Shown here one piece after another: positions 1 to 64,000 of a DNA stretch of 64,000 bases. The stretch comes from Lepisosteus oculatus (Eukaryota > Chordata > Actinopteri > Semionotiformes > Lepisosteidae), in the NCBI RefSeq assembly GCF_040954835.1, contig NW_027167685.1, positions 135,001-199,000 on the forward strand. Direction: 5' to 3'. The translations under genes and the position numbers were made by a program. The notes under the pieces are model-generated. The model saw nothing but the letters and a program-made list of their open reading frames with translations, ran no database searches and was not told where the DNA came from. The stretch's first letter is position 1; each line of letters starts with the position of its first letter.

Positions 1-95
1 TTACGCTCAGTGCTGGATTGCTCAAACTCCAGCTAGGGTTAGGGTTAGCATTCCCACGCTACTTAGACACTTTGTTTACGCTCAGTGCTGGATTT
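1..95. repeat. 19-bp direct repeat around telomere-like hexamers
   Basis: The sequence TTACGCTCAGTGCTGGATT occurs at 1-19 and again at about 75-93. Between the copies lie two adjoining GGGTTA hexamers. Nothing coding is seen from 1 to 742. About 140-600 is spacer that recurs, diverged, at about 4545-4765, and an ATGCAAAT octamer lies at 315-322. The telomere-like run is too short to mean a telomere. Confidence 0.5.
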
Positions 96-742
96 TGGGA
101 ACTTCAGGACGAGTGGGAATTTTCTCCTATCTGTCCATTCTGTTTTGTTTTGGAGACTCTTGGCTGCCTGTGTTGTTCAGTGCAGCCAGCGTGAAGGAAA
201 CATTTTCCAAAACTGTGTCAGCTCAAAAGTTGTAAGAAAACCTCTCCAGCTGCTTTAACTCTCTTCATTATTGTCATTTAATGTGACACTCGATGTATAA
301 CTGGAGCCTCACATATGCAAATGGTGAGGCTCCAGTTCGACACCCAGTTCGACACCACTTTACAGTATATGACAAAAGCATGGCAGACTGTGCCGGACCG
401 GCAGATAACTTCCGCTTATTTTTACCATATTAAACATTGGAAATCCAACCACTTGCATTTGTGACACTTGATTTTGGCTCCACCTAAGACACTCTTAAAA
501 CTTCAAACACTTTTCTCTTCTCCCGCAACACTCTTGTCTGTCGGCACTATGTGGCAGCGTTGCATGACAACCCATCTCATCACGGAAAGGCACCTAACAG
601 CTTTGGTAAGAGAGTAGAATTACCTGAAGAACTGCTTTCCATGGAAGCAGGACCAAGCGATGTAGCATTTTTATAGTACCAGGAAAGGAGAAGCAGCACT
701 TCGCCTTTGCCGCACAGGCACAAGGCGACATGTGGCAGACGC

Positions 743-824
743 CGTAGTCGGCAGGATTCGAACCTGAGCGGGGAGTCCCCATAGGATTTCAAGTCCATCG
801 CCTTAACTACTCGGCCACGACTAC
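743..824 (-). tRNA. tRNA-Ser (anticodon TGA)
   Basis: The reverse strand gives an 82-nt class II tRNA with a long variable arm, a GGTTCGAATCC T-loop/B box and the acceptor GTAGTCG/CGACTAC. The anticodon loop reads CTTGAAA, so TGA. The D-loop has GTAGTT instead of GTGGTT, and the variable arm differs a little from its sister at 10019, so it may be weakly active. It lies at the left of the 3.3-kb duplicated block; its counterpart at 47441 has anticodon CGA. Confidence 0.82.
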
Positions 825-1942
825 AGCGAGCTCACCGCCACCGCATTCCTCCTATAATCTAACACGGAGTGCGAGGTGGCTGCGGAAACTTTTTTAAAGT
901 CGCTCTCCGTTAAAAACAAAATACCTTTCGCAAGATACATGCCGGCAGACAGACACGCCTCAGAGGGTTTAAGGCTGGCTTCACGTTCAAATGATAAAGT
1001 CTCCCCGTCCGGATGTCAAAATGCAACTTTGGCAGACAGAAAAAACATCAACAAACCACAAATGTGGACAAGGATTTTACAAGCTGCATCACACTGCACT
1101 TTCCAAAGCATTTACATTCCTGTTAGACGCAGGAATTGCCTTTGATTTGCGCGCTTACGAACGCCATGGAAAACGAAACAAAACTAAAGCCCTCAGCTCC
1201 TACACTTGATTATAATGCCGTTACGTGTCGAAGCAGGAATTTACGTCATCCTACCACTGCAACACGGGGAATAGAAGGAAATGAGCACACGCTACGTACG
1301 TCTCAATCACGCCCTAGAGTCATAAGGCGCATTGAAGGGTGCACCCCCATCATTAATCGTTGCGCCTCTGTGAAAGGAAAGCTCTTGAGCAGTCTTTGAA
1401 ACAGCTCGGATGAAACACTTGATTGCTTCCATGTGCATCTGGAGCCCATTTCTTATTTTCACTTCACGCCGCCCAAAGCATTTCTAAAACATGAGATTCG
1501 CGTTTGGGAATGCGCCCTGCCCTACGAATAAAACAGGTCTACGGGTCTGAAACCTCCTCCACGGAAAACAGTTCTGTTGCGCTTTTGATTAAAGGGAGAT
1601 TCGCTGTTCTTACTTTTTGATGACATAACACCCAAAGGGGCTTCTTTGGAGCTGGATTCCAACCAGCATCCTAAAGTTTCTTGGCGGTATCCTTTACAGT
1701 CCTCTGTTCGGTCGACAAGGGACAGAAGGGGGCAGCTTTCCTAACACACACAGTGCAATGTACTGTAGTGTTCCCGTTCATTGAATTCGCAGTTCTGCAT
1801 CAGACCTCTAACTCGTTTCCTTAGCTTGGATTTAAGCCATGAAGCAGGCTTCTAGTGTATAAACGTCTAGAGGAATCACAAACTAATTGAGAGGCCATCA
1901 TCCCAGGGGGAACTGACAAAGTCTATCCCTAAACACCTAGCG

Positions 1943-1993
1943 CAGTCTCTCGAGAGACTGTCAAAAATCGCTTTCTCCGTTTGCGTTGCAAGT
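1943..1993 (-). ncRNA. U4 snRNA 3' fragment (relic)
   Basis: The reverse strand carries the 3' end of U4: the TTGCAA segment, the Sm-site-like ATTTTTGACAG and the terminal stem-loop. The rest of U4 is missing. The terminal stem has become the perfect 18-bp palindrome CAGTCTCTCGAGAGACTG. The downstream 3' box is recognisable but altered (GTTTAGGGATAGA). The same relic is at 48644-48694 in the duplicated block. Confidence 0.75.
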
Positions 1994-2185
1994 AAGTGAA
2001 AACACAGTCTCAAACCAGAGCCACTTGGGAGCAGCGGCACGTAAATACTGTTACTGTCACTGCTCGATACTGACATTAGCCTACTATACCATGTTCAGCC
2101 ACCGCTAGGAAATGTACGGCTCTAGTACCGGAGCAAACAACAGGAGGGCCAAAGGCGCACAGGCACACGTGTCAGACATGGAGAG

Positions 2186-2267
2186 CGACAAGGATGGGAT
2201 TCAACCCCATGTGTGTGGAGCACAACGGATTAGCAGTCCATCGCCTTAACCACTCGGCCAACTCGTC
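2186..2267 (-). tRNA. tRNA-Ser (anticodon GCT)
   Basis: This 82-nt class II tRNA on the reverse strand has acceptor GACGAGT/CCTTGTC, D arm GGCCGAGTGGTTAAGGC, anticodon loop CTGCTAA (GCT, reads AGC/AGU) and a long variable arm. The T-loop is altered to GGGTTGAATCCC and the last acceptor pair is mismatched. The copy at 48887 is closer to consensus, so this copy may be drifting. Confidence 0.83.
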
Positions 2268-2646
2268 AACGAAACTGGGCTGTCCTGACATGGGTTGGCG
2301 CACTCCAGTTGATCTTTTTCTTTTTTTTCCCTCATACTTGAGGGTCATTTTCCTGTTCCACATGCGATTTCAACATTTTCCTTGGGAGATGTCAAGCCAG
2401 CAAGCCACTGCTGTGGTTCAGTGGCCAGTGTGGAGTTCAGTGGCCCTGTTGTACACAGAAAGCACATTGAGCTCCTTGGACATGAAAAGTTCCAGATAAA
2501 AGCCATTTGTCATCCTTTCTCTTGGTGTCGATGTTGCTATTGTATGTAAAGGTGGCAACTTGCTCAGCGAGCAGGCGGAGCACACACCGAATGCAGATGT
2601 GTCTGAGTGGTGTGTCCAAGTGGCTGCAAAAGGACAGCACTCCCGG

Positions 2647-2720
2647 GGCGCCGTGGCTTAGTTGGTTAAAGCGCCTGTCTAGTAAACAGAAAATCCTGGG
2701 TCCGAATCCCAGCGGTGCCT
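2647..2720 (+). tRNA. tRNA-Thr (anticodon AGT)
   Basis: This 74-nt tRNA has acceptor GGCGCCG/CGGTGCC, A box TGGCTTAGTTGG, anticodon loop CTAGTAA (AGT) and T-loop GGTCCGAATCC. A seven-T run directly after it (2721-2727) is a standard RNA polymerase III terminator. One anticodon-stem pair differs from the usual (ACAGA for ACAGG). Sisters are at 49348 (same block), 61229 (inverted, truncated) and 12603 (degenerate). Confidence 0.88.
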
Positions 2721-3776
2721 TTTTTTGTTCTGTGTTCTCGAACAGAACTGGTCAGTATGGATAACCGCATACGTCTAGACTTAATTAAATGCAAGTATTC
2801 ATTTCCTGTCTTGAACGACTTGTTTTTCTTAAAATGGATGCAACTTGCAAAACATGAAATACAAACCTCGCTAATCAGCGCTCACGGCTGGCAAAAAAAA
2901 AAGAAGTCAGCAATGTTTTTTTCTTTAACCTTAAGCCTGCTAATGGAGAAGAAACTAGTCGCCACATCACATACATCCGTTTTAACGATAAGAAGGTAAC
3001 AACTATCCTCACTCCAGAGTAAATCTCACGTTGAGGGCATATTTTTTTCCACTTTACCATGAGTCGGGCTCAGCTGCAGAGAGGCGAGAGCAGAGCAATG
3101 AGGTCAGGGGGACAGGGGAGTCACACGCTGGCGGTTTGAACACGCGGAAGATCACTGAGGGATCCACAGTATGTGGACCCTCCATGCGCCATCATTCCAC
3201 ACTCCAGACTCTGAATCCTGCCATCCGAGTTAAGATCTCGGCGGAACCGGAGGCGCAGTTCTTTCTTAAAACGTAATCTGGTGAGCATTTCTAGAATCGT
3301 ACTTGTATAGATGCAGCCTTTAATGTGTTGCTAGGTTAAAATTTATGACTTCTTGAACTTCAGCAGGCAACTGCCCTCTTGATTTCGGATTTAATTTCTT
3401 TATTACAGGGGCGCTTTCATGATGACAGAGTCATGTTCAGGTACTTTGCTTGATGGAGGAAGCTCATTTCGGACTCTGTGATCTGCTCACCTGGAAAGGT
3501 CTGCTGTACTACTACAAGAGAGAAGTAGAGTCTGGAGGAAGGGACAATTTTATGATGCTTTGGAAGGTAATGTTTTTTTTTTCTTTGAAATCGAAATGAA
3601 TCAGAATATCAGTGCAAAAGACAAACTCTTGGTTTGGTTTAAAGAGATATGGTTTTAAAACAGACAAAATGTAGAAAACAGGTGTTTCTCACTTTTGGAA
3701 AAGAATGGACCGGGGATAATATTTTACTAGTTGCAGTGCTAAGCTCACTGGGTTACAGTCCTGCAGTGTCACACCA

Positions 3777-3849
3777 GGGCCAGTGGTGCAATGGATAATG
3801 TGTCTGACGATGGATTAGGAGTTTGGAGGTTCGACTCCTGCCTGGCGCT
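3777..3849 (+). pseudogene. tRNA-Arg-like pseudogene (anticodon position ATG)
   Basis: It aligns over its whole length with tRNA-Arg(ACG) at 46412, with GGGCCAGTGG and GGTTCGACTCC preserved. The anticodon loop is CGATGGA, so the triplet is ATG and the invariant T33 is lost. The D arm has lost pairs (AATGTGTC for AACGCGTC). I therefore read it as a decayed copy and not a working tRNA. The copy at 50478 shares the ATG triplet. Confidence 0.75.
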
Positions 3850-4129
3850 GGTTGTTTTTAAACGCATCAGGCTACTCCCTTAGTAGCCTGTGCTACTTAC
3901 TGCATTGTAATCGTACCCAGTAAGAGATTTCCTTCATGTAAATGAACTGCACCTGACAGCTTTAGAAAAACACCTGGGCTCAGTACGGTGCTGAGAGCTC
4001 AAGTTGTGTATAATGTAATAATTTAGGTAGAATAGATTCTAATAATATAATGATCCAGTGTGCTGCACTACTTCACTGTTTCACTGCTCTATGCCTTCTG
4101 GAAATAAATCCTCAGACTACTTACTGCCC

Positions 4130-4480
4130 TGGGCATGTACCAATAAATTACAGGAGCACATCTATATATCACTGCGTTGAAGCAGGAGACACAATCACTG
4201 CAAACACATCCTAAATACAGTGTTCCAGCACCTTTGACCTCATCCAGAACGTATCATTTCTTGAAAGGAATTGCTGTCCGAATGCACATCTGAATCCCAA
4301 ACAGAATCTCTAGTAAAATCCGATCATTTGTGAAACAGGTAAATGTCTCAGGGGCCCATTCCTCATTCTCAAGACACATGTATGCAGTACGTACACCATG
4401 CATTGAGCAATAGGGATTAAAGACACCACAGGTAAGGTTAGAAGACATTCTGACTATATTCTAAAATATTGGACTCATAT
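4130..4480 (-). repeat. Dispersed AT-rich repeat, one copy
   Basis: The segment holding TTTCTTGAAAGGAATTGCTG, CATCCAGAACGTATCATT and the polyA-free flanks recurs inverted at about 41010-41460, 42110-42440, 61770-61970 and 62150-62430. No protein motif is seen. It is an unidentified dispersed repeat, probably a non-autonomous element or an old duplication unit. From 3850 to 4130 and 4480 to 4778 I see only duplicated spacer. Confidence 0.6.
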
Positions 4481-4778
4481 TCTTATGATGGCAGACATGA
4501 GTCTGTGTTTAAAACCGGGGTTAATGGACATTATATGACTGTCAATTCTGTTTTGTTTTGGAGACTCTTGGCTGCCTATGTGGTACAGTGCAGCGTGAAG
4601 AAAACATTTTCCAAAACTGTGTCAGCTCAAAAGTTGTAAGAAAACCTTTCCAGCTGCTTTAACTCTCTTCATTTTTGTCATTTAATTGTCTGTCGGCACT
4701 ATGTGGCAGCGTTGCATGACAACCCATCTCACCACGGAAAGGAACCTAACAGCTTTTGTAAGAGAGGAGAAAACGACC

Positions 4779-4852
4779 TGGCCTGTATGGAGATCGAACC
4801 CACGACCTTGGCGGTATTAGCACCACGCTCTAACCAACTGAGCTAACCAGCC
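4779..4852 (-). tRNA. tRNA-Ile (anticodon AAT)
   Basis: The reverse strand gives GGCTGGTTAGCTCAGTTGG, anticodon loop CTAATAC (AAT), a CAAGGTCG variable region and T-loop GGTTCGATCTC, 74 nt in all. A TTTT terminator follows (rc of 4771-4774). Most positions match the common vertebrate tRNA-Ile(AAT). One change near the T stem (CTCCATACAGGCCA) weakens pairing slightly. Confidence 0.88.
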
Positions 4853-5079
4853 TCACGACAGCAATCCTCTCTGTGCTGCAAAAAATCGAACTCAGGGAAT
4901 TTCTTTTGCCCTCCTTTGAATAGAAAGCCGTGTAATTCAGTGTACGGGCTTTCTCGTGCAGTTTCATGGTTCTTGTAACCCAAATCCTACACTGGCGTGA
5001 AGTGACCCCCCATTTCACAGCATTTTTCAGCTGATTTAAAATGTACCTAAAGGAGAAGCATTATTGAAGACCATCAATT

Positions 5080-5335
5080 ACCAAGAGCTTTTGTCAAAGG
5101 TTTTGGTGGTCATTTTTAATGACCACAGAGCGCTGTGACCTCGGTTTTACATCTCATCCAAGAGACAGCGCCCTTTTACAACACAGCGTCTCCGTCACTA
5201 TGCTGGGGCATTGGGACCCGCACAGACCTCAGGTTGAGCGCCCCCCCACCGGCACCATTAACACCGCTTCCAGCTGGAAACTTTGTTTTTCCCTGTAGCT
5301 CACCCTCATCCGGGTACTGACCTGGCTAACAAATG
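5080..5335 (-). mobile_element. 5S-rRNA-derived SINE-like repeat
   Basis: Read on the reverse strand, 5240-5335 begins with CAGGTCAGTACCCGGATGAG, which resembles the internal promoter region of 5S rRNA (GGTTAGTACTTGGATGGGAG). It continues with a GCTGGAAGCGGTG stretch and a TGTGGTCATTAAAAATGACC tail. I recognise this arrangement as a repeat common in ray-finned fish genomes. It is diverged and non-coding. A shorter relative is at 9315-9390. Confidence 0.6.
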
Positions 5336-5409
5336 CTTTGCTTCAGTGGGTTTTCAGTTGCGAGTTGCAAGGGGATGCAAGTGATGGAGCCGCTCGCTGC
5401 AAAAGCCAC

Positions 5410-5480
5410 TGCTTTGGCTGGGAATCGAACCAGAGCCTCCCACGTGGGAAGTGAGAATTCTACCACTGAACCACCAATGC
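5410..5480 (-). tRNA. tRNA-Gly (anticodon CCC)
   Basis: The reverse strand reads GCATTGGTGGTTCAGTGG, then anticodon loop TTCCCAC (CCC), and T-loop GGTTCGATTCC, 71 nt. The acceptor has one mismatch (GCATTGG against CCAAAGC). The fold is otherwise that of vertebrate tRNA-Gly(CCC). It probably works but is not a perfect consensus copy. Confidence 0.82.
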
Positions 5481-5662
5481 TCAGTACCCAGGCCTTCAAA
5501 AAAGACGCTTTTTTGGTGCTCTGTTAAAAAAGCGTCGACATTACCTCTTTCAAAAGGCTTCACTTTCCTAGTCACATTCCAAGGCTCATTGAACCCGGGC
5601 TGTTTCCTCCAGCGGTATAGTATTGCAGTTAGACAGCACGATGCCTGCAAGACTATGTCACG

Positions 5663-5803
5663 CTCTGACGAGACTGTCAAAAATTGCTTTCGCCGATTGT
5701 ATTGCAAACCGGCGGAAGCGGGGTATTGGGAAAAGTTTTCAACTAGCAATAATCGCGCCTCGGCTAAACCTCACAGGCTACGATACTGCCACTGCGCAAA
5801 GCT
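5663..5803 (-). ncRNA. U4 snRNA gene copy, 3' stem-loop cut short
   Basis: The reverse strand begins AGCTTTGCGCAGTGGCAG and continues through GAGGTTTAGCCGAGGCGCG, the U6-pairing regions, and the Sm site AATTTTTGA. It is nearly identical to the complete gene at 6970-7115. The terminal stem-loop stops after CAGTCTCGTCAGAG and is followed by unrelated sequence also found at about 6240 and 56170. The 3' box is lost, so this copy is probably a pseudogene made by a duplication breakpoint. Confidence 0.88.
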
Positions 5804-6949
5804 GACGGTTGCCAGGCAACCGCGGGGATCCTATGGAAATCGTTATCAATCGTCTCATGGCATGTCGTTGCTGTAACGCTTCATATTTGTCGTCTTCTTC
5901 TTCTAGCTTGAGGTTTTGAAGAATTTCATGACAGACAAGGGCTCCGTCGGGAACAAAGGGCGTTGTGAGAAAACCGTTGCTTATTTTCAGCAGCAGAAAT
6001 ACAACCCTTTAAATACAAGATGACAGAACAATGACGAAGGGCATGCCGGGAGGAACTCATGCACTACAGAGGAAAGGGGGCGGGCACGTACAGTTCACAT
6101 TCAAGCCACAAGTACTCTTCTCGGATGTTGCACAAACAAATCCTAACGTCCTGAAAGCATTGCAGCATGTTTGTGTCCCACTTCCCGTGGCTGCAGGACG
6201 ACTGACACGAACGGACAAACACAATCTGTGGCGTTTAGTGTGACATAGTCTTGCAGGCATCGTGCTGTCTCACTGCAATACTATACCGCTGGAGGAAACA
6301 GCCCGGGTTCGATGAGGCTTGGAATGTGACTAGGAAAGTGAAGCCTTTTGAAAGAGGTAAAGCACTGCACAACGGAACTGAGGGAGAATCTTACAATGAT
6401 TTCGAATGAATTCTGTATGCGTTAAAAGACAGCTATACACAGAAAACATGCAGGACACTGCTCATGATGTTTCCCGAGCCGAAACACAGTGCGTTTTTCC
6501 AAGCCATCTGACAAAGCCCGCCCACTGAAAACTGCAGTAGATCGTGTAAAGACGTTCAACTTTGTAACTACTGCACGCACAGGAAGCAGAATAAATTCCT
6601 CTTTTCAAACTGTCAAAGGTTTGCTTTGCGAACGCTGCAGGGCATCGCACAATCTCTTTTGAACGGGGACAAACGATTTCTTATGGGGCGCAGTAAGTAC
6701 AGACGTTTAAAAAGCTCCACTCATGCCGACGATGCAGCATGAAGAAGCGCAACCTAACGGTTGACAGACAAAAGCCGGGCGCCGCTACGAGCAATATGAA
6801 ATCAAACTGACAGCACACGGCGTTTCGCGCTGACTCAAAAGTGATCTCGACAGACGCTGTTCTCTGCATAACGCTGAAAGAGCTAAAGAGCGTTTCTGTT
6901 GAGACGTAACAAGCTTGTTTCTTTCTACCATGATGTTACCATGACAAAA

Positions 6950-6962
6950 TCTGTCTTTAAAC
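6950..6962 (-). promoter_or_regulatory. snRNA 3' box of U4
   Basis: Eight nucleotides after the U4 3' end the transcribed strand reads GTTTAAAGACAGA. This fits the vertebrate snRNA 3' box (GTTT, AAA, then AGA), which directs 3' end formation of Pol II snRNA transcripts. Confidence 0.75.
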
Positions 6963-6969
6963 ACCTTGC

Positions 6970-7115
6970 TCAGTCTCTGACGAGACTGTCAAAAATTGCT
7001 TTCGCCGATTGTATTGCAAACCGGCGGAAGCGGGGTATTGGGAAAAGTTTTCAACTAGCAATAATCGCGCCTCGGCTAAACCTCACAGGCTACGATACTG
7101 CCACTGCGCAAAGCT
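6970..7115 (-). ncRNA. U4 snRNA gene (complete)
   Basis: This is a 146-nt copy of the spliceosomal U4 snRNA, the RNA that chaperones U6 in the U4/U6 di-snRNP. The reverse strand starts AGCTTTGCGCAGTGGCAG, carries GATTATTGCTAGTTGAAAAC and TTTCCCAATACCCCGC, then the Sm site CAATTTTTGA and the closed terminal hairpin CAGTCTC-GTCA-GAGACTG. Stem and Sm sequences match vertebrate U4, and a good 3' box follows. The flank GGATCCCCGCGGTTGCC lies just upstream of the 5' end in all three long copies. The + strand copy at 37745 is practically identical. Confidence 0.93.
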
Positions 7116-7340
7116 GACGGTTGCCAGGCAACCGCGGGGATCCTATGGAAATCGTTATCAATCGTCTCTTGGCATGTCGTTGCTGTAACGCTTCATATTT
7201 CACAGCATATTCCCGCCCCCCAAAGAAAAGAGCGCCAATCAGAGAGGCGGAGACCGAGGACTCGCAGAGCAGACGGCCACAGTCGCCGTAATAAGAGCGA
7301 TTGTGAGCGGTTTTAGTTTCTCTCTTTGACCAGCCCAGCT

Positions 7341-7459
7341 GTGCCCCACCCGAAGGCAGGGAAGCACAAAAATTGTATGGAACTCATTCATGTTCCTCTC
7401 CATGGAAATCTTTAGTAAAAGGCAAAAGATTTGTACGAGATGAAGAGAAACCAGAGTGC
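7341..7459 (-). ncRNA. U5 snRNA gene
   Basis: The reverse strand begins (G)CACTCTGGTTTCTCTTCA. It carries the conserved loop I sequence GCCTTTTACTAAAG, which contacts exon ends in the spliceosome, then GATTTCC.TGGAGAGGAAC, the Sm site AATTTTTG and a GC-rich 3' hairpin GCTTCCCTGCC-TTC-GGGTGGGGC. Length is about 119 nt, close to the family's 116. A 3'-box-like GTCAAAGAGAGAAAC follows (rc of about 7315-7329). It is divergent from the U1 fragment 130 bp away. The second copy is at 50658. Confidence 0.92.
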
Positions 7460-7591
7460 GTGGCTGGACAGCTGCAGGAGCCCAGGCCGCCTTCAAGGCC
7501 TCTGCCCTGCCGGTCGTGGTTGGCAATGCACCTGGCCTTACAAACGAGCCAGTGGGGCCCGTTCAGCTCTGGGCTCATCGCCTGCGGCTCT
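7460..7591. promoter_or_regulatory. Shared upstream region of divergent U5 and U1
   Basis: Only about 132 bp separate the U5 5' end (minus) from the U1 5' end (plus). The snRNA proximal elements, normally about 55 bp upstream of each start, must therefore lie here. CCTTACAAACGAG near 7534 is a possible proximal element for U1, but the match is loose. The same 132 bp is kept at 50777-50908. Confidence 0.45.
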
Positions 7592-7623
7592 CGGCTTACC
7601 TGGCAGGGGAGATACCTTGATCA
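7592..7623 (+). ncRNA. U1 snRNA 5' fragment, interrupted by LINE
   Basis: The sequence CTTACCTGGCAGGGGAGATA followed by CCTTGATCA matches the first 30 or so nucleotides of U1, including the 5' splice-site-pairing CTTACCTG. The first three nucleotides (CGG) differ from the usual ATA. Immediately after GATCA the U1 sequence ends and LINE sequence begins. The rest of U1 is not found nearby. Confidence 0.82.
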
Positions 7624-8261
7624 GCCTGTAGTTAGAGTAGTTGGATTGTTTTCTTGTTTTGTGGAAGCAGTGTTTGTTTTGCAGTTTGAGATGGCAACCT
7701 TTGGATCCCGCAAGAATGCTGTACGTTTTGAGCTTTTGGATGACCTCTTCATGGATCGTATGCAGTTCAGCAGAAAAGTGTTACAGAAGGAACGTGGCTT
7801 TGAACCTCGGCACTTGGATTTCATCTTCGCTCTCCCAGGTCAGAAAGCATTTGAGGTTGTTTTTGCTACCTATTCTCTGTTTGAACAATGTGTGGATGTG
7901 TTTGAGGCAAAAGAGGGAAAGTTCCTGCCCTTGAGAAGATCAACTTGCAGCCTCTGACACAGAGAGAGAGGAAAACGGTGCATGTTGTTATGTTCTCGGA
8001 ACTGGCAAAGACGGAGGACATTCACACCTGGCTTAAGCAGTACTGCACCGTCCACCATGGAACTGAGGTTAGAGATGTTGACGGTATAAAAACAGGAGCA
8101 AGGAAATTCGAGGTTCGCTTGCTACCGGACAATGTAAATGGAGGCTTAAGGCACCTGCCCTCTACAATCCGGCTGGGCGCCTGCAATGGCTATGTTTTTT
8201 ATGTGGGACAACCAAAGGTGTGTCGGCGCTGTGGTGTTGTGGGACACCTGGCATCGTCCAT
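7624..8261 (+). mobile_element. Tx1-type LINE, 5' piece inside U1 (copy 1)
   Basis: This is the 5' end of a non-LTR retrotransposon: a short 5' UTR, then ORF1 from ATG at 7691 (MATFGSRKNAVRF). ORF1 has a one-base deletion in an A-run near 7909 compared with the copy at 50941. It continues in another frame to the first CCHC knuckle (CRRCGVVGH), where the element is cut and the tRNA-Asn unit follows. This copy keeps the knuckle's first Cys, which the longer copy has changed. Non-LTR copies are usually cut at the 5' end; this one is cut at the 3' side, so a later rearrangement is likely. Confidence 0.85.
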
Positions 8262-8410
8262 ACATTTCAAAATCCATACAGCTTGTGAAAGATGAAATCC
8301 ATTTCTTGGTTGTCAGTGGAAAAAGATTGCCGGCTGCAAGAAGCGCAAGTGATTGTTTTCTTTGACCATAAACCTGCAAATGTAGGGAGCACAAGTGGCC
8401 GTCAGTCTCT

Positions 8411-8441
<31 letters not shown>

Positions 8442-9236
8442 CACCGAAAGGTTGGTGGTTCAAGCCCACCCAGGGACGCATGTCTCAGTTTTTCCAATGT
8501 AAACATCATCACCGCTAAAGAAGATGGCGCAGAAGGCTCCACAGTCGAAACGTTGTGCTTCTTTTCTTCTCTTTTCAGCATGGAGTAAACCTTTGCTTGA
8601 TCCTTTGCAGCCTACGCATGCTGACACAGCTACCTTTCTCTTAACGTGCCTCAATCATTATTCACCAAAACCATCAGCAGAATGTGTCGCCTTTGTGGTG
8701 ATGTCACTCCTCTGCTTCACAAATGTCCTTAGTGACGGACCATTTCTTTCTGCCATTTTTCCGGAGCGGTTATTGATTGCTCCATCATTTCCCTCATACT
8801 TTCCATCCCTAGATTGAAAAAAAAAAAAACAGAAACAGGCTGACAGGACGACAATCAAATTGCAAAAACTCATCAAAGCACTCGATAGAGTATTTGAATC
8901 CACAAGTAGCTACGAGCAACTTTGTCCTGGCTTGCATGAAAGTCGGAAAATGTCAAAAAGAAAAAGATGGTGGCTTTTTCATATCTGTTCTTTTATTTTT
9001 AGTTCGTTGGCTCTTCTGTCCATTGTCCTCCTGCCTGGCTCTTGACCTGTGACTGTCTGAACGCACACATTAGACTTTCAGGCGGGGGATTTGTCCTGAG
9101 CCTCTGTGAAAGACCCACCCACCCCCATAAATAACTGCTCTAGAAACACATGAATGCAAAACTAAACCACAGCTTAAAGAGGAGCTCCAACTCAGTGCCA
9201 TACTAATGTAAACAAAGTAATACTAAGACATGTTCT
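8262..9236 (+). repeat. tRNA-Asn unit, copy 1 (pairs with 12782-13703)
   Basis: About 0.92 kb is nearly identical to 12782-13703, with tRNA-Asn at the same place in each. After the tRNA both contain the widespread repeat CAGTCGAAACGTTGTG..CTTTTCAGCATGGA. Open frames of about 98 residues in this stretch are repeated only because the DNA is duplicated and show no protein features. Confidence 0.85.
8405..8478 (+). tRNA. tRNA-Asn (anticodon GTT)
   Basis: This 74-nt tRNA has acceptor GTCTCTG/CAGGGAC, A box TGGCGCAATCGG, anticodon GTT in CTGTTCA, and T-loop GGTTCAAGCCC. Position 37 is C where A is usual (CTGTTAA), which may affect decoding. A five-T terminator lies about 10 nt downstream. Its 3' end is the sequence complementary to the primer-binding site of the LTR fossil at 56213. 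Confidence 0.88.
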
Positions 9237-10018
9237 TATGGATTTGTCTTACCTTGAGATATGTAATTGGATTTCAGGATTAACTTCCTCATTCAATGTA
9301 CTGGTGATTCTTTGCCTGGTCAGTACCTGGGTGGGAGACCTCCAGCGAACAATTAAGCTTGCTGCTGGAAGTGGTGTTAAGAGACTCTTAGGATCTTCCA
9401 GAGGTGTCTGTCCAATAGCACTAGTTGCCTTAGAGCTGGCTCAAACATTGCTCAAGAGTCTACCTTTCACAGATGCGCAAAGATGAATGATGGGGGTGCA
9501 CGCTTCAAGGAGCCTTCCAACTGTAGGGACCGATTAGAGACGATCCGTAGCATGTGTTCGTTTCCATATACGCCCCGTGTCTCAACGGTAGGACAGAGTC
9601 AAATACTGCCTCGACACGTAACAGCGTTATATTAAACCGCAGGACTTGAGGGCTGTTTTGTTTGAATGTTCAAGGCATTGGTAAGAGCGTAGGTCAAGGG
9701 CCATTGGTGCATCTCCTGTAACTGGAGTAAAAATGCTATTCAAAGTGCAGTGACTAAAATCGTCGTCCACATGTCTCCGTTGTTGATTGCTTTCTGTCTA
9801 AGAACGTTCTGTTTTCATGTCCGAACGGGGAGACTTTATCATTCCAACTTGAAGCCACCCTTAAGTCCTCTGAGGTGTGTGTGTGTGTGTGCTTGCACGT
9901 ATGGCGTAAAAGGTTTCTTAAACGGAGAGCGAACTTGAAAAAAGTTGCCTCCACTGCCGCCGCCGCCTCGCACTCCCTGTTCGATTGTAGCAAGAAGGCA
10001 GCGGCCGCAGTGCTCGCT
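9237..10018. other. Spacer upstream of tRNA-Ser, no gene seen
   Basis: Apart from the 5S-like fragment and a short GT microsatellite near 9876-9890, this holds spacer that also flanks the other tRNA-Ser genes. The motif GTCTCCCC or GGGGAGAC with its neighbouring text recurs near 1000, 17880, 45240 and 47700. No coding signal is visible. Confidence 0.5.
9315..9390 (+). mobile_element. 5S-derived repeat fragment
   Basis: GCCTGGTCAGTACCTGGGTG followed by GGAGACC resembles the 3' half of 5S rRNA. It leads into GCTGCTGGAAGTGGTG, as in the repeat at 5080-5335 on the other strand. It is short and diverged, and is not a 5S gene. Confidence 0.5.
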
Positions 10019-10100
10019 GTAGTCGTGGCCGAGTGGTTGAGGTGACAGACTTGAAATCTGTTGGGGTCTCCCCGCGCAGGTTCAAATCCTGCCGACTACG
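10019..10100 (+). tRNA. tRNA-Ser (anticodon TGA)
   Basis: This 82-nt class II tRNA has acceptor GTAGTCG/CGACTAC, D arm GGCCGAGTGGTTGAGG, anticodon stem CAGA/TCTG around loop CTTGAAA (TGA), variable arm GGGGTCTCCCCG and T-loop GGTTCAAATCC. All arms pair well. It is the best tRNA-Ser(TGA) copy in the window. Confidence 0.92.
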
Positions 10101-11654
10101 GCGTCCTTTGCATTTGGTTGCGTGCGTGCGTGTAAAAGGACCAGCGCCGTTTCGTTTTCGCTGGGACCTTTAACACTCTAAATCGCCTGGACCCGCAGCC
10201 TGTGAAATCGATTCTTCAGCACCCACGATGGACGCTTTGCCGCTGGACACAGATAACGATGCTTTTCTGCAACGAGCTTTCCAGCTGAATTTTCTCAGCA
10301 GCTCCGTACTGAACCTGTTCTCCATTGCAACATAGCGGAGGGTCGTCACGTCTATAGCAAGGCTGTGTAGGACCGCATACGCCACAGTGACTTGTACACA
10401 GACCACATGAAAGGCAAGCAAAATACACTTTTAAAATTCCAAAGACTCACAAGGTCAGAGAAACAGCGATGACCTGAACAGATCTGTTACAGAAGTCTAG
10501 GTTGACCTTTTTAGAGCTGTAATTGCATTTTTGTTTAATAGAAGATCAAATCTACTCGCATGTACCAGCACATTACAGTTTATTGATGTTAATTCTGTTT
10601 AAGTAATAAGATTGCTAACGATGTTGGACTTTAGCCGGTGTTTTTTAGAACAAATTGCTTACACTTCTGTAAGGAATACCCAGTACGTGCCTTTGTCAGT
10701 CATTGCTCACCATACCTGTAACTTTCTTATCTAACTCACTTCCTCAAATGGTGAAGGTCCACAAACATAAATGAAAAAAAAACCCTTGTTGTAGATGAGG
10801 TGCACAAAAAAGCAGCCCCTGATAGTGTATAACACATTTATACTATTGCAGAGACACATGTAACATATATATACTGTATATATATATGAAACAGAAATAG
10901 AAACAGAAACAGGAATCGCTTACTCACCTGGAGAATCTCTGTAGGAATATCTAGCATTTATCAATGGAAATAAAAGCTGCTTTAATACAGTGCATGTTCA
11001 AACTCAAACCCTCAGCTGCTGTTCTTGTTTGTTTTGGGACAAATTGCAACTGAGCATCGCATGAGCCGTTACGTACCCTTATCTGTTAGGGAATTTCAAG
11101 GGAGGAGTTAGGTCAGAATGGGTAGGCTGCAAAACAACAAGTAAAGATTTATTCCAAGATGAAACGTTGTGGCGGTTTTCTTATCTTTTCAGCATGGACT
11201 AAACTTTTACGTGTTCCTTATATGCTATATATGTATATATTAGCACCAATGTCGTTCTTAAAAACTAACATGAAATTGTCAGGGACATTCAGCTATATAC
11301 AAAGACGAGACAGACAAAGTAATAATTCTGTATTAACGTGGCCTACATATTGACGCAATGGTCGAACTAACTGACATGTTCTGATTCAGATCCCCTGCAG
11401 TTCATGCCAATTAGAACAATAGCAATGCTGAGTCCTCCCCACCCTACTGAGCACAAATTCAGCTGCTCTCCAGTTCTGTTCTGCATGTTTTTTCATTGCA
11501 TTTGAGCTCGGAGCTGGAGATGATCTCCATACAGTTCTGTGTTCACCAGCCCGCACTTGCGTGCTAATTTACGGGTTGTGGCAAATGCTTTTCTATAGTT
11601 CACATACATGACGCCAACCTGTTACCGAGGAACCTGAGAGGTTTAAAAGCCTCA
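10101..11654. other. Spacer, no gene seen
   Basis: The first part (10130-10440) resembles the flank seen downstream of other tRNA-Ser copies. The rest is AT-rich with a TATATA stretch near 10867-10888. A piece of the foldback repeat family (GAAACGTTGTGG..TTTTCAGCATGGAC) lies at about 11160-11200. No coding signal is visible. Confidence 0.45.
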
Positions 11655-11727
11655 CGAGCCAGGCAGGACTCGAACCTACAATCTTCTGATCCGAAGTCAG
11701 ACGCGTTATCCATTACGCCACTGGCCC
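11655..11727 (-). tRNA. tRNA-Arg (anticodon TCG)
   Basis: The reverse strand gives GGGCCAGTGGCGTAATGG, anticodon loop CTTCGGA (TCG), GATTGTA, T-loop GGTTCGAGTCC and acceptor end CTGGCTC, 73 nt. All arms fit vertebrate tRNA-Arg(TCG). A TTTT terminator (rc of 11645-11648) follows closely. Confidence 0.92.
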
Positions 11728-11977
11728 ATAGAACATGCACTTGCACTCCACCACAGAGAGCTCTACACTGCTACTAGTAGTACACTTCCCCATCTAAATT
11801 TTCACAGCAAGAAACTTGTGTTTCCTACTATTTTTATCAGGTTTAAAATATCATCTCCTTAAAACAGAAAAAGTGTTGATGTGTCGTGCTGAAATTCCGA
11901 TTGATTTTGAATTCAAAGAAAAAGGTTTTCTTCCAAAACACCATGAAATTGTCACATCTTGCAGACAATAGGTGTAT

Positions 11978-12150
11978 TCCATGTTGAAAAGAGAAGAAAG
12001 AAAACAATGGAGCCTTTTACAGGTGTGAGGCTTCTTCAGGTGTGAGAAGACCTCACAGTCGAAACGCTGTGTTTCCGTTCTTCTCTTTTCAGCATGCAAT
12101 AAACCTAGTACTTGTTCCTTTTCAGCCGAGGCATGCTGACGTAGCTACCC
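11978..12150. repeat. Foldback repeat (CTTTTCAGCATG family)
   Basis: The right part reads GTCGAAACGCTGTG..TTCTTCTCTTTTCAGCATGC. The left part is its partial inverted copy (CATGTTGAAAAGAGAAGAAA). The same family is at 8525-8650, 13040-13155, 29812-29885 and 31441-31625. It looks like a small non-autonomous element with inverted halves; the parent is unknown. Confidence 0.5.
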
Positions 12151-12602
12151 AGCTGAACATCTTGCAGACTCTACAGTACTTCTCTCCTGTAGAAGTAAAG
12201 CAGGGCTTGCTGGGTGAGCTTTTGCTCCAGTAAATTAGGTCACGTGTCATGTTAAATCACTTCTTCTAAACACAACATTTGCTGGTGCTAGCTTTCCCCA
12301 TGAAAAGAGACATTTCCCTTACAGTACATGACATATCGTTTTTATTCTATCAATAAGTATAGAAATTAAACAAAAGAAAAAATGGTGTCGCCAAAGAATG
12401 CACAGCTCTGTCGCCTTGGGGAGGTGTCAAGGGCATTGAGCTCCTTGGACATGAAAAGTGCCCGATAAATGCCATTTCTCATCATTTCTCTTGGCGTCAG
12501 TTCTGCTATTAAATGGGACGGAGGCAACGGGCTCAGAGAGCAGGTTAAGTGCACACCGAACGCAGATGTGTCCAAGTGTCTGTAAAAGCGCGGTGCTCTG
12601 CT

Positions 12603-12676
12603 GGCGCTGTTCCCTAGTGGCTTAAAGTGCCCGCCTAGTAAGCAGGCGATCCTGGGTCTGAATACCAGCGGTGCCT
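12603..12676 (+). pseudogene. tRNA-Thr(AGT)-like degenerate copy
   Basis: The full 74-nt outline of tRNA-Thr is present, with anticodon loop CTAGTAA and ending CGGTGCC. The A box is damaged (GTTCCCTAGTGGCTTAAAG for GTGGCTTAGTTGGTTAAAG), and the T-loop reads GGTCTGAATAC. No strong T-run follows. It is probably inactive. Confidence 0.72.
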
Positions 12677-12781
12677 CTCTCCGTGTCTTGTTGTGCCGAA
12701 TGTATCATTTCAGACAAACATGTACAGCTTGGTTCAGTTTAATGCAAGAATTCATTTCCTTTCTGGAATAACTTGTTTTTG

Positions 12782-12946
12782 AAGAAATCCATACAGCTTG
12801 TGAAAGATGAAATCCATTTCTTGGTTGTCAGTGGAAAAAGATTGCCGGCTGCAAGAAGCGCAAGTGATTGTTTTCTTTGACCATAAACCTGCAAATGTAG
12901 GGAGCACAAGCGGCTGTCAGTCTCTGTGGCGCAATCGGTTGGCGCA

Positions 12947-12986
<40 letters not shown>

Positions 12987-13703
12987 AGGGATGCATGTCT
13001 CCGTTTTTCCAATGTAAACATCATCACCGCTAAAGAAGATGGCGCAGAAGGCTCCACAGTCGAAACGTTGTGCTTCTTTTCTTCTCTTTTCAGCATGGAG
13101 TAAACCTTTGCTTGATCCTTTGCAGCCTACGCATGCTGACACAGCTACCTTTCTCTTAACGCGCCTCAATCATTATTCACCAAAACCATCAGCAGAATGT
13201 GTCGCCTTTGTGGTGATGTCACTCCTCTGCTTCACAAATGTCCTTAGTGACGGACCATTTCTTTCTGCCATTTTTCCGGAGCGGTTATTGATTGCTCCAT
13301 CATTTCCCTCATACTTTCCATCACTAGATTGAAAAAAAAAAAAAACAGAAACAGGCTGACAGGACGACAATCAAATTGCAAAAACTCATCAAAGCACTCG
13401 ATAGAGTATTTGAATCCACAAGTAGCTACGAGCAACTTTGTCCTGGCTTGCATAAAAGTCGGAAAATGTCAAAAAGAAAAAGATGGTGGCTTTTTCATAT
13501 CTGTTCTTTTATTTTTAGTTCGTTGGCTCTTCTGTCCATTGTCCTCCTGCCTGGCTCTTGACCTGTGACTGTCTGAACGCACACATTAGACTTTCAGGCG
13601 GGGGATTTGTCCTGAGCCTCTGTGAAAGACCCACCCACCCCCATAAATAACTGCTCTAGAAACACATGAATGCAAAACTAAACCACAGCTTAAAGAGGAG
13701 CTT
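12782..13703 (+). repeat. tRNA-Asn unit, copy 2
   Basis: This is the direct duplicate of 8270-9190. It joins different neighbours: a tRNA-Thr relic on the left and an LTR-like repeat on the right. The right junction AGAGGAGCT marks where the two copies diverge. Confidence 0.85.
12920..12993 (+). tRNA. tRNA-Asn (anticodon GTT)
   Basis: It has the same layout as the copy at 8405 but a standard anticodon loop CTGTTAA. The D arm differs at two sites (GGTTGGCGCATTC for GGTTAGCGCGTTC), and the last acceptor pair is GAT where GAC is usual. A TTTTT run lies about 10 nt downstream. Each copy therefore carries its own set of departures from consensus. Confidence 0.85.
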
Positions 13704-13705
13704 GT

Positions 13706-14036
13706 CATGACCGCCAGGCAGTTAAGACCAACTCTTAAGCAATCTAAACAGCACCAGCAGCGGGTGATTATTAACAAACGCCGCCGCACGAGTTAACCCA
13801 CCTGCACACACTCCACCGTGCGGTACGCAGTGCTATTTTTACCATCTTTACCTGCTTCCCGCTGGTATTGAGTCTACTCCTTGAGAGCTCTACCTGGCGT
13901 TTTTTCCATTACCTCGTTTATTCTGGATATTGGACTCCCCTTCTGCCTTTTCGACTTTGGACCTCGCCTCTCACCTCGGACTGTTTGCCACCAGTGTTCT
14001 CCCTGGATTACGACTTACCTTACGCCTCTTGACCAC
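13706..14036 (+). repeat. LTR-like interspersed repeat (possible solo LTR)
   Basis: It begins TGTCATGACCGCCAG and is rich in C/T runs and GCC-GCACG motifs. It is related along its length to 29247-29660. No coding region accompanies either copy. The TG start and promoter-like composition suggest an old solo LTR, but terminal repeats of a parent were not seen, so the class is uncertain. Confidence 0.4.
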
Positions 14037-14359
14037 GAAACAAAGCAAAGCAGAGCAAAACAAAATGAACAAACGAAAACCCTCACGTCCCGCACTTGCA
14101 TATAACGCCGTTACGTGCCCAAACGGTATTGTACGTCATCCTAGCACTGCACCCCGGGGCGTACGGTATATGGGAACTAGCACACACCACGAATCGTCTC
14201 GAATCACTCCCTACAGCTGTAAGGCACCTTGAAGCATGCACCCCCAACATTCTTCTTTGCGCATTTGTGAAAGGTAAACTCTTGAGCAAACTCTGAACCA
14301 GCTCTAAGGAAACTAATCTGATTAGACGTTACTTTGACTCATCTTTTAAGGGACCCTTG

Positions 14360-14745
14360 TTAATTGGAGAAATCAATGATTTCGAATGAATTCTGTATGC
14401 GTTAAAAGACAGCTATACACAGAAAACATGCAGGACACTTCTCATGATGTTTCCCGAGCCAAAACACAGTGCGTTTTTCCAAGCCATCTGACAAAGCCCG
14501 CCCACTGAAAACTGCAGCAAATCGTGTAAAGACGTTCAACTTTGTAACTACTGCACGCACAGGAAGCAGAATAAATTCCTCTTTTCAAACTGTCAAAGGT
14601 TTGCTTTGCGAACACTGCAGGACATCGCACAATGTCTTTTGAACGGGGACAAACGATTTCTTATGGGGCACAGTAAGTACAGACGTTTAAAAAGCTCCAC
14701 TCATGCCGACGATGCAGCATGAAGAAGCGCAACCTAACGTTTGCA
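14360..14745 (+). repeat. Partial copy of the U4-linked spacer
   Basis: It matches 6395-6770 closely in the same orientation but stops before the U4 gene. The segment 14040-14320 before it matches 45410-45660, a tRNA-Ser flank. These are joined duplication fragments without a gene. Confidence 0.75.
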
Positions 14746-14819
14746 TTCCTAGCAAATTCCTTTTATTTTTTGATAAATAAAGACAGTCTTGTTTAACAAA
14801 CAACACACACAACATTTTA

Positions 14820-15838
14820 CATTGTCAATTCAATTCAAATCAATGTATTTCTATATAGCGCCTTTCACAACAAGGTTGTCCCAAGGCACTTAACAATGCA
14901 AGTTGTTAAGAGCCTTGTGTCTAATATGCCGCCTAGGTAACGTGCTGTCTCTTTGAGGCAAATGTTTAAATCCTCTGAGTTAAGTGCTGAAGTTATAGTA
15001 GTCCTATCAGTATTGTTGCCTCCGATCAACAGATCCTCATTTTTCTCAGAGTTGAGTAACAAAAAGTTTTCACACATCCAAGTATTTCCTTCCTTAATGC
15101 ATTTAACTAAACTGATAATAGAAGAGTTGTCGTTTGGTGTAAACAAAATGTTTATTTGAGTGTCATCAGCATATGAATGAAAGTTCATATTATTTTTTCA
15201 TATTATCCTACCTAGCAGCAGCATGTAGAGAGAGAGAGCAATATTGGTCCCAGCACTGATCTTCTGGTACCCCAAATTGAACTGGTGACATTGATGAAGC
15301 AGTACAATTATTAGATATTTGAACATAATGAAAACGATGAGTTAAATGTGAAGTAAACCACTGAAGGACGGTTCCAGATAAGCCAACCTCAAACTCAAGC
15401 CTGTGTAACAAAACAGAGAGGTCAACCGTGTCAAAGGCAGCTCTAAGATCTAGAAGCACAAGCACTGTTGCATTCCCCGCATCAGTAGCTAAGAGAATAT
15501 CATTTACGACTCTTGTTAATGCAGTTTCAGAAACCAGACTGAAATTTCTCAAGTATATTATTTGAATCCAGATACGATTGACGTTGGGCAACAACTATTC
15601 TCCCAAGACTTTTAGATTGAAATGGGACCTTTGAGACAGGCCTGTAGTTGTTAAGAACTTGTGGATCCAAATTTGACTTCTTAAGGAGCGGTCTAACAAC
15701 CACTACCTTAAATTGATCAGGTACAACGCCTGACGCAAGCGATGCATTCATCATGCTAATTATAGGTCCTGCCAGTCCTTCGAGGGAATCTTTGACTAGC
15801 TGAGTGGGGATGGGATCTAGCGAACAGGTGGTTGACTT
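14820..15838 (-). mobile_element. L2/CR1-like LINE, reverse transcriptase part
   Basis: Three open stretches on the minus strand give consecutive reverse-transcriptase motifs: DPIPTQLVKD and NNYRPVSKVPF, then LDLRAAFDTVD and QFGVPED, then FHSYADDTQIN with a YLGGILD end. YADDTQI is typical of the L2/CR1 group in fish. The reading frame is broken at least twice. The 3' tail (ATAGCGCCTTTCACAACAAG) is the usual fish L2-like end. The element is cut at 15838 by a Tc1 fragment, so its endonuclease and ORF1 are missing. Confidence 0.82.
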
Positions 15839-16400
15839 TGTCTTACGTCTGTGTTCATGAGTCCACCATAAGAAGAAATCTGAACAGGAGTGGTGATCAT
15901 GCGAGGTCACCATGGAGGAAACCACTGCTCTCCCCCCCAAAAAAACCACCACTGCCCCTCTCAAGTTTGCTAAAGACCACATGGATGTTCCACAGCAACT
16001 CCTGGAACAATGTTCTGTGGACAGACGTGACAAAAGTTGAAAGTTAAAGGAGTACATCAACAACAGAGTGGCTGAAACAGAAGAAATTCCGTATTTTGGG
16101 ATGGCCAAGTAAGAGTCCTGACCCCAATCCCATTGAAGTACTGTGGCGTGATCTGAAGCAGGCCGTTCAGTGCAAGACATCCCAAAAATATACATGAACT
16201 GAAACAGTTTTTCATAGAGGAATAGGCCAAAATACCTCCTAACCGCTGCTCAGGTCTGACCAGCCGCTACAGAAAGTGGGGGTTGAGGTTTTTGTCATAA
16301 AGGAGGTTCCACTAGCTCCTTAATATAAGGGTTCACGTACTTTTTCCATCAATGACCTTGATTGTTTAAACCATTTGGTCAATAAAGAAACAGCAATGTC
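15838..16400 (+). mobile_element. Tc1/mariner transposon fragment
   Basis: The + strand resembles Tc1 transposase in three pieces: a helix region around HESTIRRNLNRSG, the stretch LKFAKDHMDVPQQ with a damaged ILWTDE counterpart, and the C-terminal WPSKSPDPNPIEVLWRDLK. The last carries the family's P-D-x-N-P-I-E catalytic context. An internal part is missing and the frame is broken. The end GGTTCACGTACTTTTTCC resembles a Tc1 terminal repeat. Confidence 0.78.
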
Positions 16401-16642
16401 AAATGTTGGGCGTGTGTTGTTTGTTAAATCACACTCTCTTTATTAATTATTATGACTTAGATAAAGATAAGATCACATGTTAGGAGCCATTCATGCAGAA
16501 ATCCACATCATTCCGAAGGGCTGTTTACAAAAGTTTTTCTCCCAACTGTATGTGAGAGAAAAGCAGAGACGCTCACTGAGTAAGGTGGGGTTGTAGCTTT
16601 GCAAATCACAAGGACATTTGTATGCTCAAAATGGGACAGGAG

Positions 16643-16715
16643 CACCCCAGATGGGACTCAAACCCACAATCCCTGGTTTAGGAGGCCAGTGCCTTATCCA
16701 TTAGGCCACTGGGGC
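16643..16715 (-). tRNA. tRNA-Arg (anticodon CCT)
   Basis: The reverse strand reads GCCCCAGTGGCCTAATGG, anticodon stem CTGGC with loop CTCCTAA (CCT), GGGATTGTGG, T-loop GGTTTGAGTCC and acceptor end CTGGGGTG, 73 nt. The T-loop and one T-stem pair deviate slightly, and anticodon-stem G is A (AAACCAG). It is likely functional or only mildly altered. Confidence 0.86.
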
Positions 16716-17957
16716 ACACTGGGGAAAGTTAGGCAGCAGAAGGTTTACTGTGACCTGAGAAGGACCGGCATCCAATCACGGTGGTACACACACACACACG
16801 CTCTCACTCATCTGAGCTACACGGCTACCAAGATGATCTCAGGTGCGCCGAGCTGGTACGGAACATATTGAACTGATCGACGGCGAATTGTCTCTCAGAC
16901 AGGCTTTTCACCTCTAAGCTCCCTGACTGACAGTGATCAGCTAGGTAGTGAAACAGTCAGCTGCTTCTAAGCCTTAAACAGCTGCATCGCGGCGCTTCCA
17001 CAGAGAGATGATTTGAAAGCCAAACATCGCCCATTGGGAACACCTTACTATCACTAGTTTAAGAGACTCTTAAGGTCTTGCAGAGGTGCCTGTCTAATAG
17101 CATGCGCTTTGCAAGCTATAGGTGTTTAGGCTGAGGCAGAATGCCTGTTAACAAAATGTTTTTCTAAAGGGGCCTCGCACTCTTTTCCAAGCAATGGTCA
17201 CCATCCCCACCGAGTGTCACAATGTGGTCATGTCCTAGGACATCACCTGTTAGTCTCCATTTGTCTTCCACCAACACTTTAGGTTACGGGGTCACAACCG
17301 CACCCCGGAGACCAGAGGAGCCGTTGGCGTTCTGGCGGCGCAGATTGGGCTGAAGGTGGGGCGCTTGAATCTCGCTGTTGGAGGCCGTCTGAAACTGACC
17401 CAAGCCTTTCCCTTGAATTAAATGTAAATAAGAAATGAACCCCAGATGCACATGGAATCAATCACGTGTTTCCTTTGAGCCGTTTCAGAGACTGCTCCAG
17501 AGTTTACCTTGCACAGATGCGCAAAGATTAATGATGGGGGTGCACGCTTCCAGGCGTCTTACAACTGTAGGGACTGATTAGAGACAATTCGTAGCTTGTG
17601 CTCATTTCCCTCTATTCCCCGTGTTGCAGTGGTAGGATGACGTAAATTCCTGCTTCGACACATAACGGGATTATAATCAAGTGCAGGAGCTGAGGGCTTT
17701 AGTTTTGTTTCGTTTTCCATGGCGTTCGTAAGCGCGCAAATCAAAGGCAAATTCCTGCGTCTAACACGAATGTAAATGCTTTTGAAAGTGCAGTGTGGTG
17801 CAGCTTGTAAAATCCTTGTCCACATTTGTGGTTTGTTGATGTTTGTTCTGTCTGCCAAAGTTGCATTTTGACATCCGGACGGGGGGACTTTAACATTTGA
17901 AGCCACCTCGCAGTCCGTGTTTGATTATAGGAGGAATGCGGCGGCGGCGGGCTCGCT
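16716..17957. other. Spacer before tRNA-Ser relic
   Basis: It contains a short CA run at 16789-16800. A segment at 17510-17910 is the inverted flank also found at 880-1330 and 47600-48050. The open frame of 115 residues there is repeated DNA only. No gene is supported. Confidence 0.5.
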
Positions 17958-18039
17958 TTTGTCGTGGTCGAGAGGTTAAGGCGATGGGCTCGAAATGCGT
18001 TGGCGACTCCCCGCGCAGGTTCGAAACCTGCCGACTCCG
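17958..18039 (+). pseudogene. tRNA-Ser(CGA)-like pseudogene
   Basis: The 82-nt tRNA-Ser outline is present with loop CTCGAAA (anticodon CGA) and T-loop GGTTCGAAACC. The acceptor is TTTGTCG against CGACTCC, the D arm has GGTCGAGAGGTT, and the anticodon stem is broken (GATGGG against TGCGTT). It is probably inactive. Its trailer matches those of the copies at 743 and 47441. Confidence 0.75.
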
Positions 18040-18564
18040 GCGTCTGCCGTACGTCGCCTTGTGTCTGCGCGGCAGAGGCGAAGTGCTGCTTCTCCTTTCC
18101 CGGTACTATAAAAACGCTAAATCGCTTGGACCCGCTGCCATGGAAAGCAAGACTTCAGATAACCACACATTTTGCGTTCGCACCTCTGGTGCTCTACTTA
18201 TGCCTTTGAAAACCTAATGAATAAAGCTGAAAGAACCGACACGGTATGTAGGTGCTCGTAAAGCACGCAGTAAAGAACTGTTAACAGCAAGGGTTTCAGT
18301 GGGTTAACTGAGGAGAAGGCGTGATCACTAATTGTTGACTTTTTATTTGGTGTTAGAAACACTCTTACTGTGCATGACGTGCAACAAATGTAGCCACAGA
18401 AATTGCATCACGCTTTCATGTATGCTATTGCAGACCCCAACGTTGCCTAGATAGAAAACCGAAATAGCCGTGGGTTTGCTTGCTGGTCTGAAGGATCTCT
18501 CTTCGAATCTCTATCATTTGTCAATGGAAGTAAAAGGCGTTGCAATCTCATACGTTCAGAATCA

Positions 18565-19324
18565 ACCGGGGTAAAGTTAGCTCGAAGTTCGAAAACGATT
18601 TTGGCACGCCTGTAGCGCTTTCACGAAACCTCTTAGAATTGCGAGAATGCTTGTTTTGTGTATAAAATACATTGTGGATGCTTTCTCAGCCTTTACTTTT
18701 TCGTTTTTATGACATTTTTTTGACCAAGCACGAATATTCTTTTGTCCATATCTTCGCAATGGAAGCACAGAACGCCGTCAAACCAAATGCATTTTAAAGA
18801 CCACGACTTGTGGATATTTCCACACCCTTTATATCAAACTATCAGTGAGCTAATTATCTTTTTTTAAACCTCCGGTTTTTCATCGATGCGTAATTACGCA
18901 CGAACTGGAACCCGGGGGACCGCTGTGTGCACACGTTCACAACGCGAGAAATACTGTTCAAATCGCTTCGTGCGAAAAACCCGTATATGACCATAGGAAG
19001 CAGAACAGCGCAGTCTCCCATTACCCAGACTGTAAGCACGGGAATAAAGCTTTGTTTGACTTCTGAAACCCTTCCTTTACGTCCTGTTTTCATTCAGGTA
19101 AGGGTCAACTATATTGAAAATACTACTGACAGCAGGAAGATTAAAATATTCTTTACTCAGCATCTTATTAAAAACAGCTCCCATGATGTTCAAACCGATT
19201 TTTTACACAGAACACTGACACAGCTTTGCATTCTGAATCTCTTTTTCTCATGCTTTTATTTAATATGGCACAATGCACTGGGATAGGGGTATTCTGTTCA
19301 CAAACCAATAGCATTTAAACCACA
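18565..19324 (+). repeat. Left terminal inverted repeat, unique part
   Basis: About 0.76 kb matches the complement of 36610-37379 at nearly every base, with a few substitutions near 18650 and 18830. It includes CACGCCTGTAGCGC and CGGGTTTTTCGCACGAAG-type stretches that are identical in both arms. No RNA gene is recognised in it. Confidence 0.88.
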
Positions 19325-21415
19325 GCACCCACAATGCTGCAAGTGTTTTGCACACTAAGCGGGTCCTCTGACTTTTCCCAGCTTTATTTTGGGTTGTGGA
19401 ACCTTTCTTTATATTTTTTAGGATTTTCTGAAGATAACACTACAGGTGGGATGGGTGGGTTGTCTTCATGGCTCAATAGCATTTCAAATACAGCACCCAC
19501 ACTGCTGAAACCAAGTGTTTTACACACCAGACAGGCCCCCGAACCTCATACAACCTTACTGTGGCTGTGGCCCCTGTCTTTATTTTGTAATGAGTTTCTG
19601 AAGATAACACTACAGGTAATACACTGGGACAGGTGGGTCGTCTTCATGGCTCAATAGCATTTCAAATACAGCACCCACTCTGCTGAAACCAAGTGTTTTA
19701 CACACCAGACAGGCCCCCAAACCTCATACAACCTTACTGTAGCTGTGGCCCCTTTCTTTAATTTTTTATGATTTTCTGAAGATTACACTACAGGTAATAC
19801 ACTGGGACGGGTGGGTCGTCTTCATGGCTCAATAGCATTTCAAATACAGCACCCACTCTGCTGAAACCAAGTGTTTTACACACCAGACAGGCCCCCAAAC
19901 CTCATACAACCTTACTGTAGCTGTGGCCCCTTTCTTTAATTTTTTATGATTTTCTGAAGATTACACTACAGGTAATACACTGGGACGGGTGGGTCGTCTT
20001 CATGGCTCAATAGCATTTCAAATACAGCACCCACTCTGCTGAAACCAAGTGTTTTACACACCAGACAGGCCCCCAAACCTCATACAACCTTACTGTAGCT
20101 GTGGTCCCTTTCTTTAATTTTTTATGATTTTCTGAAGATTACACTACAGGTAATACACTGGGACGGGTGGGTCGTCTTCATGGCTCAATAGCATTTCAAA
20201 TACAGCACCCACTCTGCTGAAACCAAGTGTTTTACACACCAGACAGGCCCCCAAACCTCATACAACCTTACTGTAGCTGTGGCCCCTTTCTTTAATTTTT
20301 TATGATTTTCTGAAGATTACACTACAGGTAATACACTGGGACGGGTGGGTCGTCTTCATGGCTCAATAGCATTTCAAATACAGCACCCACTCTGCTGAAA
20401 CCAAGTGTTTTACACACCAGACAGGCCCCCAAACCTCATACAACCTTACTGTAGCTGTGGCCCCTTTCTTTAATTTTTTATGATTTTCTGAAGATTACAC
20501 TACAGGTAATACACTGGGACGGGTGGGTCGTCTTCATGGCTCAATAGCATTTCAAATACAGCACCCACTCTGCTGAAACCAAGTGTTTTACACACCAGAC
20601 AGGCCCCCAAACCTCATACAACCTTACTGTAGCTGTGGCCCCTTTCTTTAATTTTTTATGATTTTCTGAAGATTACACTACAGGTAATACACTGGGACGG
20701 GTGGGTCGTCTTCATGGCTCAATAGCATTTCAAATACAGCACCCACTCTGCTGAAACCAAGTGTTTTACACACCAGACAGGCCCCCAAACCTCATACAAC
20801 CTTACTGTAGCTGTGGCCCATTTCTTTAATTTTTTATGATTTTCTGAAGATTACACTACAGGTAATACACTGGGACGGGTGGGTCGTCTTCATGGCTCAA
20901 TAGCATTTCAAATACAGCACCCACTCTGCTGAAACCAAGTGTTTTACACACCAGACAGGCCCCCAAACCTCATACAACCTTACTGTAGCTGTGGTCCCTT
21001 TCTTTAATTTTTTATGATTTTCTGAAGATTACACTACAGGTAATACACTGGGACGGGTGGGTCGTCTTCATGGCTCAATAGCATTTCAAATACAGCACCC
21101 ACTCTGCTGAAACCAAGTGTTTTACACACCAGACAGGCCCCCAAACCTCATACAACCTTACTGTAGCTGTGGCCCCTTTCTTTAATTTTTTATGATTTTC
21201 TGAAGATTACACTACAGGTAATACACTGGGACGGGTGGGTCGTCTTCATGGCTCAATAGCATTTCAAATACAGCACCCACTCTGCTGAAACCAAGTGTTT
21301 TACACACCAGACAGGCCCCCGAACCTCATACAACCTTACTGTGGCTGTGGCCCCTGTCTTTATTTTGTAATGAGTTTCTGAAGATAACACTACAGGTAAT
21401 ACACTGGGATAGGGG
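19325..21415 (+). repeat. 178-bp tandem array in the left arm
   Basis: The phrase GGGTCGTCTTCATGGCTC returns every 178 bp (for example 19801, 19979, 20157). There are about 11-12 units, most identical. A variant unit carrying TTTTGTAATGAGTTTCTG stands at the two ends (about 19580 and 21360), and the outermost unit is more diverged. The near identity of the inner units suggests recent expansion or homogenisation. Confidence 0.93.
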
Positions 21416-23498
21416 GGTGCTATTCATGAGTCAAAAGCTTCATCACAACATCTGAAAATTTTAGATTTTACATTCTTTTTATTTCCCATGTTTCGTTTAG
21501 TTTTTTCCTAATTTCACATTTTAAATAAGCTATATCTGTAATCACAATGAAGGTGTGGTATGCAGTCTTGATGATGTGACTGTGTAACCATCAGGCACGA
21601 AGGAGAGAAAAACAAAAAACTCCAAAGGAGAAAAAAAATCTCTGGGGGTCCAAGGCCTGATGGTTGACCTCCCCTCCAGGTCCTGGTTGTGTATGACAAA
21701 TAGTTACTAGAAACAGTTCACATGCACAACCATGCAGATTGACACGGTGAATTCTATTTCATATATTATGTGAGACTAGATGTTAATGTTGAGTGTGTCC
21801 CATCCACTGGGTTGAGCAGTACAGGATCTTGAGTTTTGTAGGCTGGGTTCCTTGCTTCAGAAATCCAGGAGGATCCCTTGTCATGGGGGACGGAGCTCAA
21901 TATCAACCAAAGGCACCGAAGAGAGAACAGTGGCAGGCATGGTGTGGAGAAAAAAAAAGGGTTAGACACAGAAAAAACAATTGCAACGTGGTTGTCTACT
22001 TACCCACTTGATATTTATGTTTCTGCACCTCCTAAAGAATTAGATCACTTGGGATAAAGAAGACTACAGAGACGATGTAGAAGACTACAGCATTGTTAAA
22101 TATGCTTGTAGGTATGGGGCATCCTTAAAAAGGTCTGACATATATTTCCACAATTTAGGGGCTGTGTGCCTAAATGCTCTGCTACGTGCTTGCTATTGTT
22201 AACATAATCTGTTCATTGATCTAGACAGCATCCTACAACTACCTTAACCTTACTGTAAGAAAAGTATCACTTTGGTGTCTAGGCTGTTCTTTTTCATGAG
22301 TCTCCACTCCTGGAGATGTACATGGTACGATATTGAAAGCCAGTGGGGTTCGGACTTCGATGATGCAATTGTGTTTTATTGTTCCGGTTAGAATCCTTTT
22401 AGCACTGTGCCCTGTCTGAAGGTAGATAGAGTACTGTTTTGGAAACCTAATAAAAAGGAATCACCCTAGATACACTTCTATTTGATAGAAGCCATTTTTC
22501 TTTGATCTTTCTCACAACGGAGTGGAATTTCTTGATTAATCTATCTTACTAGGATGGATACAATTTTATCTGGAAATCTTTCACATAAATCATGTCATGG
22601 TGACATACTGTCGTTTTACATTTCTTTGCACTACTACAGTGATGTTAACAGTGTGTAGTGATCATATTTAAAAGGGACTGTGTTGTGTCATGATTAACTT
22701 TTTTACTGTTTTCATACAGACTTTGTTTGGTTTCTGGCAATAGATAACAAATGGTTTCTAGTGATTTTGTGTTCTAGTGTTTTTCATTATTGTTTGGCAA
22801 AGTGTACGAAAGTTTACTCTTACCCAAGATAAAATTTTTGGGGGGATATTGAAACTTGTACTTACGTGTCTTTTGGAGGTGAATTCTGCTGAGAACACGT
22901 TGACAGTCTTCTTGAGTTTCCAGCATGTCTTTTATGTAATGCTCGGGAGTAGGGGGTGGATGCTCACTCATCAACAGTGCCTGAAATATAAAACCGTAAG
23001 AAGGGTTACGAACTGCAAAGGATCCAAGGAGTATAAATGGGTCACAAATCAAGATCTAGGTATTTGCACAATTTGCCAGATCTCTCTTAATCAAACTCCT
23101 TTTTTCTTACTTTGTGTTTTTACAGCAAGACGTTATATTGTTTCTGTGCTAAATGGCAAGCTCTTTTAGGTGTTCATGGTTGTGTCTTTGTTTCTATACT
23201 ATTGGAAAGAAACCTAGTAAGTGATTTGATGCATCCATGTCTAATCATTAATCTGACACAGTAATTCTATCTTTGAGATGCCTGTGTCATGTAATAAATT
23301 GCACAGATTATCAGTAATCTTTTATGTGTGCCTTCTTTGGTGTGTTTTTTGAAAAGTTATCTCTAATTTATAGAACCATTAATGCCAGAAGACAAGCCTG
23401 CAATCCAAACTTCTTAACAATAACAAACAATTATAACGTCCACTGAAATATGTCATCCTACTGTATGTTTCTGCTGAATCTAAAACTACATGTCCTGC
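21416..23498. other. Interior of the element, left side
   Basis: AT-rich, with no long reading frame on either strand. On the minus strand a stretch near 22865-22980 is open (ALLMSEHPPPTPEHYIKDM). It is bounded by a TTTCAG acceptor and a GTAAGT donor. It could be an alternative last exon of the Ulp1-PHD gene, or chance. Confidence 0.4.
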
Positions 23499-23826
23499 TT
23501 AAAAAACCCTTTCATAGTGATAGTTTGCATGCAGAGCATACTCACCAAACTGGGGTTGGCAAAATGTACATATCCATGTTACTTCATTCTTTGCGCTTTC
23601 ATACTCTTCTTTTGAGATGCACAATTCATGGAACCAGTTTTCACAACTGTCACACTGAATCTACACGGACAGTAAACCTTATATCAGTTCAGCTATCACC
23701 TTTCACTGGCATGTTTTGTTATTATGTGCTTACATTACACATACAGATAGAGATGATGTTCACTTACCCAGTTTGTCTGCCGCACTGGTGTTTCTCCACA
23801 CATCAGGCACATGTCCTGGAGAGGAG
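23499..23826 (-). CDS. PHD-finger exons of the transposon gene
   Basis: Two exons at 23768-23826 and 23499-23660 continue the Ulp1 exons in phase. Together they give a C4-H-C3 PHD finger: CLMC, then CDSC, WFHELC and a final CTFC after a W. PHD fingers read histone H3 tails, so the domain could guide the protein to chromatin; that role is inference. The last exon either runs to a stop at 23499 or splices at a GTGAGT donor (23546) to an exon near 22980, which would add only a few residues. The zinc ligands are complete and no damage is seen. Confidence 0.78.
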
Positions 23827-24358
23827 CTATAATAAACATGCCAAATAGACTGATTTTTCCAATGTTATCTACAGATCATTGTTGCATAATTGAAGACAGT
23901 TTGATAGAGACCTTTTCGTATGCACTTTCCTGATTAGGTGTTCTACTGCTTCTTAAACCGCACATTGTCATGTCTCAGAATACTCCTGTCAACACCTGTT
24001 ACCCTTTTTTGCGTCAGCGTGTGTTGCTATGATTTTAAGGGGGCACATGATAACACAGCTATCATGTTTCAGTTTGCTTTGCTTCACTATGGGCAATTTA
24101 GACCCACACTTTTCCCAGACAATGGTTGTGTCAACCACGACGAAGGCCAAAGTGTCATTGAATTTTAACTGTGTGAAATGTGATTTAATTAACTTTTCAT
24201 CACTGTGTTATATAGTACAAAAAGAATACCCAAATGAGTTCTGCATATAAATAAATTGAGAATCTTTTTCATCCAGACTTGTTACAGAGAGAGAACATGC
24301 TTCAGGAAAATAATATACACCAAGAAACGTAGGCAATGAGGATCAAATGGTACAATAC

Positions 24359-26088
24359 CTGAAGCCTCAAGAATTCTGATTGACAGGTCTTCCCGCAACT
24401 TTCTCATTTCTTTGGCACTGCTGTTTATTTCGATATATGTTGGAATATCCGGGAAATTGTTAATGATGTCTGCGCCCATCTAACAGACAAAAGTTTGTTT
24501 CAATTATTTCCCTAAAAATCTCTCATACAATAGTTTTAAGTCCAAAATTTCGGCGTGGAAAGGTTATGCTGACCTGCATCACAAAGACCCCACAGCTTGA
24601 GGCATCTGCTTGCCTGGTGTGACCAATCACGCTTGGGTGCCAGTTGATATTCAACCAGTCTTCTTTTCCTAGGACATTCCTTCGCATCTTAAAAAAGTCC
24701 CTGTGAATCAAAACAATAGGTTATTGATAAATGAGGAAATATTTGTCATGCTGAACTTGAACCTGAAATGTATGTGTGCCCCTGCAGAATTTCACCACGA
24801 AACTAATGCTTGATTTCTTACCTGAACCTTTTTGCCGCTGCAGTGGAGTCTCCCATCTCATCACTCCCCATAGGGTCGACCACAAAGACTTTCTGGGATG
24901 GAGCATACAGATACTGCAAGAAACAAAGGGCCCATCATCAGACATGAAGTTGCATTTAACGTGGGGCCAGACACACAGGCAGTTTCAGGAGTTTTATGTT
25001 GTTTAAACAAAGGTTTTTAATATTTGAATATTTTATATATATAATATTTATATTTATATATTATTTAACATTTAATATTTTGCAAACCTCGGCAAAGACA
25101 GTCAGGAAATGACCTAACAGTACTTTTTTTCCTACATGACACTTTGACTTGTTTGGTTGTCTGTTCATTACACAGCAGTATTCACAATAATAATTTAGGA
25201 AAAGTGCACTGTCACCATTGCCTTGGACACTCACTATCAATGTCCACCTTTTTTAACAGGAGAGGAACACATACATTGTGACTTTGTAATTTTTTTAGAT
25301 GCAACAAGGATAATCACTTGAACTGTAATGGTTCCAGGTGTAATTATAAACCTACGCTGTTTTGGATTACCTGCACCACACTTACCAACAATTTCCAGTG
25401 GACACCAGTGTTAAAAAAGCTAATAATGGCTTCATAGTTTTCAAAGTTGACCTGTAATGAAAAGAATGACAAGATTAGTACAACAGGCTGCCTCACAGGG
25501 ATGGTGTGCTACCTTTGAATTTTGATTTCTGACTATAAAGGTAGTTTCTTTAGGCAGCACCATGGGCACAGTTGTGACCTGTTTTGATTGCTTGTAGCTC
25601 TCCTTGTTTCTCTATTGATAAAACAATCATCAGTTAGTGAAAAACCATGTTTGCCCCCTCACTAATGTAATCCATCAACATTTGTGTTTGATGTCCTTAC
25701 CTTGGACAAACGTTGTCTAGCCATGCGCTCTCTATTCCCACTCATGATTACACCAGTTGTGTAGTGGTTCATTAGGAAAACCTTCTTCCCCAAGTCCATG
25801 GATTCTTTCGCTACTTGAAAGTAACACTCAATGGTCTTATGGAAAAAGCAAACACAATTGAAGAAGATGTGATTTCACGCACTCACACACATTTGATTAC
25901 ACAAAAGCTCAGAAACCTTAACAAATGCATGCAATCAAACACTTTCATCTTACCTCGCCTATGAGCCACTCATCTGGTTTCAGAGACACAAACTCCGAGT
26001 GTCTGAGAATATATGTGTCTGCACTGTGCATGGATGGCAAAACTGCAACCACTAATTCACTCGGATTGATGTTCCAAAGGGCGTGTAC
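24359..26088 (-). CDS. Ulp1-type cysteine protease exons
   Basis: Six exons are supported by AG/GT borders and matching phases: 25954-26088, 25701-25835, 25386-25451, 24822-24913, 24574-24700 and 24359-24479. They translate to a C48 (Ulp1/SENP) peptidase core: PDEWLIGE and MNHYTTGVI, then the catalytic His in NTGVHWKLL, the Asp in FVVDPMGSDE, and the Gln and Cys in RQADASSCGVFVMQ. The H-W, D and Q..C motifs are all present and in the usual order. Family members cut SUMO or related modifiers. The exons follow the transposase exon without a phase break, so they most likely encode one protein. Confidence 0.85.
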
Positions 26089-26311
26089 CTAAAAAAGATT
26101 TACCAAGCCAAAAGCATACACAAGAGATCACTGGACCTAACATAATGAAAATTGAGATTACACACCACAAGTATAACACAAGTATGTCAACAAGTATAAC
26201 AAGTTAGAGAGAAACGACAAAGAACACCTACAGTAGTAGAAGATGACATTCATAAGCTCTGAAAAAGAAGTGAATGTCCACACAGAGAAATATTTGAAAT
26301 ACAAATCCTAC

Positions 26312-29050
26312 CTTCTTTTTGAAATCTGTTTTCTCTTTTATAAGTTTTGAGATGGGGCGTGCATCACAGTGTGGTGTGATCACTTCAGCCATGCCCACGG
26401 CAGCTTGCTTGGGTGACACTTTCCTTTCTTCTTTGTGCTGCCATTCTTTATATTCTGTGGTTCCTGCTTTCCCCTGCTGTACTTGCAGGCCGTTGCTGTC
26501 ATCTGGCGATTTTTCATTTGTTTCAATATTTCTATTGCTAACTTTTTTTTCCTGTGTTCTCATTTTTTTGGGGATTGGAATTTTCTGTGGTGCGCTGTAG
26601 AATTTATTTTTTGTTTCTTTGCCTACACCTGGTGCTCTCTTTGCCCATTGTTCCTGTGCATGTTCATGACGTGTCTTAGTGGTGATCAATGGAGCCGTCA
26701 AAACCTTTTTGGGGAGAGCATTTTGGATTATATGTTCTCTGTACCGGCCTTGGAGGGATTGTCTCATTATCGTAATAAACTCTGCTGGCCTCAGTTTCCT
26801 CCTGTGCTGAAGTATTGAATGCTTGACAATGCCAAACCAGGTCTCAACATGACAATTAGTGGCTCTTGTTTGTGCCACCTCTGACATTGATATGTCTTTT
26901 TTGCTGTCTGAAGCATATCTTGCCAGGTCACCCAACAAAATTCCACTCCACAGTGGAAATAGTGCCATGTATCTTTGCAACAGAAATCTTATTATGTCTT
27001 CACAGAAATAGGGGTTCACATTGTGTTGTGTCCCATAGTCATCATGTCCTTGAGCTGATATGCTGTCTTCATAAATACCTTTGAACTCCACAGCGAAAGG
27101 AGAGCGGCCCAGGCTGCCTCTCATTTTTGGGTACAGTACCTCATCTGTGTCTTTGACTTCTGCTTCCTTTTCCATCTGGTCTGGTGTGGTTGTTTGAGAA
27201 ATGTAAGCGTTAAGGAGGCAGACACTAGATTGGACTTCATTTGTGAACCTCCTGCTTGAGAGTACAATACACATGTGTTTGAAAACATTTCTGGCGACAC
27301 TCAAAGTTGTGCTGTTTTGCAGGATGGCAAAGGAAAATGTTGCAAAGTCTCGCAGTCCTTTGTCTGTTGTTTTTTTACTAATTGCTTGAGAGACAGCCTT
27401 TATGACATGGGCAGAGCAAAGGTGCAGAACAGTGAACATCTGAAGTTCTGTGTACTTAAGTTTGCCTTGGCAGACTTTCATTGCACGATTTAAGTATGCA
27501 TGGATGGTGTCCCCATTGAAGGCAAAAAGAACACTGTGAATCAGGGCCCAGCTGTAGTCAGTTTCTACATGCTGCACTCTCTTGGTAGTACATGTTGAGA
27601 TGTCAAACATGAATTTCCGTAGCCAACGTTCTATACTGACAATGGTGTGGTCAGTTGTCAACATTTCAGACACTGGTAATGGAGGCTTTCTTTTTCCACC
27701 TCCAGGTAACGTAAGACTGTAGTACAAAATTCTTTTGTTCTCCGATGGAATTTTTCTGACTACCCCTCCTGTTGCATCCAGGTAAAGGCTGACTTTCTCC
27801 TTCATCTTTAGATGGGCAATAAGAATTCGCATACTCTGTTCTGTGTAAAGATAGGCAGCAAATGTGTCTAACTGCAAAATCTGTATATATCCTGGGAAAT
27901 GGACAATGTCGAAGTCGCATGCTTTCATATATTTTTGTGCCATATGTAATTCAAACACTGGATCATAGTGAATGCGTTTACTGTTCCTGAACTCTGATGA
28001 AATGACTTTCAGGACATTCTGTGTTAGTGGTTTAGATAAATTGCCTGCTGCAATTTCAGCAAGCGGTGTTCTGCTCAGGTTCCTGTAGTACACATTGCTG
28101 ATTCCTTTTGTGAGGGCACGGGCAATCTTTCGACGATAAGGCTGACGTGCTTGTCGAAATTTTGTTTCCCTTTTACTGTGCTGTATTTGCCCTGCTCGTA
28201 CAACATCAATTGTGATGTCATCATTGCCCATTGGTTTGTGTCTTGTTGTCATAATGTATTTTACATTGCAGGACCTGAAGGTACAGACTGCTTTTATCAT
28301 CAGAAAGTTTTTTTTTTTTCTGCTGTTCTCTTTCCTGATGTATTGGTATTTGAAGGCTATTGGGCAACAAGGATTTATCTTCCTGAACTCGTTATATAAG
28401 ATCTGGGTCCATGGTCGTCTTAGTTTAGATGTACCTTTTAGAGGTGCTATTTTTCTCCATTGTTCAGCCTTTAAACATACTTGGAAAGTTTTAGGCACAG
28501 ACATAATCTTTCTTAATACCCTTTTATCCTGAGGTGATGTCCCAGATGAGCTTGCCCCCTGGGAATATTCACTGTGCTCTTCAGGCTTTTTTTCTGATTC
28601 TACACAGATTTTTTCTCCCTCTAACATGTCACCACTGTCTGTGCTGCCGTGTGCTGCCCATGCATCTTCTGTATCTTCTGATGAACTTCTGAGCTCTGTG
28701 TTGCCTTCCAAACTATGTCCCTCACTTTGACTTGAAATATTGACTATAGATTGTGTACTGTCATCTGGTTTGGAATCCCTACCAATACTCTCCTCTTTCT
28801 GCGCCCTAAGCACTTTGGTTCTTAGTTGTTTTCTATCTTCATGCCAAATCACTGATAACCATTTCTTGTTGCTGGGGCATTCCTCTCCAAGGAGTCTGTT
28901 TGACAGTGTTGACCACATACTGTCATTCCACCTAATTTTTTTTTCGAGTTTAGAAAACTTCAGAAATTCGTTGATCACATTCCCTACTCCACCAGCCCTT
29001 GACCACAGGTCTGGCCTTCTACTCCTCTGTCCTCCTTTAACATGTGACAT
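26312..29050 (-). CDS. DDE transposase, first coding exon (913 codons)
   Basis: I start at MSHVKGGQRSRRPDLW (29050) because a TTTTTCAG acceptor lies just before it; the frame is open 23 codons further upstream. Residues count from this M. About 1-190 is charged and Ser-rich. About 255-300 has a C-x4-C segment like the zinc-binding region of MULE-type transposases. The RNase H-like core follows: D425 in SLYLDATGG, D498 in VETDYSWALIHS, an HLCSAH pair (C545, H548) and E736 in NCHVETWFGIVK. This D-D-C/H-E spacing fits the MULE/hAT/KDZ class. A lysine-rich tail ends at a GTAGGA donor (26311), and the next exon is in phase. No stop or frameshift is seen. Likely role: cutting and joining the element's ends in the nucleus. 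Confidence 0.85.
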
Positions 29051-29246
29051 TGCCAGCAATCTGAAAAATAGAGAACATATCTGAATGGACTGGAAACATA
29101 ATTGAAATTCAATGCCCAATGGATGTTAATAGTGTAGGAGCGCAACAGATGTACAAGTCCATTAAATGGTTTTAGTTCTGTGTTTAATTTTACGGGCCCT
29201 ATATTTTGATATAGCATCAATCACAAAACAGCATTCTGTCACTGTC

Positions 29247-29660
29247 ACAACCACCAGCTAGCGGAGAATAACTCACAAAAGAACTAACCACTACCAGCAG
29301 CGGGTTAATTATAACAAGCACCGCCGCACGTGTTAATCCATCAGCACACACTCTACTGTGCGGCAAGCAGCACAATTTTAACCATCCAAACCCTCGGTAT
29401 TGAGTCTTCTCTTTGAGAGCTCTACCTCGCGTTTACTCTAAATCTCGCTTACTGGTTACTGATCTCCCTTTTGCCTCTCGACCTTGGGCCTTGCCTTCTG
29501 TTTCGGATTGTTTGCTTCTCTCTGTACTTCCTGGATTTTGATCTACCTTTCGCCGATCGACTATGATCTTGCCTGACGTTTCGGATTGTTCTCTTGTCTC
29601 AATAACTACTTGCTCCTGCGTCTGCACAGGATCTGCATACCTTTTCACTGAGGATTCCTG
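29247..29660 (+). repeat. LTR-like interspersed repeat (possible solo LTR)
   Basis: It is related along its length to 13706-14036: GCAGCGGGTTAATTA, CACCGCCGCACG, GAGAGCTCTACCT and several C/T-rich phrases. It begins TGTCACAACC. It sits between the transposase gene and the right arm. No internal coding region accompanies it. The class is uncertain. Confidence 0.4.
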
Positions 29661-29811
29661 GCAGCCACCACATAAAAAAAAACTAGAAAAGAAGTATGTG
29701 TTTCTTTTAAAAAAATGTTTTTAAAGAAGTCAACATATCTGGGTTGTGTTTGCAAGATTTTTAAAAATTGCAAAGTTTTTGTGGGTATGATTGTAAAAAA
29801 TCAAATCATAA

Positions 29812-29885
29812 CTGAAGAAGGCTCCATGGTCAAAACATTGTGTTTTCTTTCTTCTCTTTTCAGCATGGAATAAATCTGATTACTG
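29812..29885 (+). repeat. CTTTTCAGCATG family fragment
   Basis: GAAGAAGGCTCCATGGTC followed by AAACATTGTG..CTTTTCAGCATGGAATAAA is one half of the foldback repeat family seen in full at 31441-31625. Confidence 0.55.
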
Positions 29886-30150
29886 TATTGACCATATACA
29901 TTTTCTTGCATTAGGACTTCATATTCTGCATACCTCAGCTTGCTCTCCATGAGACACACAGACAGGGAGAAAAGCTGGGAGTCAGAGCACAGGGTCTGCC
30001 ATTGTACAGCACCCCTGGAGCAGCTGGGATTAAAGGCCTTACTCAGGGGCTCAACAGAGTAGGATTCCTCTGTCAACCATGGGATGTGAACCAGCAACCT
30101 TCCAGCCACCGGTGCAGATCCTGAGCCACAGAGCCACTCCTCCGCCTATT
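29885..30150 (-). mobile_element. tRNA-derived SINE
   Basis: On the reverse strand it opens with AGTGGCTCTGTGGCTCAGGA (A-box-like) and GGTTGCTGGTTCACATCCC (B-box-like). These are the two Pol III promoter boxes of a tRNA-derived SINE. They are followed by AGGCCTTTAATCCCAGCTGC and a longer body. I recognise this as a repeat common in ray-finned fish. It is somewhat diverged. Confidence 0.65.
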
Positions 30151-31440
30151 GTGCCAATTCTTTAAAATTTGTCCAAAAAGATGCAATTTTGAAAAAAAAA
30201 AACTGTTGTAAATAACATCAGTGGCTATTGAAAAGTACATAGAAAAAAAGAGACAAGTTAATAAACTTGGAATGACTACTTACAGCTCTGGAAAGATCGA
30301 AGATAGTGTTTCAGGTTGTTGTCCTTTAATTGATCCTCAACCAAAACAGAAATCCTCAACAGTCGAACAAGTCCATGTGATGAAAACCCTTATGCTCTTT
30401 AAATGGTTTTTAATGGATTGTGCATCTGTACTTAATTTTTTTCCACTCATAAGCTTTTGGATGAGAGATTCTGACCACTGTATAAGATCAGAAGCAACAG
30501 AAAAAACAGGCCTCTTTTCTGCTTATTTAACACACTCCTAATGCAAACAACACATTATGAATACAATGGAAAGGTTGCACCCAATGGGATCAAGCAGCTT
30601 AAAACATATGTTCTGGGGACAGGAAAGTTGTTATAGAGATAAATGGTATTCATGAAACAAATTATGTAGCAAAAAACTTTGCCAAAAGTCACAACCCATT
30701 TAACATATGTCTGACAGGTTAAATGAGTTTGATATCTCTTAGGTTTGAAATGCACTCCAACGGCTGTATGATGCAAGCTCAAGAGTCAAAAGAACAGTAG
30801 TGAACTACAGTTCTTACAATTATAACAAGCAGCCGTGTGCTCTTGTGAATGATCTACATCATACACCCTTACAGACTTGGAAGTTTGCACAGTTTGTAGT
30901 CTTTCTAATTCAAAATTGGTTAAGTGTGAAATAGACGGAATGGTTTAAATAACCAGACAAAACAAATAGTAACAAACATTCCTTACCTTGGTCTTACATG
31001 GCACAGTTTGTTTATTTCAGGCTTTACTTTTTACTTTTAAATCCCTTCTAAACGAAACATGTCCCATAACTCCCTATGTACAGGGTGAGGCCTATTTATA
31101 ATTTAACTTAATCTTTAAGTTGTTAATTCCTTACAGGAGCAAGCAGCTTGGAGCATGCGTTCTCAGCACTCCACGTGCCACATAGAGAAAGGAAAACTTT
31201 TTAATGGTGTTCATGTACATTACAGCTACATGAGTTAAGCTTTTGAAGGCTGATTTGTAGAGAGGTAAAAACAAATTAAACTGGTTCATGACAGTTCAAG
31301 AGAAAATTTTTATATTAAACTCTCTCTCAGATATCAGAGTATGCCAGTTTGACTGCTGTAAAAGTATTAAAAAAATAACAATACCTCTTGGTTATATTAT
31401 ATTGCGAAACCCAAGTGTAACTAATATTTAACAAGTAATA
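30151..31440. other. AT-rich interior, no gene seen
   Basis: Short open frames of up to about 106 residues occur on both strands. None has recognisable motifs, splice context or repeated conservation. It is treated as non-coding interior of the 18.8-kb element. Confidence 0.4.
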
Positions 31441-31625
31441 GTTTAATTCCATGCTGAAAAGAGAAGAAAGAAAACAAAGTTTCGGCCATGGAGCCTTCTT
31501 CAACTGTAACCCTTGAAGAAGGCTCCACAGCCAAAATGTTGTGTTTTCTTTCTTCTCTTTTCAGCATGGAATTAAACTATTACGTGATCCTTTGCAGCCT
31601 ACACCTGCTGACACAGCTAGCCATC
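31441..31625. repeat. Foldback repeat, nearly complete palindrome
   Basis: TTCCATGCTGAAAAGAGAAG at the left is the inverse of CTTCTCTTTTCAGCATGGAA at the right. The inner part GGCCATGGAGCCTTCTTC also faces its complement GAAGAAGGCTCCACAGCC. The arms are about 55-60 bp with a spacer of roughly 15 bp. It fits a MITE-like or foldback element. Single arms are scattered elsewhere in the window. Confidence 0.7.
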
Positions 31626-32059
31626 TGAACTAATATTCAACAGGTTCCACTCACATAGAGATTCAAAAATGCTTTATTATCATGACTGTTAAATCACAGA
31701 GTTGCCAAGGCCAATACAACATCCAAAAACATCCACAAAGAAAATACAACATAAGCAGATATTCTGCTACAGATTATTGTCTATGTGGCATTCTAGTTTG
31801 TGTTATGTTTGTGTACTCCTGTGGTTTTATAAGTGATTTTTCTAGTTTTTTTCTGTGCTGTGGTAGATTTAGAAGTGTGTTATTTTTGTTGTGCTATACT
31901 TCCTCCTCTGTATGCAATTGCATTTGACCTCAAGTACAGGCAGCAAAGCTATTATCAAACTTTGGTTTTGATCTTAACATCATCAGAGGGGTTACTGATT
32001 TCTGAACAGACTTAGAGTGTGAAAGTCAACAATGTATTATCCAACAACAGGTATTGTTT

Positions 32060-32320
32060 TACTGGTTCCCCCAAGGATGCATATTGTCTCCGTTACTCTT
32101 TGTCCTGTAAGCAAACACCCTCAAGAGCTCTCACCACTCCAGACACTTAATAAAATTTGCAGACGACTCTGTCATTGTTTGTCTGCTGCAAGTAAATGAG
32201 TGTAGCTATGGACATGTCAGATGAGTATGATAGGAGGTGTGAAGAAAACTTCCTGAAGACAAATGTGTCCAACATCAAAGAAATGATAACAGGTTTCTGG
32301 AAAAAACCCATACCCCCACC
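32060..32320 (+). mobile_element. LINE reverse-transcriptase fragment
   Basis: TGGTTCCCCCAAGGATGCAT translates to a (G)SPQGCILSPLLFVL motif, and about 90 bp further the same strand gives LIKFADDSVIVCL, the F-A-D-D active site of a non-LTR reverse transcriptase. The text breaks down soon after. It is a short, old fragment; the clade cannot be fixed. Confidence 0.6.
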
Positions 32321-32339
32321 CAAACCTAAAGGGGGAGAG

Positions 32340-35220
32340 AATTAGCTGAGGTGGTAGGAAAAAAAATTAGTAGTTGTGAAATGTTCTGAACCCTAAGTGA
32401 AATTTCAAAACAACTTAAAAAAACAGGTCCAATGTGGACATGATCCTCACAAAAGGACAAAATTGTCTTTATTATAAAGGCAACTTAAGCATTGTAATGT
32501 TAATGATTCATTGTTGATCTTCTCCTATCGGTCCTTCCTCAATTTGTTTTAATTTTCACTCTGATGTGTGGTTTGGAAATTTCAAGAACCAACTGGGTTG
32601 TCTTGTGAAATTATGTCCGTCTATTGTTCACTTGTTCTGCGTACAGCAAAATACATCTGTAACGAATCTTCACACCCCTTGTCTAACTAGTTCCAAGTTC
32701 CAACCAACTACAAAACCAATAGATTAAAATTCTGATTCATAGCTGCAGCCATTTCCTTACTTCATACTTGATTTCTGGGCTATTTTTTATATGCATGTTA
32801 TTGGTAATTTATGTATGTTATTGTTATTGTAGACAGTAGTTAGTACATCACATTCAAACACTTTAAAAAACAACCTTAGGCCTTCAAGGCTTGAAAATAT
32901 AGAGCTCTAAAATATTGGAATTATTTGAAGACAATATCAGGAGTGCAAGTGGCAGGAAAGAGATGAGCACAACATGTATTCTTATATTATTTAGTATGTT
33001 GTTTAAGAATAAAATAAACTGTGGGAAGACTGCAATAACAGCAATAGTACAATAAAAGATGAGAATAACAGTGGAAAAAAAATTACAGGATTACTAAAAA
33101 ATAAGGAACTTAAAATGCAATCCAACATCAGACAATACTGATAACAGGGAAGAAAGTGCAAGAGACTCAACAGCTGAGGAGAAGGGGAAAATATCACATT
33201 GAGATAAATAAGGAAAAATGGGTCACAGGAAAAAATTAAATCAAAGAGCAAAAGGGAAAAACATGGAAAAGCCAGCAGAAATTCTAGCACCAGCACAAAA
33301 ATAAGGGGACAAAACAGAAAGAATACAAAACAACTGAACAAAGGAACAAGACATGGAAGAAAAGAAAGCCCATGCATTCATGAACCTACACCAAAGAAAA
33401 GATAAAAATAGCTTATCTCCACAAAGAGTTAAAACCCATCGTAACCATAAATACTGTAGGGAAAAAAAGTCCCTAGAAAAGCTGTGTCCTGTTTTCTCTG
33501 GTTATCTCACCTTTTGGAAAGGGTGATTGTATGCAAAACATTAATGCTAAAACCTGTTTACATATACTGTATCTACCTTCCTGCCTGGGCAGATGGCAGA
33601 TCCACCACATTCACTTCTGTCAGACCTACCCTTGTAATCCATTACCATGAAAAACTCAAATCAGCCCAGGTCTGGAAACAATGCAAAAGGAGACATACTG
33701 TATGGAGAGAGGACCCAGAATCCCCCCTGTAGTAGACTGCTACTGGGCAAGGGGTAAAAAAAATAGAAAACCAACCTATTCCTTTTTTAAAAAAACCCTA
33801 GAAGCAGGCACACAGGCGAGCTCAATTTCTAACAACACATAAGCAAAAGAGGCATCTATAAGGGCAGGTGACTGGAGATCTCAATAAGAGTCAACACAAA
33901 CACAAATGATACAAAAACCAACACAGTCTTCCTAAAATAATTTATGTAAGTATTTTCAAACCGCTTATACTTTCTGAGTACGCTAAAAAAAATCAGTTGT
34001 GGACTGTACCTCTTACCCCACATTGAAAGTTTGTATATTTGTTATTTGTTCAAAATAGAGCCTATTGCTTTTTAGAAATCAAAGACACAGGTCACTATTT
34101 TTCTGTTCATTTAAAGTGTGTGTTGAGTGCGTATGTGGTCAGATATGTGCCAGCTTCATATGAAGTCGATCTGACTTCTATTCAGGACACTGTATTTGGC
34201 AAGCTGCCAGTAATAGGGTATTGAAGATACTGGTGAATAGCTAGCCCAGGTTACTGTTCACACAAATGCTCCGGCAGTTGTTAGGGTCAGGTGATCAGTC
34301 CTGGATTCCAGGCCAAAGGAAAACATCCGTACTTCAGGATGGGGTTGAGTATTTTAAACTAGGCTCATCACTAGGCTCATGCAGTTATGTCACATGATGT
34401 GGCTGTTTACCCTGTCTACGCCACAGGCCTTTTGTAGTTTAAGGGTATGGAGTTAGTATACTTGCTCCAGCTTTGTGTTTGGGAAATCCAAGGGATATTG
34501 GTTGTTTTTTATAGACAATTCAACAATGTTCTGTTTTTAAGACTTTGTACCATACACCGATCCGCCCCGGAGACCCAAGTGATTCTGGTTTAGGTAAGCC
34601 AAGGGACAATGATCTTCACGTTACCAGGGGGACAGTGGGTGGACAAGTCTCCCCTAAACAATGTATCTTGTCAGATTATGATGTCAGTCCGTTTAATAAT
34701 GTTGTTGAACTCCCTTCAGCCAAAATACAGAGGAGCCCAGGCCCAGAATGTTACACATACTGACAGAAAGTGATCTCATTATGTGTGTCATGATGGTGCT
34801 GTCTGGCTGTCCTGCTGGTCTGGATGAGGGGTGCGTAGTGTGGTGCAGGTACTTGTCCCATCCTGCTCTTGGTCCAGGTTGGAGGGTTGCACCGATTCTG
34901 AGTCTTGTTAGCTGGTATGGATTGGTTTGGGGGTGTTGATACCAGAGTGGTCCAAGAGGGGGGTGCAGATGTCTCGGGGGCATTCTTGTTTTTCTATGAC
35001 TTCACGTTGATTCTGTTGGTTCTGAGTGTCTTGGTTACATACGCTTGTGTGTATAGATGAAAAAGCTATTGAAGAGCACCTCATTCATCTCGGTGGAAGT
35101 TCCCATGTTCAAAAAATCCTAAAAAGAGAATTAAAGTTTCACACAACAAAGCATGACTGTGAAAGGTCAGGAGGCCTGACACTTGCACAAATGCACAACA
35201 CTTGATTACAGTCAAAAAAT
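32340..35220. other. AT-rich interior, no gene seen
   Basis: No motif-bearing reading frame is visible on either strand. The minus-strand frame at 33003-33377 is only a low-complexity Phe/Leu/Ser run. The last part borders the right-arm array. Confidence 0.4.
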
Positions 35221-35221
35221 C

Positions 35222-36600
35222 ATGAAGCCATGAAGACGACCCACCTGTCCCAGTGTATTACCTGTAGTGTAATCTTCAGAAAATCATAAAAAATTAAAGA
35301 AAGGGGCCACAGCTACAGTAAGGTTGTATGAGGTTTGGGGGCCTGTCTGGTGTGTAAAACACTTGGTTTCAGCAGAGTGGGTGCTGTATTTGAAATGCTA
35401 TTGAGCCATGAAGACGACCCACCCGTCCCAGTGTATTACCTGTAGTGTAATCTTCAGAAAATCATAAAAAATTAAAGAAATGGGCCACAGCTACAGTAAG
35501 GTTGTATGAGGTTTGGGGGCCTGTCTGGTGTGTAAAACACTTGGTTTCAGCAGAGTGGGTGCTGTATTTGAAATGCTATTGAGCCATGAAGACGACCCAC
35601 CCGTCCCAGTGTATTACCTGTAGTGTAATCTTCAGAAAATCATAAAAAATTAAAGAAAGGGGCCACAGCTACAGTAAGGTTGTATGAGGTTTGGGGGCCT
35701 GTCTGGTGTGTAAAACACTTGGTTTCAGCAGAGTGGGTGCTGTATTTGAAATGCTATTGAGCCATGAAGACGACCCACCCGTCCCAGTGTATTACCTGTA
35801 GTGTAATCTTCAGAAAATCATAAAAAATTAAAGAAATGGGCCACAGCTACAGTAAGGTTGTATGAGGTTTGGGGGCCTGTCTGGTGTGTAAAACACTTGG
35901 TTTCAGCAGAGTGGGTGCTGTATTTGAAATGCTATTGAGCCATGAAGACGACCCACCTGTCCCAGTGTATTACCTGTAGTGTTATCTTCAGAAACTCATT
36001 ACAAAATAAAGACAGGGGCCACAGCCACAGTAAGGTTGTATGAGGTTCGGGGGCCTGTCTGGTGTGTAAAACACTTGGTTTCAGCAGTGTGGGTGCTGTA
36101 TTTGAAATGCTATTGAGCCATGAAGACGACCCACCCGTCCCAGTGTATTACCTGTAGTGTAATCTTCAGAAAATCATAAAAAATTAAAGAAAGGGGCCAC
36201 AGCTACAGTAAGGTTGTATGAGGTTTGGGGGCCTGTCTGGTGTGTAAAACACTTGGTTTCAGCAGAGTGGGTGCTGTATTTGAAATGCTATTGAGCCATG
36301 AAGACGACCCACCTGTCCCAGTGTATTACCTGTAGTGTTATCTTCAGAAACTCATTACAAAATAAAGACAGGGGCCACAGCCACAGTAAGGTTGTATGAG
36401 GTTCGGGGGCCTGTCTGGTGTGTAAAACACTTGGTTTCAGCAGTGTGGGTGCTGTATTTGAAATGCTATTGAGCCATGAAGATGACCCACCTGTCCCAGT
36501 GTATTACCTGTAGTGTTATCTTCAGAAAATCCTAAAAAATATAAAGAAAGGTTCCACAACCCAAAACAAAGCTGGGAAAAGTCAGAGTGTGCAAAACACT
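35222..36600 (-). repeat. 178-bp tandem array in the right arm
   Basis: The inverse of the left-arm unit (GAGCCATGAAGACGACCCAC) returns about every 178 bp in about 7-8 copies, against 11-12 in the left arm. The variant unit with CTCATTACAAAATAAAGAC appears at about 35990 and 36350, scattered among the standard units. In the left arm it stands only at the ends. Confidence 0.93.
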
Positions 36601-37379
36601 TGCAGCATTGTGGGTGCTGTGGTTTAAATGCTATTGGTTTGTGAACAGAATACCCCTATCCCAGTGCATTGTGCCATATTAAATAAAAGCATGAGAAAAA
36701 GAGATTCAGAATGCAAAGCTGTGTCAGTGTTCTGTGTAAAAAATCGGTTTGAACATCATGGGAGCTGTTTTTAATAAGCTGCTGAGTAAAGAATATTTTA
36801 ATCTTCCTGCTGTCAGTAGTATTGTGAATATAGTTGACCCTTACCTGAATGAAAACAGGGCGTAAAGGAAGGGTTTCAGAAATCAAACAAAGCTTTATTC
36901 CCGTGCTTACAGTCTGGGTAATGGGAGACTGCGCTGTTCTGCTTCCTATGGTCATATACGGGTTTTTCGCACGAAGCCGTATTGAACAGTATTTCTCGCG
37001 TTGTGAACGTGTGCACACAGCGGTCCCCCGGGTTCCAGTTCGTGCGTAATTACGCATCGATGAAAAACCGGAGGTTTAAAAAAAGATAATTAGCTCACTG
37101 ATAGTTTGATGTAAAGAGTGTGGAAATATCCACAAGTCGTGGTCTTTAAAATGCATTTGGTTTGACGGCGTTCTGTGCTTCCATTGCGAAGATATGGAAC
37201 AAAAGAATATTCGTGCTTGGTCAAAAAAATGTCATAAAAACGAAAAAGTAAAGGCTGAGAAAGCATCCACAATGTATTTTATACACAAAACAAGCATTCT
37301 CGCAACTCTAAGAGGTTTCGTGAAAGCGCTACAGGCGTGCCAAAATCGTTTTCGAACTTCGAGCTAACTTTACCCCGGT
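36601..37379 (-). repeat. Right terminal inverted repeat, unique part
   Basis: This is the inverse of 18565-19330. It ends GAGCTAACTTTACCCCGGT. The base after it (37380) begins the U4-linked spacer CTGCAATGCTTTC, whose intact relative is at about 6150-6170 inverted. Confidence 0.88.
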
Positions 37380-37744
37380 CTGCAATGCTTTCAAGACGTT
37401 AGGATTTGTTTGTGCAACATCCAAGAAGAGTACTTGTGGCTTGAATGTGAACTGTACGTGCCCGCCCCCTTTCCTCTATAGTGCATGAGTTCCTCCCGGC
37501 ATGACCTTCGTCATTGTTCTGTCATCTTTTATTTAAAGGGTTGTATTTCTGCTGCTGAAAATAAGCAACGGTTTTCTCACAACGCCCTTTGTTCCCAACG
37601 GAGCCCTTGTCTGTCATGAAATTCTTCAAAACCTCAAGCTAGAAGAAGAAGAAGATGACAAATATGAAGCGTTATAGCAACGACATGCCATGAGACGACC
37701 GATAACGATTTCCATAGAATCCCCGCGGTTGCTTGGCAACCGTC

Positions 37745-37890
37745 AGCTTTGCGCAGTGGCAGTATCGTAGCCTGTGAGGTTTAGCCGAGGCGCGATTATT
37801 GCTAGTTGAAAACTTTTCCCAATACCCCGCTTCCGCCGGTTTGCAATACAATCGGCGAAAGCAATTTTTGACAGTCTCGTCAGAGACTGA
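37745..37890 (+). ncRNA. U4 snRNA gene (complete)
   Basis: This full-length U4 copy starts AGCTTTGCGCAGTGGCAG and ends with the closed hairpin CAGTCTC-GTCA-GAGACTG. The Sm site AATTTTTGA and the U6-pairing region are intact, as in the minus-strand gene at 6970. It stands about 370 bp outside the right end of the 18.8-kb element. Confidence 0.93.
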
Positions 37891-37897
37891 GCAAGGT

Positions 37898-37910
37898 GTT
37901 TAAAGACAGA
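37898..37910 (+). promoter_or_regulatory. snRNA 3' box of U4
   Basis: GTTTAAAGACAGA stands eight nucleotides after the U4 3' end, as in the copy at 6950. It matches the Pol II snRNA 3' end-forming signal. Confidence 0.75.
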
Positions 37911-38726
37911 TTTGGTCATGGTGATATCATGGTAGAAAGAAACGAACTTGTTACGTGTCAACAGAAACGCTCTTTCAGCTTTATGCAGAGAACAGCGTCT
38001 GTCGAGATTACTTTTGTGTCAGCGCGAAACGCCGTGTGCTTGTCAGTATGATTTCATATTGCTCGTAGCGGCGCCTGGCTTTTGTCTGTCAAACGTTAGG
38101 TTGCGCTTCTTCATGCTGCATCGTCGGCATGAGTGGAGCATTTTAAACGTCTGTACTTACTGCGCCCCATAAGAAATCGTTTGTCCCTGTTCAAAAGAGA
38201 TTGTGCGATGTCCTGCAGCGTTCGCAAAGCAAACCTTTGACAGTTTGAAAAGAGGAATTTATTCTGCTTCCTGTGCGTGCAGTAGTTACAAAGTTGAACG
38301 TCTTTACACGATCTGCTGCAGTTTTCAGTGGGTGGGCTTTGTCAAATGGCTTGGAAAAACGCACTCTGTTTCGGCTCGGGAAACATCATGAGCAGTGTCC
38401 TGCATGTTTTCTGTGTATAGCTGTCTTTTAACGCATACAGAATTCATTCGAAATCATTGATTTCTCCAATTAACAAGGGTCCCTTTTTGAACCTGCCAGA
38501 AGCATTCTTTCAATGTAACAGATTTACTCCGGGGAAGGGCAGCATGACATTGAGAGTAGCTCAAGCTTTCAGCACCTTTATCTGACTGCATGTATGCAGA
38601 CACTGCTCAGAATCCCCTGTAAGATTCTCCTTCAATTCCGTTTTGCAGTGCTTTAGCTCTTTCAAAAGGCTTCGCTTTGCTAGTCACAATCCAAGGCTCA
38701 TGACAGCATTTGAAAACATTTGCAAC

Positions 38727-38785
38727 TGCATTGGCCGGGAATCGAACCTGGGTCAACTGCTTTGAAGGCAGCTATGCGCAACACT
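38727..38785 (-). pseudogene. tRNA-Gly(TCC) fragment
   Basis: The reverse strand keeps the T arm (GGTTCGATTCCCGGCC), the variable region and an anticodon region reading TTCAAAG (TCC expected as CTTCCAA). The D arm and 5' acceptor are replaced by sequence of the 2990/49720-type spacer. It is a duplication-junction relic of the gene at 55905. Confidence 0.78.
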
Positions 38786-39078
38786 GGCTCGCTCCAGAGT
38801 AAATTTCACGTCGAGGACATATTTTTTTCCATTTTACCGTGAGTCGGGCTCAGCTGCACAGAGGAGAGAGCAGAGCAATGAGGTCACGGGGAAGAAGGGA
38901 CAATTTTATGATGCTTTGGAAGATAATGTTTTTTTTTTCTTATACTGAAAATGAAAGGTAGTTGTTTCTATATGGACTCAGTCTTTGGAATTTGTATATA
39001 TATATTTCAGTGATCCCTCAGCCATTCCTTCTGTATTGTAATTCAATTTCTCTTTTAAAATTCCTTCCCCACTTCTAG

Positions 39079-40050
39079 GACCTGCAGTTGCTGAACTCCA
39101 CAATGGCTTCTATTGGAAAGTCTGTGACTGAGACCAAGTAAGTGCTCACTTTTTTATGAAACCATTATTTATTTTGGAGCAATGAGCAATTCTTATATAA
39201 ATGCAATAAAATCATTATGCTCAAACTATGAGAGAGAAAATTAAGGATAATTTAAGAAATCAGTCTTAGCTTGTTTCTATACACAGATGGTATTATTTAT
39301 TTTCAAAGGAAACCCGCGAGGATTCCCCTGGTGTGCAAGATGTGCCTGAATACTCTTGATCAGCTTCCTGCTCACTTGAAGAGGGCGTGTATGAAGCACG
39401 CCACGGCAGAAGAGATCAGGATGGCCTCTCAACAGGCGAGGGAGGACATGATGAATCACCTGAAGAATGGGGTCATCGTGGATTACCACAGAATAGAGAT
39501 CGTGTCTGGTGAGGCAAACAGGATAGTGGTTGTAAGACTGCTAGAGTCCTTGGGCCTTTTTGTACATGGGAAGCCTGAAGACACATGACATATTTTTAAT
39601 CTGTAAGGCTTCTGTAGTTTCTTTTTGAAATCATTGTTACAACATATTATGTAAAAGCATGTTGAAAAGAATATACCTGCATTCCAGCGGCCCTGAGCAA
39701 GAGGCCGCAGTCCAGGAGGAAGAGATGCCAGAGGCTGCTCTAGAAACTGAAACAGAAGCGGATAAGGAAGGGGAAGATGTGAGCTCTGAAGAACTCTATC
39801 AGCAGTAAGACTTTTTATTTTTCAGATGTATCTATTTTTTACTAAAATTCTAATTTGTCTTATAGGTATAAAATGTTTAAACCGGTGTTTTATATCCTTA
39901 CAGGCCCTGAGTAGTTAAAAAGTATCAGCAGGCCGGAAGAGAGTGGCCCAAGCTGGACTCTATAGAAAGCACTCCCTGGATGCTCCTCTCCTGATTGGAT
40001 TCAAACAGTACCTTACCAAGGATCTGGGAGTGGCAAATTATTCTCAGGAG
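39079..40050 (+). pseudogene. Unidentified spliced gene piece (zinc-knuckle exon)
   Basis: Exon-like blocks are seen at 39079-39137 (ATG at 39103, MASIGKSVTETK, GTAAGT donor) and 39309-39508. The second block continues in phase and gives VCKMCLNTLDQLPAHLKRAC, a C-x2-C-x9-H-x4-C motif. A third, acidic block is at 39689-39806 (GTAAGA donor). A fourth, near 39928-40050, gives RKHSLDAPLLIGFKQYLTKD and a GTATTT donor. The first two join cleanly. I could not find phases that join the third and fourth, and the fourth has a stop near its left end. It may be the 5' part of a decayed gene or of a domesticated or mobile ORF. I do not recognise the family. Confidence 0.4.
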
Positions 40051-40189
40051 GTATTTATTTTTTAAACGCATTAAAAATTAAGCAATGGTATCTTCATTGT
40101 AAATGTTTTTATTTCTTAGCTTAAAATTCACCCATGTGAAATGATGTCAGCCATAAACATCATGACTCTATATTTCCTACCTGAATCTA

Positions 40190-42740
40190 TTCTACTTAAA
40201 TTATTACATTATACACAATTTGAGTTCATTTTAAAAAGTAAAAGGTAATGAAAGGAATGCATTTTTAAAAGAAAGATAATACCGATATGCATGTGATAAT
40301 CTTCCTTATATCATGTAGTGCGTCATTTGGACACTTTGTGGGCTTGAAATACAAAGAAAATCATGTTCTATGGTACAAGATAAATACAAAACTTAAGCTT
40401 TTATTTTAATTAGATTTGTTTATAAAGCATAAGCAATCATTTATTACATCGCTTCTTGAATTAAATCTTTTGACAAGAGGTAAGACTTCTATTTTACATT
40501 TAAACCCATGTTTAGCTGCGTTTTTTAGATTTAACTGAACCAATTTCTGTGTGTGATAATGTCCTTGAATTCTGACAACATCACACTAAATTACATGATA
40601 TAAAACAGCTAATGTTTCTAGAGATAAAGTTTCTGGGATGCTTCTAATTACTTTTTATTACCAGGGACAGTTTAATTCACCTTGTACAGTACTGAAAGAC
40701 CAAGATGCTTTTTTTAAAGCTATTTAACATTTTATAGAACTTTTTCTACTATGGCAACATGATGAGCTTGGTGAAACTTGGAAAAATACTGCTTGGCCAC
40801 TTATCTTAAGATAAAGATAGGATAAAGGTTTATCTTTTGCACCTACCTGACCCCCAGGGAAGGCCAATGCTTTCTAAGTTGATGGTTCCCTACAGTAGAC
40901 TGTACCTTATCTTCAAAGGTAATGTATATTGACCCAAATCAGTTTTGGAATCCAATCTACTGCCGAGATGGAGCACATCCTTTTTTCAGGATTTTAGCAT
41001 CATACGTTTGGTATATTTAGTCCCTAATGCTGAAAGAAATGATCATAGAACATGACATCTAACCTTACCTGTGGTGTCTTTAATCCCTATTGCTCAATGC
41101 ATGGTGTACGTACTGCATACATGTGTCTTGAGAATGAGGAATGGGCCCCTGAGACAGTAATTTGCCTGTTTCACAAATGATCGTATTTTACTAGAGATTC
41201 TGTTTGGGATTCAGATGTGCATTCGGACAGCAATCCCTTTCAAGAAATGATACGTTCTGGATGAGGTCAAAGGTGCTGGAACACTGTATTTAGGATGTGT
41301 TTGCAGAGACTATGTGTCTCCTGCTTCAACGCAGTGATAAATAGATGTGCTCCTGTAATTCATTGGTACATGCCCAGGGCAGTAAGCAGTCTGAGGATTT
41401 ATTTCCAGACGGCATAGAGCAGTGAAGTAGTGTAGTAGAGCAACACACTGGATCATTTTATTATTAGAATCTATTCTACTTAAATTATTACATTATACAC
41501 AACTTGAGTTCATTTTAAAAAGTAAAAGATAATGAAAGGAATGCATTTTCATAAGAAAGATAATACTGATATGCATGTGATAATCTTCTTTATATCATGT
41601 AGTGCGTCATTTGGACACTTTGTGGGCTTGAAATACAAAGAAAATCATGTTCTATGGTACAAGATAAATACAAAACTTTAGCTTTTATTTTAATTAGATT
41701 TGTTTATAAAGCGTAAGCAATCATTTATTACATTAATATATGTGAAAATAACATTTTAGCATCATATTATTACATACAGGTCTCTAGCTTCAACACAGTG
41801 ATATATATATGCTCAGTGATTTATTGGTACATGCCCAGGTCAATAATCAGAATGAGGATTTATTTCCAGACGGGCTACAGGTAGTGTTGTGAAATACTTC
41901 AACACACTGGATCGCAGATTTAGACCCCCTGCACTCTTACTACTTAAAAACCAAAGAAATGAAGATATGTAGCAATCACATTGTAACAGGGGTGACAGTG
42001 ACTTAATGCTTATACTAGTGGACTTCTGGTACCTTTAGGGTAAGGTGTTCCCTGAAGGGCTCTCAAACCCCGCATTTCAGATGCCTAGCTGTATCGCTGA
42101 TGTGTTGCACCTCAGAATCACTTTTAAACCTTACCTCTGGTATCTTTAATCCCTATTGCTCAACGCATGGTGAAAGTATTGCATAAATGTGTCTGAAAAT
42201 GAGCAATGGGCACCTGAGAGACTCATTTGCCTGTTTCACAAATGATCATATTTGACTAAAGATTCTGTTTGGGATTCAGTTGTGCATTCTGACAGCAATC
42301 CCTTTCAAAAAACGATACATTCTGGATGAGGTCAAAGGTGCAGGAACACTGTATTTAGGATGTATTTGCACTTATGAGGATTTATTTCCAGATGTGCTAG
42401 GGGTAGTGTTGTGAAATACTTCAACACACTGGATCGCAGGTTTAAACCCCCTGCACTCTTACTCCTTAAAAACCAACAAATGCAGATATGTAGCAATCAT
42501 ATTGTAGCAGACACTCATTTGCCTGTTTCACAAATGATCATATTCTACTAGAGATTCTGTTTGGGATACGGATGTGCATTCTGACAGCAATCTCTTTCAA
42601 AAAATGCTTTTACCTTTTCGCGGCTTTGCCCTTCTTGCCTCTTTGGACAATATCTCCATCTTGTGGTCGTTGTTGGTAATGTCTAGACAATATCTCCATC
42701 TTGTGGTCGTTCTTGGTAATGTCTTCTTATGCCCTTTTTT
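40190..42740 (+). repeat. AT-rich repeat field with internal direct copies
   Basis: The stretch TATTACATTATACACAA..ATGCATGTGATAATC at 40200-40440 recurs at 41470-41740. The segment with CAGCAATCCCTTTCAAG recurs at 41010-41300, 42130-42350 and 42500-42600. The whole field is related to 61760-62950. No protein motif is visible. It is probably an old tandem or segmental duplication of a non-coding element. Confidence 0.6.
42647..42728 (+). repeat. 40-bp tandem repeat, two units
   Basis: ACAATATCTCCATCTTGTGG with GTCGTTGTTGGTAATGTCT-type continuation appears twice at about 40-bp spacing. The related array at 62785-62905 has three units. Confidence 0.75.
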
Positions 42741-42949
42741 ATTTCAATTCTCTATTAGTTGATTCTAGAATCTCTACAATAGAGTTGAAAACATCAGTTT
42801 TAAAGCAGACAATATGACATTATTTATAGTCCAATTAGAAATGTATTACCCTGATAGATATCCCAACACCCGGAATGTATTGATACCATATCCCCAGTAA
42901 TGCTCCTCAGGCCTAACAAGCACACTGTTGGTCTTAGGAAGCATCAGAC

Positions 42950-44560
42950 ACAGAAACGGTAACAACATCCTTCTTTCTGTTCACTCAGTCTCTGGTGCCG
43001 TGGGTCAGTGAAAGTGCGATGCGCGGATCCAGCGATCTCATCCTGTCACTCAGATGGCACAATCAGTAATTGGTGGCAGTTGATATGGTCCCTCCCAGCA
43101 GGATTGCAACATCTGGCAGGGTATCTCTTCTTCACCTACACCCACTCGCCAGGTATCCGGTCGTGTCTCCCCTCTGCTGGAGGTCCCCAAGCGTCCGGCA
43201 CCTGTTCACAAGCCCTGTGCACCGCTTCAGTTAACAAACCTACAACACTTTAATAGAGAGTTATCTACCCACGGTGTCCCTTCAGTTGATATTTCCTTAG
43301 TTGGTCTTTCAGACTGTGGGTGATTGGGGCAATGTGACTTCCAACTTACCCCTAGTGAGGCAATTACAGCCTGGCACACCTTCCCAGTGTAGTCTGCCCC
43401 TAGATCAGTATCCAAGGGGCAGGGCAGTCCATACCCTGGGATCATCTTTGTCATACACTTGGGTATGTGCCAGCCCACATCACATCATCATACAACCCCA
43501 CATTCTTTACACATTTGTTCTAACCACTATTAAACATCTATTAAAGGCCTCAACCTGAATTCTCCCCTTTCCCCAATAGAGGTTTCACAGGGGTCTCAGA
43601 CTCCCGCTCTCCCAGTGCAGCTCGTCTGGCATCTGCATCTGCATGGTTGTTACCTTGAGTTACTGGAATTCTTTATTTATTGTGTTATTTACACCTTACT
43701 CAAGCTGCTTCTGTCGGCAGCTGTAAAACTACAAATCAGTTCAGAGACAAGCCTAGTATTCTTAACTGGAGTCCCTGCCGTTGTGAGAGAATCCTATTTC
43801 TCCATAGCCATCCAGAATTGTGGCCTACATGCAACAAATACATACATTATATACATATACAGTAACCCTTTGTCCACACTTACATACAAAGGAATGGTTG
43901 ATCCATCTGAGGAAACCCCAGTCTCAGCACCTGTAAGAGAGCTTGTTTCAAATTATTATAGGCGGCTTTTGTTGCGGGAACCAAGGCAATCTTGTCCTTG
44001 TACTGCACTCCCCCCTTAAGCAGATCTGTTAAGAGTTGTGCTCACCCTGTAAAAACATTGCACCCAAGCCCTGTTAAAATTTCACAATGCTAGACACAAA
44101 AGGGCCTTATCATAACTGCTTCTATTAGACACTCTAAAGCTGAAGCAACTCAGACTTGTGGGTTTCCTCGTCAGGGGAAGCACTCAGAATACTATCAACA
44201 TACTGAGTGATCACAGTCAGTTGAAGCCACGTGATACCCTGTTCTGGATAGTCATTCTTTGTAATGCATAATATTCCAACCCAATAGATCTGGGATAAAA
44301 CCACCCATTAAAATCTGGTACTCGGCAAGTAAAACTTGCTGCCCCAATACTCCTGTGGCCTCCTGCCGTCTCCCCATATACATTACTCTATAGCACACTG
44401 TTGAACAGAGGAGTGAAACAAGCATGACAGTAGTGCTCCAGTATCCCATAACAGAGAAACCAACACTCCATTAACAGTACATTTTTATCCACTGGACTGG
44501 GACAGACTTAGGGAGGGTACAAGGGATTTACAGGATCTAATCGTTAGGTAAACAGATCTT
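42950..44560 (-). mobile_element. Retrovirus-like fossil fragment (pol)
   Basis: The minus strand near 43.23-43.48 kb resembles a retroviral integrase core (a GADYTGKVCQAVIASLGV stretch followed by a CPNHPQSER-like stretch). Weaker similarity extends to about 44.5 kb. It is broken in several places and incomplete; no LTR pair is seen beside it. I place it with gamma/epsilon-type fish endogenous retroviruses, tentatively. It is old by its decay. Confidence 0.55.
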
Positions 44561-44561
44561 C

Positions 44562-44979
44562 TCACAAGACGTTATTCTCCCCAGTCTCGATTCTAAACCT
44601 ACAGCGTTTCAGCATGTCTGAGACATTCGAATAAACCCAAATTGTTTCCTCTATTGCAACTAATTGTATAAAAATACAAACACTGTTTATCTAACTACTT
44701 TTACGTCCACCTGTACTGTACTTATACTTTCAGACGCTCTTATATTTTCCAATCTCCTTAAGTTGATTTTCGTCAAGTCTCTTTAGTTACGTCTCTAGCC
44801 AGTCCCGCTGGCTAAACACACTTACACCGTCATTTAGCTGCAAAAAGGCATTCGCGGATGCTGAAGAATTTATTTCCAAGGCAGCGGGTACAAGCGATTT
44901 GGCGTTTTAAAACCACCAGGAACAGCAAAGAGGCACGCTTCTTTCCTTGCGCCGGAACACAAGGACTGGAGGCGGACAA
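44562..44979. other. Spacer, no gene seen
   Basis: It is a transition from the retrovirus-like fossil to the tRNA-Ser trailer. The last 150 bases resemble the trailer sequences of the other tRNA-Ser copies (ATTTGGCGTTTTAAAACCACCAGGAA-type text with changes). Confidence 0.4.
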
Positions 44980-45061
44980 CCTAGTCGGCAGGATTCGAAC
45001 TTGCGCGGGGAGACCCCAATGGATTTCCAATCCATCGCTTTAATCACTCGGCCACGACTAC
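44980..45061 (-). tRNA. tRNA-Ser with anticodon GGA
   Basis: This 82-nt class II tRNA on the reverse strand has D arm GGCCGAGTGATTAAAGC, anticodon stem ATGGA/TCCAT around loop TTGGAAA, variable arm GGGGTCTCCCCG and T-loop GTTCGAATCC. The anticodon is therefore GGA. Nuclear genomes of eukaryotes normally read UCC/UCU with tRNA-Ser(AGA) and lack GGA, so this is unusual. The first acceptor pair is mismatched and the D loop has GTGATT for GTGGTT, so it may be a drifted tRNA-Ser(AGA) copy. Confidence 0.8.
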
Positions 45062-45649
45062 AGCAAGCCCCACCGCCGCTGCGTTCTTGCTACAATCTTA
45101 CCTGGATCGCGAGGCGCCGGCGGAAGCCTATTTCAAAGTCATTCTCCGTTTAAAAAAAACATTTCCAAAATACAAGCCTTGCAGACAGACACGCCTCAGA
45201 GGACTTAAGGGTGGCTTCATGTCGGAATGATAAAGTCTCCCCGTCCGGACATGAAAATGCCACTTTGTTACACACAAAAAAAGAATCAACAACAGAGAAA
45301 TGCCCACAAGCATTTGAAAAGCCGCACCACGTCGCACTTGAAATAGCTCTTACATTAGTGGTAGACGCAGGAATCGCCTTTTTATTTACGCTCTTACCAA
45401 CGCGATGGAAAGCAAAACAAAGCAAAGCAGAGCAAAACAAAACGAACAAACGAAAACCCTCACGTCCCACACTTGCATGTAAGGCCGTTACGTGCCCAAG
45501 CGGTATTGTATGTCATCCTAGCACTGCAGCCCGGGGCGTACGGTATATGGGAACGAGCGCACGCCACGAATCGTCTCGAATCACTCCCTACAGCTGTAAG
45601 GCACCTTGAAGTGTGTACCCCCAACATTCTTCCTTGCGCATCTGTGAAA

Positions 45650-46640
45650 TCTAAATTAAATCTCACGTTGGGGGCATATTTTTTTCCACTTTATCATGAG
45701 TCGGGCTCGGCTGCACAGAGGTGAGAGCAGAGCAATGAGGTCACGGGGACAGGGGAGTTACACGCTGGCGGTTTGAATACGCGGAAGATCACTGAGGGAT
45801 CCACAGTATATGGACCCTCCGTGCTCCATCAGTCCACACTCCGGACTCTGAATCCTGCCATCCGAGTTAAGATCTCGGCGAAACCTGAGGCGCAGTTCCT
45901 TCTTAAAACGTAATCTGGTGAGCATTTCTAGAATCATACTTGTATAGATGCAGCCTTTAATGTGTTGCTAGGTTAAAATTGATGACTTCTTGAACTTCAG
46001 TAGGCAACTGCCCTCTTGATTTTGGATTTAATTTCTTTATTACAGGGGCGCATTTATGAAGACAGAGTCATGTTCAGGTACTTTGCTTGATGGAGGAAGC
46101 TCATTTCGGACTCTGTTATCTGCTCACCTGGAAAGGTCTGCTGTACTACTACAAGAGAGAAGTAGAGTCTGGAAGAAGGGACAATTTTATGATGCTTTGG
46201 AAGATAATTTTTTTTTTCTTTGAAATCGAAATGAATCAGAATATCAGTGCAAAAGACAAACTCTTGGTTTGGTTTAAAGAGATATGGTTTTAAAACAGAC
46301 AACATGTAGAAAACAGGTGTTTCTCACTTTTGGAAAAGAATGGACCGCGGGTAATATTTTACTAGTTGCAGTGCTGAGCTCACTGGGTTACAGTCCTGCA
46401 GTGTCACACCAGGGCCAGTGGCGCAATGGATAGCGCGTCTGACTACGGATTAGGAGATTGTAAATTCGACTCCTGGCTGGCTCAGGTCGTTTTTAAACGC
46501 ATCAGGCTACTCCCTTAGTAGCCTGTGCTACTTACTGCATTGTAATCGTACCCAGTAAGAGATTTCCTTCATGTAAATGAACTGCACCTGACAGCTTTAG
46601 AAAAACACCTGGGCTCAGTACGGTGCTGAGAGCTCAGCGT
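45650..46640 (+). repeat. Partial third copy of the 3.0-4.0 kb unit
   Basis: It corresponds to 3010-3995 and to 49730-50605, including the tRNA-Arg position. Here the tRNA is intact, which makes this the best copy of the unit. The left flank (45410-45650) matches 14040-14320. From 46640 to 47320 the spacer is the inverse of the left flank of the 18.8-kb element (18250-18560) and has no gene. Confidence 0.82.
46412..46484 (+). tRNA. tRNA-Arg (anticodon ACG)
   Basis: This 73-nt tRNA has acceptor GGGCCAG/CTGGCTC, A box TGGCGCAATGG, anticodon loop CTACGGA (ACG, inosine-modified to read CGN) and B box AATTCGACTCC. The T-stem and loop have AATTCGA for the usual GGTTCGA, which weakens the B box slightly. 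It is the only one of the three unit copies with the arginine anticodon. Confidence 0.86.
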
Positions 46641-47440
46641 TGCTGTTGTTCTAATTAGAACGCACTGCATCGGCTATGAACCCGAACTTTTCAATTATTC
46701 CGATCAGTAAGTCAACACGTAGTCCACATGAAGGTAGGAATATTCTCTTGTCTGTCTCTTGTTTGTATAGAACTGAATGTCCCTGACAATGTACTGTTAG
46801 TTTTAATTGAAGAACGGCATTTGTGTTCAAATATACCAGACAAGTTTACGTAACTGCTCTTGCGACACTCAGTTGTAATTAGTCAAGAAATAAAGTCGAA
46901 CAACAGCTGCGGGTTTAATTCTGAACGTATCAGATTGCAGCGCGTTTTACTTCCATTGACAAATGATAGAGATTCGAAGAGAGATCCTTCAGACCAGCAA
47001 GCAAACCCACGGCTATTTCGGTTTTCTATCTAGGCAACGTTGGTGTCTGCAATAGCATACATGAAAGCGTGATGCAATTTCTGTGGCTACATTTGTTCCA
47101 CGTCATGCACAGTAAGAATGTTTCTAACACCAAATACAATGTCAACAATTAGCGATCACGCCTTCTCCTCAGTTAACCCACTGAAACCCTTGCTGTTAAC
47201 AGTTCTTTAATGCGTGCTTTACGAGCACCTATATATTGTGTCGGTTCTTTCAGTTTTATTCATTAGGTTTTCAAAGGCATAAGTACAACACCAGAGGTGC
47301 GAACGCAAGATGTGTGGTTATCTGAAGAACTCATTTCCATGGCAGCGGGGCCAAGCGATTTAGCGTTTTTATAGTACCAGGAAAGGAGAAGCGGCACTTC
47401 GCCTTTGCCGCGCAGGCATAAGGAGACGTGCGGCAGACGC

Positions 47441-47522
47441 CATAGTCGGCAGGATTCAAACCTGCGCGGGGAGTCCCCAACGGATTTCGAGTCCATCGCC
47501 TTAACCACTCGGCCACGACTAC
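47441..47522 (-). tRNA. tRNA-Ser (anticodon CGA)
   Basis: This 82-nt class II tRNA has D arm GGCCGAGTGGTTAAGGC, anticodon stem ATGGA/TCCGT and loop CTCGAAA (CGA, reads UCG). The variable arm is GGGGACTCCCCG and the T-loop GGTTTGAATCC. The acceptor is GTAGTCG/CGACTAT. Small departures occur, but all arms form. Confidence 0.86.
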
Positions 47523-48643
47523 AGCGAGTTCGCCATCGCCGCATTCCTCCTTTAATCTAACACGGAGTGCGACGTGGCTGCGGAAACCTTTTCAAAGTCG
47601 CTCTCCGTTAAAAAAAAATAAATACCTTTGACAAAATACGTGCCGGCAGACAGACACGCCTCAGAGGGTTTAAGGCTGGCTTCACGTTCAAATGATAAAG
47701 TCTCCCCGTCCGGATGTCAAAATGCAGTTTTGGCAGACAAAAAAAACAGCAACAAACCACAAATGTGGATAAGGATTTTACAAGCTGCACCACACTGCAC
47801 TTTCAAAAGCATTTACATTCCTGTTAGACACAGGAATTGCCTTTGATTTGCGTGCTTACAAACGCCATGGAAAACGAAACAAAACTAAAGCCCTCAGCTC
47901 TTGCACTTGATTATAATGCCATTACGTGTCGAAGCAGGAATTTACGTCATCCTACCACTGCAACACGGGAAATAGAGGGAAATTAGCACACGCTACGAAT
48001 CGTCTCAATCACTCCCTAGAGTCGTAAGGCGCATTGAAGGGTGCACCCCCATCATTAATCGTTGTGCCTCTGTGAAAGGAAAGCTCTTGAGCAGTCTTTG
48101 AAACAGCTCGGATGAAACACTTGATTGCTTCCATGTGCATCTGGAGTCCATTTCTTATTTTCACTTCACGCCGCCCAAAGCATTTCTAAAACAGGAGATT
48201 CGCATTTGGGAATGCGCCCTGCCCTACAAATAAAACAGGTCTACGAGTCTGAAACCTGCTCCACGGAAAACAGCTCTGTTGCGCATTTGATCAAAGGGAG
48301 AGTCGCTGTTCTTACTTTTTGATGACATAACACCCAAAGGGGCTTCTTTGGAGCTGTATTCCAACCAGCATCCTAAAGTTTCTTGGCGGTATCCTTTACA
48401 GTCCTCTGTTCGGTCGACAAGGACAGAAGGGGGCAGCTTTCCTCACACATACAGTGCAATGTACTGTACTGTTCCCGTTCATTGAATTCGCAGTTCTGCA
48501 TCAGACCTCTAACTCGTTACATTAGCTTGGATTTAAGCCACGAAGCAGGCTTCTACTGTATAAACGTCTAGAGGAATCACAAACTATTTGAGAGGCCATC
48601 ATCCCAGGGGGAACTGACAAAGTCTATCCCTAAACACCTAGTG

Positions 48644-48694
48644 CAGTCTCTCGAGAGACTGTCAAAAATCGCTTTCTCCGTTTGCGTTGCAAGT
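48644..48694 (-). ncRNA. U4 snRNA 3' fragment (relic)
   Basis: This is the counterpart of 1943-1993 in the duplicated block, with the same 18-bp palindrome CAGTCTCTCGAGAGACTG and the same altered 3' box. Only the 3' third of U4 remains. Confidence 0.75.
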
Positions 48695-48886
48695 AAGTGA
48701 AAACGCGGTATCAACCCAGAGCCACTTGGCAGCACGGGCATGTAAATACTGTTACTGTCACTGCTCGATACCGACGTTAGGCTACTATACCATGTTCAGC
48801 CACCGCTAGAAAATGTACGGCTCTAGTACCGGAGCAAAGAACAGGAGGGCCAACACCGAACGGGCACAAGTGTCAGACAAGGAGAG

Positions 48887-48968
48887 CGACAAGGATGGGA
48901 CTCGACCCCATGTGTGCAGAGCACAATGGATTAGCAGTCCATCGCCTTAACCACTCGGCCACCTCGTC
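48887..48968 (-). tRNA. tRNA-Ser (anticodon GCT)
   Basis: The reverse strand begins GACGAGGTGGCCGAGTGG, with anticodon loop CTGCTAA (GCT) and variable arm TGTGCTCTGCACA. The T-loop GGGTCGAGTCCC departs a little from consensus. The acceptor pairs well apart from one G-U. It is closer to consensus than its sister at 2186. Confidence 0.88.
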
Positions 48969-49347
48969 AACAAAACTGGGCTGTCCTGACATGGGTTGGC
49001 GCACTCCAGTTGATCTTTTTCTTTTTTTTCCCTCATACTCGAGGGTCATTTTCCTGTTCCACATGCGATTTCAACATTTTCCTTGGGAGATGTCAAGCCA
49101 GCAAGCCACTACTGTGGTTCAGTGGCCAGTGTGGAGTTCAGTGGCCCTGTTGTACACAGAAAGCACATTGAGCTCCTTGGACATGAAAAGTTCCAGATAA
49201 AAGCCATTTGTCATCCTTTCTCTTGGTGTTGATGTTGCTATTGTATGTAAAGGTGGCAACTTGCTCAGCGAGCAGGCGGAGCACACACCGAATGCAGATG
49301 TGTCTGAGTGGTGTGTCCAAGTGGCTGCAAAAAGACAGCACTCCCAG

Positions 49348-49421
49348 GGCGCCGTGGCTTAGTTGGTTAAAGCGCCTGTTTAGTAAACAAGAGATCCTGG
49401 GTCTGAATCCCAGTGGTGCCT
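49348..49421 (+). tRNA. tRNA-Thr (anticodon AGT)
   Basis: This is the 74-nt copy of the gene at 2647, with the same A box and anticodon loop TTAGTAA (AGT). It is followed by a seven-T terminator. The anticodon stem has a mismatch (CCTGT against ACAAG), and the T-loop is GGTCTGAATCC. Confidence 0.85.
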
Positions 49422-50477
49422 TTTTTTGTTCTGTGTTCTCGAACAGAACTGGTCATTATGGACAACCGCATACGTCTAGACTTAATTAAATGCAAGTATT
49501 CATTTCCTGTCTTGAACGACTTGTTTTTCTTAAAATGGATGCAACTTGCAAAATATGAAATACAAACCTCGCTAATCAGCGCTCGCGGCTGGCAAAAAAA
49601 AAAAGAAGTCAGCAATGTTTTTTTCTTTAACCTTAAGCCTGCTAATGGAGAAGAACCTAGTCGCCATATCACATACATCCGTTTCAACGATAAGAAGGTA
49701 ACAACTATCCTCACTCCAGTGTAAATCTCACGTTGAGGGCATATTTTTTTCCACTTTACCATGAGTCGGGCACAGCTGCACAGAGGCGAGAGCAGAGCAA
49801 TGAGGTCACGGGGACAGGGGAGTCACATGCTGGCGGTTTGAACACGCGGAAGATCACTGAGGGATCCACAGTATGTGGACCCTCCGTGCGCCATCATTCC
49901 ACACTCCAGACTCTGAATCCTGCCATCCGAGTTAAGGTCTCGGCGGAACCTGAGGCGCAGTTCTTTCTTAAAATGTAATCTGGTGAGCATTTCTAGAATC
50001 GTACTTGTATAGATGCAGCCTTTAATGTGTTGCTAGGTTAAAATTTATGACTTCTTGAACTTCAGTAGGCAACTGCCCTCTTGATTTCGGATTTAATTTC
50101 TTTATTACAGGGGCGCTTTTATGATGACAGAGTCATGTTCAGGTACTTTGCTTGATGGAGGAAGCTCATTTCGGACTCTGTGATCTGCTCACCTGGAAAG
50201 GTCTGCTGTACTACTACAAGAGAGAAGTAGAGTCTGGAGGAAGGGACAATTTTATGATGCTTTGGAAGGTAATTTTTTTTTTTCTTTGAAATCGAAATGA
50301 ATCAGAATATCAGTGCAAAAGACAAACTCTTGGTTTGGTTTAAAGAGATATGATTTTAAAACAGACAAAATGTAGAAAACAGGTGTTTCTCACTTTTGGA
50401 AAAGAATGGACCGGGGGTAATATTTTACTAGTTGCAGTGCTAAGCTCACTGGGTTACAGTCCTGCAATGTCACACCA

Positions 50478-50550
50478 GGGTCAGTGGTGCAATGGATAAT
50501 GTGTCTGACTATGGATTAGGAGTTTGGAGGTTTGACTCCTGCCTGGCGCT
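50478..50550 (+). pseudogene. tRNA-Arg-like pseudogene (anticodon ATG)
   Basis: It shares the decay of 3777-3849 (GTGCAATGGATAATGTGTC) and has loop CTATGGA, so ATG stands where ACG is expected. The B box is GGTTTGACTCC. T33 is kept here, unlike the sister copy. Confidence 0.75.
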
Positions 50551-50657
50551 GGTTGTTTTTAAACACATCAGCCTACTCCCTAAGTAGCCTGTGCTACTTA
50601 CTGCATTGTAAGAGCGATTGTGAGCGGTTTTGTTTTCTCTCTTTGACCAGCCCAGCT

Positions 50658-50776
50658 GCGCCCCACCCGAAGGCAGGGAAGCACAAAAATTGTATGGAAC
50701 TCATTCATGCTCCTCTCCATGGAAATCTTTAGTAAAAGGCAAAAGATTTGTACGAGATGAAGAGAAACCAGAGTGC
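50658..50776 (-). ncRNA. U5 snRNA gene
   Basis: This second U5 copy carries loop I GCCTTTTACTAAAG, the Sm site AATTTTTG and the 3' hairpin, which has GGGGCGC at its end in place of GGGGCAC. Otherwise it matches the copy at 7341, including the 132-bp spacer to U1. Confidence 0.92.
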
Positions 50777-50908
50777 GTGGCTGGACAGCTGCAGGAGCCC
50801 AGGCCGCCTTCAAGCCCTCTGCCCTGCCGGTCGTGGTTGGCAATGCACCTGGCCTTACAAACGAGCCAGTGGGGCCCGTTCAGCTCCGGGCTCATCGCCT
50901 GCGGCTCT

Positions 50909-50940
50909 CGGCTTACCTGGCAGGGGAGATACCTTGATCA
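50909..50940 (+). ncRNA. U1 snRNA 5' fragment, interrupted by LINE
   Basis: CTTACCTGGCAGGGGAGATA and CCTTGATCA are again followed directly by the LINE 5' end (GCCTGTAGTTGG). The junction base is identical to that at 7623. Confidence 0.82.
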
Positions 50941-51007
50941 GCCTGTAGTTGGTGTAGTTGGATTGTTTTCTTGTTTTCTGGAAGCAGTGTTTGTTTTGCA
51001 GTTTGAG

Positions 51008-52404
51008 ATGGCAACCTTTGGATCCCGCAAGAATGCTGTACGTTTTGAGCTTTTGGATGACCTCTTCATGGATCGTATGCAGTTAGGCAGAAAAGTGTTA
51101 CAGAAGGAACTTGGCTTTGAACCTCGGCACTTGGATTTCATCTTCGCTCTCCCAGGTCAGAAAGCATTTGAGGTTGTTTTTGCTACCTATTCTCTGTTTG
51201 AACAATGTGTGGATGTGTTTGAGGCAAAAAGAGGGAAAGTTCCTGCCCTTGAGAAGATCAACTTGCAGCCTCTGACACAGAGAGAGAGGAAAACGGTGCA
51301 TGTTGTTATGTTCTCGGAAATGGCAAAGACGGAGGACATTCACACCTGGCTTAAGCAGTACTGCACAGTCCACCATGGAACTGAGGTTAGAGATGTTGAT
51401 GGTATAAAAACAGGAGCAAGGAAATTCGAGGTTCGCTTGCTACCGGACAATGTAAATGGAGGCTTAAGGCACCTGCCCTCTACAATCCGGCTGGGCGCCT
51501 GCAATGGCTATGTTTTTTATGTGGGACAACCAAAGGTGCGTCGGCGCTGTGGTGCTGTGGGACACCTGGCATCGTCCTGCACTGTGAAATGCTGCAAGAC
51601 CTGTGGCAAACAGGGACATTTAGCCTCTGACTGTTCAATGCTGCCAAAGTGCAATTTATGTGGCTCGGAAGGACACGTTTTTAAGAACTGCCCTCACGCC
51701 TACGCCAATAAACTCAAAATGAGAAAGGATGAGGCAGTGCTTGTTTCAGCCAAACCGGCCCGAAAAGCCAAAGCAAACAACAAGTCAAACAAAGAACCCT
51801 TGTTGAACAAAGAGTCTCAGCCTCCAGCCAGGATCAGTCCTGCTGTGGCTCCGGGGCCGGTGGAAGAGAAATCCACTACGCTCCCACAACCGCAGACTGC
51901 ACCAGACAAGCACGAGGGTTTGAAAACCCCAGAGAACAGTGAGGACCCCTCCCCCACTCCTGCTCCTCAGAACGAGGGCCATTGTGGGGCCCCCACCGGT
52001 GGAGCGGGTCCAGCGACGATACCCAGGATTCAGCGGAGCTGCTTTTCTCAGACTCTGCAAGTGCTACAGATGCCCTCCTCTCCTCCATCCAGTCCGTCAC
52101 GGAGGATCTGCAACAGCTGGTGGGTGAGGGGGAAGAGGAGACTGGTGCATCGGCTGCACCCCTTTCCCCTCAGTGCTACCAGGAGCTGGACTTGAGGAAA
52201 AGGAAAAATGACTCTGTTTTCTCCCCGAGCGAGGAGGAAGGAGAGCATGGCGATAGGGACAGCTGGAACCCCTCCACCCCTCCTTCTACCCCCTTCCTTG
52301 AAATGGACTCCGTGAACGCTTTTACTGCTGCCACCCTGATGAAGGCTCATTCAGAGGATGGCTGGCAGGAAATTGGTAAGAAGAAAAAGAAAAAGAGAAG
52401 GTAA
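51008..52404 (+). CDS. LINE ORF1 protein (CCHC knuckles)
   Basis: I start at MATFGSRKNAVRF (51008); the frame is open upstream through U5/U1, but that is RNA-gene DNA. The N-terminal part is a ZCCHC3-like region. Residues about 175-235 carry three CCHC knuckles. The first has lost its leading Cys (RRRCGAVGHLASSC); CKTCGKQGHLASDC and CNLCGSEGHVFKNC are complete. A Pro/Ser-rich region follows. A one-base indel at about 51985-52005 moves the frame. The natural C-terminus then reads on to DGWQEIGKKKKKKRR and the stop at 52404. The protein binds the element RNA in related LINEs. ORF2 begins about 20-60 bases later. Confidence 0.85.
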
Positions 52405-52423
52405 CAGGTGAGACCGAAGAGAA

Positions 52424-54714
52424 ATGTGTTTTGTAAAGACTGGTTCCACTTTCTTATGTAATATGGCTCTAAACATAATTTCTCTTAACACCAGAGGTAT
52501 CAATGACAGAGTTAAATGCCAGTGTGTCTTTGATTACCTCCAGCAGAGAGAGGGAGATGTGTTGATGTTGCAGGAGTGTGCTTTAGCCTATCAAGAGAGG
52601 TATAAAAGCTTTGAAGATAGGTGGGATAAAGGGCCTTCTGTTTGGTCAGGGGACAATAACAACAGAGCCTCTGGCGTGGCCATTCTTTTCAAAGGATGGG
52701 CTTTCAAATTGAAAAGTATTCAGAGGGTCATAGATGGCAGGTTGCTGTGTGTGGATGTGGAATGGGGGACCGTTAACCTGCGGCTAATCAATGTGTATTG
52801 TCCTACTAACGTGGGAGGAAGGGTGGAGCTACTCAAGGCACTCTCTCCCCTATTGTTAAGTAGCACAGACGTGACAGTGGGAGGGGATTTTAATTGTATC
52901 TTAGAGCACACAGACAGGCAGTCTAGCTCTCCGATAAAATTGGATTCCAGCTCACTGGCCCTGCAAAACTTAGTTCAAGACTTTAAACTCTCAGACACAT
53001 ATAGATGTATATATCCCACAACAGCAGGATATAAATGGTCAGGGAGGAATAGCAGCTCCAGAATTGACTATTGCTTTGTCTCAGAGAGAGTGAAAGTTGT
53101 TGGGGTCACTCTTCAGCCTGTCTTCTTCTCAGATCATCAGGCTTTAGGGTGTAGAGTGGAACTCAAGGGCGGGACTGTCTTTGGCCCAGGCCTCTGGAAA
53201 CTCAACACTAAGCTGCTAGAGAACGAGGGGGTAGTATCCCGCTACAAGGAGAAACTATCACAGTGGCTGTCCTTGCAGTGTCTGTACGGGTCAGTAGGAG
53301 AGTGGTGGGAGGAGGTGAAGATGAGGACAAAGGCCTTTTTCATGGCTGAGGGAAGGAAGGCTGCTGCCAGACGGAGAGGAGTGCTAGCCAGGAAACAGAG
53401 GCAGCTGCAGCGTCTCTACACGATGCTGCACAGTGGCTTCGCTGTGCTCGAGGATATCACCCTTTTAAAAAAGGACATCCGGAGCATAGCCGAAGAAAGT
53501 AGTCGAGGAGTGCTGTTAAGAAGCAGAGTGCAGTTCTTGGAAGAAAATGAGAAGTGTACTCGCTTCTTTTTCAGGAAAGTGGTAGGCTCCAAGTCTGTCA
53601 TGGAAAGTGTAGTTGATGAGGAGGGACGAGAGAGAACAGAGCCGAGTGCTATCCTCTCCTGCACCAAGGCTTTCTACTCAAGACTGTACAGCTCTACAGA
53701 GGTAAAGGATGAAGAAATTCATTTTTTTACCTCAAAGCTAGAAAACGTTTTGAGTGAAGAAGATAGGGAAGTACTTGAGAGGGATTTGACAATAGAAGAG
53801 CTGAGACAGGCTATGGAGAGCTTACAGAAATGGAAAACTCCGGGTGCTGACGGGCTCCCTAAAGAATTTTATTGCACCTTTTGGGATCTGCTTCAGGATC
53901 CGCTACTGCTCCTATTCGAGCGAAGCTATAAGACAGAATTGCTGCCTGACTCCTTAAGAGAAGGCACTATCTTTCTCTTGTTTAAGAAAGGAGCAAAGAA
54001 TGACATAAAGAACTGGAGACCCCTCAGCCTGTTAGGCGTGGACACTAAGATCCTGTCCAAAGCCCTTTTCCTGCGCCTACAAAATGTAGTGGCCTCACTG
54101 GTAGGGAAAGAACAGACTTGTGGGATAGCAGGACGCCTGATGAGCGACAACCTGGCCTTGTTGAGGGATGTCTGTCTGTACTCAGAGGATCGCTCCCTCC
54201 CTCTGTGCATTTTAGGTGTAGACCTAGAAAAGGCCTTTGACCGCCTAAACCGGCAGTACTTAACATTGGTACTTGAGCACATGAATTTTTGCCCCATCAT
54301 GAGAAAGTGGATTAACCTGCTGTACACAGGTAGCAACAGCAGAGTAATGGTTAATGGCAATAGATCACACCCCTTTGAAGTCTGTTCAGAGGTGAGGCAG
54401 GCCTGCCCATTATCCCCCTTGTTATTCGTTTTGGCTATGGAGCCCTTAGCCTGTGCCTTGCGCCAGGATCAGGCCATTAATGGGATACCAGTGCCTGGAA
54501 GTGGGGGAGGAGAGGTAAAGACATCTCTATACATGGATGACCCTGCTCCTCTCTGACAATGCCTCAATTAGCAGAGCTCTGCAGTGCTGTGATCGTTTCT
54601 CTTTGGCTTCATCCGCAAAAATTAACAAATCTAAGAGTGAGATTTTTTATCAGAACTGGAGGGAGCCAAAAGAAGGACATGATCTCAGGCTGCAAGAGAA
54701 GAGAATTAATTTAC
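52424..54714 (+). CDS. LINE ORF2: endonuclease and reverse transcriptase (truncated)
   Basis: The likely start is MALNIISLNTRGI at 52463; the frame is open from an ATG at 52424. The endonuclease has SLNTRG, LQECAL, GDFNCIL, SRIDYC and FFSDHQAL, the full APE-type set. The reverse transcriptase has KTPGADGLPKEFY, LEKAFDRLN, RQACPLSPLLFVLAME (RQGCP is usual) and SLYMDD. A one-base indel at about 54538-54545, just after YMDD, shifts the frame. The text continues as LLLSDNASISRALQCC to about 54714, where the element is cut. Tx1-type ORF2 is normally well over 1,000 residues, so about 40 percent is missing. The protein nicks the target and primes cDNA synthesis there. Confidence 0.88.
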
Positions 54715-55430
54715 AGGTGCCATTCCCCGGCATTGTGGCCATTGTCGGTGCTCACACGCGATAAGATAAGGCGGAGGAGAGTGGGGCATGCCCAGCGGCA
54801 GACATTCAAGGAGGGAGCAGTGCGAGGTGAGGTGAGGTGAGGTGCGACACCCCGGAGCCCCGACGCAGCTAATGCGGAGCACTTGTTGGACTGGCATCGA
54901 AAGGACGTGTGCGCACGGAGCGAGCCTTCCCTGCGGCGGAGCGCGGGAACTTTCTCCCCCCCTCCCGCTGCAGGAGTTGTGTGCGCTGCAGCGGTGCCGA
55001 GAGAAAAGCACAGAAGGCAGCAGGCTCTGGAGAGCAGGTAAGAGATGGAGCCTTGTGGGCAGGCGAGCAGGCCCGTTTTTTGGAAATTGCTGAAAAGGTT
55101 TGTTCGGTGTGTGGCAGGCGCACGTCGCGAGCTTGCGTGGCGATCTGCCGGTCTGGAGTTATGCAAATGAGGCCGAATTGCATCCCGGGACATGCTGCGA
55201 ATGCGCAACGGTGACTGCAGATGTGTAGGAAACGGTGCGCTCGTTTTCTTGTTTTGCCCACACTTTTGAGTGTTAGTGTGGCGTGTGAGTGTGCGAAAGA
55301 GTGGGCCCAGCAGGAGGCGGTGGCGTGCAGGGCGAGGAGGTGGCCTAGGCTGCGCAATTTGTGCTGTGGGTGCGGGCCTCTTGCAACTTGGTTTATTTGG
55401 TTTATTTATGGTTCGCATAAATAAAACCGG
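54715..55430 (+). other. GC-rich, CpG-rich segment with possible first exon
   Basis: The sequence changes sharply to high GC with many CpGs. It holds a GAGGT pentamer run at about 54822-54842, a GAGAGCAG|GTAAGAG splice-donor-like site near 55036 and an octamer ATGCAAAT at 55161. It could be the promoter and untranslated first exon of a host gene whose other exons are not here, or a fragment moved in with a duplication. No protein is recognised. Confidence 0.4.
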
Positions 55431-55880
55431 AAAAGAGGAATTTATTCTGCTTCCTGTGCGTGCAGTAGTTACAAAGTTGAACGTCTTTACACGATCTGCT
55501 GCAGTTTTCAGTGGGCGGGCTTTGTCAGATGGCTTGGAAAAACGCACTGTGTTTCGGCTCGGGAAACATCATGAGCAGTGTCCTGCATGTTTTCTGTGTA
55601 TAGCTGTCTTTTAACGCATACAGAATTCATTCGAAATCATTGATTTCTCCAATTAACAAGGGTCGCTTTTTGAACCTGCCAGAAGCATTCTTTCAATGTA
55701 ACAGATTTACTCCGGGGAAAGGCAGCATGACATTGAGAGTAGCTCAAGCTTTCAGCACCCGTATCGGACTGCGTGTATGCAGACACCGCTCAGAATCCCC
55801 TGTAAGATTCTCCTTCAATTCTGTTTTGCATTCCGTTTTTCAAAAGGCTGCGCTTTGCTAGTCACAATCCAAGGCTCATG
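55431..55880 (+). repeat. Partial copy of the U4-linked spacer
   Basis: It matches 38250-38715 in the same orientation and leads directly to the tRNA-Gly gene, as there. The U4 gene itself is absent at this copy. Confidence 0.75.
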
Positions 55881-55904
55881 ACAGCATTTGAAACCAATCG
55901 CCAC

Positions 55905-55976
55905 TGCGTTGGCCGGGAATCGAACCCGGGTTAACTGCTTGGAAGGCAGCTATGCTCACCACTATATCACCAACGC
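55905..55976 (-). tRNA. tRNA-Gly (anticodon TCC)
   Basis: The reverse strand reads GCGTTGGTGATATAGTGG, anticodon loop CTTCCAA (TCC), then AGTTAACC and T-loop GGTTCGATTCC, with acceptor end CCAACGC, 72 nt. All stems pair. It differs from the vertebrate consensus by about two bases. A truncated copy lies at 38727. Confidence 0.93.
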
Positions 55977-56212
55977 ACGCCAACAGGTGCCCTGCAGGAC
56001 ACCACCAGAGAATGCTCACGATTTCGGAAGCTGTCTCCGGGACGTTCTGATTCCACACATCCTGAATAAATCATGATATTGTTAGTTGCTGTAGCTAGAC
56101 GTTCAAATGAGTTTCATGGCCAGATGGACTGTTTCCTCCAGCGGTATAGTATTGCAGTGAGACAGCACGATGCCTGCAAGACTGTCACGCTAAACGCCAC
56201 AGATTGTGTTTG

Positions 56213-56960
56213 TGTTGGACAGTTGGACCCTACAGTTGGACCCTCGTCGACAACCTGAATAGCTTATTCAGAAGCAGTGCTGGACCGGGAACGAACCAGC
56301 TTCTTCCCAGGCACAAGAGTGACTTGTGAGGACTGCGCGCCGCAGTCAGATTCCTCCGCCCGTCCTACTCCGAGCTGCACCTTGACTGGTTGGCCGGTAG
56401 CCAGAGGACGCCGGGACAACGCCCATTGGACAACCGCTGGAACAGAGGCTGCAACAGAGCCTGTCAGCTGGTTTGGTGTTCGTGCCGGGAAATTCCAAAT
56501 CCATACACAGTGGATAAGTAAACCCCATGTTCTACATTGCGTCTCGAGAATTTAATTGTACCTCAACACAAGTTGTTATCAATTTAATTCATGAGTAATG
56601 TATTTACTTCCGAGTTTAGAGTAACAGTGGGTAATAACACTGATTAGCGATTTGGTAACCGAACGATATATATTGACATATATTCTCTGTTGTGTATCTC
56701 TTTGTGTTTGCATCTCTTCGGGATTATATACCTTGTATATTGATAACCCTCACAGTAAGGTCTGCCACTCGTATCCAGGCAGACTAGTATATGTTTGGTG
56801 CACAATTTATATTAATAAATGTATCTAGTGTATTGAACCCCTGTGTGTGCGTTGTTAGTTGTTCTGACGATTGATTTTCTAAAAGCCCCAACGAACAACC
56901 TTGTGATTACTGCTACAATTAATAATTGTCTCAGTAAACCCATCAAACCATTACATTTAA
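56213..56960 (+). repeat. 5' LTR of the retroelement fossil
   Basis: The left edge is set where similarity to the spacer at about 6210 (inverse) stops and TGTTGGACAG begins. The right edge is set by the primer-binding site. An AATAAA-type signal (TTAATAAATG) lies near 56812. No second LTR is in the window, so both edges are approximate. Confidence 0.6.
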
Positions 56961-56977
56961 TGGCGTCCCTGGGTGGG
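56961..56977 (+). other. Primer-binding site, tRNA-Asn type
   Basis: TGGCGTCCCTGGGTGGG is the exact complement of the last 14 bases of the tRNA-Asn encoded at 8405 plus CCA. This indicates that the element used tRNA-Asn(GTT) as its reverse-transcription primer. Confidence 0.85.
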
Positions 56978-59900
56978 TGAGTTTAGAATGAAATGAGAAT
57001 CAGTCGCACAGAATAACTGAAGTTCAGCACAGCACCGCGGCTTCTATACGCGAATACCGGGTGTGCTGATAACTGCGTAAAGAAATCCCCCTGTTTTCTA
57101 GCGTTTAGTGTAACGTGTGCTGATTGGAAATCCATCTGCTCGGGTGTCTAGATTCCATACTGTATTTTGGAAAAAGAAAAAAAAAAGTAATACTCTTAAA
57201 GTTTCTCTGACGTAATGACAATGGCTGCTAAAATGTCTGAAGTGGAGTCGCTTATAAGTACTATTTCTAGCGACGACAATCCTGGTTACTGGAGTGGTAT
57301 CGAAAAGTTGAACTTTGATGATATTGAGAAGCTGCAAGTAGATTTAGTAGCTAAGGTAGCGAACCAGCTTAACACAGGAGTGTCTGTGAACGCAGTTCTG
57401 GTCCTATCGAGTTTCACCTTAAATCTAGCTAAACAGCTGGAACTGTCTTTGTCCGAGCTGACAAAGTTTCAAAAGCTTCAGGGAACGCTAGAAAGATATA
57501 AGGTGGAGCGAGTCGAGTTGTTGGATATAATCAGAGAAAAGAGAGTGAAAAATGAGGAAAGTGAAGACTGACTCAGGGAAGTTTTAGGTAAATTAGATGA
57601 CTTGTCTGCTAGAGAAACTGCGGCTGAGGTAGCTAGGAGAGACCTGGAAGGGAGCTCGAAAGAAAAAGAAAAAGAAATTGAGAGTTTAAATGAGCTCAGC
57701 CAGGAAAGGCAAAAGGAGTCAGATGCTGCCGTACTGGAAGCAAAATAGACTAGATCCCACTTGCATGCCAGCCCACCTAGCAGCCCGGAGCGCTCACCCA
57801 GCGCGCCGGGAGGAGGTTTCTCCCGGCCAGGGTCTGTGGTCGGATCGGCATGGGGGAGATCGCCGAGTCCTGCGCGAAACGCAAGGGCGAGTCAGTTCAG
57901 GCATAGACCCCCTGCTCCTGATCACGGCCGTCTCCCTGCCCGCGGAGAAACCGTAAAAATTAACCTCCACTCCCTGAGGCAGTTAGCCAAAGATGTAGAA
58001 AGGTTTGACCCGTCAGTGTCAGGGAATAATGTGGAGACCTACATCAATGAGCTGAGATATACTTTGCAGTTTATGCCCGAAGCGTCCGAACAGGAAAAGG
58101 CTATGTAAGTAAGGAAAACTACCAGCCGAGCGATCCACGAGTGGATGTCTAGACAAGGACCGGAAGTCTGTAATAGCTTTGAGGAGCTGTGTCAGGCAAT
58201 GATCGGAGAATTTTCGGCTTTTATCGATCCCATAGCTGCCGTGGCTGCTGTGCACCATATTAAGCACGAAAAAGCTGAAGCCCCTCGCGACTATTATCAG
58301 AGGCTTAGGCGCACTTATTTTGCAGGGCGGAATGAAGAGGGTTGCGAAGAGAACGTGAATTTCAAAGGTTTATTCATTGCTAATCTGCATCCCTCAGTCA
58401 GGAAAATGATTGTGATGCACACACAGCGATGAAAATGGCTGACATTAGAAGGTTGGCTCAAAAAGCCTGGGGAGCTGAAGTCTCTGCTTCCTCAGAGCGA
58501 AAACCTGCTAAAACGGCCATGTTCGCCACTAAAGCCAGCAGGGTTGACGACTCGCCTCAGCTCGAGGCAGCTGAGGTTCCTGAGCTCGCTAAGCCCCGGC
58601 ACAAAATAGGCAGGCAGGACCGCACTAAGCGTCAGAGCCGCCGTGAGCGCTACGGGGAAGGCAAGGGCTCAGGCAGAGTCTATCATAAGACTGGACGAAG
58701 GGAGTCGACTGCAGCCCGCCTGGCCAGGCTTGAACAAGCCCTGCCTGAGAGATCAGGACAGGGTAAACCTTCCGCACCGAATGCCAGAAGTGTGAATGAG
58801 CTTAGGGGGACCATGCCCCTTCTCAGTGGAGGAGGCGGGGATCCGTCCCAAGCCCCTCCCTCAGTCTATCTGATTGGGTGGGAGGGTTCCTGCCTGGAAG
58901 AAGGCTGTGACTCTGAGTTGGGCGCTGACCCCGCCCCTGAAGTCAAAGAAAAGGCAGGCTTCCAACAATTCTTAGGGAATCTCAGCCAGAAAGGCAAAGC
59001 AAGGCGTATTTATATCAAGGTTTTTCTTGAAAACGTCTTAGATAGAGAAGCACTGATTGACACTGGGGCTGAAATTAGTTTGATGTCAGCCGATCTACTC
59101 AGCGAGCTCAAACGAGTAGCGAAAGGAAAAGGCATCAGACTTAAGGTAGAACCGTGTAAGATAGATATTTCCAGCTATACCCAGGATCATGCCAGGATCA
59201 CACACCGAGTGTGGGTGGCACTTAGGTTCGGGCCAATGAACATGGTGCATCCTGTTTACATCTCTAGGTTAAAAAGAGAGCCACTACTCATTGGCCAAGA
59301 CCTGCTTGACAGGCTGGAGCCTCTGGTGGACTGCCAGCGTGGAAAATTGTGGGCTCAGGTCAAAAACCCTAAGCCTGTTGCACAGCAAAAAGGGGGATTC
59401 AGTGGTTATGCTGTGATCACACAGTGCCCACTGAACACTATAGCTGAGTTGGAGGTTCCTCCTGGTTCCTCTGGACGAGAATAAAAGTCTCTTCTTGCTT
59501 TCCAAAACTACAGGGAAGTCCTGCCCAGGCCAGCACTCCCACGGTCTCCCAACTACAGGAGCAGTGCTCCGAGCAGCTGCTTGACCCACCAGGTAAAGCA
59601 CACCCCCTTTTCATCCCTGAAGAAGAGTGGATCTCCCTGTCCGGTAATGAATGGGAGTCCTTTCTGTGCACCCTGGTACCTCAGGGGGTCCAGGACTACC
59701 ACCCCATGGTGGTGGGAGGGGGTCCAGGTGGCAGAAGTGCAGGTTGATGATGTAATTCTTAGCCTCAGCTCTGAGAAGTCCATAATCAGTGAAGGTCTGT
59801 TCGAGGACCTGTCGCGAAGCTGTCAGGTGACCCTGGTGACGCAGTCACAGGTTCTGTGGTGGGCACCCCCACCTCATAGGTCCATTTGGAGCAAAGGAAG

Positions 59901-61228
59901 CTGTGTAGCTTCCATCTCCATCGGAAAAAGGAAGTTTGCTCACTACTTCCAGGTAGCACCTCAGCTGACCCATTCGGTCTGCATTGGTGCAGACCTATTG
60001 GTTCGACTGGGCGCCCAGCTGGACACAGTAAACAGTGTGCTGTGGAAACGGGTGGACCCAGATGCCCACTCTCTAAGCGGTGACCCCGAGAACATTCGGT
60101 CAGGTCAGACGATTCCTCAGGCCTGCCAGGTAGTAAACGAATCGGACCTGATCGTTCCTGCGTCAACAGCAGGGTTTCCGGTACGCCTTGTCCTAAAGAA
60201 GGGACAGAGAATGGACGCTGAGATGGTTTTCTTCCAACCATCAGCTCAGTTTATCAGACTGAACCTAGCAGTCTGTTGTACCCCCAAACTGGAACGGAAT
60301 GGCCGAGCCACCTGCCTGTTGGTGCAGAACATAGCAAAACAAGATGTCAAAATCCCTGCTCGCACTGACATGGGACTGGAATTGACAATAGTTTCTATGA
60401 TTTCGAACTGGCCATCCCAGTACTGGGGCAGCTCCCTGGTCCCTTGGATTCATAAAAGCGCCACTGTAATAAAGAAATTAAATCCAAAATCAAGAGGGCA
60501 GTTGCCTACTGAAATACAAGAAGTCATCAATTTTAACCTAGCAACACATTAAAGGCTGCATCTATACAAGTACGATTCTAGAAATGCTCACCAGATTACG
60601 TTTTAAGAAGGAACTGCGCTTCAGGTTCTGCCGAGATCTTAACTCGGATGGCAGGTTTCAGAGTCCGGAGTGCGGACTGATTGCGCACGGAGGGTCCATA
60701 TACTGTGGATCCCTCAGTGATCTTCCGCGTGTTCAAACAGCCAGCGTGTGACTCCCCTGTCCCCGTGACCTCATTGCTCTGCTCTCTCCTCTGTGCAGCC
60801 GAGCCCGATTCACGGTAAAGTGAAAAAAAATATGCCCTCAACGTGAGATTTACTCTGGAGCGAGGATAGATGTTACCTTTTTATCATTGAACAGGATGTA
60901 TGTGATGTGGCGACTAGGTTCAATTTTGTATCCTCTTTAAAAGATTAAGGACTGGGGTGAGCGTGATTTACCACCCTTTCAGCTAAGAACCCGACGTGCG
61001 CACCGTTTAAGCTGCATAGACTCGGTCGTTTAACTCTTCTCCATTAGCAGGGTTAAGGTTAAAGAAAAAAAACATTGCTGACTTCTTTTTTTTTGCCAGC
61101 TGCTAGCGCTGATTAGCAAGGTTTGTATTTCATGTTTTGCAAGTTGCATCCATTTTAAGAAAAACAAGTCGTGTTAAAGACAGGAAATGAATACTTGCAT
61201 TTAATTAAGTCTAGCCGTAGGCGGTTAT

Positions 61229-61297
61229 CCACTGGGATTCAGACCCAGGGCCTCCTGTTTACTAGACAGGCGCTTTAACCAACTAAGCCACAGCGCC
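61229..61297 (-). pseudogene. tRNA-Thr(AGT), 3' end lost
   Basis: The reverse strand has GGCGCTGTGGCTTAGTTGG, anticodon loop CTAGTAA with a paired stem (CCTGT/ACAGG), and GGTCTGAATCCCAGTGG. It then breaks off where GTGCCT is expected, so the acceptor stem cannot close and the T-run terminator is absent. Confidence 0.8.
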
Positions 61298-61662
61298 CCG
61301 GGAGTGCTGTCCTTTTGCAGCCACTTGGACACACCACTCAGACACATCTGCATTCGGTGTGTGCTCCGCCTGCTCGCTGAGCAAGTTGCCACCTTTACAT
61401 ACAATAGCAACATCGACACCAAGAGAAAGGATGACAAATGGCTTTTATCTGGAACTTTTCATGTCCAAGGAGCTCAATGTGCTTTCTGTGTACAACAGGG
61501 CCACTGAACTCCACGCTGGCCACTGAACCACAGCAGTGGCTTGCTGGCTTGACATCTCCCAAGGAAAATGTGGAACAGGAAAATGACCCTCGAGTACGAG
61601 GGAAAAAAAAGAAAAAGATCATCTGGAGCGCGCCAACCCAGTTGGGACAACCCAGTTTTGTT

Positions 61663-61744
61663 AATGAGGTGGCCGAGTGGTTAAGGCGATGGATTGCTAA
61701 TCCATTGTGCTTTGCACGCATGGGTTCAAATCCCATCCTCGTTG
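61663..61744 (+). tRNA. tRNA-Ser (anticodon GCT)
   Basis: It has D arm GGCCGAGTGGTTAAGGC, anticodon loop TTGCTAA (GCT), variable arm TGTGCTTTGCACG, T-loop GGTTCAAATCC and acceptor end CCTCGTT. The 5' acceptor is AATGAGG in place of GACGAGG, so the outermost pairs are weakened (A-T and G-U types). It is otherwise well folded. Confidence 0.83.
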
Positions 61745-61759
61745 GTTTCCATGTCTGTT

Positions 61760-62950
61760 TCCATTCTGTTTTTGATCCCTATTGCTCAATGCACAGTGAA
61801 AGCATTGCATACATGTGTCTGACAATGAGAAATGGGCCCCTGAGACAGTCATTTGCCTGTTTCACAAATGATCGTATTTTACTAGAGATTCTGTTTGGGA
61901 TTCAGATGTGCATTCGGACAGCAATCCCTTTCAAGAAATGATACGTTTTGGATGAGGTCAAAGGTGCATCATTTGGACACTTTGTGGGCTTGAAATACAA
62001 AGAAAATCATGTTCTATGGTACAAGATAAATACAAAACTTAAGCTTTTATTATAATTAGATTTGTTTATAAAGCATAAGCAATCATTTATTACATTAATA
62101 TATGTAAAAATAACATTTTAGCATCATACGTTTAGTATATTTAGTCCCTAATGCTGAAAGAAATGATCATAGAACATGACTTCTAACCTTACCTGCGGTG
62201 TTTTTGATCCCTATTGCTCAATGCACAGTGAAAGCATTGCATACATGTGTCTGACAATGAGAAATGGGCCCCTGAGACAGTCATTTGCCTGTTTCACAAA
62301 TGATCGTATTTTACTAGAGATTCTGTTTGGGATTCAGATGTGCATTCGGACAGCAATCCCTTTCAAGAAATGATACGTTCTGGATGAGGTCAAAGGTGCT
62401 GGAACACTGTATTTAGGATGTGTTTGCAGTTATTCTGTGTTTCTAGCTTCAACCCAGTGATATATATATATATGCTCACTGCTTTTTTGGTACATGCCCA
62501 GGGCAATAATCATTATGAGGATTTATTTCCATATGTGCTAGAGGTAGTGTTGTGAAATTCTTCAACACACTGGATCGCAGGTTTAAACATGCACTCTTAC
62601 TCCTTAAATACCAACAAATGCAGATATGTAGCAATCATATTGTAGCTGACACTCATTTGCCTGTTTCACAAATGATCATATTTTACTAGAGATTCTGTTT
62701 GGGATACGGATGTGCATTCTGACAACAATCTCTTTCAAAAAATGATTTTACCTTATCGCAGCTTTGCCCCTCTTGCCTCTTTGGAAAATATCTCCATCTT
62801 GTGGTCGTTGTTGGTAATGTCTAGACAATATCTCCATCTTGTGGTCGTTGTTGGTAATGTCTAGACAATATCTCCATCATGTGGTCGTTGTTGGTAATGT
62901 CTTCTTATGCCCTTTTTTTATTTCAATTCTTTATTAGTTGATTCTAGAAT
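61760..62950 (+). repeat. AT-rich repeat field, second location
   Basis: It carries two direct copies (61770-61970 and 62190-62400) of the CACAGTGAAAGCATTGCATA segment, plus text shared with 40190-42740. It includes a three-unit 40-bp array at 62785-62905. No gene is seen. Confidence 0.6.
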
Positions 62951-63029
62951 CTCTACAATAGAGCTGAAAATATCAGTTTTGTAGCAGACAATATGACATT
63001 AGTTATAGTCCAATTAAGACTTTATTACC

Positions 63030-64000
63030 CTGTTTGTAACATAACAAATTAAAATTGATTAAAACTAAGTTTGGAACACCAGGGAACATAAAAAATGATT
63101 TTTAGGAAAACCATGAGGTTCTCTGTGTCCGATGCCTGCAAGGGGAGAAAGCTAGAATCCTTTGCTTTTTCAAAATTTGAAAATAAACATCATATAACAA
63201 CAGCTTTCATTCCTAGGAGTGAAAAATAACCATTTTTGAAGACATATTAGTTTCTAAAACACTACAATAAAGTTAAAAACATCCGTTTTATATTACTTTT
63301 AGTATTTTTAGTGAAATTAGTCATTTATTGCACTATTTTTAATATAATCTCTAATTAAAAGTGAATAGAATTAAGTTTGGAGCAACAAGGAACACAAAAA
63401 AAAAGATTTTAAGGAAAAAAATGATGTCTTCTGTGCCAGGTGCCTGCAAGGGGAGAAAGCTAGAATCCTACCCAGGCTCCTGGAGCTCTGTCCTGGCTAA
63501 AGGAGGGTGAATCCATCCCCTTCAAAGCTCCATGAAAAAATGATCATTTAAAATTTGAAAAAAAAAACATCATATAACAACAGTTTTCATTCATAGGAGT
63601 GAAAAACAACCATTTTTGAAGACATATTAGTTTCTAAAACACTACAATAAAGTTGAAAACATCTGTTTTATATTACATTAATTTTTGTGAAATTAGTCAT
63701 TTATTGCACTATTTTTAATAAAATCTCTAATTAAAAGTGATTAAAATTAAGTTTGGAACAACAAGGAACACAAAAAAAAAGATTTTAAGGAAAAAAATAT
63801 TGTCTTCTGTGCCAGGTGCCTGCAAGGGGAGAAAGCTAGAATCCTACGCAGGCTCCTGGAGCTCTGTCCTGGCTAAAGGAGGGTGAATCCATCCCCTTCA
63901 AAGCTCCATGAAAAAATGATATTTTTAAATTTGAAAAAAAAACATTATAGAACAACATCTCTTGGTCAACAGAGTGCAAAAATCCAACTTTGAAGAAAAT
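63030..64000 (+). repeat. Tandem repeat of about 376 bp, running out of the window
   Basis: TGCCTGCAAGGGGAGAAAGC recurs at about 63133, 63442 and 63818. The last two units, about 376 bp apart, are almost identical and share CTCCTGGAGCTCTGTCCTGG. The first unit is shorter. The array continues past the right edge. Confidence 0.8.

Follow-up and report, generated by a model that had tools for sequence, protein, structure and literature searches.

Within the 64,000-nucleotide window of Lepisosteus oculatus DNA that we analysed, a single large gene is predicted on the minus strand, from 29050 to 23499, inside a transposon of 18,815 bp (18565-37379) that is bounded by 2-kb terminal inverted repeats and carries 178-bp minisatellites (table 1). 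Nine exons give an open spliced frame of 1211 aa, the sole stop of which is terminal, a TAA that ends at 23499. The minisatellite is present at both ends of the element, within the inverted repeats, and the left and right repeats are identical at 2115 of 2165 aligned bases. When eight of the 77 listed open reading frames were scanned, unspliced, for a second gene in the element, the sole Pfam line had an E value of 0.073, far under the cut-off.

Table 1. Features of the transposon and of its predicted gene (positions in the window)
Feature	Position	Strand	Description	Evidence
Whole transposon	18565..37379	.	18,815 bp; left flank, unit of a tRNA-Ser array; right flank, unit of a U4 snRNA array	self-comparison, end alignment
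Left terminal inverted repeat	18565..21438	+	outer end 5'-ACCGGGGTAAAGTTAGCTCGAAGTTCG	
Minisatellite, 178 bp	19395..21409	.	11.4 copies, occupying the inner portion of the left repeat	
Exon 10 (last)	23499..23660	-	phase 0-end; PHD ligands C1161, C1164, H1169, C1172, C1189, C1192	spliced alignment, C16 copy
Exon 9	23768..23826	-	phase 1-0; PHD finger C1145, C1148	spliced alignment, C16 copy
Exon 8	24359..24479	-	phase 0-1; Ulp1 part ends	tblastn, spliced alignment, C16 copy
Exon 7	24574..24700	-	phase 2-0; Ulp1 Gln1086 and Cys1092	tblastn, spliced alignment, C16 copy
Exon 6	24822..24913	-	phase 0-2; Ulp1 catalytic Asp1038	tblastn, spliced alignment, C16 copy
Exon 5 (4th coding exon)	25386..25451	-	phase 0-0; Ulp1 catalytic His1021	spliced alignment, C16 copy
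Open 33-codon segment, probably intron	25513..25611	-	splice-like borders	absent from ten aligned homologues
Exon 3	25701..25835	-	phase 0-0; Ulp1 part	tblastn, spliced alignment, C16 copy
Exon 2	25954..26088	-	phase 0-0; Ulp1 part begins	tblastn, spliced alignment, C16 copy
Exon 1	26312..29050	-	913 codons; donor GTAGGA, phase 0; transposase	tblastn, spliced alignment
Minisatellite, 178 bp	35226..36558	.	7.5 copies, occupying the inner portion of the right repeat	
Right terminal inverted repeat	35226..37379	-		end alignment

An earlier note, made from the letters of the window, had described nine exons with compatible borders and phases and an intact protein of about 1,210 residues. This gene model holds with the phases as written, and the spliced protein is covered from residue 1 to 1192 by a single alignment with one Gymnodraco acuticeps protein (39% identity, E 0). 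In a tblastn comparison with 34 proteins, exons 1, 2, 3, 6, 7 and 8 were matched by 33, 12, 14, 1, 12 and 3 of them, respectively. The short exons 5, 9 and 10 had no tblastn match among these 34 proteins and were accepted because of the spliced-protein alignment and of a diverged and broken sister copy, C16, in which the exons are kept and 8 acceptors (AG) and 7 donors (GT) of exons 2-10 are retained. Differences between C16 and the window's copy in exons 2-10 number 12/298, 6/299 and 27/299 at codon positions 1, 2 and 3, a codon-position bias with a Fisher p of 2.5e-4. The numbering of the exons (1-3, 5-10) passes over the candidate 25611-25513, which as "exon 4" was without counterpart in ten homologues aligned across the segment and was dropped; the earlier note had rightly left it out. 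Inside exon 10, a good GT donor at 23545 could offer an alternative end with another short tail.

The transposase residues of exon 1 are D425, D498, C545xxH548 and E736, that is, a DDE triad with CxxH after the second D, an order that recurs in the predicted model of a homologue; the CxxH is invariant in 31 of the 31 relatives with letters at the motif. The same exon contains a zinc-finger-like C256x4C261..H291. The protease part has the C48 set His1021-Asp1038-Gln1086-Cys1092, the catalytic residues of which are also found in relatives, and at the C-terminal end of the protein lies a PHD finger with complete Cys4-His-Cys3 ligands. Both the order of the Ulp1 residues and the full complement of zinc ligands had been claimed previously and are confirmed, and Pfam places both domains above its curated cut-offs (PHD, E 5.3e-8; Peptidase_C48, E 1.2e-4) in a C-terminal query that still included the 33-residue segment subsequently dropped. 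The profile searches that had been proposed for the whole protein succeeded for C48 and PHD and failed for the transposase exon, which as a single-sequence query had no match in Pfam at E values up to 1. No integrase profile appeared in the Pfam search of the protein; a PDB sequence search with exon 1 gave one chance match, the PHROGs search nothing informative, and a wider profile search largely the same set of fish, with no named superfamily. The predicted fold of a homologue matches the SUMO protease SENP2 and, in its transposase part, which has a helical insertion, finds its best match in the IS256 transposase ISCth4, the only transposase among the best 50 PDB matches; hAT, P and RAG transposases are absent from these 50, which excludes none of them. 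An RNase H-fold or C48 match, the absence of which the earlier note had named as fatal to its reading, was thus found, in Pfam for C48 and in the homologue's predicted fold, and the joining of a DDE transposase, an Ulp1/C48 protease and a PHD finger in one predicted spliced gene is supported.

The same stretch could nonetheless be read as two adjacent genes, a transposase that stops shortly past 26312 and, beside it, an Ulp1-PHD gene, since many of 29 homologous proteins are without C48 or PHD and end near the transposase end. Some of these short proteins, however, derive from contigs of few kilobases, whereas the G. acuticeps protein and four further fish proteins have the transposase part, protease and finger in the same order and in one frame. 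The exon 1/2 joint aligns with these five fusion proteins and the frame of exon 2 runs on from exon 1, which makes two genes unlikely. A tilapia protein, P0034 (A0A669CZJ1), is 24% identical in its transposase part and 44% identical in its terminal part to the Ulp1-PHD part; it differs in having a Macro domain (E 2.6e-31) between the transposase and protease parts, and in it Pfam gives PHD and no C48 up to E 5.

The search for other copies that the earlier note had advised was productive, as the genome contains sister copies and other fish show these domains in matching order. Full-length, near-identical copies number at least 14, and 52 of 64 match rows lie on one 60-Mb contig of the 1.2-Gb assembly (50 of 303 candidates were scored). 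Among 18 end pairs in this genome, a count that leaves out seven unpaired ends (L018, L032-L037), five have target duplications of 8-9 bp (8, 9 and 9 bp exact, and two of 9 bp with one mismatch) and 13 have none, including the window's copy, at the ends of which no matching duplication was found; for four ends (L047, L055, L056 and L057) partner ends were not found. Two of the copies, each with a duplication of its own, share 99.9% identity across 5.7 kb, and the element therefore moved recently. The intact frame and the codon-position bias might also be expected of a domesticated host gene whose Ulp1-PHD part serves the host, but the near-identical full-length copies, inverted repeats, target duplications and recent movement largely exclude this for the window's copy, and we consider it scarcely credible. 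In another copy, C18, only the transposase exon was recognised in a 10-kb stretch.

We therefore read the locus as a nearly complete, recently mobile, autonomous fish transposon of Mutator/Rehavkus-like type, with one spliced gene for a 1211-residue transposase-Ulp1-PHD protein, and give this reading a probability of about 0.73, which allows for the fact that a kinship with IS256 is only suggested, by the fold match of a homologue. It is the CxxH, the IS256-type best match of that homologue, the 8-9-bp duplications of the sister copies and the long minisatellite repeats that point to the Mutator/Rehavkus side. The element shares with MULEs the C/DxxH triad, duplications of 8-9 bp (8-11 in MULEs, mostly 9) and long terminal inverted repeats, which many though not all MULEs have, and its likeness to MULEs and IS256 comprises a DDE core with CxxH, a helical insertion, long inverted repeats and 8-11-bp duplications; it differs in the lack of a Pfam match for a single-sequence query. 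The C/DxxH motif is also common to hAT, P, Kolobok and Dada (PMC3706591), Ulp1 has been reported from Mutator elements in hydra, lancelet and plants (PMC2836005), and a 2019 survey confirmed no vertebrate MULE and posed the reality of this absence as a question (PMC6446971). Rehavkus, an outgroup or sister of the MULEs, is described in the same survey as having a PHD in the transposase, a minisatellite by the inverted repeat and 9-bp duplications (PMC6446971), and our element resembles it in all three of these descriptive traits. The tandem 164-bp repeats that lie in the inverted ends of Rehavkus-1_TC from Tribolium, mostly of five and eight monomers, are much like the 178-bp repeats here (PMC10218199). 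On the other hand, the accounts consulted give Rehavkus arthropod and annelid hosts, repeats of 26-400 bp and, in Tribolium, an element of 9.5 kb, and mention no Ulp1 domain, whereas here we have a fish host, 2-kb repeats, 18.8 kb and an Ulp1 domain.

The PHD finger and the fusion in one frame had been thought not well described, which overstates their novelty: in Table 1 of PMC2836005, Ginger1-9_HM of Hydra has a single transposase with C-terminal Ulp1 and PHD. The combination of DDE, Ulp1 and PHD is already known from Ginger1-9_HM, as is that of PHD and minisatellite from Rehavkus. Ginger1-9_HM differs in its Gypsy-integrase-like core, its length of 3.8 kb, its 120-bp repeats and the 4-bp CCGG-type duplications of its group; membership in Ginger1 was rejected on the 8-9-bp duplications and the lack of an integrase profile.

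If the element were instead a diverged representative of Dada, a superfamily of fish transposons with insertions in tRNA and snRNA genes, this would account for the position between tRNA and U4 arrays and for one copy's duplication at the start of a sequence that, by eye, is tRNA-Arg-like. Dada elements have large spliced genes, belong to the same DDE group and occupy fish RNA-gene arrays (PMC3706591, PMC8869645), and zebrafish Dada-U6 is similar, with 1402 aa, 11 exons, N- and C-terminal zinc fingers and a DDE of the C/DxxH class (PMC3706591). But Dada has a DxxH, as opposed to the CxxH of all 31 relatives here, no terminal inverted repeats, as opposed to 2 kb, and duplications of 6-7 bp inside the RNA gene, as opposed to 8-9 bp. 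Nor did insertion targeting of RNA genes emerge: an RNA gene lay within 1.5 kb in 10/20 outer flanks (20 flanks of 30 end loci), compared with 57% of 1.5-kb pieces drawn at random from the rest of the window, a control local to one contig. Dada membership is hence quite improbable.

Ulp1-like domains occur near KDZ/Zisupton transposases, and Pfam includes a KDZ transposase model; on the former ground the earlier note had looked toward a KDZ/Zisupton-type element. That link is unsupported and the assignment very improbable, as Pfam gives nothing for exon 1 at E values up to 1, and the CxxH, the IS256-type fold of the homologue, the 8-9-bp duplications and the long repeats suit the Mutator/Rehavkus side. 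Word searches found no literature linking Zisupton with Ulp1, none on KDZ with Ulp1 and PHD, and none on MuDR with zebrafish and chromosome 4.

If the Mutator/Rehavkus-like reading is correct, the N-terminal Cys-Cys..His finger, together with the numerous subrepeats of 178 bp, could form a multi-site system of end recognition, and the DDE core would mobilise the element by cutting and pasting, with target cuts staggered by 8-9 bp. A further role may fall to the SENP-like protease, which may strip SUMO either off the transposase or off host factors for silencing or repair at the element's ends. The PHD finger may anchor the complex to a histone-tail state and thereby influence the choice of target chromatin or sustain expression of the element. 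It is possible, though rather doubtful, that a living vertebrate branch of Rehavkus/Mutator in ray-finned fish gained this SUMO-protease and histone-reader module, joined in tilapia by an ADP-ribose Macro domain, against silencing and for settling in the RNA-gene-rich, probably repressed chromosome that bears most copies. A natural transposase that brings along a SUMO protease and a histone reader would bear on both silencing evasion and target choice. The element is an intact, recently moved vertebrate MULE candidate, and since the window and sister copies between them supply delimited ends, target duplications and a predicted protein of full length, the question of vertebrate MULEs becomes directly testable in cultured fish cells.

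The transposase, Ulp1 protease and PHD finger belong to one predicted gene, as the earlier note had proposed: a 913-codon first exon, ending in a phase-0 donor, is followed on the minus strand by eight exons of compatible phase, and the spliced frame of 1211 residues has its sole stop at the end. Exon numbers follow a ten-exon draft, whose exon 4, an open segment, has no counterpart in any of the ten homologues compared across the C-terminal portion; the note's model, which omitted it, is therefore the better one. Both Peptidase_C48 (Pfam E 1.2e-4) and PHD (E 5.3e-8) score above cut-off, which upholds the identification of these two parts; exon 1 matched no Pfam family up to E 1. Protein matches by tblastn fall on exons 1, 2, 3, 6, 7 and 8, with none on the shortest exons. 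Just downstream of the gene, a further stretch resembles an exon (MSEHPPPTPEHYIKDML...): it begins an open frame of its own at an ATG and is well bordered, but matches no Pfam family.

Features of the element and its surroundings in the window
Feature	Position	Strand	Remark
Left inverted repeat	18565-21438		11.4 tandem copies
Right inverted repeat	35226-37379		7.5 tandem copies
Exon 1	29050-26312	minus	transposase
Open segment	25611-25513		draft exon 4
Exon-like stretch	22980-22866	minus
Palindromic repeat, in element	31432-31586; 29813-29877
Palindromic repeat, elsewhere	near 8531, 12045, 13046
Duplicated tRNA/U4/U5 gene arrays	1-16715; 44980-61744
Example array units	620-3910; 47318-50611		95.5% identical
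Two long open frames	50624-54556	plus	523 and 714 aa; right of element

A protein search with exon 1 returned 29 proteins, including P0001, whose coding sequence lies in the window; the organisms named are bony fish throughout. Isoform X2 of Gymnodraco acuticeps LOC117541546 aligns with residues 1-1192 of the spliced protein at 39% identity and carries C48 and PHD, each above its cut-off. The order transposase-C48-PHD recurs in homologues from Misgurnus (P0014), Megalobrama (P0018), Astyanax (P0031) and Pimephales (P0032), with PHD below cut-off in the first two and C48 in the last. One transposase-like protein of Oreochromis (tilapia; P0033/P0034) carries a Macro domain, placed after the transposase part and ahead of a C-terminal part that is 44% identical to the Ulp1-PHD module; the module is therefore associated with two or more diverged transposase branches. 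In the cluster of P0033 one database name comes from a ferret record, probably contamination, and a distant relative (P0028, JGI source, 29%) has a weak PHD-like finger before the transposase, not after it.

Among 38 relatives (P0001 and P0029 excluded, gaps uncounted), the transposase triad is kept as D1 Asp in 35/35, D2 Asp in 34/34 and E in 29/31, and the CxxH in 31/31. The Ulp1 residues are His 10/11, Asp 13/14, Gln 12/16 and Cys 12/12, and the PHD ligands, in order, 10/13, 14/14, 12/12, 8/9, 9/12, 8/9, 7/9 and 7/9. A broken copy of the gene on contig C16 of the same assembly, 92.9% identical across 3.1 kb with matches to exons, retains all eight acceptors and seven donors examined in exons 2-10; there it differs from the window at 12/298, 6/299 and 27/299 of codon positions 1, 2 and 3 (position 3 vs 1+2, Fisher p 2.5e-4). 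Since its exons, including the tail of exon 1 (52/1085), are not significantly less diverged than its introns (107/1836; p 0.27), the support for conservation comes from codon position.

Self-comparison of the window revealed that two inverted copies of one sequence flank the gene and agree at 2115 of 2165 aligned positions; both begin at their outer end with ACCGGGGTAAAGTTAGCTCG, and their inner parts consist of 178-bp tandem repeats. The element measures 18,815 bp, with a tRNA-Ser unit to its left and a U4 unit to its right, and no target duplication is present across these two flanks. A short palindromic repeat, found both inside it and elsewhere in the window, is likely a small nested transposon.

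The further copies that the earlier note suggested seeking in this genome (1.2 Gb, 813 contigs) were found. With 50 of 303 candidates scored, exon 1 has at least 64 match rows, at least 14 of them full-length at 100% identity (rounded), and 12 of these 14 are without a stop. Fifty-two of the 64 lie on the 60-Mb contig C14, which resembles zebrafish chromosome 4. The latter is rich in RNA genes. A search with the repeat's outermost 400 bases yielded at least 41 rows from the best 40 of 2228 candidates, so that counts of ends are lower bounds. Eighteen end pairs, including the window's, were paired by position, the intervening sequence being read for some pairs only. By eye, three have exact target duplications (ACGGGCTG; GTCGATAGT; TTAGAGCGG), two a 9-bp duplication with one mismatch, and 13 none. 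Four duplication-less pairs (C638, C68, C44, C701) have both flanks in common and are duplicates of one event, and two C14 pairs are copies of each other in opposite orientation. Duplications may have been lost when the long repeats, or sequences inside the arrays, later recombined. Another of the 13 (C14:53955964-53957396) spans just 1.4 kb, contains both outer ends and is perhaps a short non-autonomous derivative. Two loci, L002 and L007, which belong to pairs with different exact duplications, are identical at 5734 of 5739 positions, introns included, and the element has therefore moved recently; the L002 copy encodes a complete protein with two differences.

The window, with 23 Rfam matches, is rich in tRNA, U4 and U5 genes. 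A tRNA, 5S or U4 gene lies within 1.5 kb outside the element at 10 of the 20 flank loci examined (of 30), against an RNA gene in 57% of random 1.5-kb window pieces outside it, and there is therefore no sign of RNA-gene targeting beyond the setting. At C14:52544803 an element end adjoins, by eye, apparent spliced exons of an egg-coat-type gene.

As an inhabitant of fish tRNA and snRNA genes, Dada was a candidate class; it was rejected, since the marks given in its description, DxxH, a lack of terminal inverted repeats and 6-7-bp duplications, all differ from what is found here (PMC3706591). Rehavkus fits best by anatomy: its PHD finger, minisatellite and 9-bp duplication (PMC6446971) are also found here, and the 164-bp tandem repeats within the inverted ends of Rehavkus-1_TC (PMC10218199) count toward the fit beside the 178-bp repeats of our element. 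The view that the PHD finger and the fusion are little described overstates their novelty: Ginger1-9_HM unites DDE, Ulp1 and PHD in a single protein, and Ulp1 is known from Mutator transposons (PMC2836005), so the combination is not the first of its kind. Among the matches listed in a word search joining transposase, Ulp1, PHD and Mutator, nothing related appeared beyond that Ginger paper. The family may be one of the MuDR entries from zebrafish in Repbase, which a 2019 survey was unable to align to MULEs (PMC6446971).

Beyond the observed parts, their conservation, the recent movement and the duplication length, a mechanism can be proposed in which the DDE core would cut and paste the element, the 178-bp repeats would mediate end binding, the protease may strip SUMO and the PHD finger may dock on chromatin. 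Among solved structures, TAF3 is by sequence the nearest to the Astyanax PHD finger (E 2.5e-4). TAF3 reads methylated histone H3.
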